From: Methanoculleus bourgensis MS2 | GTDB taxonomy: Archaea; Halobacteriota; Methanomicrobia; Methanomicrobiales; Methanoculleaceae | Direction of reading: 5' to 3' | Assembly (NCBI RefSeq): GCF_000304355.2 | Contig: NC_018227.2 | Location: 620,001 to 684,000, forward strand | Length of the DNA stretch: 64,000 nucleotides | Part shown: positions 1-64,000 of the stretch, piece after piece | Numbering within the stretch: the stretch's first letter is position 1 | Layout: each line of letters starts with the position of its first letter | Program-made: the position numbers and the translations under genes | The notes under the pieces: generated by a model | Database searches by the model: none | Seen by the model: only the letters and a program-made list of their open reading frames with translations | Told to the model about the DNA's origin: nothing

Positions 1-19
1 AAGATGAAATAGTCCACTA
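1..19. repeat. Right end of a MITE-like repeat (copy A, truncated by window edge)
   Basis: AGATGAAAT...CCAC followed by TA at 18-19 is the inward-facing end of the dispersed repeat family seen whole at 5886-6058. The rest of this copy lies outside the window. The TA is shared with the insertion element that follows. Confidence 0.6.
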
Positions 20-89
20 GTGTTATGTCAACAATATAATGTCGTAAAGTATATGCTCCCCCATACCTACTCTTTCTTGGGGATTGAGG

Positions 90-584
90 ATGAAGAAGTA
101 TATCGTGACCCTCACTCGTGAAGAGCGTGACCAACTGACGACACTGGCCTCGAAAGGCAAGCATTCTGCACAGCAGATTCTGAATGCCCTCATTTTACTC
201 GGGTGTGATGAAGGGGAGTTTCAGAGCCAGCGTTCAAAGAACGAAGAGTTGTCCCGTGTTTTGAACATTAGTATGAGGAAGATCGACCGCGTGAAAGAGC
301 GGTTTGTCACGGAAGGCCTTGAGACGGCCCTTTCGGGACGGACGCGCGATCGGGTCTATCCTAGAAAGACCGATGGCGATTTTGAAGCCCACCTCATCGC
401 ACTCAGCTGCAGTGAACCGCCGGAAGGCTATTCCCGCTGGACACTTCGTCTGTTGGCTGATCGGGTTGTTGCATTGGAATATATCGATGAGATCTCTCAC
501 GAGACGATTCGCCAGATTTTAAAAAAACGAAATGCAGCCCTGGAAGCACCAAGAGTGGATCATACCGCCGGAACACACCGGTAG
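90..584 (+). CDS. IS630-family transposase, N-terminal part (helix-turn-helix)
   Basis: This is the DNA-binding half of an IS630 transposase: a HTH region around residues 20-80, then a linker ending in the family pattern ETIRQILKK. I prefer ATG at 90; a TTG at 84 is in frame. Family homology leaves this frame at the A7 run 521-527 and continues in the next frame (GAA ATG CAG CCC TGG), so residues after about 147 are out-of-frame. Joining the halves needs a +1 (or -2) shift on the A run. This could be programmed slippage, as known in some IS630 members, or an inactivating mutation. Confidence 0.75.
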   Translation: MKKYIVTLTREERDQLTTLASKGKHSAQQILNALILLGCDEGEFQSQRSKNEELSRVLNISMRKIDRVKERFVTEGLETALSGRTRDRVYPRKTDGDFEAHLIALSCSEPPEGYSRWTLRLLADRVVALEYIDEISHETIRQILKKRNAALEAPRVDHTAGTHR

Positions 585-1221
585 TTTTGTTGCCCATATG
601 GAGCGGGTTCTGGACATCTACAAACGTCCCTTGAATCCGCTGTATCCTGTCGTTTGCATGGATGAATCCCCGAAGCAACTCATTGCCGAAACCCGGAATG
701 CCATCCCCGCCTCACCGGGACAACCGGCCCGGTATGACTATGAATACCGCCGTTGTGGCACGTGCAACATTTTTCTTGCCAGTGAACCATTGGCAGGAAA
801 ACGGATGGTGAAGATTACTGAGCACCGGACCAAGCAGGATTGGGCATTGTTTTTGCAGGATATCGCTGAACAGTACCCCGAGGCAGAGAGGATCGTCCTG
901 GTGATGGATAACCTGAATACCCATACACCCGGCTCATTCTACGAAACGTATTCGCCGGAAGAGGCAAAAACGCTCTGGGATCGGTTCGAATTTATATATG
1001 CGCCAAAACATGGGAGCTGGCTGAATATGGCGGAAATTGAGTTGAGCGTGTTGACCCGGCAGTGTTTATCGCGAAGAATCGAGACGATCGAGGAGGCTCG
1101 GATGGAGGTAAAAGCATGGGAAAATGCCAGGAATAACAAGAATGCAAAGGTAAACTGGCAGTTCACGGCTGAAGATGCACGGATTAAATTAGTGCGCCTC
1201 TATCCGACATTAGAGGGTTGA
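532..1221 (+). CDS. IS630-family transposase, DDE catalytic part
   Basis: This is the catalytic half of the IS630 transposase. The DDE triad is visible: Asp in VCMDESPKQL, Asp in LVMDNLNTH, and Glu in SWLNMAEIELS. The C-terminal end matches full-length relatives, and the stop at 1219-1221 lies 8 bp from the element end. Homology extends upstream of the ATG into the overlap, so it is expected to be made as a fusion with the HTH part through a shift at the A7 run. If no shift occurs, the element is non-autonomous. Confidence 0.8.
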   Translation: MQPWKHQEWIIPPEHTGSFVAHMERVLDIYKRPLNPLYPVVCMDESPKQLIAETRNAIPASPGQPARYDYEYRRCGTCNIFLASEPLAGKRMVKITEHRTKQDWALFLQDIAEQYPEAERIVLVMDNLNTHTPGSFYETYSPEEAKTLWDRFEFIYAPKHGSWLNMAEIELSVLTRQCLSRRIETIEEARMEVKAWENARNNKNAKVNWQFTAEDARIKLVRLYPTLEG

Positions 1222-1229
1222 CGGTGCAC

Positions 1230-1376
1230 TAGTAGAGCATTTCATCTACTCTTGTCCATGCGATTGTTGCCTCTCGCGCGAAGCCCGTGTAACTCCTCGC
1301 AACCGGAACCCTTCGCGTTCTTCGCGTGCGGCCGACCATCCGTGCTCAAACCCGAAAATAAAGGTGAAACGGCCCC
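1230..1376. repeat. MITE-like repeat, copy B (right end decayed)
   Basis: It starts TA-GTAGAGCATTTCATCT next to the IS630 right end. It shares a core with the copies at 5886, 12118 and 21046 (runs such as CCTCTCGCGCGAAG and AACCGGAACCCTTCGCG). The right end near 1361-1376 (AAGGTGAAAC) is a decayed version of the inverted terminal repeat. Orientation matches the 12118 copy and is opposite to the 5886 copy. Confidence 0.6.
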
Positions 1377-1409
1377 TCCCTCGATGCACCGGAAGGCCGC
1401 AACAGGCTG

Positions 1410-1703
1410 TTATTTCCGGCGGGCGGCAAGTTCATCGAGCACGTCCGCCACGTCGGTGCCTGATGCCTGTAGTGCCACCAGGAAGTGGAAGAGGAGGTCG
1501 GCCGCTTCTGAGACCGTCCTCTCCGGGACCTGGTTCTTTGCGGCCAGGATGAACTCGACCGCCTCTTCACCGACCTTCTCCAGGGATTTGTCAATTCCCT
1601 TCCGGTGGGTCAGGACAGAACTGACGTAACTCCCTGCCGAGGGATGTTCCGCCCGGTCCTGGATGACCTGCCAGACCTCGTCGAGGATGCTCCAGTCACG
1701 CAT
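1410..1703 (-). CDS. hisE: Phosphoribosyl-ATP diphosphatase HisE
   Basis: A 97-residue protein of the MazG-like HisE family. It hydrolyses phosphoribosyl-ATP to phosphoribosyl-AMP and pyrophosphate, the second step of histidine synthesis. The sequence shows the family helices and acidic metal-binding residues (KVGEEAVEFILAAKN, SEAADLLFHFLVAL). Length is normal for a stand-alone HisE. The ATG at 1703 is chosen because MRDWSILDEVWQVI matches the usual N terminus; an upstream in-frame extension to 1778 is not conserved-looking. Its start overlaps the end of the nusA-like gene by 8 bp, so the two are probably co-transcribed. Confidence 0.93.
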   Translation of the reverse strand: MRDWSILDEVWQVIQDRAEHPSAGSYVSSVLTHRKGIDKSLEKVGEEAVEFILAAKNQVPERTVSEAADLLFHFLVALQASGTDVADVLDELAARRK

Positions 1704-2136
1704 GGGTCTCTCCCCCTGCCAGCACCTCGCCGAGGTCGGTATCGAAGTACCGGGAGAGCAGGAGTCGCGCCTTCTCAATGGTGCATCCGCCTTTCCCGAT
1801 AGCGATGCCGAGATCGCCTTTATTGACGTATACGGTGAGCCGGCCGTCGTCTTCCTTCTTCACGCCGACGACGTCGGCCGGCTTAAAAGCGTTTTTTGTG
1901 AATTTTTCAATCTCAGGAGAATATTCGACCATCTCGATACGTTTCCCGAGGACCCGCTGCATCTTTCGGATATTGCTTCCCTTCCTGCCGATAGCAAGGC
2001 CCATATCCCCCTCTTTTATGAGGTATACTATACGGTCGAAGCGCTCATCGATGATGCAGTCGAGCGCGGTCGCCCGGGTAAGAATTCTCAGCTCTTCAAT
2101 ATATCGCCGTTCTTTAAAACATATGGTTCTTATCAT
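1696..2136 (-). CDS. nusA: Archaeal NusA-like transcription termination/antitermination factor
   Basis: A 146-residue protein made of two KH RNA-binding domains, the standard archaeal NusA architecture, which lacks the S1 domain and C-terminal repeats of bacterial NusA. Both GxxG loops are visible: GLAIGRKGSNIRKM in the first KH and GIAIGKGGCTIEKA in the second. It probably binds nascent RNA and RNA polymerase. It is usually found near RNA polymerase or ribosomal genes, but here it is followed by hisE with an 8-bp overlap. An operator-like palindrome spans its TATA box. Confidence 0.9.
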   Translation of the reverse strand: MIRTICFKERRYIEELRILTRATALDCIIDERFDRIVYLIKEGDMGLAIGRKGSNIRKMQRVLGKRIEMVEYSPEIEKFTKNAFKPADVVGVKKEDDGRLTVYVNKGDLGIAIGKGGCTIEKARLLLSRYFDTDLGEVLAGGETHA

Positions 2137-2178
2137 TGGAGAAGTCCCCGGTGGGAATGATGCGGTATGATATGGTTT

Positions 2179-2199
2179 CTCAGGGAATATATACCTGAG
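2179..2199 (-). promoter_or_regulatory. TATA box of nusA flanked by a 6-bp inverted repeat
   Basis: On the minus strand a TATATAT core sits about 50-60 bp upstream of the nusA start. CTCAGG (2179-2184) and CCTGAG (2194-2199) form a perfect 6-bp inverted repeat either side of it. A protein bound there would block TBP/TFB. The TATA assignment is reasonable; the operator role is inference. Confidence 0.4.
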
Positions 2200-2215
2200 T
2201 ACCGGGTTCGTCGCC

Positions 2216-3697
2216 CTAACACTTCTGCAGGATCACCTTTATTGCTGCTCCCTCCTCCGGCCTGCCCGGCACCCGGTCCGCCGCCCAGACACGCCCGCCG
2301 TAGCGGTTCGTGAGGGTCTTGACGATATGGAGCCCAAGACCCCTGCTCCCGGACGCGGATTTGCTGCCCTGGCTGAAGCGATCGAAGACGTTGAGTTTTA
2401 GGTGGTCCGGTATGCCGATGCCGGTATCGGTGACAGAGAGTGTCACGATATCCCCGGTCTCCATGACCCGGATATCGATCCGCACCTTCATCCCGCCGAA
2501 CTTGATGCTGTTGCTGATCAGGTTGGATATGACGTGTTCGAGGAGGGGGTTTGCCCAGACCATGCAACTCCCTCCCTCGTAGCGGATATCGATCCCCGCA
2601 TACCGCTGGATCTGGCCGCGGATGACGCCATCAAGGTCGACCGGTTCCAGGCGGATGTGGTGTTTGTTAAGCGTATTTAAGAGTTCGACATTTTTGATGA
2701 CGTTGATCCCCTGCTCGATCGTGTTCTTGACCCTTTGCGCGAGTTCTGCTTCCTCGCCGGAGAGCCGTTCCCTGAGCATCTCGATGATGGTTGCCGCAAC
2801 CATGCTGGTGTTGTAGATGTCGGTGCCGAGCAGGTCAAGGTAGAGGCTGGAGAACCGGCTGGTCTCCTGGAGGGTCCGTTCACAGAGAAGTTCCCTCGTG
2901 ATGTCGCGGGCAACCCCGGTGGCTGCCACGATCTCTCCGGCAGCGTCGTGCAGGGGATGAATGGTGATCTGGAACGACCGTTGCTCGTCGTGCCACAGAA
3001 ACGACCGTGACTCAGAGACCGCCTCTCCTGTCTCGATAACCTGGCGGGCAGCCCGGGAGAGGAAGTCTGCCTCCTCCTCAGGGAAGAGGGTGCGGGGTGT
3101 CCTGCCTGTGATCTCTGCCGTATCCAGGCCCATCTCCTGGCCGCCGGTCCAGAGGAATCGTAGGAAGACACCATCCCTGTTGAGCGTGAAGATCATGTCA
3201 GGCAGCGATTTTGCGAGGACCTGCACCTCGTCCTCTGGCACCCCGGCAGACTCGTTGACCGATCTCTCTCCCGGGGCGTCCCGGATGGTCTCGACCGCAC
3301 CGATCAGCCTGCCTGCAGGGTCGTAGAGCGGGGCGGCCATGCAGGCAACCCTTCTGCCTGATACCAGGGGGATGCGCGATTCGGCGAGCAACTCTTCGCC
3401 GTCATGGGCCAGGAGGCGGTAATAGTCGCTTCCGGGGTTGCTGTGAGTCAGGACGCAGTCGGCCAGGGTGGGGCGCCTCTCCCCGAAGAGCGCTTTTGCG
3501 TGCGCATAACCACCTTTCCCTAAGATCTCTTCCGCCGCAACGCCGGTGTATTGTGCAATGCTGTCGTTCCAGATGACCACCCGCCCCTCGCGGTCGAGAA
3601 CAAGTGCCGGTTGCTGAAGGTGGTCGAAGATACTCATGGGGACCTGACTCCGATTCATGGTTTCTCTAATTTTCTGCTGGTTCATCGTCACGCGCAT
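2216..3697 (-). CDS. PAS-domain sensor kinase-like protein lacking the phospho-acceptor histidine
   Basis: About 493 residues. Two PAS domains come first (roughly residues 20-140 and 155-275), then a dimerisation region and a HATPase_c domain. The ATPase boxes are intact: N box NLISNSIKFG, G1 VTDTGIGIP, G2 GSRGLGLHIVKTL. Many methanogen PAS kinases have a sequence like MGHDINN at the dimerisation helix; here the equivalent is LLGTDIYNTSM, with Thr in place of His. It may therefore be unable to autophosphorylate on His, or act as a regulator of another kinase. No transmembrane segment is seen, so it is cytoplasmic. ATG at 3697 follows a GTG at 3700; internal ATGs at 3685 and later are possible starts. 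Confidence 0.85.
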   Translation of the reverse strand: MRVTMNQQKIRETMNRSQVPMSIFDHLQQPALVLDREGRVVIWNDSIAQYTGVAAEEILGKGGYAHAKALFGERRPTLADCVLTHSNPGSDYYRLLAHDGEELLAESRIPLVSGRRVACMAAPLYDPAGRLIGAVETIRDAPGERSVNESAGVPEDEVQVLAKSLPDMIFTLNRDGVFLRFLWTGGQEMGLDTAEITGRTPRTLFPEEEADFLSRAARQVIETGEAVSESRSFLWHDEQRSFQITIHPLHDAAGEIVAATGVARDITRELLCERTLQETSRFSSLYLDLLGTDIYNTSMVAATIIEMLRERLSGEEAELAQRVKNTIEQGINVIKNVELLNTLNKHHIRLEPVDLDGVIRGQIQRYAGIDIRYEGGSCMVWANPLLEHVISNLISNSIKFGGMKVRIDIRVMETGDIVTLSVTDTGIGIPDHLKLNVFDRFSQGSKSASGSRGLGLHIVKTLTNRYGGRVWAADRVPGRPEEGAAIKVILQKC

Positions 3698-4145
3698 CAC
3701 CCGGGAACAATTTCTCGTCCCCGCAAAGCCGCCGACACCCCTCCCCCTCCGGGTCGCCGGGGAATACCTGGCGCCGCCAGGTACAGTGCCTCCTGACTAT
3801 TACTGCTTCCGGTCCCGGGTGGTTATCCGCCCCGCCGGGGATGCCGGTGGGGGGTGTATCACCGCGATCGGGAACAAACACGTTGAAAAAGTGTCTGGAA
3901 TTCCCGCTTAAAAGGGTGTCTGTTTATCCTTCGCTGGTTTTGCTGTCTTGGTAATTCGTTATTTATAGTTTATCAGATTGCCTGGGTGCGCAGTAACCGG
4001 GTTCCCACAATATACACCTTTTACTCCCTGACTGTGTGAATTTCTCGTTTTGCAGGGTTCTTCCCGATCGGATGCCGGGACGCGGGGGTCGACGCCATGT
4101 GCTGTTGAAGTAGGTTGATATTTGAGTATTTGCAGATCATAATTG
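3698..4145. other. Intergenic region, no gene seen
   Basis: About 450 bp between divergently oriented genes. I see no convincing reading frame, RNA gene or repeat. The stretch 3950-3985 is AT-rich (TATTTATAGTTTATC) and may hold a promoter. Confidence 0.3.
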
Positions 4146-4850
4146 ATGTTCGGGCAGTATTATGACACTTTTCACTTCGAAAGCGGCGACATCGTGGTGG
4201 AAACCGAGCGAATAGACGGTCTCCTGACCTACCGGCGGAGGTGCGAAGGCCGGACGTTTAAGCGGATCCTGGTCTCGGAGACGGCCAGGATCATCATCAA
4301 CCCGGTGGAGCCGGTCAACCTCCCGAAGGATGTCACGGATTTTCTGCAGGTGGAGTTTACTCCGATGGTTATCGAGCCCGGCGCCGCCCGAACGGTCTAC
4401 CTGAAGTTTCCTGTCGAGATCGGTGTCTTTCTGGAGTCTGAAAAAGGTATTGAGGTGCTGGACGTCTTCGGCACCGGCACTCAGAAGTATACGCTCTACG
4501 GTCCACCGACCAGCGGGGTCATCGCCCGCTGGTACAGGAGTGCGGTGTATCCTGAGATACCTCCGGTTGAGCGTTTCAGCGAAGGGATAATGGAGTTCTC
4601 CATCCAGAACGCGTCCCACGAGTGGGCTGAGGTCTCGTCTGTTGTCTTTGACAGTGTCGATATGAAGATCTACTACAATGATATCGTGACGACCACCGCC
4701 ACGATGAGGATTCTCAGCCCGGCTATGGCGGAGACAGACTTCATCGATGCCCCGCTCATTCCGGGTATGACGAGATCCATTGAACTGTATAAAGCGCGGA
4801 AGATCCCGGTGCTCGACCGGGGGTATCTCATGGAGTGGGGGTTATCGTGA
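4146..4850 (+). CDS. DUF432 family protein
   Basis: A 234-residue protein of the archaeal DUF432 family, function unknown. It is predicted soluble and beta-rich, with no signal peptide or membrane segment. DUF432 genes are commonly next to MscS-type channels in methanogens. Here the stop TGA overlaps the GTG start of the MscS gene (GTGA at 4847-4850), which implies translational coupling and a role with the channel. I chose ATG 4146; a TTG at 4143 precedes it directly. Confidence 0.8.
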   Translation: MFGQYYDTFHFESGDIVVETERIDGLLTYRRRCEGRTFKRILVSETARIIINPVEPVNLPKDVTDFLQVEFTPMVIEPGAARTVYLKFPVEIGVFLESEKGIEVLDVFGTGTQKYTLYGPPTSGVIARWYRSAVYPEIPPVERFSEGIMEFSIQNASHEWAEVSSVVFDSVDMKIYYNDIVTTTATMRILSPAMAETDFIDAPLIPGMTRSIELYKARKIPVLDRGYLMEWGLS

Positions 4851-5704
4851 CATTCAATGTGACCGGCATCCTGGAAACACCCACCGGTATCGGTACGATC
4901 ACCGTCAGCGATGTCCTGTGGTTTGTCGTCATCATCGCCGTCGGGGTTGCAATCGCTAAAATAGTCTCGATAAATGTCAGGAGAGCCCTTGCTGAGCGGC
5001 TGCCCAAGAACGAGCGTGAGCTCATCGCAAAGGTGATCTACTACATCATCGTCATCTGGGCAGTCATCGTCGCTCTCCCGTACCTCAACATCAACCTCTC
5101 CGGGCTCCTGGTGGCCGGGGGTATCGCCGGTCTTGTTATCGGGTTTGCCAGTCAGAGCGTCGTCTCAAACCTGGTCTCAGGGCTCTTCCTTATGTTTGAG
5201 CACCCGATCAAGATCGGTGATACCATCAGCGTTGCTGGCGTCAGCGGCAGTGTCGAGGATATCAGGATCCTCTCGACCATCGTGAAGACTTACGATGGGA
5301 TCTACACCCGGATCCCGAACGAGAAGGTCTTCACCTCGAATATCACCAACTACGTCCATAACGCTGCCCGGCGGTTCGAGTACGGGATCAGTATCCGCTA
5401 CGAGGATGATGCGAACGAGGCGATCAGGATCGCAAGAGAGGTCATCGAGACCCATCCGTTTGCCCTGAGGAGCCCGGCACCGTCGGTCTTCGTCGACAAC
5501 CTCGGCGATGACGGCATCAACCTGACAGCCCGCATATGGGCGCCGGCCCGGAACTGGTGGGATGTCAGGGCCGAGCTTCTCTGGGATATCGTGAAGAAAC
5601 TCGAGGAAAACGGTATCGAGATGCCCTACCCGCAGAGGACTGTCTGGTTTGCGGACGATCTCCGGGTGACGGGCGGGAAGGGAGAAGAGGAGTCTCGTAT
5701 TTAG
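4847..5704 (+). CDS. MscS-family small-conductance mechanosensitive channel
   Basis: About 285 residues. A first membrane helix lies near residues 18-38 and two more near 60-105. The third, pore-lining helix is Gly/Ala-rich (LLVAGGIAGLVIGFASQSVVSNLVSG). The MscS beta domain (EHPIKIGDTISVAGVSGSVEDI) and the alpha-beta cytoplasmic domain follow. It opens under membrane tension to release solutes after osmotic downshock. The GTG at 4847 gives a 4-bp overlap with DUF432 and a GGAGTGGGGG ribosome site; an in-frame GTG at 4835 is the alternative. Confidence 0.92.
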   Translation: MTFNVTGILETPTGIGTITVSDVLWFVVIIAVGVAIAKIVSINVRRALAERLPKNERELIAKVIYYIIVIWAVIVALPYLNINLSGLLVAGGIAGLVIGFASQSVVSNLVSGLFLMFEHPIKIGDTISVAGVSGSVEDIRILSTIVKTYDGIYTRIPNEKVFTSNITNYVHNAARRFEYGISIRYEDDANEAIRIAREVIETHPFALRSPAPSVFVDNLGDDGINLTARIWAPARNWWDVRAELLWDIVKKLEENGIEMPYPQRTVWFADDLRVTGGKGEEESRI

Positions 5705-5744
5705 ATCCGGGGCGGCTGGTAATCTCGGGGTTTGTCCCCAAACT

Positions 5745-5780
5745 CTTCTTCCGGAGAGGGCGACCCCCTCTCGGAAGAAG
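5745..5780. terminator. Strong hairpin downstream of the MscS gene
   Basis: CTTCTTCCGGAGAGGG is followed after a few bases by CCCTCTCGGAAGAAG, its near-perfect reverse complement. The stem is about 15 bp with a very short loop. It lies 40 bp after the MscS stop. No long T run follows, so it may protect the 3' end of the mRNA rather than terminate. Confidence 0.4.
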
Positions 5781-5885
5781 GCGCTCCTTGTATGCCCCAC
5801 CCCGCCCCGGGCGTGGCCCCAGGATTGCGGTTGTCTTGTGCGAAAACTGATCGATACTCGCTTTCTATTGAGAGTCGATGCACTA

Positions 5886-6058
5886 GTGGACCATTTCACC
5901 TTATGTTGCGGGTCCTGATGCGGGGCGAGCGATCGCCACCTCACGCGAAGACGCGAAGAACGCGAAGGGGACTCTGCCGCCCAGCAACCGAACTTCGCGG
6001 CTTCGCGCCCTTCGCGTGAGATGGTATTGCATGGACAATATTAGATGAAATGATACAC
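5886..6058. repeat. MITE-like repeat, copy C (intact, 173 bp)
   Basis: Flanked by TA at 5884-5885 and 6059-6060. The ends are inverted: GTGGACCATTTCACC at the left, and inward from the right GTGTATCATTTCATCT. The core is rich in CGCGAAG motifs in both orientations and codes for nothing. Read in reverse it aligns with the copies at 1230 and 12118 (for example CTAATATTGTCCATGCAATACC). The right TA is shared with copy D, so the two are tandem. Confidence 0.75.
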
Positions 6059-6060
6059 TA

Positions 6061-6344
6061 GTGGAGCGTTGCATCTTATTTTGCGGGTTCTGGCATGGAT
6101 CACGCGGAAGATCGCGAAGGGTGTGGAACGTTCATGGGGCAGAGCGAGCGGCTGTACGCAGGGAAACACCCTGCTCCCCGGGCAGTGGGTGGACCGTGGT
6201 GGGAATCGCCCTGGGGGGTGGGGGCCGGGGAGGGGGATCGCTCCCTCCCCGTACAAGCCGGACCGGGGGCGCAAACAGAGCCCTGATCCCTCACTCGCCA
6301 AATCGGGGTGGTTTTCATGGGAAATGTTAACTGAAATGCTCCAC
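6061..6344. repeat. MITE-like repeat, copy D (284 bp, diverged core)
   Basis: It starts GTGGAGCGTTGCATCTTATTTTGCGGG after the TA at 6059-6060 and ends CTGAAATGCTCCAC before the TA at 6345-6346. The first 60 bp resemble copy C; the remainder is unrelated GC-rich sequence. The terminal TA is part of the TAG stop codon of the MBL-fold gene on the minus strand. Confidence 0.65.
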
Positions 6345-7006
6345 TAGACCCGGTGCACCGTCCCTGCCCCCCCCGGCCGGAAGGTCTCCGGGTATCTCTC
6401 CCTGATCTCCCTGATCTTATCGGTACAGTGCGAGGCCGAGATGCAGGCCACCCCGGCAAGGGCATCGATATCCTCATGGGTGACGGTATGAAGCCCGCCG
6501 ATGACCCCCCATACCGGGCCTTCCCGGGAGACCCGGTCAATGATCCGGCTGATATGCGGGTGTGCGCACCCGGTGACGACCAGGAGACCGCCTGCCACGG
6601 CGATCGCGAGCGATTGTTCCCTGATAGCGGTCCCGAGCGGGCCGGTCGCGGCGATACCGCTCACAACCTCCGTCCACCCGTCGACGATCACGGGCGTGGT
6701 GTACTCCCGGATCAGCCCGAGCGTCTGCCCAGAGAAACCATCATGAACGAAGACCTCCACAGAGGGGTTTGCGGCGAGGACCGCCTGGAGTCCCCCGGTG
6801 TGGTCCCAGTGGTCATGGGAGAGCACGAGATACCGGATATCCGCAGGGGTGATCCCGAGCGCCTGCATGTTCGATAACAATACGTCTCCTTTTGCCCCGG
6901 TATCAAAGAGCAGCCCTGCCTCGCGGATATGGCAGGAGAACCCCCAGTCCGGGATGAGTCCCTCCCGGAAGGGGATGTTGTTGTAGACCTCGGTGAGGGT
7001 GGGCAT
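6344..7006 (-). CDS. Metallo-beta-lactamase-fold hydrolase
   Basis: About 220 residues with the MBL metal site HDHWDH at residues 64-69 (LSHDHWDHTGG), a downstream His in TGCAHPHISRI, and a further His in GGLHTV. This layout resembles the COG1237 group, sometimes annotated as 7,8-dihydropterin-6-methyl-4-(ribofuranosyl)-aminobenzene-phosphate synthase-related. The true substrate is unknown. It is cytoplasmic, with no signal. The stop codon TAG (complement of 6344-6346) is formed at the junction with MITE copy D. The C terminus looks full length, so the insertion cost little. Confidence 0.85.
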   Translation of the reverse strand: MPTLTEVYNNIPFREGLIPDWGFSCHIREAGLLFDTGAKGDVLLSNMQALGITPADIRYLVLSHDHWDHTGGLQAVLAANPSVEVFVHDGFSGQTLGLIREYTTPVIVDGWTEVVSGIAATGPLGTAIREQSLAIAVAGGLLVVTGCAHPHISRIIDRVSREGPVWGVIGGLHTVTHEDIDALAGVACISASHCTDKIREIRERYPETFRPGGAGTVHRV

Positions 7007-7109
7007 CAAAAACAGACTCCTGCCTTCTGGTCTCTTCTCCCGGGAGATTATGTTTCCCGATGGGGCAAGAATCCGGTGCAGGCGAAAAAATGAGGAGGCG
7101 GTCGAGGAA

Positions 7110-7847
7110 TTACGTTATAACGTAGGCTATGGAGACGCTGGCGGTCACGTCGATCTCACCGACCTCGATCGGGGTCGGGACGGCGGCCCCGCCTGCCTTC
7201 TCCATGGCCGCATAGCGGTTGTCGTAGAGCATGGGCACGTAACTGTTCCCGACGTTGACCTCTTTGACGTCGATGATGGTCTTGCCGAGGGCGGCCGCGA
7301 CCGCGTCCGCGTCACCCTGTGCCTGCGCAACCGCGGCGGTCAGGGCCTCTGACCGGAGTTCCTGCTGCTTTGCGTCGCTCAAGGTCAACGAGAGCCGGTC
7401 GACACGGTTTGCGCCGCTCGCAACTGCCAGATCGATGATCTCACCGGTGCGGTCGACGGCATCAAGCCTGACCTCAAGGTTGTTGATGACCCGGTAGAAC
7501 CTGATCTTGGCACTCACCAGGGGTTTGTCGTTCTGCTCGGTCACCGGTATGATGGTGTAGCCGGTGGTCCTGAGGTCCTTTGCCGGAATGCCGGCGCCCT
7601 TCAGGGCGCTGACCACGGCGTCCATCTTCTGGGCGTTCTGCTGCTGTGCGATTTTGGCATCGGCGTTCTCGGTCTCGACCGAGAGCACGATGATGGCCAG
7701 GTCGGGCGTGGTCGTCACTTTGCCTGTGCCTGATACGTGGATCAGCTTATCGTTTGATTCCTCGGGCAGCTGGGCGGTGACGTTCCCGATCACCGCAGCG
7801 CAGAGGACCATCAGGGCGATCCCCAGAAATGCTATCTTTCCCCGCAT
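7110..7847 (-). CDS. Exported SIMPL-domain (DUF541) protein
   Basis: About 245 residues. An N-terminal signal peptide or anchor (GKIAFLGIALMVLCAAVIGNVTA) is followed by a SIMPL/DUF541 domain (HVSGTGKVTTTPDLAIIVLSVE and the C-terminal GEIDVTASVSIAYVI). Members are periplasmic or cell-surface proteins of poorly known function. ATG at 7847 is chosen; an in-frame TTG at 7856 is less likely. An AT-rich TTTATT promoter-like element lies just upstream. Confidence 0.88.
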   Translation of the reverse strand: MRGKIAFLGIALMVLCAAVIGNVTAQLPEESNDKLIHVSGTGKVTTTPDLAIIVLSVETENADAKIAQQQNAQKMDAVVSALKGAGIPAKDLRTTGYTIIPVTEQNDKPLVSAKIRFYRVINNLEVRLDAVDRTGEIIDLAVASGANRVDRLSLTLSDAKQQELRSEALTAAVAQAQGDADAVAAALGKTIIDVKEVNVGNSYVPMLYDNRYAAMEKAGGAAVPTPIEVGEIDVTASVSIAYVIT

Positions 7848-7957
7848 AGGTATCAATCATCACTTCATCTGGGGAGAATAAATGTCTTGCTTTAACTACG
7901 AGAATTTTCGTAGTTTTAACGGGAGGATTTCCGAAAATATTTCATTTCCTGTTACCG

Positions 7958-8644
7958 TCATTCCCTGTCGGTCTCCGGCGACCACCCGAGCGCCGAGACC
8001 AGGCGGGCGATCAGGACCGCTATGTAGATGGTCCCACTCGCGGCCTCGAGCAGGGCGAGCGACCGGGCCTGGTTGGTGATCGGCGTGATATCGCCGTAGC
8101 CGAGCGTCGCGAGGGTGACGAAACTGAAGTAGATGAACTCGGGGAACGCGAAGGTGCCGTCAGGGTTATGCCCGGGATCGGCCGTAAACGATCCCGGATG
8201 GATGCTCTCGACGAGGTCGTAGGCGGTTGCCCAGGTGAGGCCCATGAGGAGGTAGACGGAGACTGCCCCGTAGATGGTGTCGGTGGTGATCTTTTTGGTC
8301 GTGAGCACCCGGAAGAGGACGATAAGTGCGGTGAAGGCATAGAAAAGAACTGTAAAGACGCTCCCGGCGCTGTCGAGGGCGGGGACCCCGGTGGCGAGGT
8401 AGAGCCACCCGAGGAGAAAGGCGGGGACCGCGAGGAGGACTGCGATCACGACCTGCCGGCGGCGGTAACTCACAGCGTAGACCCCGGTGATCAGGATGAT
8501 TGATGAGAGTACTGTCAGGGCGATTGGGCCGGTCGGCCCCGCAACCACATAGGGGTATATGACGAGGAGAAGGATGAGCGATGCCAGCAGGTAGTGAAAC
8601 TGCCTCGCCCTGGCGCGGGCGAGAAACCTGGCGAAAGGCCTCAC
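7958..8644 (-). CDS. Potassium-channel-like membrane protein
   Basis: About 228 residues with several membrane helices and a pore loop carrying the K+ selectivity filter (FVTLATLGYGDITPI), then a final helix. The GTG at 8644 is chosen because a GGGGAGGAG ribosome site precedes it and it removes a 100-bp overlap with the kinase gene. The longer frame starting at 8770 would be Arg/Pro-rich and unlikely. There is no RCK/TrkA regulatory domain. It is third in an apparent operon after wHTH-FHA and the Ser/Thr kinase, so channel control by phosphorylation is a reasonable guess. Confidence 0.87.
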   Translation of the reverse strand: MRPFARFLARARARQFHYLLASLILLLVIYPYVVAGPTGPIALTVLSSIILITGVYAVSYRRRQVVIAVLLAVPAFLLGWLYLATGVPALDSAGSVFTVLFYAFTALIVLFRVLTTKKITTDTIYGAVSVYLLMGLTWATAYDLVESIHPGSFTADPGHNPDGTFAFPEFIYFSFVTLATLGYGDITPITNQARSLALLEAASGTIYIAVLIARLVSALGWSPETDRE

Positions 8645-8667
8645 TCTGTTCTCCTCCCCCCGGCGGG

Positions 8668-10044
8668 TCACGTCAGCGTCTTGTCGCCCGCTTCCCTCAT
8701 CAGGGTTTCGATCGCGTCCAGCACTTCCCGGGCAGACTGGTAGCGGTCGGCCGGGTCTTTTGCGAGGCACCTGAGGATGATTGGGTCAAGTTCCGCGAGT
8801 CCCTCCTCGATCAGGGAGGGAGGAGCTGGTTGCTCATGGAGGACCGCCCCGGCAAACCCGGCGAGGTTCTCACCGGCAAAGGGGGTCTTCCCGGTCACCA
8901 GTTCGTAGAAGACGACGCCGAGCTGGTAGATGTCGGTCCGGGCATCGGTCCTCCCGAACCGCTCGGGCGCGATCTGCTCCGGGGCCGCATACGCGAGGGT
9001 GAACCCGGCGACGGTGGTATCCCGGCTCGCCTCCAGCGTCGTGCTCATGCCCCAGTCGGTGATCTTCGGGGAGAGGTCGCCCGCGAGAAGGATGTTCCCG
9101 GGCTTGATGTCGCGGTGGATGACGCCCCGCTCATGGGCGTAGGCAAGCCCTGCGGCGATGCCTGCAGCGATGCGGGCAGCGGTCTCCACGGGGAGCGGTT
9201 TTTCCACGTCACCCAGGGTCCGGGGCAGATACTCCATCTCGACGAAGGGCACCGGGAGGATGTTGACCGAGTAGACTGCCACGATGTTTGGGTGGGTGAG
9301 GTCTTCCCAGAACCGCATCTCCTTCATGAAGGTCCTGCCGGTGGCCTCGTCATAGGTGACCGGGATCTTCACAGCCACCTCCCGCCCGTCGTCACGCCTG
9401 ACCGCCCGGAAGACCTGCCCGAGCCCGCCCCTCCCGACGAAGGCGACCTGGTCGTAGCGTTCTGCAAGCTCGGGCGGGAACCCGGGCGGGTGGGAGGGGA
9501 TGGTCTGGTATGCGCCGGGGAGGATGGTTGCGGCTGACGCCGTTTCCTCCCCGGGCAGTCTCTTCAGGTACCAGGCGAGCGCGGCGGTGCCGGAGACCAG
9601 GAGGAGAATGATCAGGAGGATGTCGAACCAGGGGAGACGGTCAGAGGCGGCCCCCTGCCCGCCCTGGCCGGGATTTTTACCGGCAGCAGCGCCCATGTCC
9701 GGCGTCTCGGTCTGCGGGTTGATGGGCGTTGTGGTCTCTTCGGCGGTGGGTGTTGCTTCTGGTGTCTCTGTTTGCGATATATCAGGTGTTACGGTCTCCT
9801 CAGGGGTTGGCGTCGCTTCGGGCGTAACCCTGCCCTTGTTCTGGCCGGTGTTCTTTCCGGGATTGGTGGCCGTATCTTCGTTCGGCGTCTTGCTGGCGGC
9901 CTCGATGCCCCGTGGGTCGGCGTTTGAGTGCTCCGGGGGTCCCCCCGCTCCCGAGACAACGGGAGATGCGGCAACAAGGAAGAGGGCGGCGAGCAGGATC
10001 AGGACGGCGGCGCGTTCACCCCGCCCGGCCCGTTCAGGCCGCAT
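8668..10044 (-). CDS. Membrane-anchored Ser/Thr protein kinase (Hanks type)
   Basis: About 458 residues. A signal/anchor helix (AAVLILLAALFLVAASPVV) is followed by an external Thr/Pro/Glu-rich low-complexity linker (residues about 40-140), a second membrane helix (FDILLIILLLVSGTAALAWYL) and a cytoplasmic kinase domain. Kinase motifs are present: glycine loop VGRGGLGQVF, catalytic Lys in VAVKIP, HRDIKPGNIL, and DWG instead of DFG, followed by an APE-type segment. The N terminus lies outside the membrane without an obvious ligand domain. ATG at 10044 overlaps the end of the FHA gene by 11 bp. Confidence 0.92.
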   Translation of the reverse strand: MRPERAGRGERAAVLILLAALFLVAASPVVSGAGGPPEHSNADPRGIEAASKTPNEDTATNPGKNTGQNKGRVTPEATPTPEETVTPDISQTETPEATPTAEETTTPINPQTETPDMGAAAGKNPGQGGQGAASDRLPWFDILLIILLLVSGTAALAWYLKRLPGEETASAATILPGAYQTIPSHPPGFPPELAERYDQVAFVGRGGLGQVFRAVRRDDGREVAVKIPVTYDEATGRTFMKEMRFWEDLTHPNIVAVYSVNILPVPFVEMEYLPRTLGDVEKPLPVETAARIAAGIAAGLAYAHERGVIHRDIKPGNILLAGDLSPKITDWGMSTTLEASRDTTVAGFTLAYAAPEQIAPERFGRTDARTDIYQLGVVFYELVTGKTPFAGENLAGFAGAVLHEQPAPPSLIEEGLAELDPIILRCLAKDPADRYQSAREVLDAIETLMREAGDKTLT

Positions 10045-10837
10045 CTGACGGCGGCACCCCCCCGGGAACAACGAAGACGAGGGTTGCCCCCGGCGCTCCT
10101 TTCGCGAGTTCGATGAGATCCCCATCGTGGAGTTCCCGCCGCTTGCCCCGGTCAAGCGGCGTGCCGTTCACGAAGGTGCCGCCTGTGCTGCCGCTGTCCT
10201 CGATGAACCTGGCATCAGCCCGCCGGGTGATCCGGGCGTGCGGCCGTGATACCCGGGTGACTGCTGCGTATTCTTCGCTGAGGATGATATCGCGCTTCGG
10301 GTCGGACCGGCCGGGCGCGTCAGGGTCCACCCGCCCTATGGCGATGGTGTCGTGTTCGATCGGGAAGACCTTTCCGTCCTCAACCCCGCCGAGGAGGATG
10401 ACGACCGGGCGCTGCCCGAAGAACTCTCCCGAGAACGTCTCCCGAACCCCGGCAAGTTTCTTTGCGAGCACGGCATCCGTAAGCGTCAGTTTCAGGTTCG
10501 CAAACAGCCCGAGGCTCCTGGTGATCGCTTCAAGGCCCCCGGGCACGAGCGAATATTTCCAGACCGGGTGGATCCCTTTTGAGGTCGGGCGGGAGAGGCC
10601 CGCCTCCTTCCGGACAACGCCGATACTCAGGAGTTTGTCGAGGTGCTTCTTTGTGTTCTCATAACTCGTCTCGATCTCGGATGAGATCTGCCGGACGTCT
10701 TTCGGCGTCCGTTCGATGACCTTCAGGATCTTTAAGCGTGTGCTGCTGCTCAACACGTCCAGGTATTCGGAGAGTTCCTGCAGGTCGTCACTGTCTATAT
10801 CGAGGATAAGTGTCCTTGAGTCATCATCGCCGGTCAT
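10034..10837 (-). CDS. Winged-helix plus FHA domain regulator
   Basis: 267 residues. Residues about 20-110 form an ArsR-like winged helix (LDVLSSSTRLKILKVIE). Residues about 160-260 form an FHA domain with its signature (IAIGRVDP, SRPHARI, DSGSTGGTFVNG), which binds phosphothreonine. The gene precedes and overlaps the membrane Ser/Thr kinase gene, suggesting that the kinase phosphorylates this regulator, or a partner it binds, to control transcription. A GGCAGGAG ribosome site precedes the ATG. Confidence 0.9.
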   Translation of the reverse strand: MTGDDDSRTLILDIDSDDLQELSEYLDVLSSSTRLKILKVIERTPKDVRQISSEIETSYENTKKHLDKLLSIGVVRKEAGLSRPTSKGIHPVWKYSLVPGGLEAITRSLGLFANLKLTLTDAVLAKKLAGVRETFSGEFFGQRPVVILLGGVEDGKVFPIEHDTIAIGRVDPDAPGRSDPKRDIILSEEYAAVTRVSRPHARITRRADARFIEDSGSTGGTFVNGTPLDRGKRRELHDGDLIELAKGAPGATLVFVVPGGVPPSDAA

Positions 10838-11024
10838 GCGCTTCTCCTGCCTGCCAATCTATTGATGTATGTTTTTTGCGAGCCCGCTGATGAAGGTTAT
10901 GCACTCTACCGGCACCGGGCCGCCCGGTCGTACCTCCGGTGCAGTCTCATCGGCGTTCCAAAGTCAGATCGTCCGGCTCCGGCCCGGGATCATGTTTATG
11001 TCAGATGCCTGATCAGGGGGGCCC

Positions 11025-11309
11025 ATGCTCGGAGATACCCAGGCAATGCAGCAGCGGGCTGTGATGGTTGAGGTTGAGGAGATGATCCAGTCGACGCCTG
11101 ACTATGCGGATGTCAGGGAGGCACTCCAGTCGTTGAATTTCATACCAGAACGGGATAATGCCGATATCGCGATCTGGGTCCAGCCCGATCTCAGGATCTT
11201 CGTCCTGCTCCAGATGAACCTCGGAGGCGGGTATGCTGGCTACAAGGTCGCTACCTACGATGAACTTGGAGGCCCCGGGAGGGATTTTGCCGGCTACAAT
11301 GCGCGATAA
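11025..11309 (+). CDS. Small conserved-type hypothetical protein (paralogue 1)
   Basis: 94 residues, acidic, with no membrane segment. It shares a layout with the next gene: an N-terminal helix, then a pattern like ADIAIWVQPDLRIFVLLQMN corresponding to PALAIWESSDYELFVMVHIN. The two are diverged tandem paralogues. A TATA-like TTTATG lies about 30 bp upstream in both. Function unknown. Confidence 0.65.
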   Translation: MLGDTQAMQQRAVMVEVEEMIQSTPDYADVREALQSLNFIPERDNADIAIWVQPDLRIFVLLQMNLGGGYAGYKVATYDELGGPGRDFAGYNAR

Positions 11310-11396
11310 GGGCTCCTCGCCAGCCTCCACCCCCACCACGTTCAGTCCTTTTCTGCCGGGTCAGGTTTATGAGTGGGAACGCGGTATGGTGCTCGT

Positions 11397-11666
11397 ATGC
11401 GCAATACGGGTATACTGGTTGACCGGGAGGAGCAGGAAGCCATGAGGGGCCGGGTCAGGGAGATCATCACCGGAGGCGCCACCTACGGCGAGATCCGGGA
11501 TGGGCTACGGAACCTGGGGTTTTGGGCGAAGGAGGATAAACCGGCCCTTGCCATCTGGGAGAGCAGCGATTACGAACTCTTCGTGATGGTCCATATCAAC
11601 CCGGAGAGCGGGAGGCTGCGGGACTACGAGGTGAAGACGTTTGAGGAGATGGAGGGGTACGAGTAG
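11397..11666 (+). CDS. Small conserved-type hypothetical protein (paralogue 2)
   Basis: 89 residues. The ATG at 11397 is preferred; the frame can be extended to 11373. No ribosome site is visible but a TTTATG box lies about 27 bp upstream, so the transcript is probably leaderless. Homologous in layout to the gene at 11025. Function unknown. Confidence 0.65.
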   Translation: MRNTGILVDREEQEAMRGRVREIITGGATYGEIRDGLRNLGFWAKEDKPALAIWESSDYELFVMVHINPESGRLRDYEVKTFEEMEGYE

Positions 11667-11675
11667 CCTGGGGCT

Positions 11676-12116
11676 TCACGTCTCCCCCGGCGGGTCGGCG
11701 AAGAGCGCGATGTAGCCGCCGATGAGCACGACGATGAAGACAAGGATGTAGATCAGGAGCGCAAGCGTTCCTGTGAATATGGCGAAGAACCCGATACCAG
11801 TGATCTCGCCTACGAGCAGGAAGAGCCGGAAGAGGAACATGACCGTGAAGACGGCACCGACGGCGCCAAAGACCGGGCCCGGCAGGTTCAGGGGAAAGGT
11901 CAGGGCGCCGAAGAGGTCGCCGACCAGGAAGATCACCGCGATCAGGATGAGGAGCCCGATGTTGGCGTTGAGGAACTCCACCACGCGGAGGAACGTCAGG
12001 CTCTGGACGTAGCCGGTAAGGGCGTTTAAGATGGCGAGCAAGATCAGGAAGATGACGATCCCGGCGATCCTTGATATAAGGATGGTGAAGAACGATTCCT
12101 TTTTGCGTTCACCCAT
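11676..12116 (-). CDS. Small polytopic membrane protein
   Basis: About 146 residues with four hydrophobic helices (for example IAGIVIFLILLAILNAL, IGLLILIAVIFLVG, FGAVGAVFTVMFLFRLFLL, TLALLIYILVFIVVLIGGYIALF). No family recognised. The start is placed at ATG 12116 (MGERKKES); the upstream frame to 12134 would be encoded by MITE end sequence. The MITE copy E abuts this ATG, so the native leader and any ribosome site have been displaced. Confidence 0.75.
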   Translation of the reverse strand: MGERKKESFFTILISRIAGIVIFLILLAILNALTGYVQSLTFLRVVEFLNANIGLLILIAVIFLVGDLFGALTFPLNLPGPVFGAVGAVFTVMFLFRLFLLVGEITGIGFFAIFTGTLALLIYILVFIVVLIGGYIALFADPPGET

Positions 12117-12117
12117 A

Positions 12118-12282
12118 CTGCTGCACCATTTCATCTAATATTGCCCATGCAATACCGCCTCTCGCGCTCTCGCGCGAAGTCCGTGTAGTTCCTCCCAACC
12201 GGAACCCTTCGCGCTCTTCGCGGCTTCGCGTGAAACTGGCGATCACTCCCATGCCCCCTCCAGGTAAGGTGAAATGCTCTAC
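12118..12282. repeat. MITE-like repeat, copy E (165 bp)
   Basis: Flanked by TA at 12116-12117 and 12283-12284. The left end CTGCACCATTTCATCT and the right end (inward GTAGAGCATTTCACCT) are inverted repeats. The core aligns with copy B and with the reverse of copy C. The left TA touches the start codon of the membrane-protein gene on the minus strand. Confidence 0.75.
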
Positions 12283-12387
12283 TACCGGGGGAAGTATCCT
12301 CCACCCTTATGGAGCTAACGGCCCACCCCGATAACCGCAACGTTCAAGTAGCCTCCGGCAGGACTAAACCTCTGGAGCGCGGTAATC

Positions 12388-14136
12388 GTGAAATTCGCAA
12401 CCCTTGCCTCCTGCTTTGAGAGGCTAAACGTCACATCGTCCCGGAACGATATGACCGCCCTCCTCGCGCGGCTCCTCGCCGGGGCGTCTCCGGACGAGAT
12501 CGGCATCGTCTGCTACTTCACGCTCGGGGCGATCGCGCCAGGATACAGCGGGTTGACCCCGGGCATCGGGGAGCGGACCGCAGCGGCGGCGATCGCCCTT
12601 GCGGGCAGCGTCGACCCTGCAGCGGTCGAGGCGGCGGCCCGGGAACTCGGCGACTATGGGGACGCCGCCGCCCGCCTGACCGTGGCGCCCCCGGAGGGAT
12701 CCACCGGACCGCTCAGGGTCACGGACGTCCACCGCGGCTTTATGGAGATCGCCCGGGCATCGGGTCCTGGTTCGGCCGACCGGAAGACGCGGGTTCTCGC
12801 CGCGATGCTCGCCGCCGCCACGCCCCCGGAGCGGCGCTACCTGGTCAGGCTTGCCACCGGGGAGATGCGGCTCGGCGTCGGGGATATGACGCTCCTCGAT
12901 GCGCTGGCGGAGGCGTTCCTGGGGTCGAAGGCAGAGCGCCCGCCCCTCGAGCACGCCTACAACATCTCTTCAGACGTCGGCCTCGTGGCCCGGACGCTCC
13001 AGGAATCGGGTCTCGCGGGGGTCTCGGCGATACCGGTCACCCTGCACCACCCCATCAGGCCGATGCTCACCCAGCGGGTCTCCCGGATATCAGAGATCCC
13101 TGAGCGGATCGGCTCCCGGGTCATCGCCGTCGAGGAAAAGTACGACGGTGAGCGGGTCCAGGCCCACAAAGACGGCGACGACGTCACCCTCTTCTCACGG
13201 CGGCTGACTGATGTCACCCACCAGTATCCCGACATCGTCCGGCACATCCGGCGGTGCGTCACGGCCGATACGGCGATCCTCGACGGCGAGGCGGTCGCGT
13301 TCGACCACGAGACCGGGACCTACCGGCCTTTCCAGACCCTGATGCGGCGGCGCCGGAAGCACCGGGTCAGGGAGGTCGCCGGTGAGATCCCCGCGACCTA
13401 CCGGGTCTTCGACCTCCTCTACGTGAACGGCGAGTCATACCTCCGCCGGAGTTACCCGGACCGGCGTGCGAGGCTCGAAGAGGTCCTCTCCCCTGATGAA
13501 AAGATATCCCCGGCAGACCGCACCCTGACCGGGGATCTCGACGGGATCACGGAGTTCTACCTTGCCTGCATCGAGCGGGGGCTTGAAGGGGTCGTCTGCA
13601 AGTCGTGCGCGGAGGACTCGTTCTACCGGGCGGGGGCGCGGGAATGGCAGTGGATCAAGTGGAAGAGCGATTACGGAACCGAACTTGCCGACACGCTCGA
13701 CCTGGTCGTCGTCGGCGCCAACGCCGGGCGCGGGAAGCGGGCCGGGACCTACGGATCGGTCCTCTGCGCCGCCTACAACCATGAGGAGGATATCTTCCAG
13801 ACGGTCTGCGGCATGGGGACGGGGTTTACCGATGCAGACCTGGCAGACCTCCCCCGACGGTTCGCCGGTGTCCGGGTGGACCGGCAACCTGCCCGGGTGA
13901 TGGTGACCCCACAGGCCGTGCCTGACTTCTGGTTCGCACCGGCCCGGGTGGTCGAGGTGCTGGGGCTTGAGATCACCGAAAGCCCGGTCCATACCTGCAA
14001 CTGGGACCCCGAGTGGCGGCGGGGGCTTGCCCTCAGGTTCCCAAGGTTTGTGCGGTGGCGGGACGAGAAGAGCCCGGAAGCGGCAACGACGACCGCCGAG
14101 GTCGCGGCGATGTTCCGCAGGCGGCGGGAGGGGTAG
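12388..14136 (+). CDS. lig: ATP-dependent DNA ligase
   Basis: 582 residues. An N-terminal ligase domain (residues 1-200) is followed by the adenylation domain with nucleotidyl-acceptor Lys at about residue 251 (VEEKYDGERVQ). Motifs AILDGEAVAF, EGVVCKS and the C-terminal OB-fold (WIKWKSDYG onward) are present. It seals nicks in replication and repair using ATP. Translation starts at GTG 12388. It lies 2 bp upstream of a PolX-family polymerase gene, so a repair operon is likely. Length is typical for archaeal ligases. Confidence 0.96.
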   Translation: MKFATLASCFERLNVTSSRNDMTALLARLLAGASPDEIGIVCYFTLGAIAPGYSGLTPGIGERTAAAAIALAGSVDPAAVEAAARELGDYGDAAARLTVAPPEGSTGPLRVTDVHRGFMEIARASGPGSADRKTRVLAAMLAAATPPERRYLVRLATGEMRLGVGDMTLLDALAEAFLGSKAERPPLEHAYNISSDVGLVARTLQESGLAGVSAIPVTLHHPIRPMLTQRVSRISEIPERIGSRVIAVEEKYDGERVQAHKDGDDVTLFSRRLTDVTHQYPDIVRHIRRCVTADTAILDGEAVAFDHETGTYRPFQTLMRRRRKHRVREVAGEIPATYRVFDLLYVNGESYLRRSYPDRRARLEEVLSPDEKISPADRTLTGDLDGITEFYLACIERGLEGVVCKSCAEDSFYRAGAREWQWIKWKSDYGTELADTLDLVVVGANAGRGKRAGTYGSVLCAAYNHEEDIFQTVCGMGTGFTDADLADLPRRFAGVRVDRQPARVMVTPQAVPDFWFAPARVVEVLGLEITESPVHTCNWDPEWRRGLALRFPRFVRWRDEKSPEAATTTAEVAAMFRRRREG

Positions 14137-14138
14137 GG

Positions 14139-15872
14139 ATGGAGAGGCTTGCGAGGCTGACCAACATCGAGGTCGCGGCGGTCCTCTACGAGGTCGCCGA
14201 CCTCCTCGAGATCAAGGGCGTCCGGTTCAAACCGCATGCCTACCGGCGGGCGGCGCAGGCGATCGAGACCCTGCCCGAGGATATCGCCGATGTTGCGCGG
14301 GAGGGGCGTCTCGGTGAGATCCCCGGGGTCGGGAAGGGTATCGCCGGAAAGGTCATGGAGGTCGTCGAGACCGGCAGCCTCGGCTATCTCGAATCCCTGC
14401 GTGAAGAACTCCCGGAGGGCGTGCAGGAACTCACCCGGATCGAGGGTATCGGGCCGAAGAAGGCGCTCGTTCTCTCCCGGGAGCTCGGTATCCGGACCAT
14501 CGACGACCTGGAGGCGGCAGCAACGGCAGGCCGGATCCGCGATCTCCCCGGGTTTGGGGAGAAGACCGAGCAGAACATCCTTGCCGGCATCCAGATGAGC
14601 AGGATGGCGGGGAAGCGCCACCTCCTCGGCTACATCCTTCCGACTGCCCGCGTGATCGAGCGACGGCTCTCATCGCTCGGGTCGGTCGGGCAGGTGAGCC
14701 TCGCCGGCTCGATACGCCGCAGGAAGGAGACGATCGGGGACCTTGATCTCCTTGCCACATCCACGCGCCCTGAGGAGGTGATGGAGGTCTTCGCCACCCT
14801 TCCTGGGGTCTCGCGGGTCCTTGCCCGGGGGACGACGAAGACCTCGGTGGTGCTCGAGACCGGGCTCCAGGTCGACCTTCGGGTGGTGGAGGAGAAGCAC
14901 TACGGGGCCGCGCTCCAGTACTTCACCGGATCAAAGGAGCACAACATCGCCCTCCGAAAACTCGCCATCGCACGGAACTGGCGGCTGAACGAGTACGGGC
15001 TCGTTGACCTTGCAGACGGCCGCATGATCGCGGGGGAGGATGAGGCCGGAGTCTACCGGGCCCTCGGTCTCTCCTGGATCGAGCCGGAACTCAGGGAGGA
15101 CCGCGGCGAGATCGAGGCCGCACGGACCGGAACCCTGCCTGATCTCGTCGGGTACGGGTCGATCCGTGGCGACCTCCACGTCCATACTCGCTGGAGCGAG
15201 GGCGCCCACTCGATCGAGGAGATGGCGGAGGCGGCGCAGGGGCTTGGCTATGAGTATATCGCTATCTGCGACCATGCAGAGACCCTCCATATCGCCCGCG
15301 GCCTCTCCCCGGAACGCCTGGCCGACCAGGTGCGCGAGATCGAACGGCTCAACCGGGAGTTTGACGGCGAGTTTACCATCCTTGCCGGGACCGAGTGCAA
15401 CATCGATATGGACGGCAGGATAGACCTCCCTGACAGCATCCTTGCCGACCTCGACGTGGTGGTGGCAAGCGTCCACTCCGGGTTCAAGCAGCCGGAACGG
15501 GAGATGACGGATCGGGTCATCGCGGCGATGCAGAACGATCATGTCGATATCATCGGCCACCCGACCGGCCGGATCCTCCTCTCGCGGGAGCCCTGCCAGA
15601 TCGACCTCGCCACGATCTTTGAGGCCGCTGCAGCCCTCGGCGTCCTCATGGAGATCAACGCGTTCCCGGGAAGGCTTGACCTCTCGGACGTCAACTGCCG
15701 CCTGGCCCAGGGATTCGGCGTTCGGTTCTCACTCGGCTCGGACGCGCACAACCGGGGGAACCTCCGCTACATGGAGTTCGGTGTCGCGACCGCCCGGCGG
15801 GGCTGGCTTGCGGCGGACGATATCGCAAACACCCGTTCACTTGAGGACCTAAGAGGGTTCTTGCGCTCTTAG
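14139..15872 (+). CDS. polX: Family X DNA polymerase with PHP domain
   Basis: 577 residues. Helix-hairpin-helix motifs near residues 50-150 (GEIPGVGKGIAGK, EGIGPKKALVL, LPGFGEKTEQNIL) are followed by the PolX palm with the metal-binding GSIRRRKETIGDLDLL near residue 190. A C-terminal PHP domain carries the metal-binding GDLHVHTRWSEG near 345 and CDHAETL, giving 3'-5' exonuclease or AP-endonuclease activity in relatives. It probably works in base-excision repair with the ligase encoded just upstream. The ATG at 14139 is chosen over an upstream extension that runs inside the ligase gene. Confidence 0.95.
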   Translation: MERLARLTNIEVAAVLYEVADLLEIKGVRFKPHAYRRAAQAIETLPEDIADVAREGRLGEIPGVGKGIAGKVMEVVETGSLGYLESLREELPEGVQELTRIEGIGPKKALVLSRELGIRTIDDLEAAATAGRIRDLPGFGEKTEQNILAGIQMSRMAGKRHLLGYILPTARVIERRLSSLGSVGQVSLAGSIRRRKETIGDLDLLATSTRPEEVMEVFATLPGVSRVLARGTTKTSVVLETGLQVDLRVVEEKHYGAALQYFTGSKEHNIALRKLAIARNWRLNEYGLVDLADGRMIAGEDEAGVYRALGLSWIEPELREDRGEIEAARTGTLPDLVGYGSIRGDLHVHTRWSEGAHSIEEMAEAAQGLGYEYIAICDHAETLHIARGLSPERLADQVREIERLNREFDGEFTILAGTECNIDMDGRIDLPDSILADLDVVVASVHSGFKQPEREMTDRVIAAMQNDHVDIIGHPTGRILLSREPCQIDLATIFEAAAALGVLMEINAFPGRLDLSDVNCRLAQGFGVRFSLGSDAHNRGNLRYMEFGVATARRGWLAADDIANTRSLEDLRGFLRS

Positions 15873-16324
15873 AGCGGGCGACCGGAGGTTACCTGCTGGA
15901 CGATATCCACAAGCTGGATGTCAAACGTCAGGGGTTGACCGGCCAGCGGGTGGTTGGCGTCCAGCGTCACGGTCGACTCTGAGACGTCGCTGACGGTGAC
16001 GATGGCCACCCTGCCGCCCGACTGCTGGATCTGGAGTTGCTGGCCCGGTTCCGGGTTGATGTCAGCCGGGAACTGGTCCCGGTCTACCGAAAGTGTCATA
16101 TCGTCACGGTGGGGGCCGTAAGCCTCTTCGGGCGGGATCCGTGCGGTCTTCGTCTCTCCCGGTTCCATGCCGATCACAGCCTGCTCGAACCCCGGGATGA
16201 TCTCCCCCTCACCGATGGTGAACTCCATGGGAGCTCTCTCGCTGGAGGTGTCAAAGACCGTGCCATCTTCGAGTTTTCCGGTGTAATGCACCCTGACGGT
16301 GTCGCCTTCTTTTGCCTGTGCCAT
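15869..16324 (-). CDS. FKBP/SlyD-type peptidyl-prolyl cis-trans isomerase
   Basis: 151 residues. The FKBP fold (VRVHYTGKLEDGTVFDTS) is followed by the inserted IF domain (residues about 70-125) typical of short archaeal/SlyD-like FKBPs, and the closing strand FDIQLVDI. It acts as a cytoplasmic folding catalyst and chaperone. It is convergent with polX: the two stop codons overlap within the palindrome CGCTCTTAGAGCG (15864-15876). Confidence 0.94.
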   Translation of the reverse strand: MAQAKEGDTVRVHYTGKLEDGTVFDTSSERAPMEFTIGEGEIIPGFEQAVIGMEPGETKTARIPPEEAYGPHRDDMTLSVDRDQFPADINPEPGQQLQIQQSGGRVAIVTVSDVSESTVTLDANHPLAGQPLTFDIQLVDIVQQVTSGRPL

Positions 16325-16851
16325 ACCTTACATCACCGGTGGGTGGTGATCGCGGATGATATTTATGCGTGATGGTCGGGCCCGGGGATGCCGGTTTTTG
16401 TGGAATCTCCCCGTATTTTGGGATTTCCGGGAAGATGCGTGCTTGATACGACCTGCCGCTCTTACGACTTCGCGCAGGGCGCTATCACGCCCGGGGCGTC
16501 CTGCGGTGAAGGAATGCCCGGGTTCACCGGCCCCGCCCGCATCGGTGCAGGGGGGCTTTTACCACGATACGGCGCACCCGGGTTTATGTTGGAGTTTTGC
16601 GCCGCAGGAGCCCCCGCGCTCTCCCATCCCGGACCTTGCAGACGGCCCGGATTCCTGCCCCCTTATTAACTTTTTTCGCATTCCCTGTCTCATCATTATG
16701 TGATGTTTTTCCCTTAAAGCCCGCAAATAATGCCCCGGTCGGCGCAAAGGGTGAGCATGTTTTTTATTTTTATATGGATATATTTATAAATGAGGCCATA
16801 TAGATATTCCATGTAACAGGGTTTTACTGACCTTTGAGGGGAGAACTGCGA
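16325..16851. promoter_or_regulatory. Long intergenic region with the treT promoter
   Basis: A 527-bp gap. No gene is supported in 16330-16700. T-rich stretches near 16670-16720 may be terminator-like. A clear TATA box (TTTATAAA, 16783-16790) lies about 60 bp upstream of the treT start, within a very AT-rich block 16760-16800. GAGGGGAG at 16836-16843 is the ribosome site. Confidence 0.55.
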
Positions 16852-18111
16852 ATGGCATACATGGACGGAATCACCTGCATCTGCGATAACGGCCGGACGC
16901 TCGAGGACCACCGGCCCATCGTCGGCGACGATGTCATCTCCGGGATCTACCGCAAGGCGGCGAGCCTCCGGGGGAAGCGGGTCCTTCACGTGAACTCAAC
17001 CTACCAGAGCGGCGGCGTAGCGGAGATGATCCTCTCGCTCGTGCCGCTCATGAACAACGTCGGGATCGATACCCGGTGGAACATCTTAAACGGTGATGGC
17101 GAATTCTTTGCCATCACCAAGAACTTCCATAACGCGCTCCAGGGGCAGGCAGTCGCGTTCTCGGACGAGGAGAAAGATCTCTACCTACAGACAAACGAGG
17201 CCTTCTCGGGTCAGATGGCGATCGACCACGACCTGGTGGTCATCCACGACCCGCAACCCCTGCCCCTGATCAGGTTCTACCGGAAAACCCAGCCCTGGGT
17301 CTGGCGGTGCCACGTCGACCTCTCAAACCCGAACCCGGCCCTCTGGGAGTTCCTCAAAGGCTTCGTCCTGGATTACGACCGGATGGTCATCTCGCACGAG
17401 CACTACCGACGCCGCGGGATGCCGATGGAGCAGTGGATCTGCCGGCCGGCGATCGACCCGCTCTCTGAGAAGAACCGCGACCTCTCTGAGGCGGAGACTG
17501 CGGCCCTCCTTGCGAAATACGGGGTGCCGACCGACAAACCGCTGGTCACCCAGATCTCGCGGTTCGACAAGTGGAAGGACCCCCTGGGTGTTGTCGAGGT
17601 CTTCAGCGAGGTGAAGCGGCACGTCGACTGCAGGCTGGTCCTCTGCGGGAGCATGGCCCCCGACGACCCGGAAGGCTGGGCGATCTACCGGCAGGTCGAG
17701 GATGCGGCACGCCCGCTCATCGATGCCGGCGACGTCATCCTGATCACTGCCGAGGACCACCTGCTGGTCAACGCCCTGCAGCGGGCTTCGGCCGTCATCC
17801 TCCAGAAATCGCTCCGCGAGGGGTTCGGCCTGACCGTCACCGAGGGACTCTGGAAGGGCCGGCCGGTCATCGCGTCCCGTGTCGGTGGCATACCGCTCCA
17901 GATCGAGGATGGGGTGACCGGGTTCCTCCTCGACCCGACCGATACAGAAGGGTTTGCCTGGCGGGTCAGGCAGGTCCTTGAGAACCCGGACCTCGGGGAG
18001 CGGCTCGGACGGGCCGGCAAAGAGCATGTCAGGCAGCACTTCCTGATTACCCGTCTCCTCTCCGACTACCTGGACATGCTTAACGCGGAACTTACGATCC
18101 AGGAAGCCTGA
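16852..18111 (+). CDS. treT: Trehalose glycosyltransferring synthase TreT (GT4)
   Basis: 419 residues. A GT4-type glycosyltransferase with N-terminal glycine-rich loop (STYQSGGVAEMI, near residue 53) and the C-terminal donor-binding EGFGLTVTEG near 322. The sequence is of the TreT class, which makes trehalose reversibly from an NDP-glucose and glucose. The likely role is compatible-solute or stress metabolism. ATG at 16852 (MAYMDG) is chosen because it follows GAGGGGAG at the right distance; a TTG at 16834 is upstream in frame. Confidence 0.85.
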   Translation: MAYMDGITCICDNGRTLEDHRPIVGDDVISGIYRKAASLRGKRVLHVNSTYQSGGVAEMILSLVPLMNNVGIDTRWNILNGDGEFFAITKNFHNALQGQAVAFSDEEKDLYLQTNEAFSGQMAIDHDLVVIHDPQPLPLIRFYRKTQPWVWRCHVDLSNPNPALWEFLKGFVLDYDRMVISHEHYRRRGMPMEQWICRPAIDPLSEKNRDLSEAETAALLAKYGVPTDKPLVTQISRFDKWKDPLGVVEVFSEVKRHVDCRLVLCGSMAPDDPEGWAIYRQVEDAARPLIDAGDVILITAEDHLLVNALQRASAVILQKSLREGFGLTVTEGLWKGRPVIASRVGGIPLQIEDGVTGFLLDPTDTEGFAWRVRQVLENPDLGERLGRAGKEHVRQHFLITRLLSDYLDMLNAELTIQEA

Positions 18112-18630
18112 AGGGCAGGCGGGACCTGCAAAAAAGAGTATACGTCCCGAAACTGCCTTCCGGAGGCCGGGGCCGTGCACAGGCCCCTTCACGGCACCTC
18201 CCCCGGGTCGCGCGGCAGATACGTGTGAGTCCGGGCACCCCCGTTTTCGGCGGAGAGGGTGCTCTGGCTACCCTCTCCTGTCCCTGGTGCAGGACAGGCG
18301 ACTGAACAGGGCGGTGCGCATCACGGGAAAGCGCACCTCTATTTTATTTGTGAGTGCAGGTCACAGGGCAGATATTTCCGGTTCTTTTGATGGTGATGAG
18401 ACTCCGAAAGGCTCAAAGAATTGCATCCGCACCAGTTGACGCAACCACCCCCTGACAGTGGGAGAATACGCATATGAATATATAATCGTTTCTCCCACCG
18501 GGGGCCAGTGCTGCTTACCGGAGAGTACCCCTCCGCACTCCTCGATTATCGAGGGGTACTCCCACGGCAGGGTGGTGGAAGTGGTCCCGGTTTCCGGGAA
18601 AGTATCCCGGATGGGCCGGCCGGGACGCTG
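18112..18630. other. Intergenic region with two inverted repeats
   Basis: No gene supported. GGGGCC (18169-18174) and GGCCCC (18182-18187) form a short hairpin soon after treT. GAGTACCCCTC (18523-18533) and GAGGGGTACTC (18551-18561) form a perfect 11-bp inverted repeat with a 17-base loop that itself contains CGATTATCG. The second lies about 70 bp beyond the helicase stop and may be its 3' hairpin. Confidence 0.45.
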
Positions 18631-20196
18631 TTACTGCCTCTCGATCGGGCCCGGCAGCCTGATCCCCGCGATGGTCTTTCCTTTCATCCGTTCGATGACC
18701 TGGTCAACGGCGTCAGGGGGCACTTCGACGGTGGAGTAGGTCTCGTAGATGTTGATCGCGCCGATGGACCTGCCGGGAATTCCGGTCTCGCCCGCGAGTG
18801 CCCCGACGATATCCTTCGGCCTGATCTGGTGCTCCCTTCCAAGCGGGATCTCAAGGAGGACCGGCCCCCCGGCTGGTCCGATCTCCTGTGGGAGGTCCTG
18901 GCTGCCCACGTCGAGTTCCAGTTTCAGGAGGGCGGCGGCAACCTCAAGCGACGTGTAGTCTTCGGATACGATCCGTTCAGCGAGGGTCATGTAGCGTTCG
19001 AGGCTGCCTTCGTCGATGACCTGCTGCACCCGGTCGACGAGTTTCCGCGTCCGGCTCTCCTCGACGTCTCCCGGCGTCGGGAGCGGGATGCGGCCGATCC
19101 TGATCTTTGTGTAGTCCTGGATCGTCCTGAGTTTGTAGTATTCTCTCGGGCCTACGAACGTGATGGCCCGCCCTGTGCGCCCGGCACGCGCCGTCCGGCC
19201 GATGCGGTGGATGTAGTACTCGATATCCTGCGGGACTTCGTAGTTGATGACCAGGTCGACGTCCTCGACATCGATGCCCCGGGCGGCGACGTCGGTGGCG
19301 ACGAGGATATCGATGGTTCCTGCGCGGAATTTTGCCATCACCCGGTCCCGCTGGGACTGCTTCATGTCTCCGTGGAGGCCTTCGGCGAAGTAGCCCCGGG
19401 CCTGGAGGTGGGCAGTCAGGTCGTCGACGCCACGTTTGGTGTTTGAGAAGACGAGCGAGAGTTCAGGGTCATACATATCGAGCAGCCGGCAGAGGATCTC
19501 GAGTTTGTTCCTGCTCCGTACCTCAAGGTAGAGTTGCTCGATCTGCGGGACGGTCACTTCCCGGCGTGCGACCGATATGACCTCGGGGTTCTTCTGGAAC
19601 CTCTTTGAGATCTCAAGGATCGGTCCGGGGAGGGTGGCCGAGAAGAGGATGGTCTGCCGGTCTCCCGGGGTCTCGTCGAGGATCTTCTCGATATCCTCCC
19701 GGAAGCCCATGTCCAGCATCTGGTCAGCCTCATCGAGGACGACCATCTTCACCGCGGCAAACGAGAGGGTCCCGCGGTCGAGGTGGTCGAGCACCCGCCC
19801 GGGCGTCCCGACGACGACCTGGGCGCCGCGGCGTAACCCGCGGAACTGCCGCTCGATCGGCTGGCCGCCATAGATTGGGAGGATGTTGAGGCCGCGGTGG
19901 TGCTTCGCCAGACGGGCGAACTCCTCGGCGGTCTGGATGGCGAGTTCCCGGGTGGGGGAGAGGACAAGGACCTGGGTCTCCCGATTCCCCACATCGACCT
20001 GCTCGATCGCCGGGACGCCGAACGCCGCCGTCTTCCCGGTCCCGGTCTGTGCCTGACCGGTGACGTCGCGTCCTTCGAGTATCACGGGTATTGTGCTTAC
20101 CTGAATTGGTGTGGGCTCCTCAAAGCCCATATCTTGTATCGCCTGAAGCGTCTTTTGCGAGATATTGAAATCCTGGAAGGTAATGTTATTCTCCAT
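18631..20196 (-). CDS. DEAD-box RNA helicase with DbpA/CsdA-type C-terminal domain
   Basis: 521 residues. Q motif (GFEEPTPIQ), Walker A AQTGTGKT, DEAD in VVLDEADQML, SAT (LFSATLP) and motif VI (HRIGRTARAGR) are all present. Residues about 445-515 form a DbpA-type RNA-binding domain (VLLEIPLGREHQIRPKDIVGALAGETGI split by variable residues). It probably unwinds structured RNA in ribosome assembly or cold adaptation. The ATG at 20196 faces the UDG-like gene divergently, with about 125 bp between. Confidence 0.95.
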   Translation of the reverse strand: MENNITFQDFNISQKTLQAIQDMGFEEPTPIQVSTIPVILEGRDVTGQAQTGTGKTAAFGVPAIEQVDVGNRETQVLVLSPTRELAIQTAEEFARLAKHHRGLNILPIYGGQPIERQFRGLRRGAQVVVGTPGRVLDHLDRGTLSFAAVKMVVLDEADQMLDMGFREDIEKILDETPGDRQTILFSATLPGPILEISKRFQKNPEVISVARREVTVPQIEQLYLEVRSRNKLEILCRLLDMYDPELSLVFSNTKRGVDDLTAHLQARGYFAEGLHGDMKQSQRDRVMAKFRAGTIDILVATDVAARGIDVEDVDLVINYEVPQDIEYYIHRIGRTARAGRTGRAITFVGPREYYKLRTIQDYTKIRIGRIPLPTPGDVEESRTRKLVDRVQQVIDEGSLERYMTLAERIVSEDYTSLEVAAALLKLELDVGSQDLPQEIGPAGGPVLLEIPLGREHQIRPKDIVGALAGETGIPGRSIGAINIYETYSTVEVPPDAVDQVIERMKGKTIAGIRLPGPIERQ

Positions 20197-20322
20197 TCAC
20201 CCACTTCTTGGTGCTGATACCTCTTTATCTTGTGGGGCGTTCCGGTCCCCCGGGACTCCGTACCAGTTACCGTCGGCCTCTCCCGTAACAGATATCCGGC
20301 CGCCCGGTGTACTCCTACAGGG

Positions 20323-21045
20323 ATGGATGCCCGGTCTTCTCCACCGCTGAGTGCTGCAGAGGTCTACCTGCGGTACGCTGCCGGGCGGCCGCAGCTCCGG
20401 GGGGTCATTCTGCCCGGACTCCTGCCCCACATGGCCTGCGGCGCCGCGTACCGCAGGCCCGGCCGCGTGAAGGTGCTCTTCGTCGCCGAGTCCCCGCCCT
20501 GGGCCGCCGGGCGGCAGGAGGTTCTCAGGCCCCGCGACTGCAAGCGCCCCGACTACCCCTACTTCTGGAACGATCGCTACGATACGCGGCACCGCCGGGC
20601 GATGGCGCCGCTCTCGGGCGGGCTTGCTGAGAACCTCTTCTGGCTGCTCGGGCTCGATGGGGAGTCGCGCCGGGAGAACCTGGAGCTCTTCGCGGGCGAG
20701 GGATTCTTCCTGGTCGATACGGTGAAGTGCGTCTTCCGGAAGAACCGGAAACCGGCTATCCCGGCCGACCTCATCCGGGTGAGCGCCCGGGAGGTCCTTG
20801 CCCCAGAGGTTGCCGCTCTCGCCCCGGAGTACGTCGTCGTCCTCGGGAATACAGCGCTTGCAGGGCTTCGGGAGATTGAGCTCTATGCGAGCGCTCTTGC
20901 GGGGGTCGGGAAGATTACACAGACCCCTCCTGAGGACCTCTTTGAGGAGCACCGCCTCCTCTGCGTGCCCTACCCGGGCGGGCACAACCGGCGCTACCTG
21001 GACCGGATCGAGTCGGTGTTTGCGGCCATCAGGGACCTGGTGTAG
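20323..21045 (+). CDS. Uracil-DNA-glycosylase-superfamily-like protein
   Basis: 240 residues. The N-terminal part has VKVLFVAESPPW, and the C-terminal part EYVVVLGNTAL and LLCVPYPGGHNRRYL. This layout resembles the UDG superfamily fold (motif 1 with a small residue after a strand; motif with H near the end), but I cannot assign the family or prove glycosylase activity. The start at ATG 20323 (MDARSS) is chosen because upstream codons look non-coding. Unknown role in repair is plausible. Confidence 0.55.
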   Translation: MDARSSPPLSAAEVYLRYAAGRPQLRGVILPGLLPHMACGAAYRRPGRVKVLFVAESPPWAAGRQEVLRPRDCKRPDYPYFWNDRYDTRHRRAMAPLSGGLAENLFWLLGLDGESRRENLELFAGEGFFLVDTVKCVFRKNRKPAIPADLIRVSAREVLAPEVAALAPEYVVVLGNTALAGLREIELYASALAGVGKITQTPPEDLFEEHRLLCVPYPGGHNRRYLDRIESVFAAIRDLV

Positions 21046-21331
21046 GCGGCCTTGCGCGGGGCTCCTGCGCATCTGGTATCTCACGCATCCGCTGTTGCCT
21101 CTCGCGATCTCGCGCGAAAGACGCGAAGTCCATGTATCTCCTCCCAACCGGAACCCTTCGCGTCCTCACGCGTGCTTCCGCGTGAGTCTTCAGTACAGGT
21201 AGGAGATATAATGCCTCTCGCGAAGAGCACAAAGACGCGAAGTCCGTGGGATTGTTACGCCCTCCTTCGCGATCCCCCGCGCGAGGCGGCGATCTGCACC
21301 AGGACCCACACGATACGGTGAATTGCTCCAC
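21046..21331. repeat. MITE-like repeat, copy F (left end decayed, internal duplication)
   Basis: The right end GGTGAATTGCTCCAC is followed by TA (21332-21333), as in the other copies. The core carries CCTCTCGCG...GACGCGAAGTCC twice (near 21106-21130 and 21213-21247), so part of it is duplicated. It also shares CAACCGGAACCCTTCGCG with copies B and E. The left end near 21060 is degenerate. The terminal TA supplies the TAG stop codon of the Hsp20 gene. Confidence 0.6.
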
Positions 21332-22020
21332 TACCCGGCGAGTTTCCTCTTTCCCTCCTCGTAGAGATCTTCTTTCTGCTTGCGCAGCCTCTCTGCCGTG
21401 GCCTGCTCCTCGGAGGTCCCCCGCTTCTCCAGTTCGACCCTCTTTGCTTCTTCCATCACGTCCCGGGGGCGGAGGTATCCGGAAGGCTCTGTCTCCGCCC
21501 GGGTCTCCTGGTACCGCTCTTCCTCTCTTCGCCTCTGCTCCTCTGCGACTGACCGGCCCGTCTCTCCACCCACCGGGATAACTCTCCCGCCGGTCTCGAC
21601 GGTCTTCTTCAGCCGCACCTCAAGGACTCCGTTCTTGAAGGTTGCCCGTGCCTCCTCTTCTGTGACGTCTGTGGGGAGGGAGACCGTCCGGGAGATTGCA
21701 CCGATCCTCCGCTCCCGCATATGGTATCCGGCCTGCTCCGCCTCTCGCGCCTCCTCCCGCCGGGCCGAGATCCGGAGTGTCCTCGAGTCGAGGAGCCGGA
21801 CCGAGATGTTCTCCCTCTCCACGCCGGGTAGGTCGGCGACGACGATGACGTCTGTATCGTGTTCCCGGACATCGATCATCGTTCCGGCGCCGCCGAGCAG
21901 GGGTACCTGCTGTGTGGCCCCGGAGATGCGTTCCATCGTCTCGGCAAACTGCCTCTGCATATCCGCGAGCAGCTCGTCAAATTCAGCCCGGAGCCCGCGT
22001 GGTGTTCCTCTCCATGCCAT
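21331..22020 (-). CDS. Hsp20/alpha-crystallin small heat-shock protein with long charged tail
   Basis: 229 residues. The alpha-crystallin domain spans about residues 45-150 (MIDVREHDTDVIVVADLPGV to FKNGVLEVRLKK), followed by the IPV-like anchor RVIPVGG. A Glu/Arg/Lys-rich tail of about 70 residues then follows, unusually long for the family. It is an ATP-independent holdase. A GAGAGGAA ribosome site precedes ATG 22020. The stop codon coincides with the end of MITE copy F, so tail length could have been set by the insertion. Confidence 0.92.
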   Translation of the reverse strand: MAWRGTPRGLRAEFDELLADMQRQFAETMERISGATQQVPLLGGAGTMIDVREHDTDVIVVADLPGVERENISVRLLDSRTLRISARREEAREAEQAGYHMRERRIGAISRTVSLPTDVTEEEARATFKNGVLEVRLKKTVETGGRVIPVGGETGRSVAEEQRRREEERYQETRAETEPSGYLRPRDVMEEAKRVELEKRGTSEEQATAERLRKQKEDLYEEGKRKLAG

Positions 22021-22080
22021 TTATTCCTCTCTCCAGCCTCACTCTTCTCGCAGTTTCGGCAGGCTCACAGGGTGTGAACA

Positions 22081-22091
22081 TGATATATAGG
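22081..22091 (-). promoter_or_regulatory. TATA box of hsp20
   Basis: TATATATAG-like sequence on the minus strand about 60 bp upstream of the Hsp20 start, implying a leader of roughly 35 nt. No heat-shock operator is recognised. Confidence 0.45.
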
Positions 22092-22258
22092 TTCCTGTGG
22101 GGAGGGATGCCGGCGGTGGAGTTTGTTTATGCCGGGGGCAGTGGCATTCTCTCATCTGGACTGGTATTCTCTGTGGGTTGGTGGGGGCCGGGGCCGCCTA
22201 TCCTTCCGGGAGATGCCGCCCCTGCCTCCCGCCTCCGGCACGATTGACCAGGCGACTC

Positions 22259-22607
22259 TTTCAGCATTCCAGCAGGTTTTCAGCAGAATTTCAGCAGGTG
22301 CTGGAAGGATCGATCTCCCCGGAACGGCGCTGAATCAGAGAATACTAGTACAGAGAGAGACGCGTCTCTCTCTACTGATCATACTGTACAGCAAAAGAGA
22401 GATCCACCCAGTTCGACCGGTCTCCGGGTCTCCGGGGGTGTGCGTGTGTGCGAAACCCGGAATGCTGTAACCACAACCTGGATACCGCCTGATACACCCC
22501 CGAATGGGAATTCCCAGATTTAATCCGGCCGTTTGATTACAACGGGCTCCGTAAACCGCTGAAAACTGCTGAAAACTGCTGAAAACAGAGGGGGATTGCT
22601 GAAAGCA
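22259..22607. repeat. Two inverted arrays of GCTGAAA iterons around a 22-bp palindrome
   Basis: TTTCAGCA occurs at 22259-22266, 22278-22285 and 22289-22296, with a variant TTCCAGCA at 22267-22274. In the opposite orientation GCTGAAAACT recurs with 10-bp period at 22558, 22568 and 22578, and again at 22598. Between them lies a perfect 22-bp palindrome of AG repeats centred on ACGCGT (22352-22373). The whole block is just upstream of the AAA_4-type gene remnant. No protein-coding frame is credible here (22021-22655). Confidence 0.6.
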
Positions 22608-22655
22608 CGTGCGGGGGGAGCCGTACCCCGGCCGGGGGTGCTGGAACGACTATGA

Positions 22656-23198
22656 GGAACATCTCAGTTTTTGCTGCCCCGGCGAAGGTCGAGATCGGCT
22701 GGTGTGGTGCGGGTCTCGATTCCCGGCCGGGTGATCGATGAGCGGTATACCCGTATCCTCATTGAACGGAAGGATCTGACGCTGATGGATGTGATTGCCC
22801 TCGATAAGGTGCAGAAGGGCTACCCCATCTCAAAGGAGGAGCGGGAACTCCTGCGGAAGAAGAACCTTATCGAGGGACGGCATCCGAACTTGTATGTTTC
22901 TGAGAGCGTGGCAGCCAAGACTGATACGCAGGCTGATTATATAAGAAATAGGTCGTTTGACAGGGCATATTTCAAGGATATGGTGGTGGCGTACCTCCGG
23001 ACATATCACGAGGCGAAGAGAGCGGAGATTGAAAAGCTGTTGCTGGACAAGGTATCCGATGCTTTGAACAAGGAGCAAAAGCGCCAGTTCATTAAAGATC
23101 TGCTTCAGGAGATGCGTAAGGAGGGGACGATCAGGACTATTGGGATAACACGGGGCGCGAAATGGGTGCTCGCTCATGATCCTGAAGATGGGGTATGA
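22656..23198 (+). pseudogene. C-terminal remnant of an AAA_4 / RecG-like DNA-binding ATPase
   Basis: About 175 codons matching the C-terminal half of COG2865-type proteins as I know them (RVSIPGRVIDERYTRILIE, then LDKVQKGYPISKEER and a final winged-helix IKDLLQEMRKEGTIRT). The AAA_4 ATP-binding N-terminal part is missing: upstream the frame closes at a TGA (22653-22655). A TTG at 22671 or an internal start could still express a short DNA-binding protein. It is embedded between two direct-repeat arrays. Annotated as truncated; a functional short form is possible. Confidence 0.65.
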
Positions 23199-23399
23199 TT
23201 GAGAACCCTGTTGGAGAGGCCTGGTTGATTAAATCCGGATATTTTGCGTTGGATTTCATTATCTGACTGCCATCGATCAGGATTTGAAACTTGAATTGGG
23301 GATTGATTGGAGAAACGATCGGCATTGATTGGGGAGAAGATTCCAAACCTGCTGCTTGGAATGGCCCAATGAGCGGCCGTGCATTGATATTTTGAGATC

Positions 23400-23619
23400 A
23401 TTATTGGGGAATGATTGGAGTATGATTGGAGTATGATTGGAGTATGATTGGAGTATGATTGGAGTATGATTGGAGTACGATTGGAGTATGATTGGAGTAT
23501 GATTGGAGTATGATTGGAGTATGATTGGAGTATGATTGGAGTATGATTGGAGTATGATTGGAGTATGATTGGAGTATGATTGGAGTATGATTGGAGTATG
23601 ATTGGAGTATGATTGGGGA
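23400..23619. repeat. Tandem array of about twenty 11-bp units (ATGATTGGAGT)
   Basis: Eighteen uninterrupted units from 23411 to 23608, all identical except one C for T substitution in the unit at 23477. The array is capped on each side by a degenerate unit (ATTATTGGGGA at 23400, ATGATTGGGGA at 23609). Loose relatives (GATTGGAGA, GATTGGGGA) occur at 23294-23334. Long reading frames across it are by-products of the 11-bp period. No spacers exist, so it is not a CRISPR. Confidence 0.9.
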
Positions 23620-23935
23620 TGGAGATACTATGGTCCCGGAGGACTGGATAACCCCGACGACTGAAGTGCTTCTTCTCGACAATTCTGCTGCTCTCGCCCG
23701 GCCGGGGCCGGCATGCAGAGACTGCGGAGCTGATCCTGCAACTCATGATGCCATGCGGTTTGTGTCACGAAACCTGGCGGGTGTCGCCGCCCCCGGTTCG
23801 CGCTGGAATGGAAGGGAGCGGCCCGCTCCGCCTCGAATCCGGGTAGAGCAGCCTCTCGACCGAACCCTGCTTGAGCACTCTATCTACTGCCTTTTGATGT
23901 GTTAAGATTCCTCCTGGTATCCCTATCGCTCCCTT
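23620..23935. other. Intergenic region, nothing recognised
   Basis: About 315 bp between the 11-bp array and the HIT gene. I see no supported gene, RNA or repeat. Confidence 0.3.
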
Positions 23936-24304
23936 TCAATACTCCCTCCTCTCCGGGATCACGCCCCGCACCCCGCCCCGGGGATCCTCCATATCTCCGG
24001 CGTACCGCGGGATCACGTGCACGTGCAGGTGCATCACCGTCTGCCCTGCGGCCGTGCCCACGTTCACACCGATGTTATAGCCGTCGGGATGAAAACGTTC
24101 ATCGAGGAGGTCTTTTGCCTCCCGGACGAGGGCGAGGAGGGCGGCCTGCTCCTCGTCCGTCGCCTCGAAGAAGCCGGCGACGTGCCGGAAGGGGATGAGC
24201 AGCAGGTGGCCGGGGTTCACCGGAAATTTGTCGTAGCGGGCGTAGCAGAGATCGTTTGCGAGCACGATCTCCTCGACGGGAGGATTACAGAACGGGCAGG
24301 TCAT
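23936..24304 (-). CDS. HIT-family nucleotide hydrolase/transferase
   Basis: 122 residues with the histidine triad HLHVHVIPR near residue 100 and the N-terminal zinc-like pair CPFC. HIT proteins hydrolyse nucleoside phosphoramidates or dinucleoside polyphosphates. ATG 24304 is chosen because its ATGA overlaps the HNH-protein stop (4 bp), indicating coupling; the N terminus MTCPFCNPP is typical. Confidence 0.92.
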   Translation of the reverse strand: MTCPFCNPPVEEIVLANDLCYARYDKFPVNPGHLLLIPFRHVAGFFEATDEEQAALLALVREAKDLLDERFHPDGYNIGVNVGTAAGQTVMHLHVHVIPRYAGDMEDPRGGVRGVIPERREY

Positions 24305-25452
24305 ATCGCCCATGCCGCGTACCCCCGGACATCGATCAGGTAAGCGCATTTTTCGGTGAGGTGCTCGAACGCCCGGTCCTGCCAGTCGCTCCGCGGCGCC
24401 TGCAGCCCAAGAAGCGAGACCGAGATCTCCCGCTCAAACGGGCGGGGGACGTGGTCGTGGAGGAGGCCCCAGTAGCCGATGACGTGTTCCTTTCGGGACT
24501 TGAGGAGCGCCGGATCGGGGATGCGGTCGCGTTTCTGGGCATTGACGGAATCGAGGGCGGGGAGGAGGTTCCAGAGGTCGTTGTTCTTCCAGACCGAGAA
24601 CGGGAGGACATGGTCGATGTGCATCGCGTCCGGTGAGGGAATGGCCTTCCCTGACCAGACACAGGCGAGCGACCCCCCTTCCTCGAAGACCGACCGGTAG
24701 ATATTCCGTGCATCCGCAATCGCCCGTTCGGTCGTCGGGGTCCTGGTGAGCAGGGAGAGCATGCACTCCTCGGTGACGGTTCCCGTTTTGTCCGCCGATG
24801 CGGTGAATGCGGCCCATTTCTTCAGCAGGCACTCCTCCCCGGAGATGAAGCTCCCAAAGTACTCAAAGACCGTGCAGAGGTCACGGGAGAGGAAGAACCG
24901 GCCGAAGTTCTCGATCAGGTGGGACCGGTCGACCGGGCTGTCGCTGGACAGCCGGTATAACGGGCGATCGTAATCGAAGACCGAGTAGTGCTCCTTCGAC
25001 TGCGAGTACCCGAGGTGCTTCATCGGCATCCTGACGATGGTATTCCGGATCTCTTTGACCAGTATCCGGAACGCCGGCCCGATCTCCTCCGGGACTGAAC
25101 CGCGGATATAGTCGCTGTAGAAGACCGAGATCCCGCCCCGGTCTCTGTAATAATCGATGACCGGCGCAAAATGCTTCCGGAACGAGATGGTCTTCCCTGC
25201 GTCCAGATCCTGTGTTTCCCCGTTCTTCTGCGGGATGAACGTCGGGGCTGCAAAGATTGGATAATAGTAGAGCAGCCACTTCTCGACGAGCAGCCCGAGC
25301 GGGAACGAGACCTGATCGCCGTCTTCCTCCCGCAGGTGCGAGAACTGCTGGCAGATCTCGATGACGCCCCGGAGGAGGGCATACTTGTACGTCGCGTCGG
25401 CACTGTCGCGTTCTATGATGTTGTTGATCCGGCGGTATTGGGCGAGATCCAT
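24301..25452 (-). CDS. HNH endonuclease-domain protein
   Basis: 383 residues. The C-terminal third has an HNH-type site: ACVWSGKAI, then MHIDHVLPFSVWKNNDLWNL with His-Asp-His and the Asn, then LDSVNAQKRDRIPD. The N-terminal 250 residues are not recognised. It could be a restriction-like or mobile nuclease; the tight overlap with a HIT gene suggests the two act together. Function unproven. Confidence 0.75.
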   Translation of the reverse strand: MDLAQYRRINNIIERDSADATYKYALLRGVIEICQQFSHLREEDGDQVSFPLGLLVEKWLLYYYPIFAAPTFIPQKNGETQDLDAGKTISFRKHFAPVIDYYRDRGGISVFYSDYIRGSVPEEIGPAFRILVKEIRNTIVRMPMKHLGYSQSKEHYSVFDYDRPLYRLSSDSPVDRSHLIENFGRFFLSRDLCTVFEYFGSFISGEECLLKKWAAFTASADKTGTVTEECMLSLLTRTPTTERAIADARNIYRSVFEEGGSLACVWSGKAIPSPDAMHIDHVLPFSVWKNNDLWNLLPALDSVNAQKRDRIPDPALLKSRKEHVIGYWGLLHDHVPRPFEREISVSLLGLQAPRSDWQDRAFEHLTEKCAYLIDVRGYAAWAI

Positions 25453-25556
25453 TCTTTACAGGAAGAGATCGGGGGGTGGGGAGATATGGGTGTCGGTTTT
25501 GGTTGGGGGGCGTTCTGCCGGCGGCGTCCTGTTGTCCTGAATGAGACGAGCCCCGC

Positions 25557-26051
25557 TCACCGGCTCACCAGCGCCGGCAGCCTCCCACCGTGCGCTTTTC
25601 GGTACCGCTCTTTCAAAGCCTCTTCGGCAGTTCCAGGATGATCATCGACGATCATCCACCCGTACTGCAGCTCCCACCCGGAGGAGAGGAGCGCCCATAC
25701 TGGATACTGGGCGGTGTGGCGTCTGGAGAACTCCAGGTACCGGCCTTTGAGGGTATTTTTACTTCCGGCATACGTCCCCGCCGACCCGATGTAGATCGTC
25801 GGGCAGTCACCTATCGCCAGGAGCCGGTCAAACCGGCTGCAAAGAAACCGGCCTGCCACGTCCCAGCCGATTGACCCGGCCAGACCGATGGCCTTCTCGT
25901 GGACCTCTCCGACTGGAGTTCCGCGTTGGTGAATCCGGATGACGTAAACCCCCTTTCGCTTCGGCGGTTTTGCGTCCTGAAACCGCGTGAACTCAAACGC
26001 ATCGAAGAGGCCGTTGCAGCAGTTGTCTTCCAGCGAAGATCCTTTCACCAT
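25557..26051 (-). CDS. GIY-YIG-like nuclease domain protein
   Basis: 164 residues. The elements GVYVIRI and TIYIGSAG are spaced as in the GIY-YIG fold, followed by LKGRYLEFSRR with the expected Arg and an AEEALKERY helix with the acidic residue. It starts at ATG 26051, 10 bp after the PLD-like gene, so the two form an operon. Probably a DNA nuclease or a nicking enzyme of defence or repair; substrate unknown. Confidence 0.65.
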   Translation of the reverse strand: MVKGSSLEDNCCNGLFDAFEFTRFQDAKPPKRKGVYVIRIHQRGTPVGEVHEKAIGLAGSIGWDVAGRFLCSRFDRLLAIGDCPTIYIGSAGTYAGSKNTLKGRYLEFSRRHTAQYPVWALLSSGWELQYGWMIVDDHPGTAEEALKERYRKAHGGRLPALVSR

Positions 26052-26061
26052 GGTCTGGCCG

Positions 26062-26832
26062 TCACCGGTAGTAAGTCTTGTAGCAGTCATTGCAGACTGG
26101 CCGGATTTTTGTCGTCGTATGCTTGGTCCCGCACTTATGACAGACCTTCTCCTTGTAGTCTGGGTTGTTGAAGCGGGCCCAGGAAGCAAAGCACTTCGGG
26201 CAGTACGGCTTCTCCGGGTTATAATCGATCGTCGCTCCGCACCGGATGCAGTACGCAGCCTCTCCCAATACTGAATCCACGACCTTCTCAAACAACCTTT
26301 TCTTCGGAGGGACTTTCAGTTTCGGCGATATGGTCCTGATGGGTTTTCTCGGCTTATAGGTCCGTTGATTCGCGGTGACTGCAACAGCCGTCTGGTTGTT
26401 GTTCTCCGGGCTGCTTGCCTGAAGGATCCTTTCAACCTCTTCGAGGGTCTGGATGTAGAGATCGGGGTCGGTCTCCCGGGAGAACCAGACGCCCATCTCC
26501 CAGTTGTTGCTCTGCGAGTGCTCGTAGAGGTTCATCGAGGTGATGATGCCGAACAGTTCGTTGATGTAGCATTTGGCGTGGAGGTCGTTGCACTTGTAGA
26601 GTTGAGCGCTCTGCAATTGTTTGAAAAATGTCAGGTCCTCCGGTTTAGGGTTCGTGTCGCTCCGGTAGACGATGTCGATGGGGACCTTTTTGTCGTCAAT
26701 GCTCTGGAGGTATTTCTTGTTGTGTGGGGCCAGGCTGATGTAGGGAGAGACGATGAAGATCTGTTCCTCAGCGCTCTTGATGATCTCGATGAATGCTGCA
26801 CTTACTTTCGGTGCGTCGAGGAAATCTGCCAT
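26062..26832 (-). CDS. Phospholipase-D-like nuclease with C-terminal zinc ribbons
   Basis: 256 residues. Residues 1-135 form a single PLD domain with an HxK motif (DLHAKCYINELFG) followed by SMNL, so it should dimerise to form a two-HxK active site. Residues about 195-256 carry four Cys pairs (CIRCG, CPKC, CHKCG, CNDC), giving two zinc ribbons likely to contact nucleic acid. It is the first gene of the pair with GIY-YIG. The start codon lies in a potential hairpin. Confidence 0.82.
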   Translation of the reverse strand: MADFLDAPKVSAAFIEIIKSAEEQIFIVSPYISLAPHNKKYLQSIDDKKVPIDIVYRSDTNPKPEDLTFFKQLQSAQLYKCNDLHAKCYINELFGIITSMNLYEHSQSNNWEMGVWFSRETDPDLYIQTLEEVERILQASSPENNNQTAVAVTANQRTYKPRKPIRTISPKLKVPPKKRLFEKVVDSVLGEAAYCIRCGATIDYNPEKPYCPKCFASWARFNNPDYKEKVCHKCGTKHTTTKIRPVCNDCYKTYYR

Positions 26833-26849
26833 TAGATTGCTCCTAATGG
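26829..26849 (-). promoter_or_regulatory. Inverted repeat covering the PLD start codon and ribosome site
   Basis: In the mRNA direction CCATTAG is followed 7 bases later by CTAATGG, a perfect 7-bp stem that includes the ATG. The ribosome-site-like AGGAG overlaps the stem and loop. Closed, it would hide the start. A TATA-like TATAGTATA lies just upstream (about 26850-26860). Confidence 0.45.
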
Positions 26850-27012
26850 TATACTATACGGTGGGGCGGCGAAAAAGATTCTTATATGTCTCGGTTGCTC
26901 CGGATCATTGATACTAAACTAATGTGAGGCACCAGGAGACTGAATCGGGCGAAACAACAAACTGATCGCGGAAATCCTGGTGATCTCCGATCTGGGAGGC
27001 GGAATGAATTCA

Positions 27013-27019
27013 TTTATAT
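27013..27019 (+). promoter_or_regulatory. TATA box of the yhaO-like gene
   Basis: TTTATAT, 24 bp before the ATG at 27043 with no ribosome site between, which predicts a leaderless transcript. Confidence 0.5.
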
Positions 27020-27042
27020 CAACCCCTGATAAATAGTCCCAT

Positions 27043-28335
27043 ATGCCTCCCCCGTCCCAAATCGCTTTCCGCCCCTTTCGCTTTGTGCATACCGCTGATC
27101 TCCACCTTGGAAGCCGGGTCATGAGCCTCCCCGGGGCAGATCAGAAAATTTCTGCTGATCTGGCCGATGCAACCTACGGTGCCTGGAGGGAGATAATAGA
27201 CCTCTGTATAAGGGAAGCAGTCGACTTCCTGCTGGTCGCAGGTGACGTCTACGACAGCGCAGACAAGAACATCCGGGCACAACTCCAGTTCAAAGAAGGG
27301 CTTAAACGACTCGGCGAGAATGGCATCGCCGCATACATCGTCCGTGGCAATCACGACCCGGATGATGCATGGTCACGATCGATCGCGATGCCGGAGAATG
27401 CCTTCATCTTCTCATCTAAAGAACCGGAGGTCGTCATCCATCGCGACCAGGAAGGGCGACCTCTTGCGGCAATCGCAGGGATGAGTTTTGCGACAGCCTA
27501 TATCCGCGATAATCTTGCGGAGCAGTTCCCTCAACGTGAGGAGGAATGGCCCTACACGATAGGCCTTCTCCACTGTAGCGTTGGAGGAGCCCGGGGCCAT
27601 GAACCGTATGCTCCGTGCAGTATCCAGGACCTCAGGCAATGTGGTTATGACTACTGGGCGTTGGGCCATATCCATCAGCCCACAGTCCTTGATTCTGGAG
27701 ATCCACACATTGTCTATGCCGGCAACCCGCAGGGACGTGATATGGGAGAGACCGGCGAGCGTGGGTGTCGTCTCGTGACGGTCGGTGCTGATGGTGCCGT
27801 CGAGGTTGAAGATGTCAGGACCTGCGGGCATCTCTGGAAAGAGATCGAGATTGATGTCAGCGGTTCTGAAGACCTCGGAATCCTTGAGGAAGAGATCCGA
27901 AGGAATCTTGCTATGGTTTCCGAAGAAGAGGGAGTTTCTGTCGTTGGCCGGCTTATCCTCGCCGGTGCGACGACACTTCACCGTGAACTCGTAGCGAAGG
28001 GGGGGATCGCTGCACTCGAAGATAGACTCATTGAAGATCCACCGGCCGGCCGATACCCATTCTATCCTGAACGGATCGTATGCCGGACGGTCCCTGTCAT
28101 CGACCGTGATGCGGCCCTTGCCCGCGACGACATCCTCGGAGAGATCTGCAGACAGAGCGATCTGGCGATATCCAGCGAGGACGGGCGAAGCCGCCTGAGA
28201 GAAGAGATATCCTCTCTTTATCAGTCATATGCCCAGGTATACACAAGTGGGCTGGATGACGAGGAGTTCGATGCCATCATCCGTGAAGCTGAGGGTCTGC
28301 TTCTCTCCCAACTCTCTGAAGGAGGGGAAGAATGA
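27043..28335 (+). CDS. YhaO/SbcD/Mre11-like DNA exonuclease
   Basis: 430 residues. All metallophosphoesterase motifs are visible: HTADLHLGS, VAGDVYDSAD, VRGNHDPDD, GLLHCSV and WALGHIH. The C-terminal capping part is diverged. With the next gene it should form a SbcCD/Rad50-Mre11-like complex that trims DNA ends or hairpins. Its TGA overlaps the next ATG (ATGA). The following gene is of YhaN type, so this is best called the YhaO partner rather than canonical Mre11. Confidence 0.92.
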   Translation: MPPPSQIAFRPFRFVHTADLHLGSRVMSLPGADQKISADLADATYGAWREIIDLCIREAVDFLLVAGDVYDSADKNIRAQLQFKEGLKRLGENGIAAYIVRGNHDPDDAWSRSIAMPENAFIFSSKEPEVVIHRDQEGRPLAAIAGMSFATAYIRDNLAEQFPQREEEWPYTIGLLHCSVGGARGHEPYAPCSIQDLRQCGYDYWALGHIHQPTVLDSGDPHIVYAGNPQGRDMGETGERGCRLVTVGADGAVEVEDVRTCGHLWKEIEIDVSGSEDLGILEEEIRRNLAMVSEEEGVSVVGRLILAGATTLHRELVAKGGIAALEDRLIEDPPAGRYPFYPERIVCRTVPVIDRDAALARDDILGEICRQSDLAISSEDGRSRLREEISSLYQSYAQVYTSGLDDEEFDAIIREAEGLLLSQLSEGGEE

Positions 28336-31300
28336 AGATCAGATCGCTCTATATCGATGGTTTTGGGAAATTCCACGACTGGAAGCCGTCCACCGGGTTC
28401 GGCGAAGGCCTGACAGCGATCGTCGGTCCGAATGAGGCAGGAAAGACAACTTTGCTCGCCTTCATCCGCCGGATGCTCTACGGATTTCCGGACGGGAGGA
28501 AGAACCTGAACCATTACCCTCCTGTCAACGGCGGGAAGATCGGTGGCAGGCTGGAGGTCCTGGGAGAGGACGGCCGGGAGTACATCCTCTCCCGTAACGG
28601 GGTCCGGGGCAACCCCTCTCTCACCTATGCCGACGGCACCGTTGCGAGAGGGCTAAAACCCCTGTCCCTGCTGGGTCCATGTGATCAGGTTTTTTATGAG
28701 AACGTCTGTGCAATCGGACTCAATGAGTTGCAGGAGATCTCGACACTCAGGAGAGATGAGATCAGAGATCGGCTGGCTGCTGCAGGTGCCGGGAATCTCC
28801 CTATCCGGGAGGTTGCAACCTCGCTTCAGAAATCTGCAGATGAGATTTATGTGGTGAGGGGGAAGAAGAAAAAGATCAATGACCTGATCTCAGACCTGAA
28901 AGACGTCGAGGGGAAGATCCGCGATGTGAAGAAGAGGCAGGGGGAATACGATGAGATCAACGGGGCAATCGCCCGGGAGAGCGAGTCTGTTGGATTGGTG
29001 GAGGAGAGGCAGAAGGCTGTCGACGAAGAGATCGCCTACCTCAAAGCGCTTGGGCAGGCATGGGAGGTGTATGTCAAGCGGGAAGAAGCACGTGACGCTC
29101 TTCAGGAAATCCCCAATATCGAGCCATATCCAGCCGATGCACTTGAGAAACTCAGCCGGATAGAGGCTGACGTCCAGAGGCTTGAAGTGGAGTATGGAGA
29201 TCTGACTGAAAAGCACAGCCATACAGAAGAGGAGTTTGAACGCTGCGTGGTCAGGGAAGAGGTCCTTGGTCAGGCTGACGCCATACACGCACTCGAACGG
29301 AAGATTGAGCAGTATCGGACCCGGGTGAACGATCTCAAGACCGCTCAACTGGAGGGTGAACAGCAGCGGGCGAATCTTGCCTCGATGCTGAAGGCTCTTG
29401 GGGGAGACTGGGATGAGGAGCGTATCACCAGGTTCGACATCTCGGTTCCCGCCAAGGATGATGCTAAACAGCTCCGCGATCGCCTCGCAAAGACTGCAAA
29501 CGATTGTGCCGTGCAACAGTCCCGGCTCGAGGTGGCGGAGACGGAGGCAGGAGAGAGGAAGGGGAGTCTCAGGGACTTGCAGAGACGTCGGGATGATATC
29601 GGGGATGTCGCAGACCCGGGCACTGCCCGAGAACGACTCGGTCTCTCCCGTGAAATGTTGAGTGAGATTCAGCATGTGCAGGAACTTGAGACGCGGCTTT
29701 TCTCAGTCCGGCAGGAAGAGGCGAGAACCGCGGAGATCAAAGCATCAATCTACTCTGTCCGGGCGATTCCCTCATGGCCGGGTATCCTGGTTGCGCTCTC
29801 GGCCCTCCTCATCTTTGTGTGGGGTTCTCTTACCGGGACACTCGAGATTGCCGGGATCATCGCCTTTATCCTGCTCGTTGCTGCAGCCGGTATCTTCCTT
29901 GCCGGGAGAAAGGCGGGTGAAGAGAGTAATATAGTGGATGCCGCTCATCATGAAGGAGAGGGAGAGACGCTCGCTCTCCAGCGAAGAGAGATTGAGCACG
30001 AGCGTTCCAGGAGGGAAGAGAAGATACGGTCCTGCGCGGCATCGCTTGGGTGTGATTCCCTCCCCACGCGGACGGCCGTCGAGGCTCTCGTCCACGCACA
30101 CGAAGATGCTGTCAGGGAGGCAGATAGGGCATCCGACCTCGATAAGGAGATTGATCGTGCACAGGACCTCTCTGGCAGCGCAGATGCATCGCTGAATAAG
30201 GCACAGGAGATGATGGATGCTGCCCTCTCTGAACGTGAAGATGCTCAGGCTGCATGGAGACGATGGTGTCGGGAACGGGATCTTCCTGAAACGATGAATC
30301 CTGACCTCATCTCAGATCTCATCGCCGATATCAGGCAGGCTGCCGGCCTGTATGTACAGGTTGGAGCGACGAGAAAGAGGCAAGAAGAACTATCTGAGGA
30401 GGTTCGATCTTTTGAAGAGGAGATCGCCGCCGTCGCCAATGCCTGCAACGAATCTCTGAGCGGTTCTCCTGATGTTGTACTGGAGGGACTTATCCGGATG
30501 CTTCGTGATGAGGAAGAGGCAAAGAGAAGATACAATACGCTCTCCAATCGGCTGAATGAGGAGAGGGAGGCACTCCAAAGGATTTCTGCTCAGTATGACG
30601 CAGTAAAAGCGCGTCTCGATGCCATGCTGAAGGAGCGTGGTGTAGAGACGCCGGAGGAGTACCGTGAGTTCGAGCGTCTGTCACGTGAGAGGCAGAGGCT
30701 TAGGGGGAGCATCCAGGATGCTGAATCTGCGATCAGGAGGATCAGCGGGGAAGAGCGCTACCATGACTTCATCATGGCGCTACAGGAGTATGATCCCGTC
30801 CTGATGCAGGTCCGTCTTCAGGAGAGGGAGAACGAACTTCGGGAGATCCGTGGTACAATCAAGGATGCCCACCAGAAAATCGGAACGTTTAAAGAGCGGC
30901 TCTCCGGGATCGAGGGTGACAATGAACTCACCCCCCTCCTCTCTCGTGAGGCTGCATTAAAGGAAGAGGTCAGTCAGGTTTCCCGCCAGTGGGCGGTCTA
31001 TACCGCGGCGTCCAGTCTCCTTGAGATGGCGGTGGAGACCTTCGAACGGGAGCGTCAGCCCGAGATCCTCCGGGAAGCTCAATCGTTCTTTACCCGGATC
31101 ACCGGTGGAAGGTATACCCGGGTGGTCAAGCCGTTTGACGGGTCTGAGCCCTATGTCGAGGAGGTGACAGGTGCCCAGAAGAAGATTGACGAACTCTCCC
31201 GGGGGACTGCCGAACAACTTTACCTTGCACTGCGGTTTGGGTACATCCGCGACTATGCAGCCTCGTCCCTTCCGGTGCCGGTCATTTTTGATGATATACT

Positions 31301-31460
31301 CGTCAATTTCGATCCGGAACGCCGGAAAAATGCCTGTCAGGCGATCGCGAACCTCGCAGAGACATGCCAGGTCCTCTATTTCACCTGCCACCCGCAGACG
31401 GTCGGGGACCTGACCGGGGCGGTGCCCGACGCGGTGGTGATGGATATCTCCGGGGCGTGA
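28332..31460 (+). CDS. YhaN-like SMC/Rad50-type ATPase with a membrane hairpin
   Basis: 1042 residues. Walker A GPNEAGKTT near residue 35 and Walker B VIFDDILVNFD near 980 flank long coiled coils. Instead of a Rad50 zinc hook (CxxC), the centre (about 478-525) has two hydrophobic helices (WPGILVALSALLIFVWG and AGIIAFILLVAAAGIFLAG), as in bacterial YhaN. The ATPase would therefore be tethered to the membrane. It partners the exonuclease encoded just upstream with a 4-bp overlap. The pair sits at the edge of the defence island. Confidence 0.9.
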   Translation: MKIRSLYIDGFGKFHDWKPSTGFGEGLTAIVGPNEAGKTTLLAFIRRMLYGFPDGRKNLNHYPPVNGGKIGGRLEVLGEDGREYILSRNGVRGNPSLTYADGTVARGLKPLSLLGPCDQVFYENVCAIGLNELQEISTLRRDEIRDRLAAAGAGNLPIREVATSLQKSADEIYVVRGKKKKINDLISDLKDVEGKIRDVKKRQGEYDEINGAIARESESVGLVEERQKAVDEEIAYLKALGQAWEVYVKREEARDALQEIPNIEPYPADALEKLSRIEADVQRLEVEYGDLTEKHSHTEEEFERCVVREEVLGQADAIHALERKIEQYRTRVNDLKTAQLEGEQQRANLASMLKALGGDWDEERITRFDISVPAKDDAKQLRDRLAKTANDCAVQQSRLEVAETEAGERKGSLRDLQRRRDDIGDVADPGTARERLGLSREMLSEIQHVQELETRLFSVRQEEARTAEIKASIYSVRAIPSWPGILVALSALLIFVWGSLTGTLEIAGIIAFILLVAAAGIFLAGRKAGEESNIVDAAHHEGEGETLALQRREIEHERSRREEKIRSCAASLGCDSLPTRTAVEALVHAHEDAVREADRASDLDKEIDRAQDLSGSADASLNKAQEMMDAALSEREDAQAAWRRWCRERDLPETMNPDLISDLIADIRQAAGLYVQVGATRKRQEELSEEVRSFEEEIAAVANACNESLSGSPDVVLEGLIRMLRDEEEAKRRYNTLSNRLNEEREALQRISAQYDAVKARLDAMLKERGVETPEEYREFERLSRERQRLRGSIQDAESAIRRISGEERYHDFIMALQEYDPVLMQVRLQERENELREIRGTIKDAHQKIGTFKERLSGIEGDNELTPLLSREAALKEEVSQVSRQWAVYTAASSLLEMAVETFERERQPEILREAQSFFTRITGGRYTRVVKPFDGSEPYVEEVTGAQKKIDELSRGTAEQLYLALRFGYIRDYAASSLPVPVIFDDILVNFDPERRKNACQAIANLAETCQVLYFTCHPQTVGDLTGAVPDAVVMDISGA

Positions 31461-31513
31461 GGGGATCGCCGCCTCGTCTCGTGCGGGGCAATCCCGGTCG
31501 AGTCCCTGAATGA

Positions 31514-31663
31514 CCTCAGGAGTATCAGCAACTCAATAGCGCGAAAAAGGCGACCGCGACACGGGATCTTAAGGCGATGGTTCAAATCGGCATTCTCCGC
31601 AAAGAGGGAACGACCGGGCCTGGCGTGCGTTACTCGTTGACGTACGTAGTGAGAGAGGGATAG
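31514..31663 (+). pseudogene. C-terminal winged-helix remnant of an AAA_4/Fic-type regulator
   Basis: About 49 codons from a TGA at 31511 to TAG at 31661-31663. The pattern (LNSAKKATATRDLKAMV, then QIGILRKEGTTGPGVRYSL) is the winged helix found at the C terminus of AAA_4 (RecG-like) or Fic proteins. The rest is absent. A short direct-repeat array follows 26 bp later, as at the 22.6-kb remnant. The surrounding gap 31461-31914 holds no other gene. Confidence 0.6.
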
Positions 31664-31689
31664 CAAGGGGAACCAATAACCGGACTACA

Positions 31690-31729
31690 ATGGGATCAAT
31701 GGGATCACGATGGGATCAGAATGGGATCA
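31690..31729. repeat. Short direct-repeat array ATGGGATCA (four units)
   Basis: ATGGGATCA at 31690, 31699, 31710 and 31721; spacing 9, 11 and 11 bp. A fifth ATGGGATCA is at about 31806. It lies just downstream of the winged-helix remnant and has the same 11-bp period as the 23.4-kb array, with a different sequence. Confidence 0.7.
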
Positions 31730-31914
31730 TGATGCCGGCCCCGAATATGTTCAAACGAACTCAGCGCGCCGAATACGCAAAATTTCCCCTTTCCGCCATT
31801 GTATGATGGGATCATGACCCCCATCGATCACAGCCGCCGTCTCGGTACCGTAGCAGAGAGACCCCCGCTCCTCCGGCCCCGGTTGACGGTCTTCATTCCC
31901 GAGAAGTCCGGGGC

Positions 31915-32343
31915 TTACTCTTTCAGGTACCGTCCCCCGACCGGCACAAACCGCTCCGGCTTCTTCACCGTATCGTATTTTTGGACATCCTCGAGTTCGA
32001 GGGCCATCCAGGGCCGCTTCCGGGGCGCCTCCTTCCTGACCCGGACCCCCTGCCACCGTTCCTGGTTCTCGACATAGGCTTTTGCCTCCTCTTTTGTCAG
32101 GAAGATCGCGTCGCCGAAGGTCTCGAAGAACGCGAGGGGGTCGTCGTCGATGACGATCCGCTTGATGGTGGCCTCCCCGACGTAGCCGGTGTCTTCGTGA
32201 GACTGGTAGAAGACGAGTTTCATGCCCGGCTTGAGTTCTTTGAAGACGGTGGCGGGCTTGATGAAGACGGTTTTGCCTTCGGCAAAGAACCGGGGCATGA
32301 GGTGTTTCGGGACCGGGAAGGTGACACCGGTGATAGTGCTCAT
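31915..32343 (-). CDS. DUF365 family (PUA-like) protein
   Basis: 142 residues. The pattern VFIKPATVFKELKPGMKLVFYQSHEDTGY (interrupted by variable residues) and YVGEATIKRI is typical of archaeal DUF365, a PUA/ASCH-like fold likely to bind RNA or a modified base. A GAGGAAG ribosome site precedes the ATG, and it lies 13 bp after the EVE gene, with which it is probably co-transcribed. Biochemical role unknown. Confidence 0.75.
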   Translation of the reverse strand: MSTITGVTFPVPKHLMPRFFAEGKTVFIKPATVFKELKPGMKLVFYQSHEDTGYVGEATIKRIVIDDDPLAFFETFGDAIFLTKEEAKAYVENQERWQGVRVRKEAPRKRPWMALELEDVQKYDTVKKPERFVPVGGRYLKE

Positions 32344-32356
32344 GGTTCTTCCTCTG

Positions 32357-32800
32357 TTATCGCTGGTTCATTATCAGCTGGTAGTCTTCTTCGGGGATGA
32401 TCCGCATTGCCTGGCCCCGAATGTGCCCGGACCACTGTGTCTTGTTGGTGATGAATTTCAATTCCGATATAAGTGGTTTGAATTCGATCGGAGGATCGAA
32501 GATCTTGATGGGTCTGAGCTTGATCCGGAGCGGGAATACTTCGGCTCCGAGTTTCGGGGGTGCGGTGAAGATTGGCTTTGTGTCTTCATAGACTTCTGAG
32601 GTGATCTCGAAACACCCAGTGATCGCCGGCGGAAGCGTGGTATCCCTATCGATCACCTGCTGCCCGACATAGACGAGAAGAGTGTCACCGGGTTTCGTCT
32701 TACTGATTGTATTGATGTGCCGTTTGGGAACTCCCCAGATATGGTTCTTTATTACAACCTTTGAATTGTCCCGGTTGGATATTGCAAGCCAGTGCTCCAT
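32357..32800 (-). CDS. EVE-domain protein
   Basis: 147 residues. It opens with HWLAISNRDNSKV and has WGVPKRHINTISKTKPGDTLLVYV, the EVE/PUA-like pattern, and ends QAMRIIPEEDYQLIM. EVE domains recognise modified bases in RNA or DNA and are common in restriction systems. It faces the SNF2 helicase operon divergently (110 bp apart), so it may belong to the defence island. Confidence 0.8.
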   Translation of the reverse strand: MEHWLAISNRDNSKVVIKNHIWGVPKRHINTISKTKPGDTLLVYVGQQVIDRDTTLPPAITGCFEITSEVYEDTKPIFTAPPKLGAEVFPLRIKLRPIKIFDPPIEFKPLISELKFITNKTQWSGHIRGQAMRIIPEEDYQLIMNQR

Positions 32801-32910
32801 AAGAGTCCCTTTGCCTTCATGGGATAAAAGAGAATTGCTTATGGTGTTTCGAAAAAGATTGTTCCTCTAACTCTGATTGCCCCTTTGAGGCATCCCAAAC
32901 TGGTGAGCAT

Positions 32911-35814
32911 ATGGGATATCGTTCAGGAGATATTGTATCGTTAAGGAGGCGCCTTTGGCGAGTTGATTTGGTCGATGGGGACGTCCTCTGTGCGACCTGT
33001 ATTGACAGCGATTCCGCAGAGCAGCATCGTTTCTTCACACCGTTTGAAAGGATTGAGAGGGGGAGAATTCATCCGCCGAACCCGGAGATAATCGGAGATG
33101 TCGCCACCAACCGCCTGCTGGTTCAGGCGTTCCGGTATTCCATGGTGCATGGGACTGCACCGTTGATGAGCCTGCGGAAGAGTGCGGTCATCCCGACAGA
33201 GTATCAACTGGCTCCTGTAATTATGGCCCTGAACCAGGGGGAGCGGGTCCGGATGCTGATCGCCGACGACGTCGGGCTTGGTAAGACAATCGAGGCCGGA
33301 CTTATCGTTTCTGAATTGAAGTCCCGTAACCTGGCATCCCGGGTCCTCATCATCTGCCCGCAGAACCTTCGGGAGCAGTGGAAGGATGCGCTCCGGTTCT
33401 TCTTCCAGATTGATGCAAAGATCTTCTCGTCGGTGCATCTCCGCGGCCTTGAGAGGGGTATTCCACCGGGGGCGAACCCCTGGGATTGTTATCCGTGCAT
33501 CATTACTTCCATCGATTACATCAAATCCGAGCGGGTCCGCCCCTTTGCGATCAGCGCGGGCTGGGATCTTGTGATCATCGATGAGGCACATCTCGCCGCA
33601 AAACCCCACCAGAGTTCCGAGAAGGAGAGCACTGGTATGCTCCGGCACACCCTGGCGAAAGAGGTTGCGAAGAAGACAAAACATCTCCTGCTGCTCACAG
33701 CAACACCCCATAACGGCTATACCGATACCTTTGCGAGCCTCCTTACCATGCTCGACTGCGGGATTGTAACCGGCCCGCCGCATGAGCCGGTGATCAACCG
33801 AGCCCTGGCGAAAGACCACGTCTGCCAGCGGCGGCGAAAAGATGTGGTTGACTGGTTCCGTTCCCACGCCGCTGAAGATAATCCGTTCCCGACCCGCGAC
33901 CAGAAGGAGGTTGCCGTCGATCTGGCGTTCCCCGAGGAACACACGATCATAAACGAACTCAGCAACTACGGAACTGGTCTGCTCGATCTCGCAGAGCGGG
34001 ATGACCGTATTGAAGTCAGGACGATGGCCCGGTGGGTGGTGCTGCACCTCCACCGCCGGGGGCTCTCCTCCCCACGTGCGTTACAGATATCGCTTGAGAA
34101 CCGGCTCAAGCGGATCGAGGAGAAGATCCGGGAGGAGGACGAGAGGCAGGAGCAGGCAATCTCGGAGGGGCACGCGAAGGCGGTTGCCCTTGATGAAGAA
34201 GGGGACAGCGATCTCTCGGATGAGGAGGCGTCCGAGCGTCTCGACCAGGTGGTTTACGGGAGCCTGACGGCACTGGAAGCGGAAGCGGAGCGTCTCCGGG
34301 ACCTGATGAAGATGGCACGGGACGTGACCCCGGCGAAGGACAGCAAGCTCCGGGAGCTCACCCGGAGAAACGGCTACCTGGACCTGGCGATGCGAGGACA
34401 GTACGGCCCGCGGAAGGTCCTGATCTTCACCCGGTACAAGGATACGCTGGACTATCTCGCGAGAGAAATACCGAAGAAGCTGAAGAGCATCGATCCTGCA
34501 CATGTGTTTGCCGTGTACGGCGACCTGAACGAGAAGAACCGGCACGAGGTGATGGAGGCATTCATCAGGGCGGAGTATGGGGTTCTGGTCGCGACCGACT
34601 GCATCAGCGAGGGGGTGAACCTCCAGCATATGGCCAACCAGGTCATTCACTACGAGCTGCCTTGGAACCCGAACCGGCTTGAGCAGCGGAACGGCCGGCT
34701 GGACCGGTACGGGCAGCCCGAGCCCGAGGTGCATATACGGACGCTGGTGATGCGGGATACACTCGATGCAAAGATTCTCCGGGTGCTGTACGAGAAGGCC
34801 CAACAGATCCGGGAGGATTATGGATTCTCTCCGCCGTTCTTCGGGGACGATGCGGACGTGATCTCCCTTATCGGGGAGATGGGGCTGGATGTAGGTCTGC
34901 CGCCAGCGCAGCGGACGCTGTTTGATTCGTACCAGGAGAGGCCCGGTTCGGGGCAGCGGGTCGATCCGTTCAGCGAGGAGACTATCGAGAAGATCAAGAG
35001 GGAGAGTTTCTACGGGCAGACCGGTGTCGATCTCGAGGATGTTCGGGCCCGGATGGCGCTTTCGGAGCAGGTTATCGGGACAGAGAAGGATTTCGAGCGT
35101 TTTGTAAGAAATGGGCTTGTCCGCTTTGGCTGCGAGATCACGGAGAACCATGACCGCAACCAGACACTGCGAATCCTGCTCTCTAATGATCTGGTGGTGC
35201 CGGGCTTACCCGATGTGATCGAGAAGGCTACGTTCGAGAAGCGGATCGCTCTTCAGGAGGCCGGTATCGAGCAACTGAACACAGGCCATCCGGTGGTGCG
35301 CCGCCTGATCGAGCTCGTCAAGCGCGATGTCTTCTCACCGGAGACGAAGATGTACGGCAGGGTCTGCGTGGTGGCGACCCCGAATGTGGCCCACGTGACG
35401 GCGCTCTACCACTTCCTCGTTCGCTATAGCATCGGCGGGGCACGCCCTTCGCTGGTGGAGGAGATCGTGCCGGTCGCCTGCGATCTGGTCACGGGGTCTT
35501 TCCCGGGCGAGGAGGAGGCCGCCGGTCTCGACCGTGTGGAGATGGTGCCGTTGCCCCCCGGGCGCGAGGCGAGCGTGAAGAAACACCTTGTCCGGGCGCT
35601 TGCCGAGGATACGTGGTCGTCGATCTTTGCCGAGCGGATCGAGGCCCGGCGCCAGGAATTGGTGGCTGAACGGGAGGCACTCCGGGAGCAGCTCGCGGCG
35701 GTCTACCCCGATCCCGGGTGGCTTTCCGGCGCCGCGGAGATTTCGGTCGCTTCCCACGACCTGATATCGCTGCGGTTGCTTGAGCCGGTGCCGACGGCGG
35801 AGGTGCGGCGATGA
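32911..35814 (+). CDS. SNF2-family helicase, DrmD-like
   Basis: 967 residues. Walker A in ADDVGLGKTIEAGL near residue 120, DEAH in VIIDEAHLAAK near 222, TATPHNG, and the helicase C part (VLVATDCISEGVNLQ, RNGRLDRYGQP). N- and C-terminal extensions resemble the SNF2 helicase DrmD of class 1 DISARM, or DpdE of the 7-deazapurine system. A methylase follows as in DISARM, so I favour DrmD. Its TGA overlaps the next ATG by 4 bp. It heads a five-gene operon with a GGTGAG ribosome site before ATG 32911. Confidence 0.8.
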   Translation: MGYRSGDIVSLRRRLWRVDLVDGDVLCATCIDSDSAEQHRFFTPFERIERGRIHPPNPEIIGDVATNRLLVQAFRYSMVHGTAPLMSLRKSAVIPTEYQLAPVIMALNQGERVRMLIADDVGLGKTIEAGLIVSELKSRNLASRVLIICPQNLREQWKDALRFFFQIDAKIFSSVHLRGLERGIPPGANPWDCYPCIITSIDYIKSERVRPFAISAGWDLVIIDEAHLAAKPHQSSEKESTGMLRHTLAKEVAKKTKHLLLLTATPHNGYTDTFASLLTMLDCGIVTGPPHEPVINRALAKDHVCQRRRKDVVDWFRSHAAEDNPFPTRDQKEVAVDLAFPEEHTIINELSNYGTGLLDLAERDDRIEVRTMARWVVLHLHRRGLSSPRALQISLENRLKRIEEKIREEDERQEQAISEGHAKAVALDEEGDSDLSDEEASERLDQVVYGSLTALEAEAERLRDLMKMARDVTPAKDSKLRELTRRNGYLDLAMRGQYGPRKVLIFTRYKDTLDYLAREIPKKLKSIDPAHVFAVYGDLNEKNRHEVMEAFIRAEYGVLVATDCISEGVNLQHMANQVIHYELPWNPNRLEQRNGRLDRYGQPEPEVHIRTLVMRDTLDAKILRVLYEKAQQIREDYGFSPPFFGDDADVISLIGEMGLDVGLPPAQRTLFDSYQERPGSGQRVDPFSEETIEKIKRESFYGQTGVDLEDVRARMALSEQVIGTEKDFERFVRNGLVRFGCEITENHDRNQTLRILLSNDLVVPGLPDVIEKATFEKRIALQEAGIEQLNTGHPVVRRLIELVKRDVFSPETKMYGRVCVVATPNVAHVTALYHFLVRYSIGGARPSLVEEIVPVACDLVTGSFPGEEEAAGLDRVEMVPLPPGREASVKKHLVRALAEDTWSSIFAERIEARRQELVAEREALREQLAAVYPDPGWLSGAAEISVASHDLISLRLLEPVPTAEVRR

Positions 35815-38800
35815 GGGGGAGGGAGCAGTCTTTTGTCCGCGTCTCGGGCGGGATTGTCACAGAACACTTTGCCTCCCTGCTGCAGGACGAGAAGCACGGG
35901 TTTGAGTATGCCCGGCCGATGACGTTCGTCCGGCCCTGGCGGGAAGAGGACCTGCCACCGCAGGATGAGGCGCAGTTCCTCGCGCAGGTCAGGGATGTAT
36001 GGGAGCGGCTCCTCCGCCGGTTTGACGAGAAGTTCCGGGATATCTGGGCTGGAAGGATGAGTGCGGAGGAGGTCAGGCGTCTCTGGCAGCGGCCGGTGCT
36101 GGACGCGCTCGGGTTCGAGCCGACGTCCACGACGAAGCAGATCGTGATCAGCGACCGGCTGAAGTACCGGTTCTCCCACCGGGGCTGGTTCGCCCGCGAG
36201 GGGATCCCGAAACCGCCAGTTATCCATATCCTGCCGCCGGGGACGGACCCGGACGCCCGTCCCTCCCGCGGGGAGCCTTCACCCCACGATGCCCTGCAGG
36301 ACTGCCTGAACCGGCACGATGCGACCTGGGCGGTACTGATGAACGAGACGGTGATCCGGATCCTGCGGGACTACCATCATACGACGGTTCCGGGGTATGT
36401 GGAGTTCGATCTCGAAGGGATCTTCCTGAACCGGAGTTACCCTGAGTTCCTTGCGCTCTACCGGTTCTGCCACGCAAGCCGGTTCGCCCGCGATCCTGCG
36501 ACCGGCAGAGAGCCGCTGGAGGAGTACTACGAGGTGAGCCGTCAGGCGGGGGAGAAGATCGGCGAGAGCCTGCGGGGGAACGTGGTCCGGGCGATCGAGG
36601 AGCTCGGGAACGGGTTCCTGGACGGGTCGCTGATCGAGCGGCTGCGGGGCGATGACGGGGCTTGCCGGGCGTACTATCAGGAGGTCCTGATGGTGGTGTA
36701 CCGGATCATCTTCATGCTCTTTGCGGAGCAGCGGGGGATGCTCGGCGGCGGCGGGGACCACGGGGACCTCTTCCTTGAGGAGTACTCGATCACGTCGCTT
36801 CGGGAGCGGGTGGATGCGTTTGAGGGGCGGGACGACCGGAACACCGACCTCTGGGAAGGGCTCTCTGTGACGTTTCGGATGCTTGAGGAGGGCGTGCCCG
36901 AACTCGGGGTGAACGCATTTGATGGGATGCTCTTTTCAAACGACGGGGCCCGGTTCCTGAAGGATGCAAAGTGCCGGAACACGGCGCTGATGAACGCGAT
37001 CCGCTCGCTGACCTGGACAGTCTCAGAGACCGGAGGGAGGCGGCAGAGGGGTCACGGTCGCCAGCGGATCAGTTACGCCGACCTCTCGGTGGAGGAGATC
37101 GGGGCGATATACGAGAGCCTGCTCGATTACACGCCGCGGATCACCACGGGTTTTGAGGAGGTCAACGGGCGGGAGTACCGGCCCGGCCAGTTCATGCTGG
37201 ACCCACGGGGCTCGGAGCGGAAGACGACGGGGTCGTACTACACGAACCCTGACCTGATCGCGGAGCTGATCAAGAGCGCTCTTGACCCGGTGATCGCCGA
37301 CCGGCTCTCCCGGGCAGGACCGGATCCTGCAGCGAGGGAGAAGGCGCTCCTCTCGATCCGGGTCTGCGACCCGGCATGCGGGAGCGGGGCATTTTTGATC
37401 GCGGCCTCGAACCGGCTCGGCCGGGAACTGGCAAAGATCCGGGCCGGGACGGAGTTGCCTTCGGCGCAGGAGGTGCAGGCAGCCCGGCGGGACGTGCTCT
37501 CCCACTGCATCTACGGTGTGGACTTAAACCCGATGGCGGTGGAACTCGCGAGGGTCTCGCTCTGGATCAACGCGCTGGTAGGCGATAAGCCGCTCTCCTT
37601 CCTTGACCACCATATCAAGTGCGGGAACTCGCTCGTCGGGGCGACGCCGGAGCTGATCGCGGGAGGCATCCCGGACGGGGCCTACACGGCGGTGGAGGGG
37701 GACTCAAAAGAGGTCGCGAACAGGATTAAAAAGGCAAACCGGGAGCAACGGCAGACCCGGACGTTCGAGGAGTTCTCCGCCCGGTCTACGGTGCTGGAGG
37801 CCTGTGCCGGACGGTTTGCGGCGCTTGCGGAGGCCTCTGAGGACGACCCAGACAGTGTCGAGGCGAAGAAGGCCGAATATCAGCAGCTGATCACTTCATC
37901 CGAGTATGCAAAGGAGCGCCTGAGCGCGGACTGCTGGTGCGCCGCGTTCTTCTGGCCGCTGGATGGGGAGCACGCGAGGACAGCCCCGACGACCGCGACG
38001 GTGCGGATGGTTCAGGCGAGCGGGGGAGGGATGCTCGTTGAGGATACGTTGGCCGAGGTACGGCGTATTGCAAACGAGCACCGGTTCTTCCACTGGCACC
38101 TCGAGTTCCCGGAGGTCTTTGCGGACGGGGGGTTCGACTGCGTGCTCGGGAACCCACCGTGGGAGCGGATCAAGATCCAGGAGAAGGAGTTCTTTGCTTC
38201 CCGTGACCCGGACGTCGCCGGGGCAAGGAACGCCGCCGAACGGAACCGGATGATCAACGCCCTCAAGACCGGGAACCCTGCACTCCACGTGGAGTTCCTC
38301 GCCGCGAAGCGCTCGAGCGAGTGCGAGAGCCTCTTCATCCGCACCTCGGGCAGATTCCCCCTGACCGGGACGGGAGACGTCAACACTTATACAGTCTTCT
38401 CCGAACTCGCCCGGCGGGTGGTCGCGCCTCGCGGGCGGGCCGGAATCATCGTGCCGACCGGGATCGCGACCGACGCGACGACGGCGCCGTTCTTCGGCGA
38501 TCTGGTGGATCGGGCATCGCTCGTGAGCCTCTACGACTTCGAGAACAAGGAAGGATATTTCCCAATCGCTGGAATTAATAAGTTTTCATTATTTACAATT
38601 GTAGGTGAAGCGATTGAATCAAATAATTATGATTTTGCATTTTTCCTCAACAATGTAACTGATTTATACGATCCCGAACGTCATTTTACGTTGAAACCGG
38701 AAGAGATTGCAGTATTAAATCCTAATACCCATAATTGTCCCATTTTTAGAAACAAAAACGATGCAAAAATTGCTAAATCTGCTTATAGGAATATTCCAGT

Positions 38801-40361
38801 GTTAATTAATGAATCAGAGGGCGAGGCTGGAAACTCTTGGGGAGTCTCGTTCCAGACAATGTTCCATATGTCCAACGACTCCCACCTCTTCCGTACCCAC
38901 GAAGAGATGGCAGCGGCGGGGTTTGTGCTCGACGGGAACCGATTCGTGAAGGGGGAGGAGGTCTGGCTGCCGCTGTATGAGGCGAAGATGTTCCACCAGT
39001 ATGATCATAGATTTGGAACCTTTGAGGGCGTTACCAAAAAAAGCCAAAAAGTACTCCCCACTCCAAGAGAGGATCAGTATTCCGATCCGGTTTACACAAA
39101 TCAGCCCTGGTATTGGATAAATCAAGAATATGTGATACAAAAAGTAGGTTCAAACTCGAGATATTTTATAGGATTCAGGAATATTACGAACATTTCAACC
39201 AACCGAAGAACTGGAATGTTCTCATTTATTCCCTATTCTGGAGTTGCCCACTCTGCTCCATTGATGAGAGTTAATGGAGAACTATCGAATCCGTGCATAC
39301 TATTGATATCTAATCTTAATTCATTCATATATGACTATTTCCTTAGACAAAAAATTGGTGGGATGAATCTCACTTTCTTCATCCTCAAACAACTCCCCGT
39401 CCTCCCCCCCTCCGCCTATACCCCCACCCTCACCAACTTCATCGCCCCCCGCGTCATCGAGCTCACCTACACCGCCTGGGACCTCGAACCCTTCGCCCGC
39501 GACGTCCTCGCCGAGGTGGGCGTGGCACAGTGGAACGCCTGGTTCCCGGCAAACCCCGTCGGCGATGACGGCACACCCCGGCCGTTCGTCTGGGACGAGG
39601 AGCGGCGGTTCGACCTCCGGTGCGACCTCGACGCCCTCTACTTCCACCTCTACGAGATCTCGCGGGAGGACGTCGACTACATCATGGAGACTTTCCCCAT
39701 CGTGAAGAGGAAGGACGAGGCGGCGTACGGGAGGTACCGCACGAAGGAAGTCATCCTCCGGAAATACGACGACCTTGCCCGGGAGTTCGTCCGGGTGATG
39801 CGGGCCGATCTCCCTGAGAAGGATGGGAAGCCCGACTGGAGAGCGCTCATCGCCGGCGGTGAGAGCGAGCGGGTCGAGTTCAAGGAGTCGATATCCTGGG
39901 ACCGGGAGCGGAAGCAGAGGAACAAGGCGCTGGAGCACACCATCGCGAGAACCCTTGCGTCCTTCATGAACACCCACGGGGGTGTGCTCTTCGCCGGCGT
40001 CGATGATGCCGGGGGGATCGTCGGGCTCGACGGCGACCTGAAACTCTCCCAGCGGAAGAACGAGGACGGCCTGCGGCTCCGGTTCGACGACCTGGTGAAG
40101 CAGTACCTCGGCAACCGGTTCCTTCCCCGGATCATGATCCACTCGCTCGAAGACGGCGGAAAGGTGTTCTGGGCGGTCGAGGTCAGGGCTTCGAACGAGC
40201 CGGTATTCGTGAAGAACAACGGCGACGACGAGTTCTGGATCAGGGGGATGTCGTCGTCGCGGAAGCTCTCGATGCGCGAAGCCGTCGAGTACATAGAGAG
40301 GCGGAAGTCCGGCGGGGCCGGGGATCCCGATGCGGGTGAGGAAGCAGGTGAAGGAGAATGA
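35811..40361 (+). CDS. Eco57I-type N6-adenine DNA methylase fused to an AlbA_2 domain (DrmMI-like)
   Basis: 1516 residues. Motif I DPACGSGAFL near residue 520 and motif IV NPPW at 781-784 identify an N6-adenine methyltransferase. Residues about 1340-1500 form an AlbA_2 (Schlafen-like) domain: ESERVEFKESISWD, then FMNTHGGVLFAGVDDAGGIVGL. The long N-terminal part (1-500) is helical and I see no nuclease site, so it is a methylase rather than a type IIG enzyme. Codons for residues about 917-1001 and 1063-1188 are strikingly AT-rich, as expected for a swapped target-recognition domain. The gene sits between DrmD-like and YaaA-HEPN genes with 4-bp overlaps on both sides. Confidence 0.85.
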   Translation: MRGREQSFVRVSGGIVTEHFASLLQDEKHGFEYARPMTFVRPWREEDLPPQDEAQFLAQVRDVWERLLRRFDEKFRDIWAGRMSAEEVRRLWQRPVLDALGFEPTSTTKQIVISDRLKYRFSHRGWFAREGIPKPPVIHILPPGTDPDARPSRGEPSPHDALQDCLNRHDATWAVLMNETVIRILRDYHHTTVPGYVEFDLEGIFLNRSYPEFLALYRFCHASRFARDPATGREPLEEYYEVSRQAGEKIGESLRGNVVRAIEELGNGFLDGSLIERLRGDDGACRAYYQEVLMVVYRIIFMLFAEQRGMLGGGGDHGDLFLEEYSITSLRERVDAFEGRDDRNTDLWEGLSVTFRMLEEGVPELGVNAFDGMLFSNDGARFLKDAKCRNTALMNAIRSLTWTVSETGGRRQRGHGRQRISYADLSVEEIGAIYESLLDYTPRITTGFEEVNGREYRPGQFMLDPRGSERKTTGSYYTNPDLIAELIKSALDPVIADRLSRAGPDPAAREKALLSIRVCDPACGSGAFLIAASNRLGRELAKIRAGTELPSAQEVQAARRDVLSHCIYGVDLNPMAVELARVSLWINALVGDKPLSFLDHHIKCGNSLVGATPELIAGGIPDGAYTAVEGDSKEVANRIKKANREQRQTRTFEEFSARSTVLEACAGRFAALAEASEDDPDSVEAKKAEYQQLITSSEYAKERLSADCWCAAFFWPLDGEHARTAPTTATVRMVQASGGGMLVEDTLAEVRRIANEHRFFHWHLEFPEVFADGGFDCVLGNPPWERIKIQEKEFFASRDPDVAGARNAAERNRMINALKTGNPALHVEFLAAKRSSECESLFIRTSGRFPLTGTGDVNTYTVFSELARRVVAPRGRAGIIVPTGIATDATTAPFFGDLVDRASLVSLYDFENKEGYFPIAGINKFSLFTIVGEAIESNNYDFAFFLNNVTDLYDPERHFTLKPEEIAVLNPNTHNCPIFRNKNDAKIAKSAYRNIPVLINESEGEAGNSWGVSFQTMFHMSNDSHLFRTHEEMAAAGFVLDGNRFVKGEEVWLPLYEAKMFHQYDHRFGTFEGVTKKSQKVLPTPREDQYSDPVYTNQPWYWINQEYVIQKVGSNSRYFIGFRNITNISTNRRTGMFSFIPYSGVAHSAPLMRVNGELSNPCILLISNLNSFIYDYFLRQKIGGMNLTFFILKQLPVLPPSAYTPTLTNFIAPRVIELTYTAWDLEPFARDVLAEVGVAQWNAWFPANPVGDDGTPRPFVWDEERRFDLRCDLDALYFHLYEISREDVDYIMETFPIVKRKDEAAYGRYRTKEVILRKYDDLAREFVRVMRADLPEKDGKPDWRALIAGGESERVEFKESISWDRERKQRNKALEHTIARTLASFMNTHGGVLFAGVDDAGGIVGLDGDLKLSQRKNEDGLRLRFDDLVKQYLGNRFLPRIMIHSLEDGGKVFWAVEVRASNEPVFVKNNGDDEFWIRGMSSSRKLSMREAVEYIERRKSGGAGDPDAGEEAGEGE

Positions 40362-41671
40362 CCGAAGAAGAAGGTGGCGTAATGCGATACAACCCGAAGG
40401 ACGGTATCCTCATCATTGGCATCTGTTCGCGCACGAAGGACGGCAGCCCCGGAGAGCCGGGCTATCCCACGGACTGCGGTATAGCACGGTTCCTCTCCGA
40501 GGGGAAGAGTGAGTTCCTCCGCCTGAAGCGCAGCGAACTGAAACACAGCCTCAAGGATATCCTCTGGGGAAAGACGAAGTTCGTCTCCGAGCTTGCAATG
40601 AACAGGAACCTCGTCGACGGTCCGGACTTTGCCGGCAACGAGGAGGGGAGATATCTTCCCGCGCTCCAGCGCTACCAGGGCAAGTTTTACTTCCAGGGCC
40701 TCGGAGGGCCTACGGAGGCGATGCGAGCCGTGTACGGGTCGGGACACCACTTCCTTATCCTTTCGGGCCTCTACGGGCTGGTCACCCCCGATGAGCCCCT
40801 CCAGCTCTACACCTGCCCGGTGGAGATCGAGTCCATAGAGGTGCAGACATTCTGGCGGAGGATCGATGCGCTTACGCGGATACTCATAGAGTATATCCAG
40901 AAATCAGGCATCAAAAGGGTCTTTGACCTCACCGCCCGCTCGATATACCGCGACCTGATCGACTGGGAGATGGTCAGGGAACAGACCGGTGTCGAAGTCC
41001 TTCACTGCTTCTCCGAAGAAGCTGCCGGTGACGCCGCTTTAGGTGACTATGGACGTTTTGCGCGCGAGTATCTCTTCCCGAAGACTGAAGAAAAACTCCT
41101 CAGGATTGCCCCGGATGCACCCATCGTCACTGATAACGGCACGTTCTTCCTCAGCAGCCGGCCTATGCCTCCTGATGGCTATCCCAGAGAGCCGCTCATC
41201 GTCCTTCCCGAGGGCGAGACCGAAGAAGACGTCCGGGATATGAAGACGTATATCAACTACAAACTGGATGAGTTTGAGTTGAACCTCATCGAGTATCTCA
41301 AGAAGAAAGAGAAGAAGCACCCTGACCTCATCTATGCTCTTGATATCGCCCATAGGGACGGCGACATTAGCCGCAGGAAACAGGCTGATATCAGGAGGAA
41401 GCAGTATTTCAAGGAACACCCGATGGAAAAGAATGCCGGCCTCTCCCTGATCGACTTTCTCGAATACAATGATTACAGGGTACTCATCGAGGAGCGCTGG
41501 CAGTACTTCCGGGATGAGTTCGGCAAAAAAGAAGTATTTGTAGATAATTTCGAACGGCTCAGAAAGCTGCGGAACAGCATCAAGCACAACAACCCTGTCA
41601 GGCCGTCCGAGATGAGAACCGGTGAAGGCGCGCTCCTGTGGTTTGAGGACGTCCTTCGGAGTAACCGATGA
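40358..41671 (+). CDS. YaaA-like domain fused to a Swt1-type HEPN domain
   Basis: 437 residues. The N-terminal half has a YaaA-like core (KFYFQGLGG, FLILSGLYGLVTPDEPLQLY). The C-terminal end carries a HEPN motif RNSIKH in FERLRKLRNSIKHNNP, which matches the Rx4-6H ribonuclease pattern of Swt1-like HEPN domains. A central charged region links them. The likely role is an abortive RNase controlled by the YaaA part, or a sensor for modified or damaged DNA. ATG 40358 gives a 4-bp overlap; ATG 40382 with GGTGG upstream is an alternative. Confidence 0.72.
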   Translation: MTEEEGGVMRYNPKDGILIIGICSRTKDGSPGEPGYPTDCGIARFLSEGKSEFLRLKRSELKHSLKDILWGKTKFVSELAMNRNLVDGPDFAGNEEGRYLPALQRYQGKFYFQGLGGPTEAMRAVYGSGHHFLILSGLYGLVTPDEPLQLYTCPVEIESIEVQTFWRRIDALTRILIEYIQKSGIKRVFDLTARSIYRDLIDWEMVREQTGVEVLHCFSEEAAGDAALGDYGRFAREYLFPKTEEKLLRIAPDAPIVTDNGTFFLSSRPMPPDGYPREPLIVLPEGETEEDVRDMKTYINYKLDEFELNLIEYLKKKEKKHPDLIYALDIAHRDGDISRRKQADIRRKQYFKEHPMEKNAGLSLIDFLEYNDYRVLIEERWQYFRDEFGKKEVFVDNFERLRKLRNSIKHNNPVRPSEMRTGEGALLWFEDVLRSNR

Positions 41672-42285
41672 GTGATAATCCATATCCTGCAGCCTTCGCG
41701 GCGTTTGCCAGCCTGCTGGAAGAGCGCTTTGCTCAAGGGATCTACACCACCGAAGACTGTATCCGGTACCTCTTCTTCTCCTCCCTTCTCACCCACGCCG
41801 GCATCACTCCGAATGAGATCGTTCTTGAGTATCCCCACCCCTCTTTTGCCGGGAAGGAGGTTGATATCTATGCCCTGCCCGCAGGCGGGCAGGAGGGGCT
41901 GGTCGCTGAGTTAAAATATGATAGGAATATTTCTGCCTCGAACAACAACGCTCGAACACGACAGGCAGGTATGATCTTTTCGGACATCGGCAGGCTCGCC
42001 CGTTTTGATCCACTTGATGAAAAGATACGCAGATTCCTGATTTACATCACTGATGGAGAAATGCAGGGTTATTTCCGGAATCCGCATAATGGCCTTGAGT
42101 GGTTTCTGGATGCGGAGATTGGGAGGGAGATGCTACTTGATCCCGGCCGACTGAACGGTCTCTCAGCAACCTTCTGGGGGAATGCCGGCAAAATAGATCC
42201 ACAGACCTCAATTACGCTTGTATACGGTGCAGAACTGCCTGGCCATGTGCTCAGGATCTATGAAATCAGCCCTGGGAACGGATAG
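41668..42285 (+). CDS. PD-(D/E)XK nuclease-like protein
   Basis: 205 residues. The core is EVDIYALPAG then LVAELKYDR, giving the pattern D66...E81-x-K83 of PD-(D/E)XK nucleases, with Glu54 upstream. No DNA-binding domain is recognised. It overlaps the YaaA-HEPN gene by 4 bp and is followed 2 bp later by the next gene. It is a candidate DNA-cleaving component of the five-gene system. Confidence 0.75.
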   Translation: MSDNPYPAAFAAFASLLEERFAQGIYTTEDCIRYLFFSSLLTHAGITPNEIVLEYPHPSFAGKEVDIYALPAGGQEGLVAELKYDRNISASNNNARTRQAGMIFSDIGRLARFDPLDEKIRRFLIYITDGEMQGYFRNPHNGLEWFLDAEIGREMLLDPGRLNGLSATFWGNAGKIDPQTSITLVYGAELPGHVLRIYEISPGNG

Positions 42286-42287
42286 CC

Positions 42288-43127
42288 ATGGCTTCCGGAC
42301 TGCCCACAACGCCGGACGAGATCCGCCAGGTCATCCGAAGATCAAATGATGTCTCGTTTACCGTAAACCGCAACCAGTATACGGTTCAGGAACAGGCGAC
42401 ACTCGCTGAGCTCTGGGAGCGTGTCCCCTGCACCTGTGATGACGACTGCACATGCAGAAAATTTGGATGTACCTTCCACTGGAGGATCCGTGAGGGTCTC
42501 ACATTCACAGACATCCTCCCTGGCTACCTGCGGATGTTTGTTGACAAGAGAGCACATGACCTTCTGGTCGAGTTGTTGGAAGCACAAGCCCCCGACCTGT
42601 CGAGACTGCTGCCCAGATACAAGGGAGCATATGATGTGCTTGCATGGTGTCGTGATATCTGGGACACGATCTACCCGGAAGCGGTGGCATACAATCATAC
42701 ACTCCTCTGCGACGACTGGGCACCTCCATTCTGGCGGGAACGATGGCAGTTCCCTATCTGGGCACCGGTGTACAAAGCAAAGATGATGTCACTGCTGGTC
42801 CCGGACACCGCCATCCCTTACGACACCGCCTCGCTTACGGCAATCAGAGATGCATTCCAGATCACTCTGGATGCACAGTACAGTGTCTTTTTGAAACACC
42901 TCCGTCAGTACTGTATTGGTGTCTTGGAGGGAGGAGGGATTGACCTTGACGGGTTCCGCCACCTTGATGCACCGGGCGATACGGGCACCTTCCACCCGGG
43001 CCTCATCACCCGGCCAAAAGCCGGATTTGTATATGGAACGGGGTTTCTACCACTGGAGCGCCCGATCTCCCGGGTTGTAGATAAGATCTTTTACCAACCG
43101 GGTTTTACTCGTGAAAGAACATGGTAG
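42288..43127 (+). CDS. Unknown protein with a cysteine cluster
   Basis: 279 residues, no family recognised. A Cys-rich segment near residues 48-62 (CTCDDDCTCRKFGC) may bind zinc or iron-sulphur. The rest is helical with many aromatic residues (WAPPFWRERWQFPIWAPVYK). It is the last gene of the operon and starts 2 bp after the nuclease stop. Its conservation with neighbours would show whether it belongs to the system. Confidence 0.7.
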   Translation: MASGLPTTPDEIRQVIRRSNDVSFTVNRNQYTVQEQATLAELWERVPCTCDDDCTCRKFGCTFHWRIREGLTFTDILPGYLRMFVDKRAHDLLVELLEAQAPDLSRLLPRYKGAYDVLAWCRDIWDTIYPEAVAYNHTLLCDDWAPPFWRERWQFPIWAPVYKAKMMSLLVPDTAIPYDTASLTAIRDAFQITLDAQYSVFLKHLRQYCIGVLEGGGIDLDGFRHLDAPGDTGTFHPGLITRPKAGFVYGTGFLPLERPISRVVDKIFYQPGFTRERTW

Positions 43128-43221
43128 CGTTACCTATGGTTGGCATACATCATTCAAACCGTGCGGAATGCCGGATCAAAGCGAGAGACGAACTTTATGA
43201 ATAAAATAAAAGTGAGGGGTG

Positions 43222-44997
43222 TCAAACTTTGCCAAATATAGAAGACCTCAAAGCCTTATCACACATAACTTTCTGCATCTTTTGGTTTACCTCCTGTATT
43301 GGGATTAACCCCTTCGAGGCGATGTCAAAGGTCAGGAATTTGACCTGAACACCCTCCAGATCGCAGAACATCTCCTCGAGCCAGAGCAGATCGCTCATAT
43401 GTCTAATGGCAGCAGTATTGTCGATGACGACGTAGACTCTTGCAGGCTTATTGCGATCTAATTCATATTTCAACACAGTCTCCGACAGATGGTTGATGAG
43501 CTCTTTTCCATTTCTGTCCCCGGCAAACAGCGTCTCTATCTCGTAATACCCATTGCCCTTCTTATCAAAAACGTCCGGAATGAAAAGTTCGGGGCTGGAG
43601 CTCGATTCCTGGGGCTTTTCGGTATGAATGGCTTTTCTTATCTCCGTAATAGTCTTCAACTGATATTTTTCAGAGAGGTATCGGACAACATAGCACTTCA
43701 TCAGATAGTGCTCATCGGACTCTCTGGATCTCTTTTTTGTCACGATCTGATACAGCCTGTTTTCTCCTCTGGTAAATGAGGTGAACACTTTCTCGTACTC
43801 TGCCCTACACTTTTTGTTGAAGACTACGTCCAGGTCATATGAAGAGATGTGCGTCCCCCTGCTTCCCCCATCGCGATAATGAGCAATTACCGGGGGTTCT
43901 TCCTTAACTCGTGCGCAATTGCCCCAGAAGATTGATGAAAGCCATCTCTTCTTATCGATTGAAAGGGAATTGGGCTTAACGACATGTATATCCAGGAGAT
44001 GGCCGATCTCAGATGCAAGCCGCTCTTGGACCAATAACCGGCAGTTCTCAAAGAGATCCTCTCTTCGGGACTTGAAGATAATGAACCCATAGTCTGCGGC
44101 GATTGCCCTCCTCAGGAAGTCACGCAGATTTTTTGGTCCAAACCACTTCTTTGCTTCCTCCTGGCTAAAGTAATCAAGATCCAGCGTGATAAGGTGACGG
44201 CCTGGATCTGCCCACTTGTCTAAATAGGTCACAATGGTTTCGTCCAGTCTGCTGACAGGCTGTAATCTCGGATCACCGCCTACCTGTTCCCGGTAGATAC
44301 GTAGACAACAGGTCTCAAAACTGGCCAGGGTGTTATCCTCGGGTCGCTCTTTGTAGAGAATGATCTTTGGCCGCCGGGTCGATAGATCGTCGTTTTTGAT
44401 CCCAAACAGGTACTGCATGACATCTGGAGGCTCCTCAGGTATGCCGGCGCCCCCTCCGGATGGTGAGTCGGGCGAGGTTGTCTCCGGGGTTTCCTCTGTG
44501 TCTTCACTATCAGCCGAAGTCTGTTCACGGAGCGTTGCGTATGTAGTGACCCAGTGCTCCTGGACATTGCTAGCACATTCGGTCCAGGTATTATGGAGAA
44601 CTGGAGCGGACTGTTGAAGACTCACCACAGGGACGTAAAAGTGGACATCTTCTTTTGATATTGAGTGAATATGATCGTCCAGCACAACCTTGCTCATGGT
44701 GATACTCCCCGGCCGTAAGCGGAGTATCGGCACACTCAGGTCCAGGGTGCTCTGCCGATGGATTTCAGGAACGGTGCAGTCGAGTTCAATTTTTGGGGGG
44801 TATTCTTTTGCTTGCTCCGGGAGTTTAACAATCGGGACGCTAACCACAGGGATAAGTTCGCCTTCAAAAAGAGATTCCTCTAATTCCAGCCCGTCGTTCA
44901 TATCACCTTCCGGTTCAGGTCTGGTATCTGCATGTATGCCCGGGGGATATCCACCGGGCATCCGCCCGCTGATCTCTTTATTCGTTCTCATGGACAT
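43222..44997 (-). CDS. Unknown protein with possible PD-(D/E)XK-like C-terminal domain
   Basis: 591 residues. Residues 30-200 are acidic and low complexity (Ser/Thr/Glu/Pro). The C-terminal part has HYLMKCYVVRYLSEKY, then FIPDVFDKKGNGYYEIETLF, resembling a PD-(D/E)XK core with ExE in place of ExK, followed by VYVVIDNT. The fold assignment is tentative. It is the last gene of the minus-strand run led by viperin and lies 36 bp after the preceding gene. Confidence 0.65.
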   Translation of the reverse strand: MSMRTNKEISGRMPGGYPPGIHADTRPEPEGDMNDGLELEESLFEGELIPVVSVPIVKLPEQAKEYPPKIELDCTVPEIHRQSTLDLSVPILRLRPGSITMSKVVLDDHIHSISKEDVHFYVPVVSLQQSAPVLHNTWTECASNVQEHWVTTYATLREQTSADSEDTEETPETTSPDSPSGGGAGIPEEPPDVMQYLFGIKNDDLSTRRPKIILYKERPEDNTLASFETCCLRIYREQVGGDPRLQPVSRLDETIVTYLDKWADPGRHLITLDLDYFSQEEAKKWFGPKNLRDFLRRAIAADYGFIIFKSRREDLFENCRLLVQERLASEIGHLLDIHVVKPNSLSIDKKRWLSSIFWGNCARVKEEPPVIAHYRDGGSRGTHISSYDLDVVFNKKCRAEYEKVFTSFTRGENRLYQIVTKKRSRESDEHYLMKCYVVRYLSEKYQLKTITEIRKAIHTEKPQESSSSPELFIPDVFDKKGNGYYEIETLFAGDRNGKELINHLSETVLKYELDRNKPARVYVVIDNTAAIRHMSDLLWLEEMFCDLEGVQVKFLTFDIASKGLIPIQEVNQKMQKVMCDKALRSSIFGKV

Positions 44998-45033
44998 GTA
45001 TAAACCCTCTTTTGTGATTCTTCGGACCTCCCA

Positions 45034-46155
45034 TTAGGCATAATTGGTGGAACGAATATACAGCGCCGGTCGTAACCCAACCTTCTTTTCCTCGTAATCT
45101 GTGCCCGGGTAACGTTTTATCTCCAGAATCGTCAGACCCGTGAAGAGATAAGGGGCAGCGATACGGAGGAAGTGCTGAAGGCTCATTTCACAAGCACGGT
45201 AAAAATTCCTCGAATCACCGGCATACCCCAGAACGTTAAGCCCGTTATCAGTGAGGTAGTATTTCGTTACCTCAAATGCCTCGCTCAGTGGTTTCAGACT
45301 GTTATTACTCGTGCGGACGGTTTCGACGAACTCATCCCGCAGTGATGGAACTTGACCGCCAAATAATGCAAAGGTGGACAACTCATCCCAGGCAATCTGA
45401 TTCATCTTATAAAGGCTGTCGGCGAACCCTTCTGGCGTATGTCCGATCAAAACCATATCCCCCTGATACGCTGTTTTGTCGACCTCAGGGATCTCGGCCA
45501 CCATCAGCCCTAACAGTGCTACCACCGCATCGAAATGTATTTTTAACCGCGGATAGGCCTCGATGAGGAAAAATTTTGGCGTTAGGCGGGTACTCATGGC
45601 AAAGAACGTATGATAGTTGTATGTCGCTGAGATCTTGATCAATTGAGAATATACCGTCTCGAATTCGTTTATGATACTCTCCGGCTCCTGGATGAAACCG
45701 TTAAGGACGTCCTCACCAATTTCAGGAGGAGCGTGGCCTACCACTCTGAGCATGTTACCGCTTAAACTGAGAACGTCGCTCAACCTATCAAGGATCAGCG
45801 GCTGAGAGAAGTGAATCTCGATATGGTGGAGAGTATCAGTATCGGGCTCCTTACATAACGAAACCCAGAGACGAGGGTCGATATATACTCCGATACGTTC
45901 TTTATAAAACTCGGCGAGGCTATTCTCGGCATATTCGCCATCCGGAGCTACTCCCCCGAGAAGTATCTTCTGGATACCCTTATTCTCTAAAAATGCGTCT
46001 GTAAAAGAGTTTCTCAATTTTTCCTTTAAATAATGAGAAAAATTAGTGATCTTGAGCGCTGCAGTGTGGAGGGGAAGGATCTCCGAGGCGACAAATTCTT
46101 TCCACGCGCCATCATCAGTATAATTAAAACCAAGCACTTCATCATATGTGGCCAT
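45034..46155 (-). CDS. Hypothetical protein, unknown family
   Basis: About 373 residues, no recognisable motif, no signal peptide or clear membrane helix. ATG 46155 (MATYDEVLGF) is preferred over a TTG at 46164. It lies 270 bp after the TPR-HEPN gene and 36 bp before the nuclease-like gene on the same strand. Confidence 0.7.
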   Translation of the reverse strand: MATYDEVLGFNYTDDGAWKEFVASEILPLHTAALKITNFSHYLKEKLRNSFTDAFLENKGIQKILLGGVAPDGEYAENSLAEFYKERIGVYIDPRLWVSLCKEPDTDTLHHIEIHFSQPLILDRLSDVLSLSGNMLRVVGHAPPEIGEDVLNGFIQEPESIINEFETVYSQLIKISATYNYHTFFAMSTRLTPKFFLIEAYPRLKIHFDAVVALLGLMVAEIPEVDKTAYQGDMVLIGHTPEGFADSLYKMNQIAWDELSTFALFGGQVPSLRDEFVETVRTSNNSLKPLSEAFEVTKYYLTDNGLNVLGYAGDSRNFYRACEMSLQHFLRIAAPYLFTGLTILEIKRYPGTDYEEKKVGLRPALYIRSTNYA

Positions 46156-46424
46156 AATCAACACCAGACAACCGAATGGTTAGCGAATAAGGCGATATAA
46201 CTTCCGTTTGCATCTTAGAACACGAATACACTATCTTGCCGAACCGGGCAATCGAAAATACTGGAGAAAAATCCGCCATCACAAAAAATAGCTCCAATAT
46301 GGAGATTTTCGTTGTGCTGGCCGATTTATTGAGAGGGGGATCGTACGGATATCCGGCGAGTCCATTTTTCTTTCAGATCAATATCCGCCCTTCCCAACCC
46401 GCATGTATCCCGCACTCACGCAGA

Positions 46425-49373
46425 CTACAAATCCCCGCCTGGCCTGGAGACTATGCCAATGATATCGTTAATGATCTTCACCATCTCGCCCCTCTTCTCC
46501 ATCACCTCATCCCTGCTGTAGAATGAGATGTGCGCCGCCCCATTTCGCTCAAGAGAAAGGTTCCGGCACAGTTTCCCGAGTTCATTGAGAATCTTCATAG
46601 AGAACCCCCTCTCCTGTAGCATATCAGAGAACGCCAGGGTAACCGGGTTTGCCCGGGTCTTCCTGATGTCGTTGCTGAGGTATCCCCACTGACCAAGGGC
46701 AAGCGACTTTTCGTCATTCCCAAGCACAGTCTTCAAGGTGAACGGGAGAGGAGGAATCTTCTTTTCATCAGACCCCTTCCAGAACATTGCCCGGACTCCA
46801 TTCTGGGGATCACTGTAGAACATGTTGTCCGACCGGATCCGTTCACGGATGGGAAGAAGAAGGCTCTCATGAAGCAGTTTCTCAACGCCCTTCCCGTACT
46901 GGATAACAACCGGCCCAAGATCGTAGATGCCTCTCTCAGGCCCCTTATACACGCTGAAGAGCAGCCAGTCCCCGGTCCTGAAGATGGAGCGGATCTCCTC
47001 AGAGTCGATGCGTGGTAGACCGATGACGTGGGCGGAGAGCTTGTCGATCTCCTCTTTCAGCTCCTGGTACGCCTCATTCTCAGGATCCAGCTCACACGCC
47101 TTGCTGATATCGGCGCTGGCGCGGTCATATTCCATCAGGTAGGTATGGCATTGTGCCATGCCGGCATACGCTTCTGAATACTCCGGTTCAGCCTTCTGTG
47201 TGCGCTCGAACCACTCACAAGCAGCTTGGTGACCCCCCTCCACAAGGAACGACACACCGATCATAGAGAGTACTCGGGCTCTTTCAGATGGAGTTTCAGA
47301 CCTCTCATGAGCGACCTGGAGCCATTGCCGCGCCTCCGTGCTTAAACCGTACCCGAGAAACACTTCCCCGATGAGGAGTGCCGGGTTGCTGGGAAGATCC
47401 ATCGAGTCGAACTCCTCCATGAACACCTGTAAAAATTGGGTTGAGAGAGCAGTGTTATCCCACATTGCTGTCTCACGCACTATCTGATTCAGGACAACAA
47501 CATGCACCGGCTCTTCCCCCTTGTAATGCCTCCTGGCGCAACATCGAAGGGCAGCGCGGATCAACTCGATCCCCTCATGGTCAACCTCCCCGTTGACCAA
47601 TGTACCGAGCAGTGCAGCAGCTATCCAGCAGAGTGCTTCCTGATGGGGAGTATCCGCATGCTCCGCAGCAAGTCGGTAGAACTCGATCGCTGGACTGATC
47701 TGCCCTGCATGTCGGCACAGGGCCGCTTTCTCCTGGTACAGCTTCGACGTAGGTCCGAGCGCGAGGAGCCTATCATTCCATCGGTAGGCATCGGCATGCT
47801 GAAAAGACCGTACTGCATTTTCATAGCGTCGCTGGTAGATCTCTGATCGCTTTTGTAACTCGATACGCTTGATTCGGCGGAAATCCGGGTCATCGAGTGT
47901 CATCGTGAGTAGATTCAGCCGATCAAGGGGTATACTTAAGCTGGTAGTTTCCAGATCTGGCAGAGATGCAAATTCAATCAAGTAGTTATATTCCAGATCA
48001 TAATGCCCGGTTCGGCGGCAGGCCTCAGCGAGGTTGTATATAATGGATGCACGGATCTCCGCCGGAAGTCGTTTTGCATCTGCCTCGATCTGTGCGATCT
48101 CCTTTCGGAAGATCTCACTTCCGCGGACATAGTATCGCATCTCCGCACAGTTCTTACGCTCAATAAACTCCTTGTAAATCTGATTTGCGGGATCAAGCTT
48201 CTTCGTTAGTTTCAGGGAGATCTCATACCACTTAAGAGCGGCTTTGTAGTCCTCGAACTCGCGATAGCAGGTTGCAACGACACTGGCAATGAAGTATTTT
48301 TGGCCCCCCTTCTTTTCACGAGAGTATGCACATTCACCTATCTTTGCAGCGTGCTCATAGAGGGTTGCATAGAACAACTGATTCAGTTTGTCCTGGCAAT
48401 ACCAAGAGATATTCAAACCAAGATCGGTGATTGCAGATAACATATCCTCCCTTATTGTAAAGGGATAATCGCCATTCAGAGTGGCTACCTTTTCTTCACG
48501 GGATAGGGTTAAAAACCACTCATACCCTGCGATGGTGGTCAGGTCAACCTCAAACTTCCAGAGGGCCGCAGGATCCTTGTGCTCGGTATGCAGGTCAAGT
48601 ATACTCCCCCCAAATATCGCCTTTTCAAGCGTCTGCTGGAACGGGAGCATCCATACGATGCACTCATGAAGTGACATCTCAGGAAGGGCCTGATCGCTTG
48701 TGGCAAAGTACCTCCCCCGGAACTTGAGGTTCTGGAAGAGGTATCTGTGGGAAGCGAGAAGGATATCATCGATGAAACCCGCCGCTGGAAAAAGAGGATC
48801 GTCAGATGCCATCTGATGGCCGTAGTAGCGACCGGTCTTCAGGTCGAGCATCAGGCGACGTATCGCCATGATCTCCAGGTCATTGTCAACCCTGCTCTCT
48901 GCGTCCTCCAGACGTGCCTGCAAATACCGCATCTTACTCTCGCGTTCACGTTCAGCACGTTCCTGATTGTACTGCTCTATCTCTGCAGGGTTCTCTGAGA
49001 AGCGGGCAACTTCTTCAAACGGGTTTTTACCCATCTCGATTGCTCTCTGCATGATCTCGGTCGAGCCCTTGGGACCAAGGGGTTCATCATCAGAGTACGG
49101 TATCCGGGCAGTCTCTCCGAAGAGAAGGAGGATGATCTCCCGGATTCTCTGCTGAACAGCAGGATTGTCGTTTACTGCATCCATGACGTGTAAAACAAAT
49201 CCAGGATCCCTTTTGTAACGGACCAGCAGCCAGTTCTCCAGTGCATGGTCGATAAACCGCTCACGCTTCTCTTCATGTGAAATGTCCTGAACCGACCGGA
49301 GGAACTCATGATCGGAATATATGGAGTACGACTCCCAGAGAAAGTCCCGAAGGATAGTAGAATTTAGTTCCAT
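46425..49373 (-). CDS. TPR-repeat protein with a C-terminal HEPN-like domain
   Basis: 982 residues. Tetratricopeptide repeats fill much of residues 350-800 (for example YKAALKWYEISLKL, SEAYAGMAQCHTYLMEYDRASADISKACELDPENEAY in part). The C terminus has CRNLSLERNGAAHISFYSRDEV, with an RNGAAH (Rx4H) motif typical of HEPN ribonucleases. The TPR part would sense a partner or phage product and the HEPN part would act as effector. ATG 49373 is chosen over the longer frame to 49424 because GGGGAGATGT precedes it. It lies 118 bp downstream of viperin. Confidence 0.75.
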   Translation of the reverse strand: MELNSTILRDFLWESYSIYSDHEFLRSVQDISHEEKRERFIDHALENWLLVRYKRDPGFVLHVMDAVNDNPAVQQRIREIILLLFGETARIPYSDDEPLGPKGSTEIMQRAIEMGKNPFEEVARFSENPAEIEQYNQERAERERESKMRYLQARLEDAESRVDNDLEIMAIRRLMLDLKTGRYYGHQMASDDPLFPAAGFIDDILLASHRYLFQNLKFRGRYFATSDQALPEMSLHECIVWMLPFQQTLEKAIFGGSILDLHTEHKDPAALWKFEVDLTTIAGYEWFLTLSREEKVATLNGDYPFTIREDMLSAITDLGLNISWYCQDKLNQLFYATLYEHAAKIGECAYSREKKGGQKYFIASVVATCYREFEDYKAALKWYEISLKLTKKLDPANQIYKEFIERKNCAEMRYYVRGSEIFRKEIAQIEADAKRLPAEIRASIIYNLAEACRRTGHYDLEYNYLIEFASLPDLETTSLSIPLDRLNLLTMTLDDPDFRRIKRIELQKRSEIYQRRYENAVRSFQHADAYRWNDRLLALGPTSKLYQEKAALCRHAGQISPAIEFYRLAAEHADTPHQEALCWIAAALLGTLVNGEVDHEGIELIRAALRCCARRHYKGEEPVHVVVLNQIVRETAMWDNTALSTQFLQVFMEEFDSMDLPSNPALLIGEVFLGYGLSTEARQWLQVAHERSETPSERARVLSMIGVSFLVEGGHQAACEWFERTQKAEPEYSEAYAGMAQCHTYLMEYDRASADISKACELDPENEAYQELKEEIDKLSAHVIGLPRIDSEEIRSIFRTGDWLLFSVYKGPERGIYDLGPVVIQYGKGVEKLLHESLLLPIRERIRSDNMFYSDPQNGVRAMFWKGSDEKKIPPLPFTLKTVLGNDEKSLALGQWGYLSNDIRKTRANPVTLAFSDMLQERGFSMKILNELGKLCRNLSLERNGAAHISFYSRDEVMEKRGEMVKIINDIIGIVSRPGGDL

Positions 49374-49491
49374 TACATCTCCCCTCAGCGCTGTTGACGA
49401 ACTATGCGCCGCTCCACCCCTCAATCACAACCGAGAATTGGAGAGAGGATGATATGAAACCCTGCCATTCGCGTTTTTGAGAAGGACCCCT

Positions 49492-50325
49492 TCACCATGC
49501 ATACACCCCACCCCTGCCGAGGTACAGTACCGGATCAACGTACTCCATAACCCCCGAGTGCAACACATCTGCAAGTGGATACTTCCGGATCACCCGCCCG
49601 GTGTCTGTCTTCACACAGCCTCCGGGAGTGATCATGAAATACGAACCCTCAATCATCGCAGACGACTCAAATACCGGCTGCACACCTCCACGGAGAATGA
49701 CATCTGCGTGACGGGCACAAAATGTCTGGAACTGTTTATCGGTCACCGCGAGGTCAGCCATCGCACCATCATTCTCACCCTGTATGTGGAGCATCTGGAG
49801 CACTTTCCAGCGGTCGGGAGAGGTTCTCTGGATGAAGTCTGCCATGTCCTCCTCCCATGTAAGCCTGGTGACCGTCGTGTTGATCTTCAGTCGGATCCCG
49901 GCTTCCCTGACGGCATCCGACAGGCCGATGCAGTGCTGGACATGTTGCCCGTAACCACGCCCGAGGCGTTTCTCGGTTGACTCGGATGCCGAGTCCACTG
50001 ATAGCGCGATCCAGTCGATACACGCAGCGTGCTCCCCAATGAGCTTCTGTGAGAGCAAGGAGCCGTTTGTGGTGATCGAAACGGTCATCCCGAGATCCCG
50101 TGCGGCACGGCAGTAATCAAAGAGGCGTGGGTGCAGCAGGGGCTCACCACCCGCAAAGTTGATCTTCTCCATTCCTGCATCTGCAAGATGTGAGAGGATC
50201 GTAAGACCTTCAGAGAATGATACTGGTTGTTCACCAAGGTTCCGGGCGAAACAGAAACGGCAGGAGTAGTTGCAGGTGGAGATCAGATGCCAGTTGACGG
50301 ACCGGATGACAGAATGTGCAGGCAT
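49492..50325 (-). CDS. Prokaryotic viperin (radical SAM, ddhNTP synthase)
   Basis: 277 residues. The radical SAM cysteines are C18, C22 and C25 (STCNYSCRFC). Viperin-specific blocks are present: SVNWHL, GMEKINFAGGEPLLHP, RWKVLQMLHIQGEN and the C-terminal LGRGGVYAW. Human viperin has very similar INFSGGEP, RWKVFQCLLIEGEN and RGGKYIW. Viperins convert CTP, UTP or GTP to 3'-deoxy-3',4'-didehydro nucleotides that stop phage RNA synthesis. It heads a minus-strand run with TPR-HEPN, an unknown protein and a nuclease-like protein. A CARF-wHTH gene is divergent from it, 93 bp away. Confidence 0.93.
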   Translation of the reverse strand: MPAHSVIRSVNWHLISTCNYSCRFCFARNLGEQPVSFSEGLTILSHLADAGMEKINFAGGEPLLHPRLFDYCRAARDLGMTVSITTNGSLLSQKLIGEHAACIDWIALSVDSASESTEKRLGRGYGQHVQHCIGLSDAVREAGIRLKINTTVTRLTWEEDMADFIQRTSPDRWKVLQMLHIQGENDGAMADLAVTDKQFQTFCARHADVILRGGVQPVFESSAMIEGSYFMITPGGCVKTDTGRVIRKYPLADVLHSGVMEYVDPVLYLGRGGVYAW

Positions 50326-50418
50326 GCATTACGATTCTAGAGGAGAATATCATCACCCTTCTTTGAAATTGTTTTTAAAATCGGAAACAAATTAAACAAC
50401 CCGGATGTATCATCTCCT
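50326..50418. promoter_or_regulatory. Bidirectional promoter region between viperin and CARF-wHTH
   Basis: 93 bp, AT-rich in the centre (GTTTTTAAAAT at 50371-50381 and AAATTAAACAAC nearby), consistent with TATA boxes for both directions. This is a natural place for binding by the CARF-wHTH protein. Confidence 0.45.
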
Positions 50419-51201
50419 ATGAGCCATCCGCACCTCCTCTTCATGAGTGCAGGAGAGCGCATCAACCAGACCTTTCCGATCTGCGTAAAAAGCCTCGAAG
50501 GAATCACCCATACGTTCATTGTGGTCGAAGAAGGGGTCTATCATGACCTGCCGGATGACCCTGAACACCTGAGGCCAGTAAAACCGCAGATCCGCCAGGC
50601 CATCGAAGGTGTGCGAGCGATTTGCGAGCCGCTGGCAATCTCATTTGCTGTAATCCGGACACCTGACACAACGATCCACTCCATCCGCGACGCCGTCCTC
50701 ACTACTACACGCCGGTACCCTGTAGCGCGTTACTCGTTCAACCTGAGCGGAGGAACAAAGATGCTCTCCCTCTCCCTCTTCATCATGGCCCTCTGGCTCG
50801 ATGCCCGGATCTACCTGACACCATCAGACGACCGCATCGAACAGGTTCTCATACCGAGAATGCACCTTGATGATGTCAGAAGGAACCCTAATTATGCAAC
50901 TGCTCTCTCAATTCTCTCGCGTAGGGGCACAGGAAATTGGACTTCCCGACAGGATTTTAGCAGGGAACTGGAGAAAGACTACCGACCTTCACGGTTCTCA
51001 GGCGACCAGGGGGTCACCCGCAGTCCAAACCGCGGGACAGTTACAAAGATCCTGCAGCAGCTCATTGAGTGGAACCTCATCGAGGAGTCATTCTGCCGCA
51101 ACAGCAGAAAGGCAAAACAGTACCGATTGACGCTCCACGGTGAATTTGCCTGGAAGGTGCTACAGGCAGAGGAGCAGGATGTTATACAGGAAGCAGAATA
51201 G
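50419..51201 (+). CDS. CARF-domain plus winged-helix regulator (Csa3-like)
   Basis: 260 residues. Residues 1-150 form a CARF-like Rossmann domain with the ligand loop SFNLSGGTKMLSLSLF near 106-121. Residues about 170-250 form a winged helix (TVTKILQQLIEWNLIEE). CARF domains usually bind cyclic oligoadenylates made by type III CRISPR, but no CRISPR array or cas gene is in the window. Being divergent from viperin, it is the likely local regulator. Ligand unknown. Confidence 0.78.
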   Translation: MSHPHLLFMSAGERINQTFPICVKSLEGITHTFIVVEEGVYHDLPDDPEHLRPVKPQIRQAIEGVRAICEPLAISFAVIRTPDTTIHSIRDAVLTTTRRYPVARYSFNLSGGTKMLSLSLFIMALWLDARIYLTPSDDRIEQVLIPRMHLDDVRRNPNYATALSILSRRGTGNWTSRQDFSRELEKDYRPSRFSGDQGVTRSPNRGTVTKILQQLIEWNLIEESFCRNSRKAKQYRLTLHGEFAWKVLQAEEQDVIQEAE

Positions 51202-51275
51202 TTGCACATCCTGGAAACAGTTTCCGGCCACAGTTAAGTGGTTCCCATTACACTCGTAGAATGGAGGTGAGCAAT

Positions 51276-51404
51276 GTGAGTAAGAAAGGAACAATGACAC
51301 CAGATGCGGCACGGCGAATCCAGGCCTCCGCCGACCGGAGCGGCACCAACCAGGGGTTTAAGTCTCGGGCAATGTCCTCTGCCACAAAGAGCTCCAAAAA
51401 ATAA
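51276..51404 (+). CDS. Small SMP-like protein (42 residues)
   Basis: GTG start at 51276 preceded at the right spacing by GGAGGTGA (51263-51270); the stop is TAA at 51402-51404, followed by a T run. The peptide reads VSKKGTMTPDAARRIQASAD, then RSGTNQGFKSRAMSSATKS. This resembles short seed-maturation (SMP)-type proteins widely found in archaea (TPDAAARIQ... FKSRA pattern). An ATG at 51261 is in frame upstream but would place the ribosome site inside the gene. Function unknown; stress-related in relatives. Confidence 0.6.
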   Translation: MSKKGTMTPDAARRIQASADRSGTNQGFKSRAMSSATKSSKK

Positions 51405-51413
51405 CTTTTTTTC
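51402..51413 (+). terminator. Poly-T terminator after the SMP-like gene
   Basis: A run of seven Ts directly after the stop codon followed by further pyrimidines, typical of archaeal intrinsic termination. Confidence 0.4.
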
Positions 51414-51495
51414 TCTCGAACCCCTCCTCACCCACCAGTCCCAAAAACCTATCATAAACCTTATTGTCTGCAACAGAGATGATCCATTACGTCCT

Positions 51496-54400
51496 ATGAC
51501 AAATACCAGTTTTGACCCGGTAACAGCCCTCGATACAGTTGCCGGCGCATATCGAACCTTTGTCAGTTCTTTCCAGAAATTCAAGAATCCCGTCATCAAA
51601 GAATGGATCGACAGAAAGATCGAGGAAGGAACCCTCCTCTACAAAGGCCCGTACATCGAGCTTGCCCGTCGGTACGCCGATGGAGACTCATTTGCGACCC
51701 TCACTGGAGAGCACATCCTCCATCCAGAAACTCCACAGTACTTCACCAGAGATCCGGCTGACCGGTCATCCCCTCCTGTCCGCCTCTACCGGCACCAGAG
51801 TGATGCAATACGATCGATACTCTCCGGGAAGAACACCGTCGTCACATCGGGAACCGGCTCCGGGAAATCCTTCTGCTTTGCGATACCGGTCGTCTCCACA
51901 TGTCTTGAGATGCAGGACCGGGGCCTCCGGGGCATCAAGGCAATCCTCGTCTACCCGATGAACGCGCTCGCAAACTCCCAGTACGATGACCTCGCGGCCC
52001 GCCTGGACGGCTCGGGTTTGAAGGTCGCCATCTACACCGGCGATACACCGCACACTTACAACGAAGCGCTCATCACATACCGGGAACGGACCGCGCGGGA
52101 CGCTCCCTACGACAGCGAGCTCATCTCACGGGAGGAGATCCAGCGAACCCCTCCGGACATCCTGATCACCAACTATGTCATGCTCGAGTACATCCTCACC
52201 CGGTTCGAGGACAAGATCCTCTTCCCGCCGGAGAACCTCGGCATCCTCAAGTACCTCGTCCTCGACGAGATCCACACCTACACCGGGAAGAAAGGCGCCG
52301 ACACCGCATACCTCATCCGGAGGCTGAAGCAGCACACCGGAACCACCGGCACGCTCCGGTGCATCGGAACCAGTGCGACCGTGAGAGAGGGGGAGGGTGA
52401 GAGGGCAGGAGCGGCCATCGCCGCGTTCGCCGCAAAACTCTTTGGTGAACTCTTTGACAGCACATCGGTCATCGGAGAGACATTCCTCCTTCCGCCCCGC
52501 GGCACGGAGAGCAAACTTCCCGACAGGGTTCTCGTCGGCGACGACCTGCTTCGCGTAAAGGAGCCCGGTGGGGATTACCTGAAGGAACTCACCGAACAGC
52601 TCATCGGCGAGCCGATCGGGATTCAAGATCCCTCAGCCGCCTATCTCGGGGAGACTCTCGGGTCGCAGAAGACTATCCAGTTCATCGAGGATCAACTTGC
52701 CGACGAACCAAAGAGTATTCCCGACCTGATCCGCATATATCGCGCGACCGTCAGGCAAGATGCCACATACGAAGAAGCGGCCCGGGAGATCGAGGCTGCG
52801 TTCATTGCAGGGATGCTCAGCGAGGTGCCTGTTGGGGATACCCTCCAGAAACGGTTCATCCCCAAGATGCACATGTACTTCTCCCAGGGGAGAGAGATCA
52901 AGTGCTGCCTCTCCCGCGACGGCCCCCACCTTCACGATGCCGGCGAGGTCACCTGCCCGGTCTGTGCGGAGAGAGGGCGAACACGGATCACCTTCCCCAT
53001 GGTCTTCTGCCGGGCTTGCGGCCAGGAGTACTACAGTGTCGAACTCCTGACCGACGGAACGGTCAGACCACGTGATCTGGATGCTCCCGCGCAGGAGGGA
53101 GAAGCCCTGTACCTCTATCTGGGAGAGTTTAGCGAGGAAAGGGCATCCCCGCCGGAGTGGTGGTGCACCGATTCCGGAGCGGTCAAAGAGAGGTATCGCA
53201 CCATAGCCACTCCGCGGACCGGCACTTACTGCCCGGACTGTAACAAACTGACTGTTGATGGAGAAGATGGAGAGATCTGCCTGTGCCCGGAGAAACTCCG
53301 CGTCACTCTCATCGAGATGCCGTTCCGGTTCTGTCCGAGTGAAGGCTGCGGCGTATCATATGACCTGAGAACGCGGAGGGAGTTCAACAAACTCTTCTCC
53401 TTCGGCACTGTGGGGAGATCTACCGCTACCGACATTTTAGTCTCGAATATGCTCATCACCCTTCCCGAAAAGGAGCAGAAAGTCATCGCATTCTCTGACA
53501 ACCGGCAGGATACAGCCTTACAGGCCGCCCACATGAACAATATCCAGAAGCGGATCCACTTCAGGCGGGGCCTGTATCATGCCCTGGCTCATGCCGAGAA
53601 CTCCCTCCCCCTCACCGAGGCAGGTGACGCCATCTTTGACACCTTTATGCAATATCGTGCAGACGGTGCTCTCCCTCAATACGAGAAGGATCCCGGTCAG
53701 GGCAGAATGCGGAGGGGCTCACAGGCTGAACCCGTGTACAGGAAATACCTCCTGCTGAATGCTATCCTTGAGATGGGTTCAACACGTCAGAAGAACCAGC
53801 CGAACCTTGAGGATGTTGGCCTGCTGCGAGTCACCTATGCCGGGCTGGACAGCCTCGCCGAGGATGACAGCCTCTGGGAGGACGTGCCCCAACTCTCGCA
53901 GGCAGGTCCTCGCAGGCGGGAGGATTACCTGAAGGGGTTCCTGGACATCATGCGGCATAATCTTGCCATCTCCTCCGATTTCTTCATGCGCCCCTATGAG
54001 TTTGCCGAAAGGATTGAGCGGTTCCTGAACCCGGATCTCATATTCCATAACGAGCTGCTCTCCACGCGGCCAACCGGGTACAGCGACAACGCGCGGAGAG
54101 AGACCTATCGGGCCACGGTCTTCCGTCTCACCCACCCGAGCGGGTCGCTGGTTCGCTGGACAAAGAAGTCGCTGGGAACAGAGACCACTGAAGAAGCGCA
54201 ACAGATCGTCGAACATGTAGAAGCAGTGCTTGCAGGCGAAGGCGGGCTGAAGCAGGAGCGTATCGACCGGGTTGGAACTCTCTCCATGATCAACCCCGAG
54301 ATCATCGAACTCTCGCTCGCTCCTCCCGGAGAGGTGCAGGTCTGCAGGAAATGCGGGCAGGTGACCCACTTCCATGAACTCAACCTCTGCATCAACCCGA

Positions 54401-56856
54401 ACTGCACCGACCTTATCTCGCTCGACCTCTCCAACAACTACTTCCGGCAGGAGTATACAAGGTCGTTCCGGGAAGCGGTCCAGCTCCATGCAGAGGAGCA
54501 TAGCGGACAGATCGACGGGGAGACCCGGAAACTGCTTGAGACTCGGTTCCGGGATTCGCAGGATAGCCTGAACGTAATCGTATGCACCCCTACTATGGAA
54601 CTGGGTATCGATATCGGAACCCTTTCGGCTGTCTACCTGCGGAATGTCCCTCCATCGCCCTCTAACTACGCACAGCGTGCCGGGCGTGCAGGACGAAAGT
54701 CGCAGGCCTCGATGATCATCACGTTCTGCGGTGTCGGCTCACGCCGCGGGCCTCATGACCAGTATTTCTACCGGTATCCGGCAAAGATGATCTCCGGAAA
54801 GATCGCCTCCCCCCGATTCCTGATGGACAACCGGATGCTCATCCGTGCACACATCCATGCTCTCATCCTTGAGATCATCACCCTTAAGATCCCGCAGAAG
54901 ATCGATGGGATACTCGACTTCGAGAAGGAAAACCTCCCGATGTTCACGGAAAGCATCTCGGGTGTGGAAGAAGGCCTCAGCAGAACCCGCCTCGGCGAGA
55001 TGATCGAGGAACACCGGGTGCAGATCCTGAACGCAATCAACGAGGTGCTTGCGGAGGAGAAGCAATCACTCGACTGGCTTGACGACACTTTCATCATACA
55101 GACCGTCGATTCGTTCGTCTCCTCGTTTGACGGTGCATTCAACCTCTTCAGGAGTGAGTTTTCAGCCCTCCTCAAAGAACTGGACGAAATTAACATCTTC
55201 CTGCAGAGAGGTCGGATCTCCGATCGGCAGAGAGGCGTCTATAAGCGAAGACGGGACTCAATCGAGAAGAAACTGAACGATATGCGGAACGGCGGCGGGG
55301 ACTTCACGACCTATCGGTATCTTGGCTCACAGGGTTTCCTCCCCAACTACGGCTTCCCCACACAGGTTACATCCCTTGCAATCAACTACAAGGGGGTCTT
55401 CGGGTCGGAAGAGGCGGAATTGAAGCGGGATCGCAACATCGCGCTGGTCGAGTACGCACCCGGCAACAGCGTGTACTTCAGCGGGAACCGGTACTCGGTC
55501 AGGACTCCCCGGCTCAGGACCGAGAACAACCAGCCCGCGATGAGCACCGTCCTCATCTGCCCATACTGTGAAGCGGTCTTCCTGGACGAGAAGGAGATCT
55601 CAATGACCGGTGGCGCCTGCAGGAACTGTGGTGCGTCCTTGGAAAATGCAGCAGTGATTCAACATTCAATTGAGATGCCCGACCAGCTGGCGGAGTCCAG
55701 ATCGACGATCACGAGCGACGAGGAAGAACGGCAACGTCTCGGCTATGAGGTCACCCGCCACTATGCCCCCTCAGGCGCACGACAATTTTACGTGGCGGGA
55801 GACCCCGGCGAACCGCTGCTCACCCTCTCCTACGACCATTCGGGAAAGATCGTCAGCATCAACCACGGTCCGATACCATCCGATAAGGATGAACCACAGT
55901 CGGGCTTCACACTCTGCACGGCATGCAACCGCTGGATCTTCGGGAAGGACGGGGTGAAAGACCACCTTGACTCAACGAATGAGATGAAGAGGTGTTGGAG
56001 GAACGGAACTGAGGAAAATATCATCAGGAATATCGTCCTCTACACCGACACCCGACACGACGTTGTCAAGATTGATGTGCCCGTTCCGCTTGATGGTGAG
56101 GGAAATCCGCTGGATGAGGAGTTGTATCGATCGTTCTTTACCACCCTTGCTCAGGCGATCATCGAGGGCGTCCAGATCAGCATGAACGTCGATGTAGATG
56201 AGATCCGGTACTTCCTGATGCCGGATCCCGAGAACAGGAAGAAGTCAAGCATCATTCTCTACGAGACTTCGGAAGGGGGCGCCGGAATACTCGAGTCGAT
56301 CGCTGATCGTTCCACGTTCCACGAGGTTATCAGACAGTCGCTGACTATCCTTCATGAATACGATGAGAAGAAGTGTGACCGGGCATGCTACGAATGCCTG
56401 TGCAACTACTACAACCAGTTCGACCATGATCTCCTTGACCGGAAACTTGTGCTCCCCCTACTTCGCTCCCTTCAGGAGGCAGAAGTCAGCATCATCCCCG
56501 ATCGTTCCTCTTCAGCTAAAGACCGGTTTGATGAACTTATGTCAAGGTGCGAGTCTTCTCTTGAAAAGCAGGTTCTTGAGGCGATCTATCAGGCAGGTCT
56601 TCCTCTCCCGGATAGCGGACAGGAAGTCATTGCGGAAGGAGATGAGATGATCGCCCGTCCGGACTTTGCCTACCAGAAAAATGGTCACTCGATTGTAATC
56701 TTTGTCGATGGACCGGATCATGAGCAGGAAGCCCAGATGCGGGATGATATGCGGAAGAGGGATCGACTTGACCTGATGGGCTATACCGTCTTCCCGATAA
56801 ATTACCAGGATTCTCTGGAAGAGCGCATTAAGAGCCTTTCGAAGTTATTGGAGTAA
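51496..56856 (+). CDS. DruE-like giant DEAD-box helicase with DUF1998 and C-terminal nuclease-like domain
   Basis: 1786 residues. Walker A SGTGSGKS near 120, DEIH in LVLDEIHTYTG near 256, TSATV, helicase C VCTPTMELGID near 1030, QRAGRAGR near 1060. Zinc-finger-like Cys pairs occur throughout (CPVC...CRAC near 485, CRKCG...CINPNC near 950, CPYC...CRNCG near 1355). A DUF1998 segment with CDRACYECLCNYYNQF sits near 1620. The last about 70 residues (ARPDFAYQKNGHSIVIFVDGPDHE) look like a DUF559/PD-(D/E)XK-type nuclease. Size and layout resemble DruE of Druantia; MrfA and DISARM DrmA/DrmB are related alternatives. ATG 51496 is preferred over an upstream extension to 51304. Confidence 0.85.
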   Translation: MTNTSFDPVTALDTVAGAYRTFVSSFQKFKNPVIKEWIDRKIEEGTLLYKGPYIELARRYADGDSFATLTGEHILHPETPQYFTRDPADRSSPPVRLYRHQSDAIRSILSGKNTVVTSGTGSGKSFCFAIPVVSTCLEMQDRGLRGIKAILVYPMNALANSQYDDLAARLDGSGLKVAIYTGDTPHTYNEALITYRERTARDAPYDSELISREEIQRTPPDILITNYVMLEYILTRFEDKILFPPENLGILKYLVLDEIHTYTGKKGADTAYLIRRLKQHTGTTGTLRCIGTSATVREGEGERAGAAIAAFAAKLFGELFDSTSVIGETFLLPPRGTESKLPDRVLVGDDLLRVKEPGGDYLKELTEQLIGEPIGIQDPSAAYLGETLGSQKTIQFIEDQLADEPKSIPDLIRIYRATVRQDATYEEAAREIEAAFIAGMLSEVPVGDTLQKRFIPKMHMYFSQGREIKCCLSRDGPHLHDAGEVTCPVCAERGRTRITFPMVFCRACGQEYYSVELLTDGTVRPRDLDAPAQEGEALYLYLGEFSEERASPPEWWCTDSGAVKERYRTIATPRTGTYCPDCNKLTVDGEDGEICLCPEKLRVTLIEMPFRFCPSEGCGVSYDLRTRREFNKLFSFGTVGRSTATDILVSNMLITLPEKEQKVIAFSDNRQDTALQAAHMNNIQKRIHFRRGLYHALAHAENSLPLTEAGDAIFDTFMQYRADGALPQYEKDPGQGRMRRGSQAEPVYRKYLLLNAILEMGSTRQKNQPNLEDVGLLRVTYAGLDSLAEDDSLWEDVPQLSQAGPRRREDYLKGFLDIMRHNLAISSDFFMRPYEFAERIERFLNPDLIFHNELLSTRPTGYSDNARRETYRATVFRLTHPSGSLVRWTKKSLGTETTEEAQQIVEHVEAVLAGEGGLKQERIDRVGTLSMINPEIIELSLAPPGEVQVCRKCGQVTHFHELNLCINPNCTDLISLDLSNNYFRQEYTRSFREAVQLHAEEHSGQIDGETRKLLETRFRDSQDSLNVIVCTPTMELGIDIGTLSAVYLRNVPPSPSNYAQRAGRAGRKSQASMIITFCGVGSRRGPHDQYFYRYPAKMISGKIASPRFLMDNRMLIRAHIHALILEIITLKIPQKIDGILDFEKENLPMFTESISGVEEGLSRTRLGEMIEEHRVQILNAINEVLAEEKQSLDWLDDTFIIQTVDSFVSSFDGAFNLFRSEFSALLKELDEINIFLQRGRISDRQRGVYKRRRDSIEKKLNDMRNGGGDFTTYRYLGSQGFLPNYGFPTQVTSLAINYKGVFGSEEAELKRDRNIALVEYAPGNSVYFSGNRYSVRTPRLRTENNQPAMSTVLICPYCEAVFLDEKEISMTGGACRNCGASLENAAVIQHSIEMPDQLAESRSTITSDEEERQRLGYEVTRHYAPSGARQFYVAGDPGEPLLTLSYDHSGKIVSINHGPIPSDKDEPQSGFTLCTACNRWIFGKDGVKDHLDSTNEMKRCWRNGTEENIIRNIVLYTDTRHDVVKIDVPVPLDGEGNPLDEELYRSFFTTLAQAIIEGVQISMNVDVDEIRYFLMPDPENRKKSSIILYETSEGGAGILESIADRSTFHEVIRQSLTILHEYDEKKCDRACYECLCNYYNQFDHDLLDRKLVLPLLRSLQEAEVSIIPDRSSSAKDRFDELMSRCESSLEKQVLEAIYQAGLPLPDSGQEVIAEGDEMIARPDFAYQKNGHSIVIFVDGPDHEQEAQMRDDMRKRDRLDLMGYTVFPINYQDSLEERIKSLSKLLE

Positions 56857-57059
56857 TCCCTATAGTCTGTATGGGCTCCTTCCCCCTACCCTTTCATCGA
56901 GAAAATAACTCCTCTCTGTGCTATGATCGCTCATGGAATTCCCGTATTCAAATAAGATTAGGGTACTCACGGTGGAGGGATGTGCGCTGCCGGACCCGGG
57001 GATCGCCGTCTTGTGATGATAAATCGGCACAGCTGCGCGGAAGCCCGTTTGCTCCCTCC

Positions 57060-58637
57060 CTAAAATAAATTCTCATCCTCCGAGCGAGACTCCATCACCT
57101 CGATGATTTCCTCAAACGCCTCATACACGTAAGCAGAAAGCTCCCCGAACGTATCCTGATCCGAAAACACTTCCCGGAGCGATCCGAGGGCCCGCGGATC
57201 GCCGATCTCCCCGAGGGCGGATATCGCAAATAAGCGAGAATGTTCTTCGTACTGCTCAGTGTCAAGGATAATCCTGCAGAGCTCATCTACGGCTTCCCCC
57301 ACCTTGCGTGTGCCCAGTTCATCGGCAGCGTATGCCGCAATATCTCCCCCACAAGAGGTGTCTTTCAGGGCTTCGAGCAGGACCGGTACCGGATACGGGC
57401 CAGATATATGCCCTAATGTCCGAATTGCCGTCGCCTTGATATCCAGCGAGTAGTCCCCGGCGACAACCTCCCTAAGCGGCCCGATGATCTCTGGACCTAT
57501 GCCAGCAACCTTTTTTAACGCCTCATCCAGTGCCCCCTCTTCACCGATGCGATAATCCTCAAAGATTTTGCATTCGTCCGCAACCATGTCGAGCGTCCGG
57601 AACAGCGCCGCAACCGCAGACGCATCACCGGTCCTCCCGATTGCACCGATTGCGCTCCGACAGAGTGCGCGATACTCCTCGTTCTCTTCCGGATCGCTGA
57701 TGGCATCCAGAATCGGAGAGACTGCCCGCGGATCCTTCAACGCAGCCAGTCCTCGTATCGTCAATTCTCTCATAGGGTAGTCAGAGTCTTCAAGAGCCCC
57801 CAGAAGGACTGCGAAGGTGTCATCATCGCTATCAGGTGACACACTGTCTGTCATCTCCTCACCTGCGTCGTCTTCGGACTCCTCGTCACTGAGAACAAGC
57901 CATTTCAATGCTTCAAGGGCAAAGGAGATAAGTATGTCATCATCCTCATCCGGGTCGGTCAGGACTGCTGCGAGCGGCGCCACAGCCCGCTGTTCACCGA
58001 TCCGGCCAAGGGCGGCTGCTGCATAACTCCGGGCGTCGGGGGTATAGCGATCCTTATCGGTCAACATCGCGCAGAGCGGTTCGAAGGCTTCAGGGAACCG
58101 GTTCGCTCCCAGTGCATCGGCGGCTTCGGCTACCAGATACTCATCCTCGTCTTTATCATTGAGCACATCGACGAGAATCTGATTGGCACTCCAGGTGTCG
58201 ATCTCGCGGAGAACGTGGATGATAAGTTTTCGTATATCAATGGAATACGGCCCGTTCAATATCCGCTCCAATGGCTCAATGTCGTCCTCGTAGAACTCTG
58301 CCAGTTCCTCAACAGTGGAACGGTCGGCTTCCTCGGTCAGGTGCCAGACGATCGGATGAAGGTCGTCGAACTCAGCGTCAAGGATCGAGGCGAATGACTC
58401 GAGAGCATTGATGTCATCAAAATACGTGAGGGCTTTCAGGACTTCGTTGACATACTGGCAGACGTTATCCTCATCCTCGTACTTCATGCCCCTGATGGAT
58501 TCGATGATAGAACCGACTGCTCGTGCGTCGCGCCGGCGGGCGAGCCCCTGCACGGCAACAGATCGAACCTGCGTGGATGGTGCCGAAAGGGCTCTGATGA
58601 GAGGGACGACGAGGTCGGGTTTGAAATTTTCAGACAT
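57060..58637 (-). CDS. HEAT-repeat (PBS-lyase-like) protein
   Basis: 525 residues of repeated two-helix HEAT units (VRSVAVQGLARRRDARAV, RSYAAAALGRIGEQRAVAPL, RLFAISALGEIGDPRALGSL). Acidic, soluble, with no catalytic motif. Such solenoids serve as protein scaffolds; HEAT proteins in defence islands can hold nucleases or helicases. An AAGGAGAT ribosome site precedes ATG 58637. Links to neighbours are only positional. Confidence 0.85.
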   Translation of the reverse strand: MSENFKPDLVVPLIRALSAPSTQVRSVAVQGLARRRDARAVGSIIESIRGMKYEDEDNVCQYVNEVLKALTYFDDINALESFASILDAEFDDLHPIVWHLTEEADRSTVEELAEFYEDDIEPLERILNGPYSIDIRKLIIHVLREIDTWSANQILVDVLNDKDEDEYLVAEAADALGANRFPEAFEPLCAMLTDKDRYTPDARSYAAAALGRIGEQRAVAPLAAVLTDPDEDDDILISFALEALKWLVLSDEESEDDAGEEMTDSVSPDSDDDTFAVLLGALEDSDYPMRELTIRGLAALKDPRAVSPILDAISDPEENEEYRALCRSAIGAIGRTGDASAVAALFRTLDMVADECKIFEDYRIGEEGALDEALKKVAGIGPEIIGPLREVVAGDYSLDIKATAIRTLGHISGPYPVPVLLEALKDTSCGGDIAAYAADELGTRKVGEAVDELCRIILDTEQYEEHSRLFAISALGEIGDPRALGSLREVFSDQDTFGELSAYVYEAFEEIIEVMESRSEDENLF

Positions 58638-59019
58638 CTTAAATCTCCTTTTTCGTGAATATCCCTATCAAAGGAGAGGATGAAGAAGGGATAAGGGTTA
58701 TGCTCTGGCGTGGCGAAACGGTTCGCCGGGCATGAGCGACAAACGGCGCAGCCCCTCTGCGTTTGCTGCTCGGGTTGTGATCTTTGTGGTGTCGGAATGT
58801 CCTCGTGCCACGATTAAAAGGTCTGAAATATGGTGTGTTGCTGTGTTGCATAATCTCCGCTGTGACCCTCCTGCTGGCATCTGTCGGGCACTCGCTCAGG
58901 CCAACCATAGCCAGCACATATCGTAGGCGGTTCGCTTTCCTCCAGATTCTCGCAGAACATCTCTTCCTGGGACGTTGCTTGCACTCCTTTCGCCGAAGAT
59001 CTGTTTTTGGCACGGGAGA
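58638..59019. other. Intergenic region, nothing recognised
   Basis: About 380 bp with no supported gene or repeat. Confidence 0.25.
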
Positions 59020-59229
59020 ATGGCAGGAGCACTTATCATCATCACTTTTGTGGTCGGACGACCGGACTTATTCAACACAGTTGGACAAAAGGCGGTAGAA
59101 GGTATTTTGGAGTGTCTGAAAAAGATGCTGACTTGTTGCAAAAAGGTTATAGGGGCATTAGATGAACAACTTAAACTGTCGACGTCCTCTACGGCCTTCC
59201 TGCGATTGAAAATTAATGGGGAACAATGA
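59020..59229 (+). CDS. Possible small protein (low support)
   Basis: 69 codons from ATG 59020, with a hydrophobic N terminus (MAGALIIITFVV) and a Cys pair (LTCCKK). It overlaps the start of the Mrr-like gene by 14 bp. GGGAG precedes the ATG too closely for a standard site. I do not recognise it; it may be a chance frame. Confidence 0.25.
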   Translation: MAGALIIITFVVGRPDLFNTVGQKAVEGILECLKKMLTCCKKVIGALDEQLKLSTSSTAFLRLKINGEQ

Positions 59230-60250
59230 GATGGTAAAAATTGAACCTGACACTACAATATGGGGCATTCATGCCGGCAAGACAGGAGATGCTGATAGCA
59301 CCTTCTTAAAAAAGAACTATGTCGCAATCGGCTGGCATCAGATGGGTGATCTCTCATCATTATCTGCTGATCGGGAAGCGTTTAAAGAACGGGTCGCACA
59401 GATATATCCCGATAAAAAGCCTGGCGCTATACCGAATATTGCCGGACAGACCTATCGCTTTGTCCATGAGATCCGCGAGGGCGATCTCGTTGCATATCCC
59501 TCGAAGATGGATCGTCAGATACACATCGGCAGAATAACAGGCTCCTATCGCTATGATCCGGGTATAGACAGAACCTATCCTAATGTGCGACCGGTGGAAT
59601 GGATCCGCCACCTTCCTCGCACCCGCTTCACTCAGGGTGCCTTATATGAAATTGGCTCCGCAATGAGTTTGTTTCAGGTTAAAAACTACGCCGATGAATT
59701 TATCGCGGCTCTCAAAGATCAGTCCTCTACTGTACCCACCGATGATGAAACGGTGCACCTTGTCGCAGAGGATATTGAACAGATCACTCATGACTTCATT
59801 CTGAAGAAGGTGTCGGCAGAACTAAAAGGGCATCCTCTTGAAGATTTTATCGCTCATCTCCTTAATGTCATGGGATACCAGACCCGTATCTCGCCGGCAG
59901 GGCCTGATGGGGGAATTGACATAATAGCTCACAGGGATGAGCTTGGTTTTGAGCCGCCAATCATTAAGGTACAGGTGAAGAGCACTGATGGAAGCGTCAG
60001 CGATCCTATGGTCTCATCGCTTTACGGCAAGGTCGATCAGAAGGAGTATGGCCTTCTCGTCACCCTCGGAGTATTTACCAAACAGGCCAGAAACTTTGCC
60101 CGGAACAAGCCCAATTTGCGGCTTATTGATGGGGAGGAGCTCGTCACCCTTGTCCTGAAACATTACGAACATTTTGACTCGCGCTACAAGGGATTGATCC
60201 CCCTGAAAAGGGTGTATATTCCTGAGTCGATAGAGGAAGGGGAGAGCTAA
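59216..60250 (+). CDS. EVE-like domain plus Mrr restriction endonuclease
   Basis: 344 residues. Residues 1-150 resemble an EVE/PUA fold that would read modified bases (IWGIHAGKTGDADSTFLKKN, FVHEIREGDLVAYPSK). Residues about 205-315 form an Mrr_cat nuclease: GHPLEDFIAHLLNVMGYQ, PDGGIDIIA, VQVKS (D...QxK). The architecture predicts a type IV enzyme that cuts modified DNA. ATG 59231, with GGGGA upstream, is an alternative start. Confidence 0.82.
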   Translation: MGNNEMVKIEPDTTIWGIHAGKTGDADSTFLKKNYVAIGWHQMGDLSSLSADREAFKERVAQIYPDKKPGAIPNIAGQTYRFVHEIREGDLVAYPSKMDRQIHIGRITGSYRYDPGIDRTYPNVRPVEWIRHLPRTRFTQGALYEIGSAMSLFQVKNYADEFIAALKDQSSTVPTDDETVHLVAEDIEQITHDFILKKVSAELKGHPLEDFIAHLLNVMGYQTRISPAGPDGGIDIIAHRDELGFEPPIIKVQVKSTDGSVSDPMVSSLYGKVDQKEYGLLVTLGVFTKQARNFARNKPNLRLIDGEELVTLVLKHYEHFDSRYKGLIPLKRVYIPESIEEGES

Positions 60251-60259
60251 GTTGGCTAT

Positions 60260-60472
60260 GTGGATATGAGCTACGATCGGTCATATGAGAAGATCAATGT
60301 CTACGAGGATGTCAGCAGGGAGGCTATGTATGATAGGCTGGTGGAGCAGGGAACGGAGGTGCGCATAACCGACGCCGTGATCGCCGGTTCGGAGTTCTTC
60401 CCGAGCGTCTTTGAAAAATACGAACGGGATCCCGGCAGGACATTCTTCTGGCGGGATGGGATGCTGAAGTAA
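60260..60472 (+). CDS. Small hypothetical protein
   Basis: 70 codons, starting at GTG 60260 (ATG at 60266 is possible), 10 bp after the Mrr-like gene. The composition (many Asp/Glu/Arg/Tyr) is coding-like but no family is recognised. Possibly co-transcribed with the endonuclease. Confidence 0.45.
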   Translation: MDMSYDRSYEKINVYEDVSREAMYDRLVEQGTEVRITDAVIAGSEFFPSVFEKYERDPGRTFFWRDGMLK

Positions 60473-60713
60473 ATTCCCCCCGCCCCTGGTGCTGACGGTC
60501 GGTATTCTTCGCCCTTGCCCTGGAGCATCCCTAACAGTGGATTACCATCCAGCCCCAATCCAAAGACCGGTAAGCAACAAAGAAAACGCATTTCAGAACA
60601 TTAATGTCTGGATAAATTGACTGTTGGTCTATTGCAGGGCAGCCGAATACTCATCGCCTCGACTACGTGCAGGCTTGTGATCCTGTCCGATGCAGTGGTA
60701 TGGGTGGTGCAGA

Positions 60714-62486
60714 ATGAGTTATACCGATCGAATCAGGCCCACGGATAAAGGGATAACAACGTATTTAGATGAACTGCGTGGGAAGAACTATCAGATCCCG
60801 ACATTTCAACGAGAAATAGTGTGGGACAAGGAAAATGTCAAAAAGCTCTGGGATAGCATTTACAAGTTTTATCCGTTAGGCAGCATTCTGGTCTGGAAGA
60901 CAGATATTAAACTCCAGAATCACCGTGAAATCGGAGGACATCTCATCACTGATGACCTTGTTCGTCCTGAGTATCAATACATCCTTGATGGTCAGCAGAG
61001 GACAACGTCTCTGTTAACCTCATTGTATGGCGGGAAGGTGAAAGGTCGTGAAGATTTTTCCCCAACACTATTTATCGATCTGACAGTCCTGGATCTGGAC
61101 GAAACAGACGATGAGAGTTATAAGAAGCGTTTCCTGTTTTGGCATGAGATTGATGACCGTAACGGGGAACTCAAGGCAAACATCGGAAAACGGCGAAAGT
61201 TCGACGAAGGGTTAATTGTCAAACTCATTGATATTCAGAAAGATTTTGGGGCAATCGAGCGGTGTCTGGTCGAGAACGGGAGCGGGGACTATCAGAATTA
61301 TGACCATCCATACCGGATCCAGCTGAGACGTGTTCGCGAAGTGCTTGATAATTACCGCGTACCGTTTATAGAGTTGAAAGGCATTCAGGTATCAGAAGTC
61401 TGCCAGATCTTTGAAAGAATTAACCAGGCGGGAAAGCCGCTGAATATTTTTGATATCGTGGTTGCAAAGACCTTCAGACCCGAAACAAATGGGACGAAGG
61501 GATTTTATTTAAGAGAATTGATCGAGGATCTGAGAGATATAAACAAGAGCCAATTTCTGGCCATTGATGATCTGACCTACCTGCAGATATTGGCTATTCT
61601 GATCAACAGGAACGTCCCGGGCTCAGGTATACAAAATATAACCGAACGGTACCTAAACGACATTAAAGCACATCAGATCGAAGAGGTCTGGGACGAAGCA
61701 AAGAGAGCAGTTCTCAAAACATTCGATTTCCTGGAGAATTATCTGTATCTGAATGGGCCCCAATTAATTCCCTATCGATATCTGTATCTTACGCTTACGT
61801 CTTATTTCTACAATAATAACACGCCGAATTACCATTTTCTGAAACAATACTACTGGTTCTACTGTTTCCACAATGAGGATCTACTCAGCAATACGACTCA
61901 TCTCTTTGAACATATCGAGATGCTCGAACAGGAGAAAAACCACCAGAATCCAAAGATCTCACGGTTCCTTATCGATAAGGAAAAATTACGGACAGCCTCG
62001 TACAGCTCGAAAGGTCGTTTTTCACGGGCCATTCTCTCCCTCTATGCCAACCATAAACCGAAAGACTGGAGGAACACCGATCGGGATGTGCTCTCAAGCG
62101 TGTACTATATCCTGACCGACAGACCGAATTTACATCATATATTCCCGGTGGATTACATCAACAGGAATCCCGGAAGCAACAGGCTCGACGGGAACAGCTT
62201 GATGAATATCACCTATCTGACGCAGATAACAAACCTTGAGATCAGCAACAGGAATCCTCTTGAATACATTCAGGACTATTGCAATAATCCAGATTTCGAG
62301 AGGGTAATGGGCAGCCATCTTCTCCCTCCGGAAATCGTTGAATGGGCACGCATGGAGATGATGCCCGCAAACGCATTGGACGTATTCATTGAGAAACGCA
62401 TAGACCTGATAATCGAAGCATTACGCACGAAAGTCCCCTCCACAAACATGGAAGTGATTGATACTCGTGAGGGCTTTTCAGGGTAG
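60714..62486 (+). CDS. DUF262-HNH (GmrSD-like) protein
   Basis: 590 residues. DUF262 motifs are clear: YQIPTFQREIVWDKENV near 27 and YILDGQQRTTSLL near 90. The C-terminal DUF1524-like HNH has LHHIFPVDYINR and NLEISNRNP. GmrS/GmrD fusions are type IV restriction enzymes that cut glucosylated hydroxymethylcytosine DNA in an NTP-dependent way. ATG 60714 (MSYTDRI) follows GGTGG and removes the unlikely N-terminal extension. This gene and its neighbours are more AT-rich than the core genome. Confidence 0.87.
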   Translation: MSYTDRIRPTDKGITTYLDELRGKNYQIPTFQREIVWDKENVKKLWDSIYKFYPLGSILVWKTDIKLQNHREIGGHLITDDLVRPEYQYILDGQQRTTSLLTSLYGGKVKGREDFSPTLFIDLTVLDLDETDDESYKKRFLFWHEIDDRNGELKANIGKRRKFDEGLIVKLIDIQKDFGAIERCLVENGSGDYQNYDHPYRIQLRRVREVLDNYRVPFIELKGIQVSEVCQIFERINQAGKPLNIFDIVVAKTFRPETNGTKGFYLRELIEDLRDINKSQFLAIDDLTYLQILAILINRNVPGSGIQNITERYLNDIKAHQIEEVWDEAKRAVLKTFDFLENYLYLNGPQLIPYRYLYLTLTSYFYNNNTPNYHFLKQYYWFYCFHNEDLLSNTTHLFEHIEMLEQEKNHQNPKISRFLIDKEKLRTASYSSKGRFSRAILSLYANHKPKDWRNTDRDVLSSVYYILTDRPNLHHIFPVDYINRNPGSNRLDGNSLMNITYLTQITNLEISNRNPLEYIQDYCNNPDFERVMGSHLLPPEIVEWARMEMMPANALDVFIEKRIDLIIEALRTKVPSTNMEVIDTREGFSG

Positions 62487-62557
62487 AAGGAGGGAGTCTT
62501 CCCTTTTCTGTTTCTTACAGAAATGAGTTTCACCGTTGAAGGAAGGAGAGGAATACT

Positions 62558-62782
62558 TTGAGAATCGCATGCATTGTTCCGGGAAGTTACATACAGATCT
62601 GGGATAAAAAAGGAATTTCCGGCCCGCAGAATGCCGACGATATGTTTTTAGGCAGGTTATCGAGCATTTCGAAGAAATACGCTAAGGAATTTTACGACGA
62701 GTCTTACTGTAACTCTTTTTCCCGGCCACCCCCTGCCGATCTGACGCCGTCTTCAATCCTGTCCGCCCCCACCCATGAGTGA
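62558..62782 (+). pseudogene. N-terminal remnant of a DUF6884/YaaA-like gene
   Basis: From TTG 62558, after a GGAGAGG ribosome site, the first about 50 codons (MRIACIVPGSYIQIWDKKGI...KKYAKEFYDES) match the start of DUF6884-type proteins (IWDK, GP, YxG, YAexFY pattern). Homology then stops and the remaining codons (SRPPPADLTPS) look unrelated. The usual continuation (a block like VILSAKYGF) is missing, so the gene is truncated. Confidence 0.5.
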
Positions 62783-62833
62783 GCATGAGCCGCTTCAAAA
62801 GACTGATACGGGGTGAGCGTCATACTACCCAGT

Positions 62834-63184
62834 ATGGAGATACGGGCGGGCGCAATGGCAGGACGCACATTAACCAGGACGGCGCGGGAGACTATCGTCG
62901 CGATACTCACCCGGAACGATGCCGAATGGATCGCGATCTTCGGCTCCTATGCGCGGGGATCCGCCAACCCGGCGAGCGATATCGATATCCCGGTCCGGTT
63001 TGCCCGCACAAAAAGCCTCTTTTCGCTTGTCCGGATCGAGAACGAACTCGCCCGGGCTCTTGGCATGAAGGTGGACCTCGTCACCAAGAACGCCGTCAGT
63101 CCCTACCTTGCCGATGCAATATACCGTGATGCCGTGGTGATCTATGACGCCGGAGGACCTCGCGTATCTTCATCACATCCTTGA
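62834..63184 (+). CDS. MNT-type minimal nucleotidyltransferase (antitoxin)
   Basis: About 116 residues with the nucleotidyltransferase motif FGSYARGSANPASDIDIPV. MNT antitoxins add AMP to their HEPN toxin to silence it. The start could be ATG 62834 or ATG 62855. Its 3' end overlaps the HEPN start by about 40 bp; the last residues after YDAGG look like run-on and the natural stop may have been lost. Confidence 0.8.
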   Translation: MEIRAGAMAGRTLTRTARETIVAILTRNDAEWIAIFGSYARGSANPASDIDIPVRFARTKSLFSLVRIENELARALGMKVDLVTKNAVSPYLADAIYRDAVVIYDAGGPRVSSSHP

Positions 63185-63485
63185 TGCCATAACGAGCATC
63201 GAGGAGTTCTCCGAAGGTGTCGGCGGAGGAGCTCCGAAACCGCCGGCTGGAGCGCACCGGGATCGAGCGCATGCTGACCATTATCGGCGAGGCTGTAAAG
63301 ATGGTTCGCCGGAGTTGCGAAAAGAGTATCCGGAGATCCCCTGGAGAGAGGCTGCGGGGATGCGGGATAAGATCGTCCACCATCACTTCAGTGTAGATTA
63401 CGAAGCAGTCTTCTTGGCACTACGCGATGATCTCACGATCCTCGAGCAGAGGATCAGGGCTATTCTTAATGAGGCCGGACACTAA
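63144..63485 (+). pseudogene. HEPN toxin (DUF86) gene with two compensating frameshifts
   Basis: The frame begins MTPEDLAYLHHILDAITSIEEFSEGV and ends IPWREAAGMRDKIVHHHFSVDY, with the HEPN motif RDKIVH (Rx4H). Between about 63219 and 63305 the family-like sequence (SAEELRNRRLERTGIERMLT, then IIGEAVKMV) is in the next frame. So an extra base near 63219 and a lost base near 63303 enclose about 28 out-of-frame codons. The toxin is probably altered or dead unless these are sequencing errors. Confidence 0.7.
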
Positions 63486-63787
63486 TCCGCTGCTTCTCAC
63501 GCCCGAGAGCCGCTCCAGCGCCCGGAGCCGGCTCTCGAACTCCTCGAGTCGCAACTCTGGTGCACAAACTCCGGCCCGAAACCGCTTCGCGTTTTCTCAA
63601 GCTCCGGCCCTTCAGGCCATCGCACTCCCATAGAACGTCCTTGCGGTGCTTCCGCTCTGCTCATGGCGCCTGACAACCGGGGGCGGCATCCGGCGACATG
63701 GCAGAATGACAGAAATCCCCGGTACCATGTCCAAAAGAGCCCGAACAAAGAGAAAGGTTTTTCGCCGCTCCGTATGCACTCCCACGT
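63486..63787. other. Intergenic region, nothing recognised
   Basis: About 300 bp without a supported gene. GC-rich with several short inverted repeats. Confidence 0.25.
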
Positions 63788-64000
63788 ATGACTCACCGAG
63801 CGATTACCGCAATCCTCGTGGCATCCGTCCTGCTCCTCATCGCTGCAGCAGGGTGCATTGCCACAACGGAAGAGAAGATCATTACTATTGCACCGGCCGA
63901 CGAGGCCTACGCCCGGGGGCTCGCCGAATACGGAGCCGGCAACTACCGGGTCGCCGAAGAACGATTTGCCGAGGCCTACGCCCTCTACACCGGTGCCGGC
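63788..64000 (+). CDS. Lipoprotein with TPR-like repeats (truncated by window end)
   Basis: Open to the edge. It reads MTHRAITAILVASVLLLIAA, then AGC with a lipobox-like LIAAAGC (Cys at residue 23), followed by a helical repeat (ARGLAEYGAGNYRVAEERFAEAYAL) of TPR type. Predicted to be exported and lipid-anchored. No stop in the window. Confidence 0.65.
   Translation, partial: MTHRAITAILVASVLLLIAAAGCIATTEEKIITIAPADEAYARGLAEYGAGNYRVAEERFAEAYALYTGAG

Follow-up and report, generated by a model that had tools for sequence, protein, structure and literature searches.

A degraded Schlafen-type gene end with its own array of putative winged-helix recognition sites in Methanoculleus bourgensis

Prokaryotic Schlafen-like proteins (COG2865/AAA_4, 3lmm) have the domain architecture and fold of the intact relatives of the locus described here, in which an SLFN_AlbA_2 domain of nucleic-acid/RNase-like type and an HATPase_c_4 domain are present, whereas the copy in the window, which is the 64-kb stretch of the Methanoculleus bourgensis MS2 genome that was analysed, is devoid of these catalytic domains. 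The combination of a Schlafen RNase, a minimal histidine kinase, and a winged-helix (wHTH) domain was reported as a defence effector linked to BREX (PMC12839542); in the part of that text located, the three-part make-up is like that of the intact relatives and in-gene repeats are not mentioned, and the genes considered here are mostly solitary. A gene-embedded array matched to the wHTH domain was not found described for the Schlafen-like family in the literature searched, which included few subscription journals and no preprints. Among repeat-based systems, in TubR-tubC and ParR-parC a small protein binds DNA that contains short, phased direct repeats of about 11-12 bp, and the arrays reported here likewise pair a DNA-binding protein with phased short direct repeats. 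However, the TubR-tubC and ParR-parC sites lie 5' of the partition operon, whereas the present arrays are found within the coding linker or at the 3' terminus of a gene that encodes a fused-domain protein. Plasmid iterons with Rep are also protein-specific direct repeats beside a gene, as here; unlike in those systems, no replication origin or Rep domain was seen at these loci, which are chromosomal and number several per genome.

The window locus and its relatives

Positions 31514-31660 of the window translate to PQEYQQLNSAKKATATRDLKAMVQIGILRKEGTTGPGVRYSLTYVVREG, a run of 49 codons closed by TAG at 31661-31663. Because a TGA at 31511-31513 shuts the frame directly 5', the feature at 31514-31663 (forward strand) is a remnant without a start. 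It keeps helix 2, the recognition helix, and the wing of a wHTH domain, with helix 1 missing; the helix borders were taken from the AlphaFold model of an intact relative (locus L092) and carried over via the DNA alignment. Neither SLFN_AlbA_2 nor HATPase_c_4 was found in the remnant, which contains the wHTH only, and for this reason the copy is classed as a remnant rather than a working member. A Fic catalytic domain was likewise not found in it, and its match to Pfam SoFic-like_C is weak (18.6 bits, below the cut-off). After a gap of 26 bp from the TAG, four ATGGGATCA units follow on the forward strand at 31690-31698, 31699-31707, 31710-31718, and 31721-31729, with starts spaced by 9/11/11 bp. 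The earlier note on this DNA had described the 49-codon remnant, the 26-bp gap, and these four units, all of which were confirmed; it had missed a fifth ATGGGATCA on the same strand at 31806-31814, 77 bp beyond the fourth unit. The five exact copies in the 64-kb window compare with a mean of 1.1, and none of 100 shuffles reached five, while 200 dinucleotide shuffles of the whole window never gave more than two where four identical non-overlapping 9-mers are found within 45 bp here. The array thus comprises at least three phased short direct repeats beside a gene for an HTH protein, and it scores 56-65 in Tandem Repeats Finder (TRF). Genome-wide, ATGGGATCA occurs 26 times against about 21 expected by chance in a simple 9-mer count, and it is clustered only at the window and at the copies in a second locus of the same genome (L014).

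The window locus is not isolated, in that its wHTH and its unit are found again at other places of this genome and in a congener. L014 contains an SLFN_AlbA_2 gene that extends from 6033 to about 7687 and appears to be interrupted near 7200-7360, and its wHTH tail, array, and distal copy all match the window; a second array copy, without the wHTH tail, lies at about L014:12929. The intervening stretch at L014:7200-7360 resembles CTCACGCGAAG... repeats that are present elsewhere in the genome, among other places at L016:2162-2508. In a genome of the same genus, L092 contains an intact gene with SLFN_AlbA_2 (PF04326, 57.4 bits) and HATPase_c_4 (PF13749, 66.6 bits), no Fic domain, and a wHTH at about residues 430-488 of the AlphaFold model that is nearly identical to that of the window; its array, GGGATCATAAT, begins 10 bp before the stop. 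In the alignment of the window, the two stretches of L014, and L092, both the array and a distal ATGGGATCATG about 75-85 bp further on are retained, so that the fifth copy of the window has a counterpart at the aligned place in both L014 copies and in L092. The remnant, which can be aligned as DNA and by its protein tail to L092 and to the end of the first L014 copy (copy a), belongs to the same C-terminal wHTH subfamily.

Since L014 and L092 share both tail and array with it, the window locus is read as the 3' end of an SLFN_AlbA_2/HATPase_c_4/wHTH gene whose catalytic part was lost. On these alignments, it is very likely the degraded 3' end of a solitary Schlafen-type gene together with that gene's own array of putative wHTH recognition sites. 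With the catalytic part gone, the array is probably a relic, unless it is still bound by the product of the paralogue, and the L014 copy is itself interrupted.

The model of L092 matches 3lmm (DIP2311 of Corynebacterium diphtheriae) along its length (Z 25.4, rmsd 15.5, 405 residues), and the rmsd of 15.5 implies that the domains match in a different arrangement. The AlbA_2 part of L092 resembles Schlafen 5/11/14 (VIA), SLFN13 (Foldseek), and SAMD9. In the part of the source located, the catalytic triad of SLFN13 is given as E205/E210/D248 (PMC5862951). These residues align with E, E/D, and D in the relatives; as read from the alignments, they correspond to E48, D53, and D83 in L092, where the first and third acidic residues match, and all three match in the L014 paralogue. 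When four relatives were searched with PADLOC defence and NCBIfam profiles, every match was either partial or below the cut-off. In structure comparison, the wHTH folds resemble the C-termini of Fic proteins as well as pNOB8 AspA and TrmBL2; the likeness to the latter two is that of a fold common to very many proteins and is not taken as a sign of function.

A second array in the window had been given by the earlier note as another instance. It accompanies an ORF at 22671-23198 (forward strand, from the ORF list) that is presumably the C-terminal part of an AAA_4-type protein and has only Pfam matches below cut-off. Its array, ATTGGAGTATG in 19.5 copies at 23403-23616 on the same strand, begins about 205 bp beyond the stop and accounts for every one of the 17 exact genomic copies of ATTGGAGTATG. 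Two further short arrays, built from much the same unit in opposite orientations (CAGCAGGTTTT and AAACTGCTGA), are located at 22270-22299 and 22553-22586, 5' of this ORF. Elsewhere in the window, an Eco57I-like methylase ORF of 1516 aa (35811-40361) possesses an SLFN_AlbA_2 domain at residues 1351-1486 and adjoins an SNF2-like helicase (32911-35814), which looks like a defence island.

Occurrence and anatomy of the arrays

The occurrence of arrays was assessed with TRF (score >= 45, period 8-13) in four stretches defined from the domain start, namely the tail (+230..+830), the body (-600..0), an upstream stretch (-1200..-600), and a further downstream stretch (+900..+1500). A PF13749 search of 61 genomes in the order, of which 40 were positive, provided the order set, which consists of the best 110 matches (30 loci followed in E-value rank by 80 more, the weakest at 4.2e-14) minus one already in L014. 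Among these best-match genes, an array was found in the tail in 72/109, in the catalytic body in 2/109, upstream in 7/107, and further downstream in 5/105. After 20 rounds of dinucleotide shuffling, the tails gave a mean of 0.4 and a maximum of 2 of 109, and 30 control loci of ordinary wHTH regulators (HTH_5) gave arrays in 2/148 stretches. A wide set that combined 80 loci of named genomes across many phyla with 8 loci on plasmids, and which was drawn using an alignment of array-bearing genes via a pattern in the HATPase domain and may be biased accordingly, showed arrays in 65/82 tails and 0/86 bodies, with 3/82 and 4/78 in the remaining two stretches. Furthermore, when the wHTH family PF21247, rather than the catalytic domain, seeded the search, an array lay beside the wHTH in 23/30 loci, that is, in 20/24 with HATPase_c_4 upstream and 3/6 without. 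The proposal that short-period repeats are enriched next to such genes is therefore upheld by tail against body in the best matches of the order (72/109 vs 2/109) and in the wide set (65/82 vs 0/86), and the scope of methanogens within which it had been framed proved too narrow, as arrays are present there and reach far beyond them in the wide set and in Bacteroidota.

In the Bacteroidota sample, arrays were found in 14/28 tails and 0/30 bodies. The Pseudomonadota sample (66 loci, one removed as a repeat of L198) had arrays in only 7/62 tails and in 0/64 bodies; a short or absent tail after the domain was seen in 29/65 of its genes, and many others had different wHTH types. These Pseudomonadota counts rule out the array as a universal trait of AAA_4 genes. 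The arrangement is general yet confined to certain clades and does not extend to the whole family, so that the idea of a general regulator-plus-array with its own repeat for each protein is supported, though not as a universal trait. In the order set, 26 wHTH-bearing genes had no array at the threshold used. By wHTH type EM, C2, and WE, arrays were found in 32/40, 21/33, and 15/21 genes of the order set, 15/16, 21/31, and 34/38 of the wide set, 2/12, 1/8, and 4/7 of Pseudomonadota, and 4/6, 6/12, and 3/4 of Bacteroidota, where the type profiles, being made from array-bearing genes, are not independent for the order and wide sets. Because periods outside 8-13 bp were uncounted, relatives such as L079, L112, and L164 scored as array-less; these three loci possess longer linker repeats (e.g., KTESTRE) with a period above 13 bp. 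The suggested link to Fic-type proteins was not supported: although the wHTH folds resemble Fic C-termini, none of 27 SoFic_C-matching loci had an array up to 200 bp from the selected ORF end, with one at -242, in a sample in which 16/27 SoFic_C matches were below the Pfam cut-off and PF21247-bearing Fic proteins were outside. An array of 20 perfect TAGGATACAG copies is located at L165:2932-3131, on the Streptococcus dysgalactiae plasmid NZ_CP044103.1, and begins about 27 bp after the stop of an unannotated AAA_4-type ORF.

Anatomy and covariation were analysed in 141 genes with a usable array, where one array per gene (the top TRF score) was taken uncurated, so that a few are wrong, e.g., in L021, for which a downstream array was taken instead of the linker array. 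In class I (89 genes), the array lies within the coding linker between HATPase_c_4 and the wHTH, with a period of 12 (77 genes), 11 (11), or 13 (1). In class II (52 genes), to which the window array belongs, it lies at or after the stop (<=320 bp) or in the final 100 bp of the ORF, with a period of 11 (33), 10 (11), 9 (4), or 12 (4). The description of repeats of 9-12 bp period flanking the gene is thus retained for the short period and is amended in that the range is 9-13 bp and arrays also occur inside the coding linker. Copy number ranges from 2 to 20 across genes. In L032 and L052, the array-plus-wHTH cassette is present twice, consecutively, in a single ORF, and this doubling looks like the duplication of a whole specificity unit. 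Most gene copies are chromosomal and solitary, and where there are several per genome, their units differ.

Coupling of the repeat unit to the wHTH domain

Across the 141 genes, the partial correlation between wHTH and unit similarity given catalytic similarity was 0.346 (0/999 permutations, phylogeny uncorrected), against 0.030 between catalytic and unit similarity given the wHTH (55/999 permutations); repeat sequence thus follows wHTH sequence, a relation for which the earlier note had suggested a test. By class, the wHTH-unit value was 0.577 in class I (0/999) and a weak 0.082 in class II (25/999). Where catalytic similarity was >= 0.7 and wHTH similarity < 0.3 (60 pairs), no pair shared the unit at >= 0.8, and the unit was shared at that level in 39% of 104 pairs with wHTH similarity of 0.5-0.6 and catalytic similarity < 0.35. 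Across domains of life, GAACAAGT[A/C]ACC (in L243, GAACAAGTAGCC) pairs with wHTHs of the HRP(T/N)F type, the carriers of which are methanogens and ANME-2 (L022, L050, L243) as well as Limnohabitans and Geopsychrobacter (L198, L227).

The AlphaFold models place the recognition helix at residues 458-470 in L092, a class II gene (mean pLDDT 84), and 413-425 in L230, a class I gene (90.8), and the class I linker is modelled at low confidence. The similarity of a 13-residue block, slid along the wHTH, was used to predict unit similarity, with the catalytic part and the remainder of the wHTH accounted for. The recognition-helix block gave 0.372 in WE (n=36), 0.557 in EM (n=44), and 0.211 in class II (n=36), each with 0/999 permutations; the best blocks, at 0.376, 0.573, and 0.251, respectively, overlap this helix, and in WE and class II the wing ranks next. 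Mere linkage is disfavoured because the class I wHTH blocks closest to the array on the DNA score low. After removal of near relatives, the EM helix kept 0.503 (0/499) and the WE helix 0.349 (0/499), with the wing slightly above at 0.373, and the class II helix was unstable (0.166 with 42/499 at 0.6; 0.318 with 6/499 at 0.5). This thinning and the comparison of blocks within the same domain are partial answers to permutations that are uncorrected for phylogeny. In one family, ACTAGGG accompanies KGIEW-type helices, ACTGTGG accompanies those of RG(I/V)EWN type, and ACTTCGG those of RA(I/V)EM type, each in few genes.

For 11 of 22 hold-out genes with arrays, the unit belonging to the nearest known wHTH came within the top 10% of the units of like period, and ranks averaged 0.271 where chance would give 0.5 (Wilcoxon p = 0.0016), in a sample that includes near-duplicates (L434/L435, L439/L441) and L454, which is almost identical to L160. 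The unit was missed for about half of the genes, e.g., L434 and L443. As judged by covariation between sequences, the unit is coupled to the wHTH and not to the catalytic part, chiefly through the recognition helix and the wing.

Possible roles of the arrays

The orientation and placement of the units bear on what the arrays may do. Among pairs with similar wHTHs, the unit was shared at >= 0.8 in the same sense in 115/218 (class I) and 23/59 (class II), and in none as the reverse complement, which indicates a fixed orientation with respect to the gene. Of GAAGTCACCCCG, 30/31 exact copies in five genomes lie inside the arrays of their own genes; GAACAAGTMACC has 13 copies in five genomes, at least seven of which are in arrays by coordinates and three clearly elsewhere in one genome (G061). 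Unit copies adjoining the array are enriched (24 vs 4.0). Near the start codon (-300..+60, 136 genes), own units numbered 5, against a mean of 2.4 and a maximum of 5 for the units of other genes, which is no clear excess.

In the intact relatives, the gene thus carries one private, fixed-orientation array of 9-13 bp repeats, and a possible mechanism is proposed on this basis. The wHTH probably binds its own array, presumably one protein per unit, side by side and roughly on one helix face. The bound row could then limit expression of its own gene by blocking elongation, and a potentially toxic defence RNase would thereby bring its own brake to any host, irrespective of the promoter. An array placed within the gene or at its end is compatible with a brake that is carried along, whichever promoter the gene comes under. 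Limitation of its own expression by the array-bound protein is plausible, with a chance that we place a little short of even; the own-unit count near the start codon speaks against autoregulation, and a promoter operator of an autoregulator was rejected on the same scan.

It is also conceivable, though rather doubtful, that the inactive, polymerised protein is stored on its own array and that loss of the array or chromosome damage during phage attack frees the RNase. In favour of this reading, the array is private, confined to a single locus, and away from the promoter; proteins combining Schlafen, histidine-kinase-like, and wHTH parts were reported, in the part of the source located, as BREX-linked defence effectors (PMC12839542), and residues 1 and 3 of the SLFN13 triad align in L092, and all three in the L014 paralogue. 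Storage alone, however, leaves the constant 3' placement of the array unexplained.

Regulation of promoters is the usual role of wHTH domains. The wHTH might accordingly control its own or neighbouring promoters, with the array as the strongest of many sites, and the enrichment of unit copies adjoining the array would agree with this; yet the promoter scan (5 vs 2.4, max 5) and the near absence of units elsewhere in the genome make such an ordinary operator very unlikely. A role in segregating or anchoring the replicon, like that of TubR-tubC or ParR-parC, is highly improbable: phased direct repeats do lie beside a wHTH gene whose fold is like that of pNOB8 AspA and TrmBL2 among many others, and one gene is near a parA gene on a Rhodothermus plasmid, but most copies are chromosomal and solitary, with several per genome and different units.

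Selection on the encoded peptide was considered for class I, most arrays of which have a 12-bp period and encode clean tetrapeptides (TPEV, TREK, ESQP...), so that the DNA repeat might be a by-product of a peptide linker; unrelated viral proteins contain TEQV repeats as well, and their codons are close to marginal expectation. Eleven class I arrays, however, switch reading frame at each unit because their period is 11 bp, giving, e.g., GDQVGTKSG-like strings, and class II arrays lie at or beyond the stop. In the 12-bp arrays, synonymous positions had the same codon in 282/379 cases against 134.2 expected from the codon usage of the same genes (118 gene pairs with catalytic similarity < 0.5 and >= 3/4 of repeat residues shared), whereas identical HATPase-domain residues of the same pairs gave 0.349 against 0.330 expected (n = 3308). 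By this codon comparison, the arrays are constrained as DNA and not as peptide, and a selected peptide linker is scarcely credible. Least probable of all is functionless expansion of short repeats by replication slippage in a tolerant spot, for which a copy number of 2 to 20 and the presence of the window copy in a dead gene could be cited, since the position is fixed, the period is narrow, and across phyla the unit covaries with wHTH similarity and with the recognition helix.

Phage decoy arrays were rejected as a candidate; a search of viral contigs with 24-mers of two common units gave 16 stretches, none of which had HATPase_c_4. No decoy claim is drawn from 75 viral EQVT-repeat stretches because the unit frequency, 21/75, fits the codon-marginal product (18.3), and the reversed EQVT pattern was absent from the viral contigs. 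Three IMG/VR loci (L287, L288, L290) have genes without HATPase_c_4 in which TEQV repeats are encoded by GAACAAGTAACC, a common array unit; codon marginals can account for this match, although a decoy role for these genes is conceivable. The sole viral-contig match to the ATGGGATCA array is L297 (IMG/VR), which has a long 12-bp array; two 12-bp arrays of 33 and 28 copies, ATCAAGTAGGGG-like and open in more than one frame, lie at L297:1-394 and 855-1187, and no HATPase_c_4 was found within the stretch examined.

The reading in which the array-bound protein brakes its own gene may be extended, tentatively and at clearly less than even odds, to a joint one. In a broad class of solitary Schlafen-type genes, the protein and its cognate array, the latter set into the coding sequence or over the stop, would be inseparable, and the product sitting on its own gene would both brake expression and store the RNase. 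The cassette could be swapped or duplicated and would provide a private DNA address, so that the gene would serve as sensor, store, and switch, and recognition helices and arrays together might form a natural specificity code legible from sequence alone.

If true, a very common and unexplained prokaryotic gene family, which bears a helicase-like database name and to which recent work assigns a defence role, would openly bear the DNA that its own protein targets. Recognition helices could then be matched to their DNA sites in hundreds of natural pairs, which would aid the reading of wHTH specificity from sequence, and there would be a direct route to testing how solitary Schlafen RNases are controlled. 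Part of the coding sequence in this family would also be under selection for protein binding at the DNA level, and in some genes this would apply to all reading frames.

Follow-up and report, generated by a model that had tools for sequence, protein, structure and literature searches.

A CARF–winged-helix protein as the probable dedicated regulator of an archaeal viperin cassette with two operator-like sites

In the window, a stretch of 64,000 nucleotides from Methanoculleus bourgensis MS2, a gene for a protein with a CARF domain and a winged helix-turn-helix (wHTH) domain is transcribed divergently from a viperin gene, behind which a TPR protein is encoded (Table 1). With a probability of roughly 70% we take this protein to be a dedicated, cassette-local regulator that would bind two short dyads, op1 and op2, would be switched by a nucleotide not made by Cas10 and would control viperin together with the TPR protein and its HEPN-like domain. 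This model builds on what we observed directly, namely the linkage of the two genes, the parallel divergence of their products, sites private to the cassette, the CARF motifs and the lack of any detected known cyclase.

Table 1: Features of the viperin locus and its surroundings, in window coordinates.
Feature	Position	Strand	Basis
CARF + MarR-like winged-helix regulator, 260 aa	50419..51201	+	PADLOC PDLC02909, AlphaFold2/Foldseek, CARF motifs
Intergenic region common to the two divergent genes, 93 bp	50326..50418	.	ORF bounds
op1, two-box dyad GAAATTGTTTTTAAAATCGGAAACAAATT, candidate operator	50365..50393	.	Conserved across loci; one of the genome's two sites
op2, candidate auxiliary operator; second dyad copy, GAAACTGTTTCCAGGATGTGCAACTATTC on the minus strand, overlapping the stop codon of the CARF gene	51196..51224	.	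Recurrence at linked loci
Viperin, 277 aa, radical SAM, CX3CX2C motif	49492..50325	-	NF038283; PDLC02903
TPR protein with C-terminal HEPN-like domain	46425..49373	-	PDLC02907; motif in 14/14 relatives
Two unassigned proteins (376 and 591 aa) behind the TPR gene	43222..46164	-	Possible accessory genes
Druantia DruE-like helicase	51304..56856	+	PADLOC DruE, 439 bits
DISARM-like DrmD helicase and DrmMI methylase genes	32911-40361		PADLOC

Pairing of the CARF gene with viperin

The earlier note, made from the sequence alone, had described a CARF–wHTH regulator divergent from viperin at a distance of 93 bp, and both points could be confirmed, the distance being exact by the ORF bounds. The regulator matches the PADLOC model PDLC02909, named ‘Csa3’, over profile positions 1–236 of 237 (338.4 bits, E 6e-102) and stays under the cut-offs of the NCBIfam Csa3 model TIGR01884 (14.2 vs 60.2 bits) and of Pfam Csa3_N (15.2 vs 27 bits). 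Its AlphaFold2 model, calculated with 26 homologues as input, has a mean pLDDT of 90.6, and Foldseek against the PDB returned CARF effectors as well as each of the three Csa3 structures present there, with E values of about 1e-6, the best full-length matches being Csa3 (2wte, 6w11 and 6wxq). In a profile search the C-terminus resembled MarR-family and archaeal wHTH structures (best E 1.7e-4), and the domain order is CARF followed by a MarR-like wHTH. The CARF loop reads SFNLSGGTKM and is conserved; the viperin-linked homologues retain motif I (SAGExI) as well as motif II (SFNxSGGTK), the latter as SFNxTAGTA in a subset. The CARF signature is [DN]-x-[ST]-x3-[RK], which NLSGGTK fits, and as the pocket motifs of the regulator are intact a nucleotide ligand is to be expected.

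The viperin passes the curated cut-off of NF038283 (263 vs 180 bits), matches PADLOC PDLC02903 (E 8e-77) and contains CNYSCRFC. Close matches bear Methanomicrobiales and Methanofollis names. From 199 genomes of the order, 22 encode a viperin over the cut-off and one more a viperin broken by a contig end, and 19 genomes hold 21 CARF–viperin pairs, 19 of them divergent and two in tandem with the CARF gene first (genome-level Fisher p 6e-10). The gap in the divergent loci measured is 90–102 bp, with 154 bp in two. In a sample of 393 genomes of the phylum there are 29 viperin loci, 22 of them with the CARF gene alongside; of the 20 CARF matches of at least 200 bits, 19 adjoin viperin. One strong match, in genome G272 (locus L133), has no viperin. 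CARF genes unlinked to viperin in relatives, which the earlier note had named as evidence against its proposal, are thus not what we found for close relatives. A second, AT-rich lineage (f8; L126–L132) contributes seven divergent pairs, with the TPR protein found by BLAST in six of the seven loci and a nucleotide-kinase-like gene following viperin in the five loci scanned. As a side observation, two viperin-like genes flank the nucleotide-kinase-like gene (AAA_17/AAA_18) in L127, L130 and L132.

Comparing CARF and viperin distances over 26 pairs gave a mirror correlation of r 0.81, which none of 2000 permutations reached, and this argues that the two proteins diverge in parallel, pointing to a presumably stable co-inheritance. 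By its gene content the window region is a defence island, comprising DrmD-like, DrmMI-like and DruE-like genes, and one might therefore suppose that CARF and viperin are functionally unrelated and stand together by chance. Against such a coincidence the linkage statistics, the parallel divergence and the conserved operator-like dyad described below speak strongly, and we find it hardly credible. The DruE-like helicase adjoins the regulator gene in five loci and belongs to the same island; its membership in the viperin system is only putative. The 376-aa and 591-aa proteins behind the TPR gene are kept only in L064, one close relative.

Five viperins of the order have no CARF gene and show another divergent gene instead, coding for 555–591 aa (cluster c16 in L084–L088, for example L085:9603-11270). 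Its product, whose N-terminus looks HTH-like by eye, matches nothing in Pfam, PADLOC or PHROGs and is possibly an alternative viperin regulator. Lower-scoring CARF–wHTH homologues without viperin exist as well, in genus g16 (L089–L101, up to six matches per genome), where their neighbours are PAS sensor kinases and a proton-pumping pyrophosphatase instead of defence genes. This group, from which the dyads are absent, served as negative control.

A different kind of neighbourhood was seen in L066 (10045-16666), L067 and L082 and partly in L080, L068 and L079, where a Mokosh/DISARM-like set of an MkoA-like helicase, an unassigned protein and a PLD nuclease stands after or beside viperin. A small protein (c20) precedes the MkoA-like helicase in L066, L067, L080 and L082, and the one in L066 is a stand-alone CARF protein (GLTGGTNLM), the second CARF protein there.

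Operator-like dyads op1 and op2

The 93-bp region contains a two-box dyad, GAAATTGTTTC-N8-GAAACAATTT, which we call op1 and which is perfect, as AAATTGTTTC-N8-GAAACAATTT, in L071, L075 and L078. The intergenic DNA is otherwise unconserved outside this central dyad, box identity over ten loci being 80% and 78% vs 35% and 28% in the flanks. In order to score the sites we used a 21-point consensus with a threshold of 16, a value reached by about 1% of 101-base windows. A score of at least 16/21 is found for op1 in 18/20 viperin-linked loci and in 0/15 unlinked CARF loci, where the consensus was derived from these same linked loci, not all of them mutually independent. Two tests are independent of this derivation: the consensus, fixed before testing, scores 20/21 in L131 and L132 of the second lineage, and a genome-wide search allowing up to three mismatches found only op1 and op2 in the whole genome, a single contig of 2,789,774 bp. 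The other five loci of the second lineage (L126–L130) do not fit the op1 consensus, and L128 has a dyad of its own with 10-bp arms and an 8-bp spacer. The boxes are 8 or 9 bp apart and admit a second reading, as a pair of 11-bp palindromes at a distance of 19–20 bp, which would account for both spacings.

The second site, op2, reaches at least 16/21 at the 3’ end of the CARF gene in 12/20 viperin-linked and 0/15 unlinked loci; it is absent from about 8/20 linked loci and diverges in one half. In the 12 linked loci that have it, the centres of op1 and op2 are 821–900 bp apart. The genes to the right of op2 differ between loci and often lie far off, so that an auxiliary site is its best reading. 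In L069, one of the tandem loci, the 3’ site stands before viperin. We also considered whether op2 serves the DruE-like gene of five loci as its operator and rejected this, as op2 occurs likewise in loci where the gene that follows is convergent, unrelated or at a great distance.

In genomes G003, G009 and G033 the best sites lie again only within the cassette, and no consistent dyad sites were found outside it in the relatives searched; an unlinked site in G031 falls within coding sequence and was regarded as background. The CRISPR repeats of the genome are unlike the dyad. Owing to the AT-richness of the DNA, a dyad-only shuffle test reaches no significance in most loci taken singly, and the evidence for the putative operator is its conservation across species, not this single-locus test.

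Boxes rich in A and T are also what one would expect of divergent archaeal core promoters, so the dyads might be BRE and TATA elements arranged back to back with no regulator site at all. We hold this to be improbable, as promoter elements recur genome-wide and only two sites exist in 2.79 Mb, as op2 is found at a gene 3’ end with no consistent promoter adjoining, and as the dyads are missing at unlinked CARF genes. It is very improbable that op1 and op2 are recombination or mobility ends between which the CARF gene moves or inverts as a unit: they do flank the gene in 12/20 loci and the two tandem loci have it in the other orientation relative to viperin, but no recombinase was seen linked to the unit, op2 overlaps the stop codon and has one diverged half, and the parallel divergence speaks for stable co-inheritance. 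Control of viperin by the CARF protein, which the earlier note had offered as a possibility, has thereby gained strong support from conserved linkage, parallel divergence and a conserved operator-like dyad.

Ligand makers and the TPR partner

The earlier note had further spoken of a regulator ‘without CRISPR’, which holds for the window, with no cas gene among its proteins scanned, but not for the genome, where a complete type I-G locus (Cas3g, Cas8g, Cas7g, Cas5/6g and Cas4/1) with more than 140 repeats is located near 2.62 Mb, about 1.95 Mb from the window. A second Cas1 is encoded elsewhere (G000 1159595-1160410, L109), with no CRISPR array found in the surrounding 39 kb.

Neither Cas10 nor mCpol was detected in the host genome, and the search for CD-NTases, which covered the SMODS model, gave 24.6 bits at best with a cut-off of 26.5, this match presumably being the CCA-adding enzyme. 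The check for type III CRISPR or CBASS cyclases proposed in the earlier note has therefore returned no Cas10 and no SMODS CD-NTase over the cut-off, and a cyclic oligonucleotide made elsewhere, as it had considered, is disfavoured as far as these known makers are concerned. Cas10 is present in 3/26 pair-carrying genomes and in 0/8 genomes searched of the second lineage, and in the order it is not enriched with the pair (3/19 vs 16/180, p 0.40). Type III signalling cannot serve genomes that are free of Cas10. These results bear on a relay of the Csa3 type, in which cyclic oligoadenylate from a type III complex would lead to activation of viperin as an ancillary effector. Such a relay would agree with the CARF fold and motifs, with the nearest solved relatives, which bind cA3, cA4 or cA6, and with Csa3a of Saccharolobus, which binds cA4 (PMC8699464, PMC8844856), but with Cas10 undetected here and in 23 of the 26 pair-carrying genomes and not enriched with the pair in the order we give it a low probability.

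Another possibility is that the CARF domain binds a ddhNTP or a derivative of it and thereby exerts feedback on the viperin cassette. The tight pairing and parallel divergence with viperin, the nucleotide-binding fold and the fact that the Cas10, SMODS and mCpol searches found no other known ligand maker are all in line with a product sensor. We nevertheless regard it as doubtful, as in the CARF pockets studied to date the ligand is a cyclic oligonucleotide held across the dimer, as we know of no precedent for a mononucleotide ligand, and as homologues without viperin exist.

The TPR protein behind viperin matches PADLOC PDLC02907 with 1347 bits. In its C-terminus R-N-x3-H is invariant in 14/14 relatives at identities down to about 22%, the residues in the window being R960, N961 and H965 when counting begins at 49424, the start of the long ORF. 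The likely start lies near 49373, as judged by a conserved methionine. The C-terminal domain is modelled as mostly helical, with R-N-x3-H where a helix ends, in agreement with the R-x4-6-H that terminates a helix in all-helical HEPN domains. Among the 14 relatives, some have matches to four Pfam HEPN families (best 7e-6); the copy in the window has no Pfam match by itself, and a PDB fold search with the C-terminal model gave nothing significant. The C-terminus is thus a probable metal-independent HEPN RNase.

Proposed mechanism and relation to known systems

According to the model we favour, that of a dedicated cassette-local regulator, a homodimer would bind op1 in the divergent promoter region through its MarR-like winged helices, cover the promoter region shared by both genes and in this way control the regulator gene itself and, to the left, the unit of viperin and the TPR-HEPN protein. 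Bound at the 3’ end of the regulator gene, op2 would probably strengthen this control, either by cooperative binding or through DNA looping over about 830 bp. The protein would then be switched by a nucleotide-type ligand bound in its CARF pocket, most likely with relief of repression on infection. DNA binding, the sign of control, the ligand and looping are what we infer here from the observations above. Divergent MarR-like regulators are commonly ligand-released repressors. As Csa3a has been described as activator and Csa3b as repressor (PMC7465815), we lean only slightly towards repression over activation. The ligand is probably not a cyclic oligoadenylate made by Cas10, and candidates for its source are the viperin product, an unrecognised cyclase and RNA ends generated by the HEPN partner.

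Csa3a and Csa3b from Sulfolobales share with our regulator the order of CARF and MarR-like wHTH domains and transcription away from the presumed target genes. Csa3a of Saccharolobus is associated with CAPPa, an 18-bp palindrome TCCC-N8-GGGA with the same 8-bp spacer geometry as op1, and binding of the purified protein to CAPPa was nonspecific and independent of cA4 (PMC8699464). In contrast to these proteins, the regulator has SGGTK in motif II and not L-X2-G-h-R, scores far below the curated Csa3 cut-offs, is tied to viperin and not to type I-A or other cas genes, occurs as a pair mostly in Cas10-free genomes and has a different half-site. The methanogen CARF–wHTH protein MM_0565 from Methanosarcina mazei is a dimer that binds its own promoter; unlike our regulator it lies beside a type I-B CRISPR system and has broad effects with no defined motif, and viperin is not mentioned for it (PMC7465815).

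The PADLOC model PDLC02909 agrees with the regulator in full length and in its neighbours, and its accession adjoins the pVip models PDLC02903-02905 and the TPR model PDLC02907, which suggests that the CARF gene had been collected as a viperin neighbour. The model carries no function, operator or ligand, however, and the name of PDLC02907 is without HEPN. Viperin-TPR has been described as the only type of defence system exclusive to Archaea (PMC12988326, citing Bernheim et al. 2021); the window locus has that pair, and the main text of this source does not mention a CARF regulator. In the open literature searched we came upon no description of viperin being regulated by a CARF protein, of the op pair, of the independence from Cas10 or of the HEPN domain. 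Known before were the PADLOC models of both families, CARF and TPR, and the viperin-TPR system type; new, as far as checked, are the private operator pair, the independence from Cas10, the second lineage and the HEPN-like domain.

In a further-reaching version, which we put forward only tentatively, a CARF–wHTH switch outside CRISPR and CBASS would sense a ddhNTP or another nucleotide signal not made by any known cyclase and act on two private operators, making the viperin and TPR-HEPN ribonuclease cassette an inducible form of archaeal innate immunity that might by analogy be likened to the interferon-induced viperin of animals. Little has to our knowledge been described of how prokaryotic viperins are controlled and sense infection, and the locus offers a testable answer with one regulator, two short sites and one cassette. 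It also points to CARF domains working without Cas10, whose ligand could reveal a new nucleotide signal or the first ddhNTP sensor, and the HEPN-like domain makes the archaeal TPR partner a candidate ribonuclease effector.
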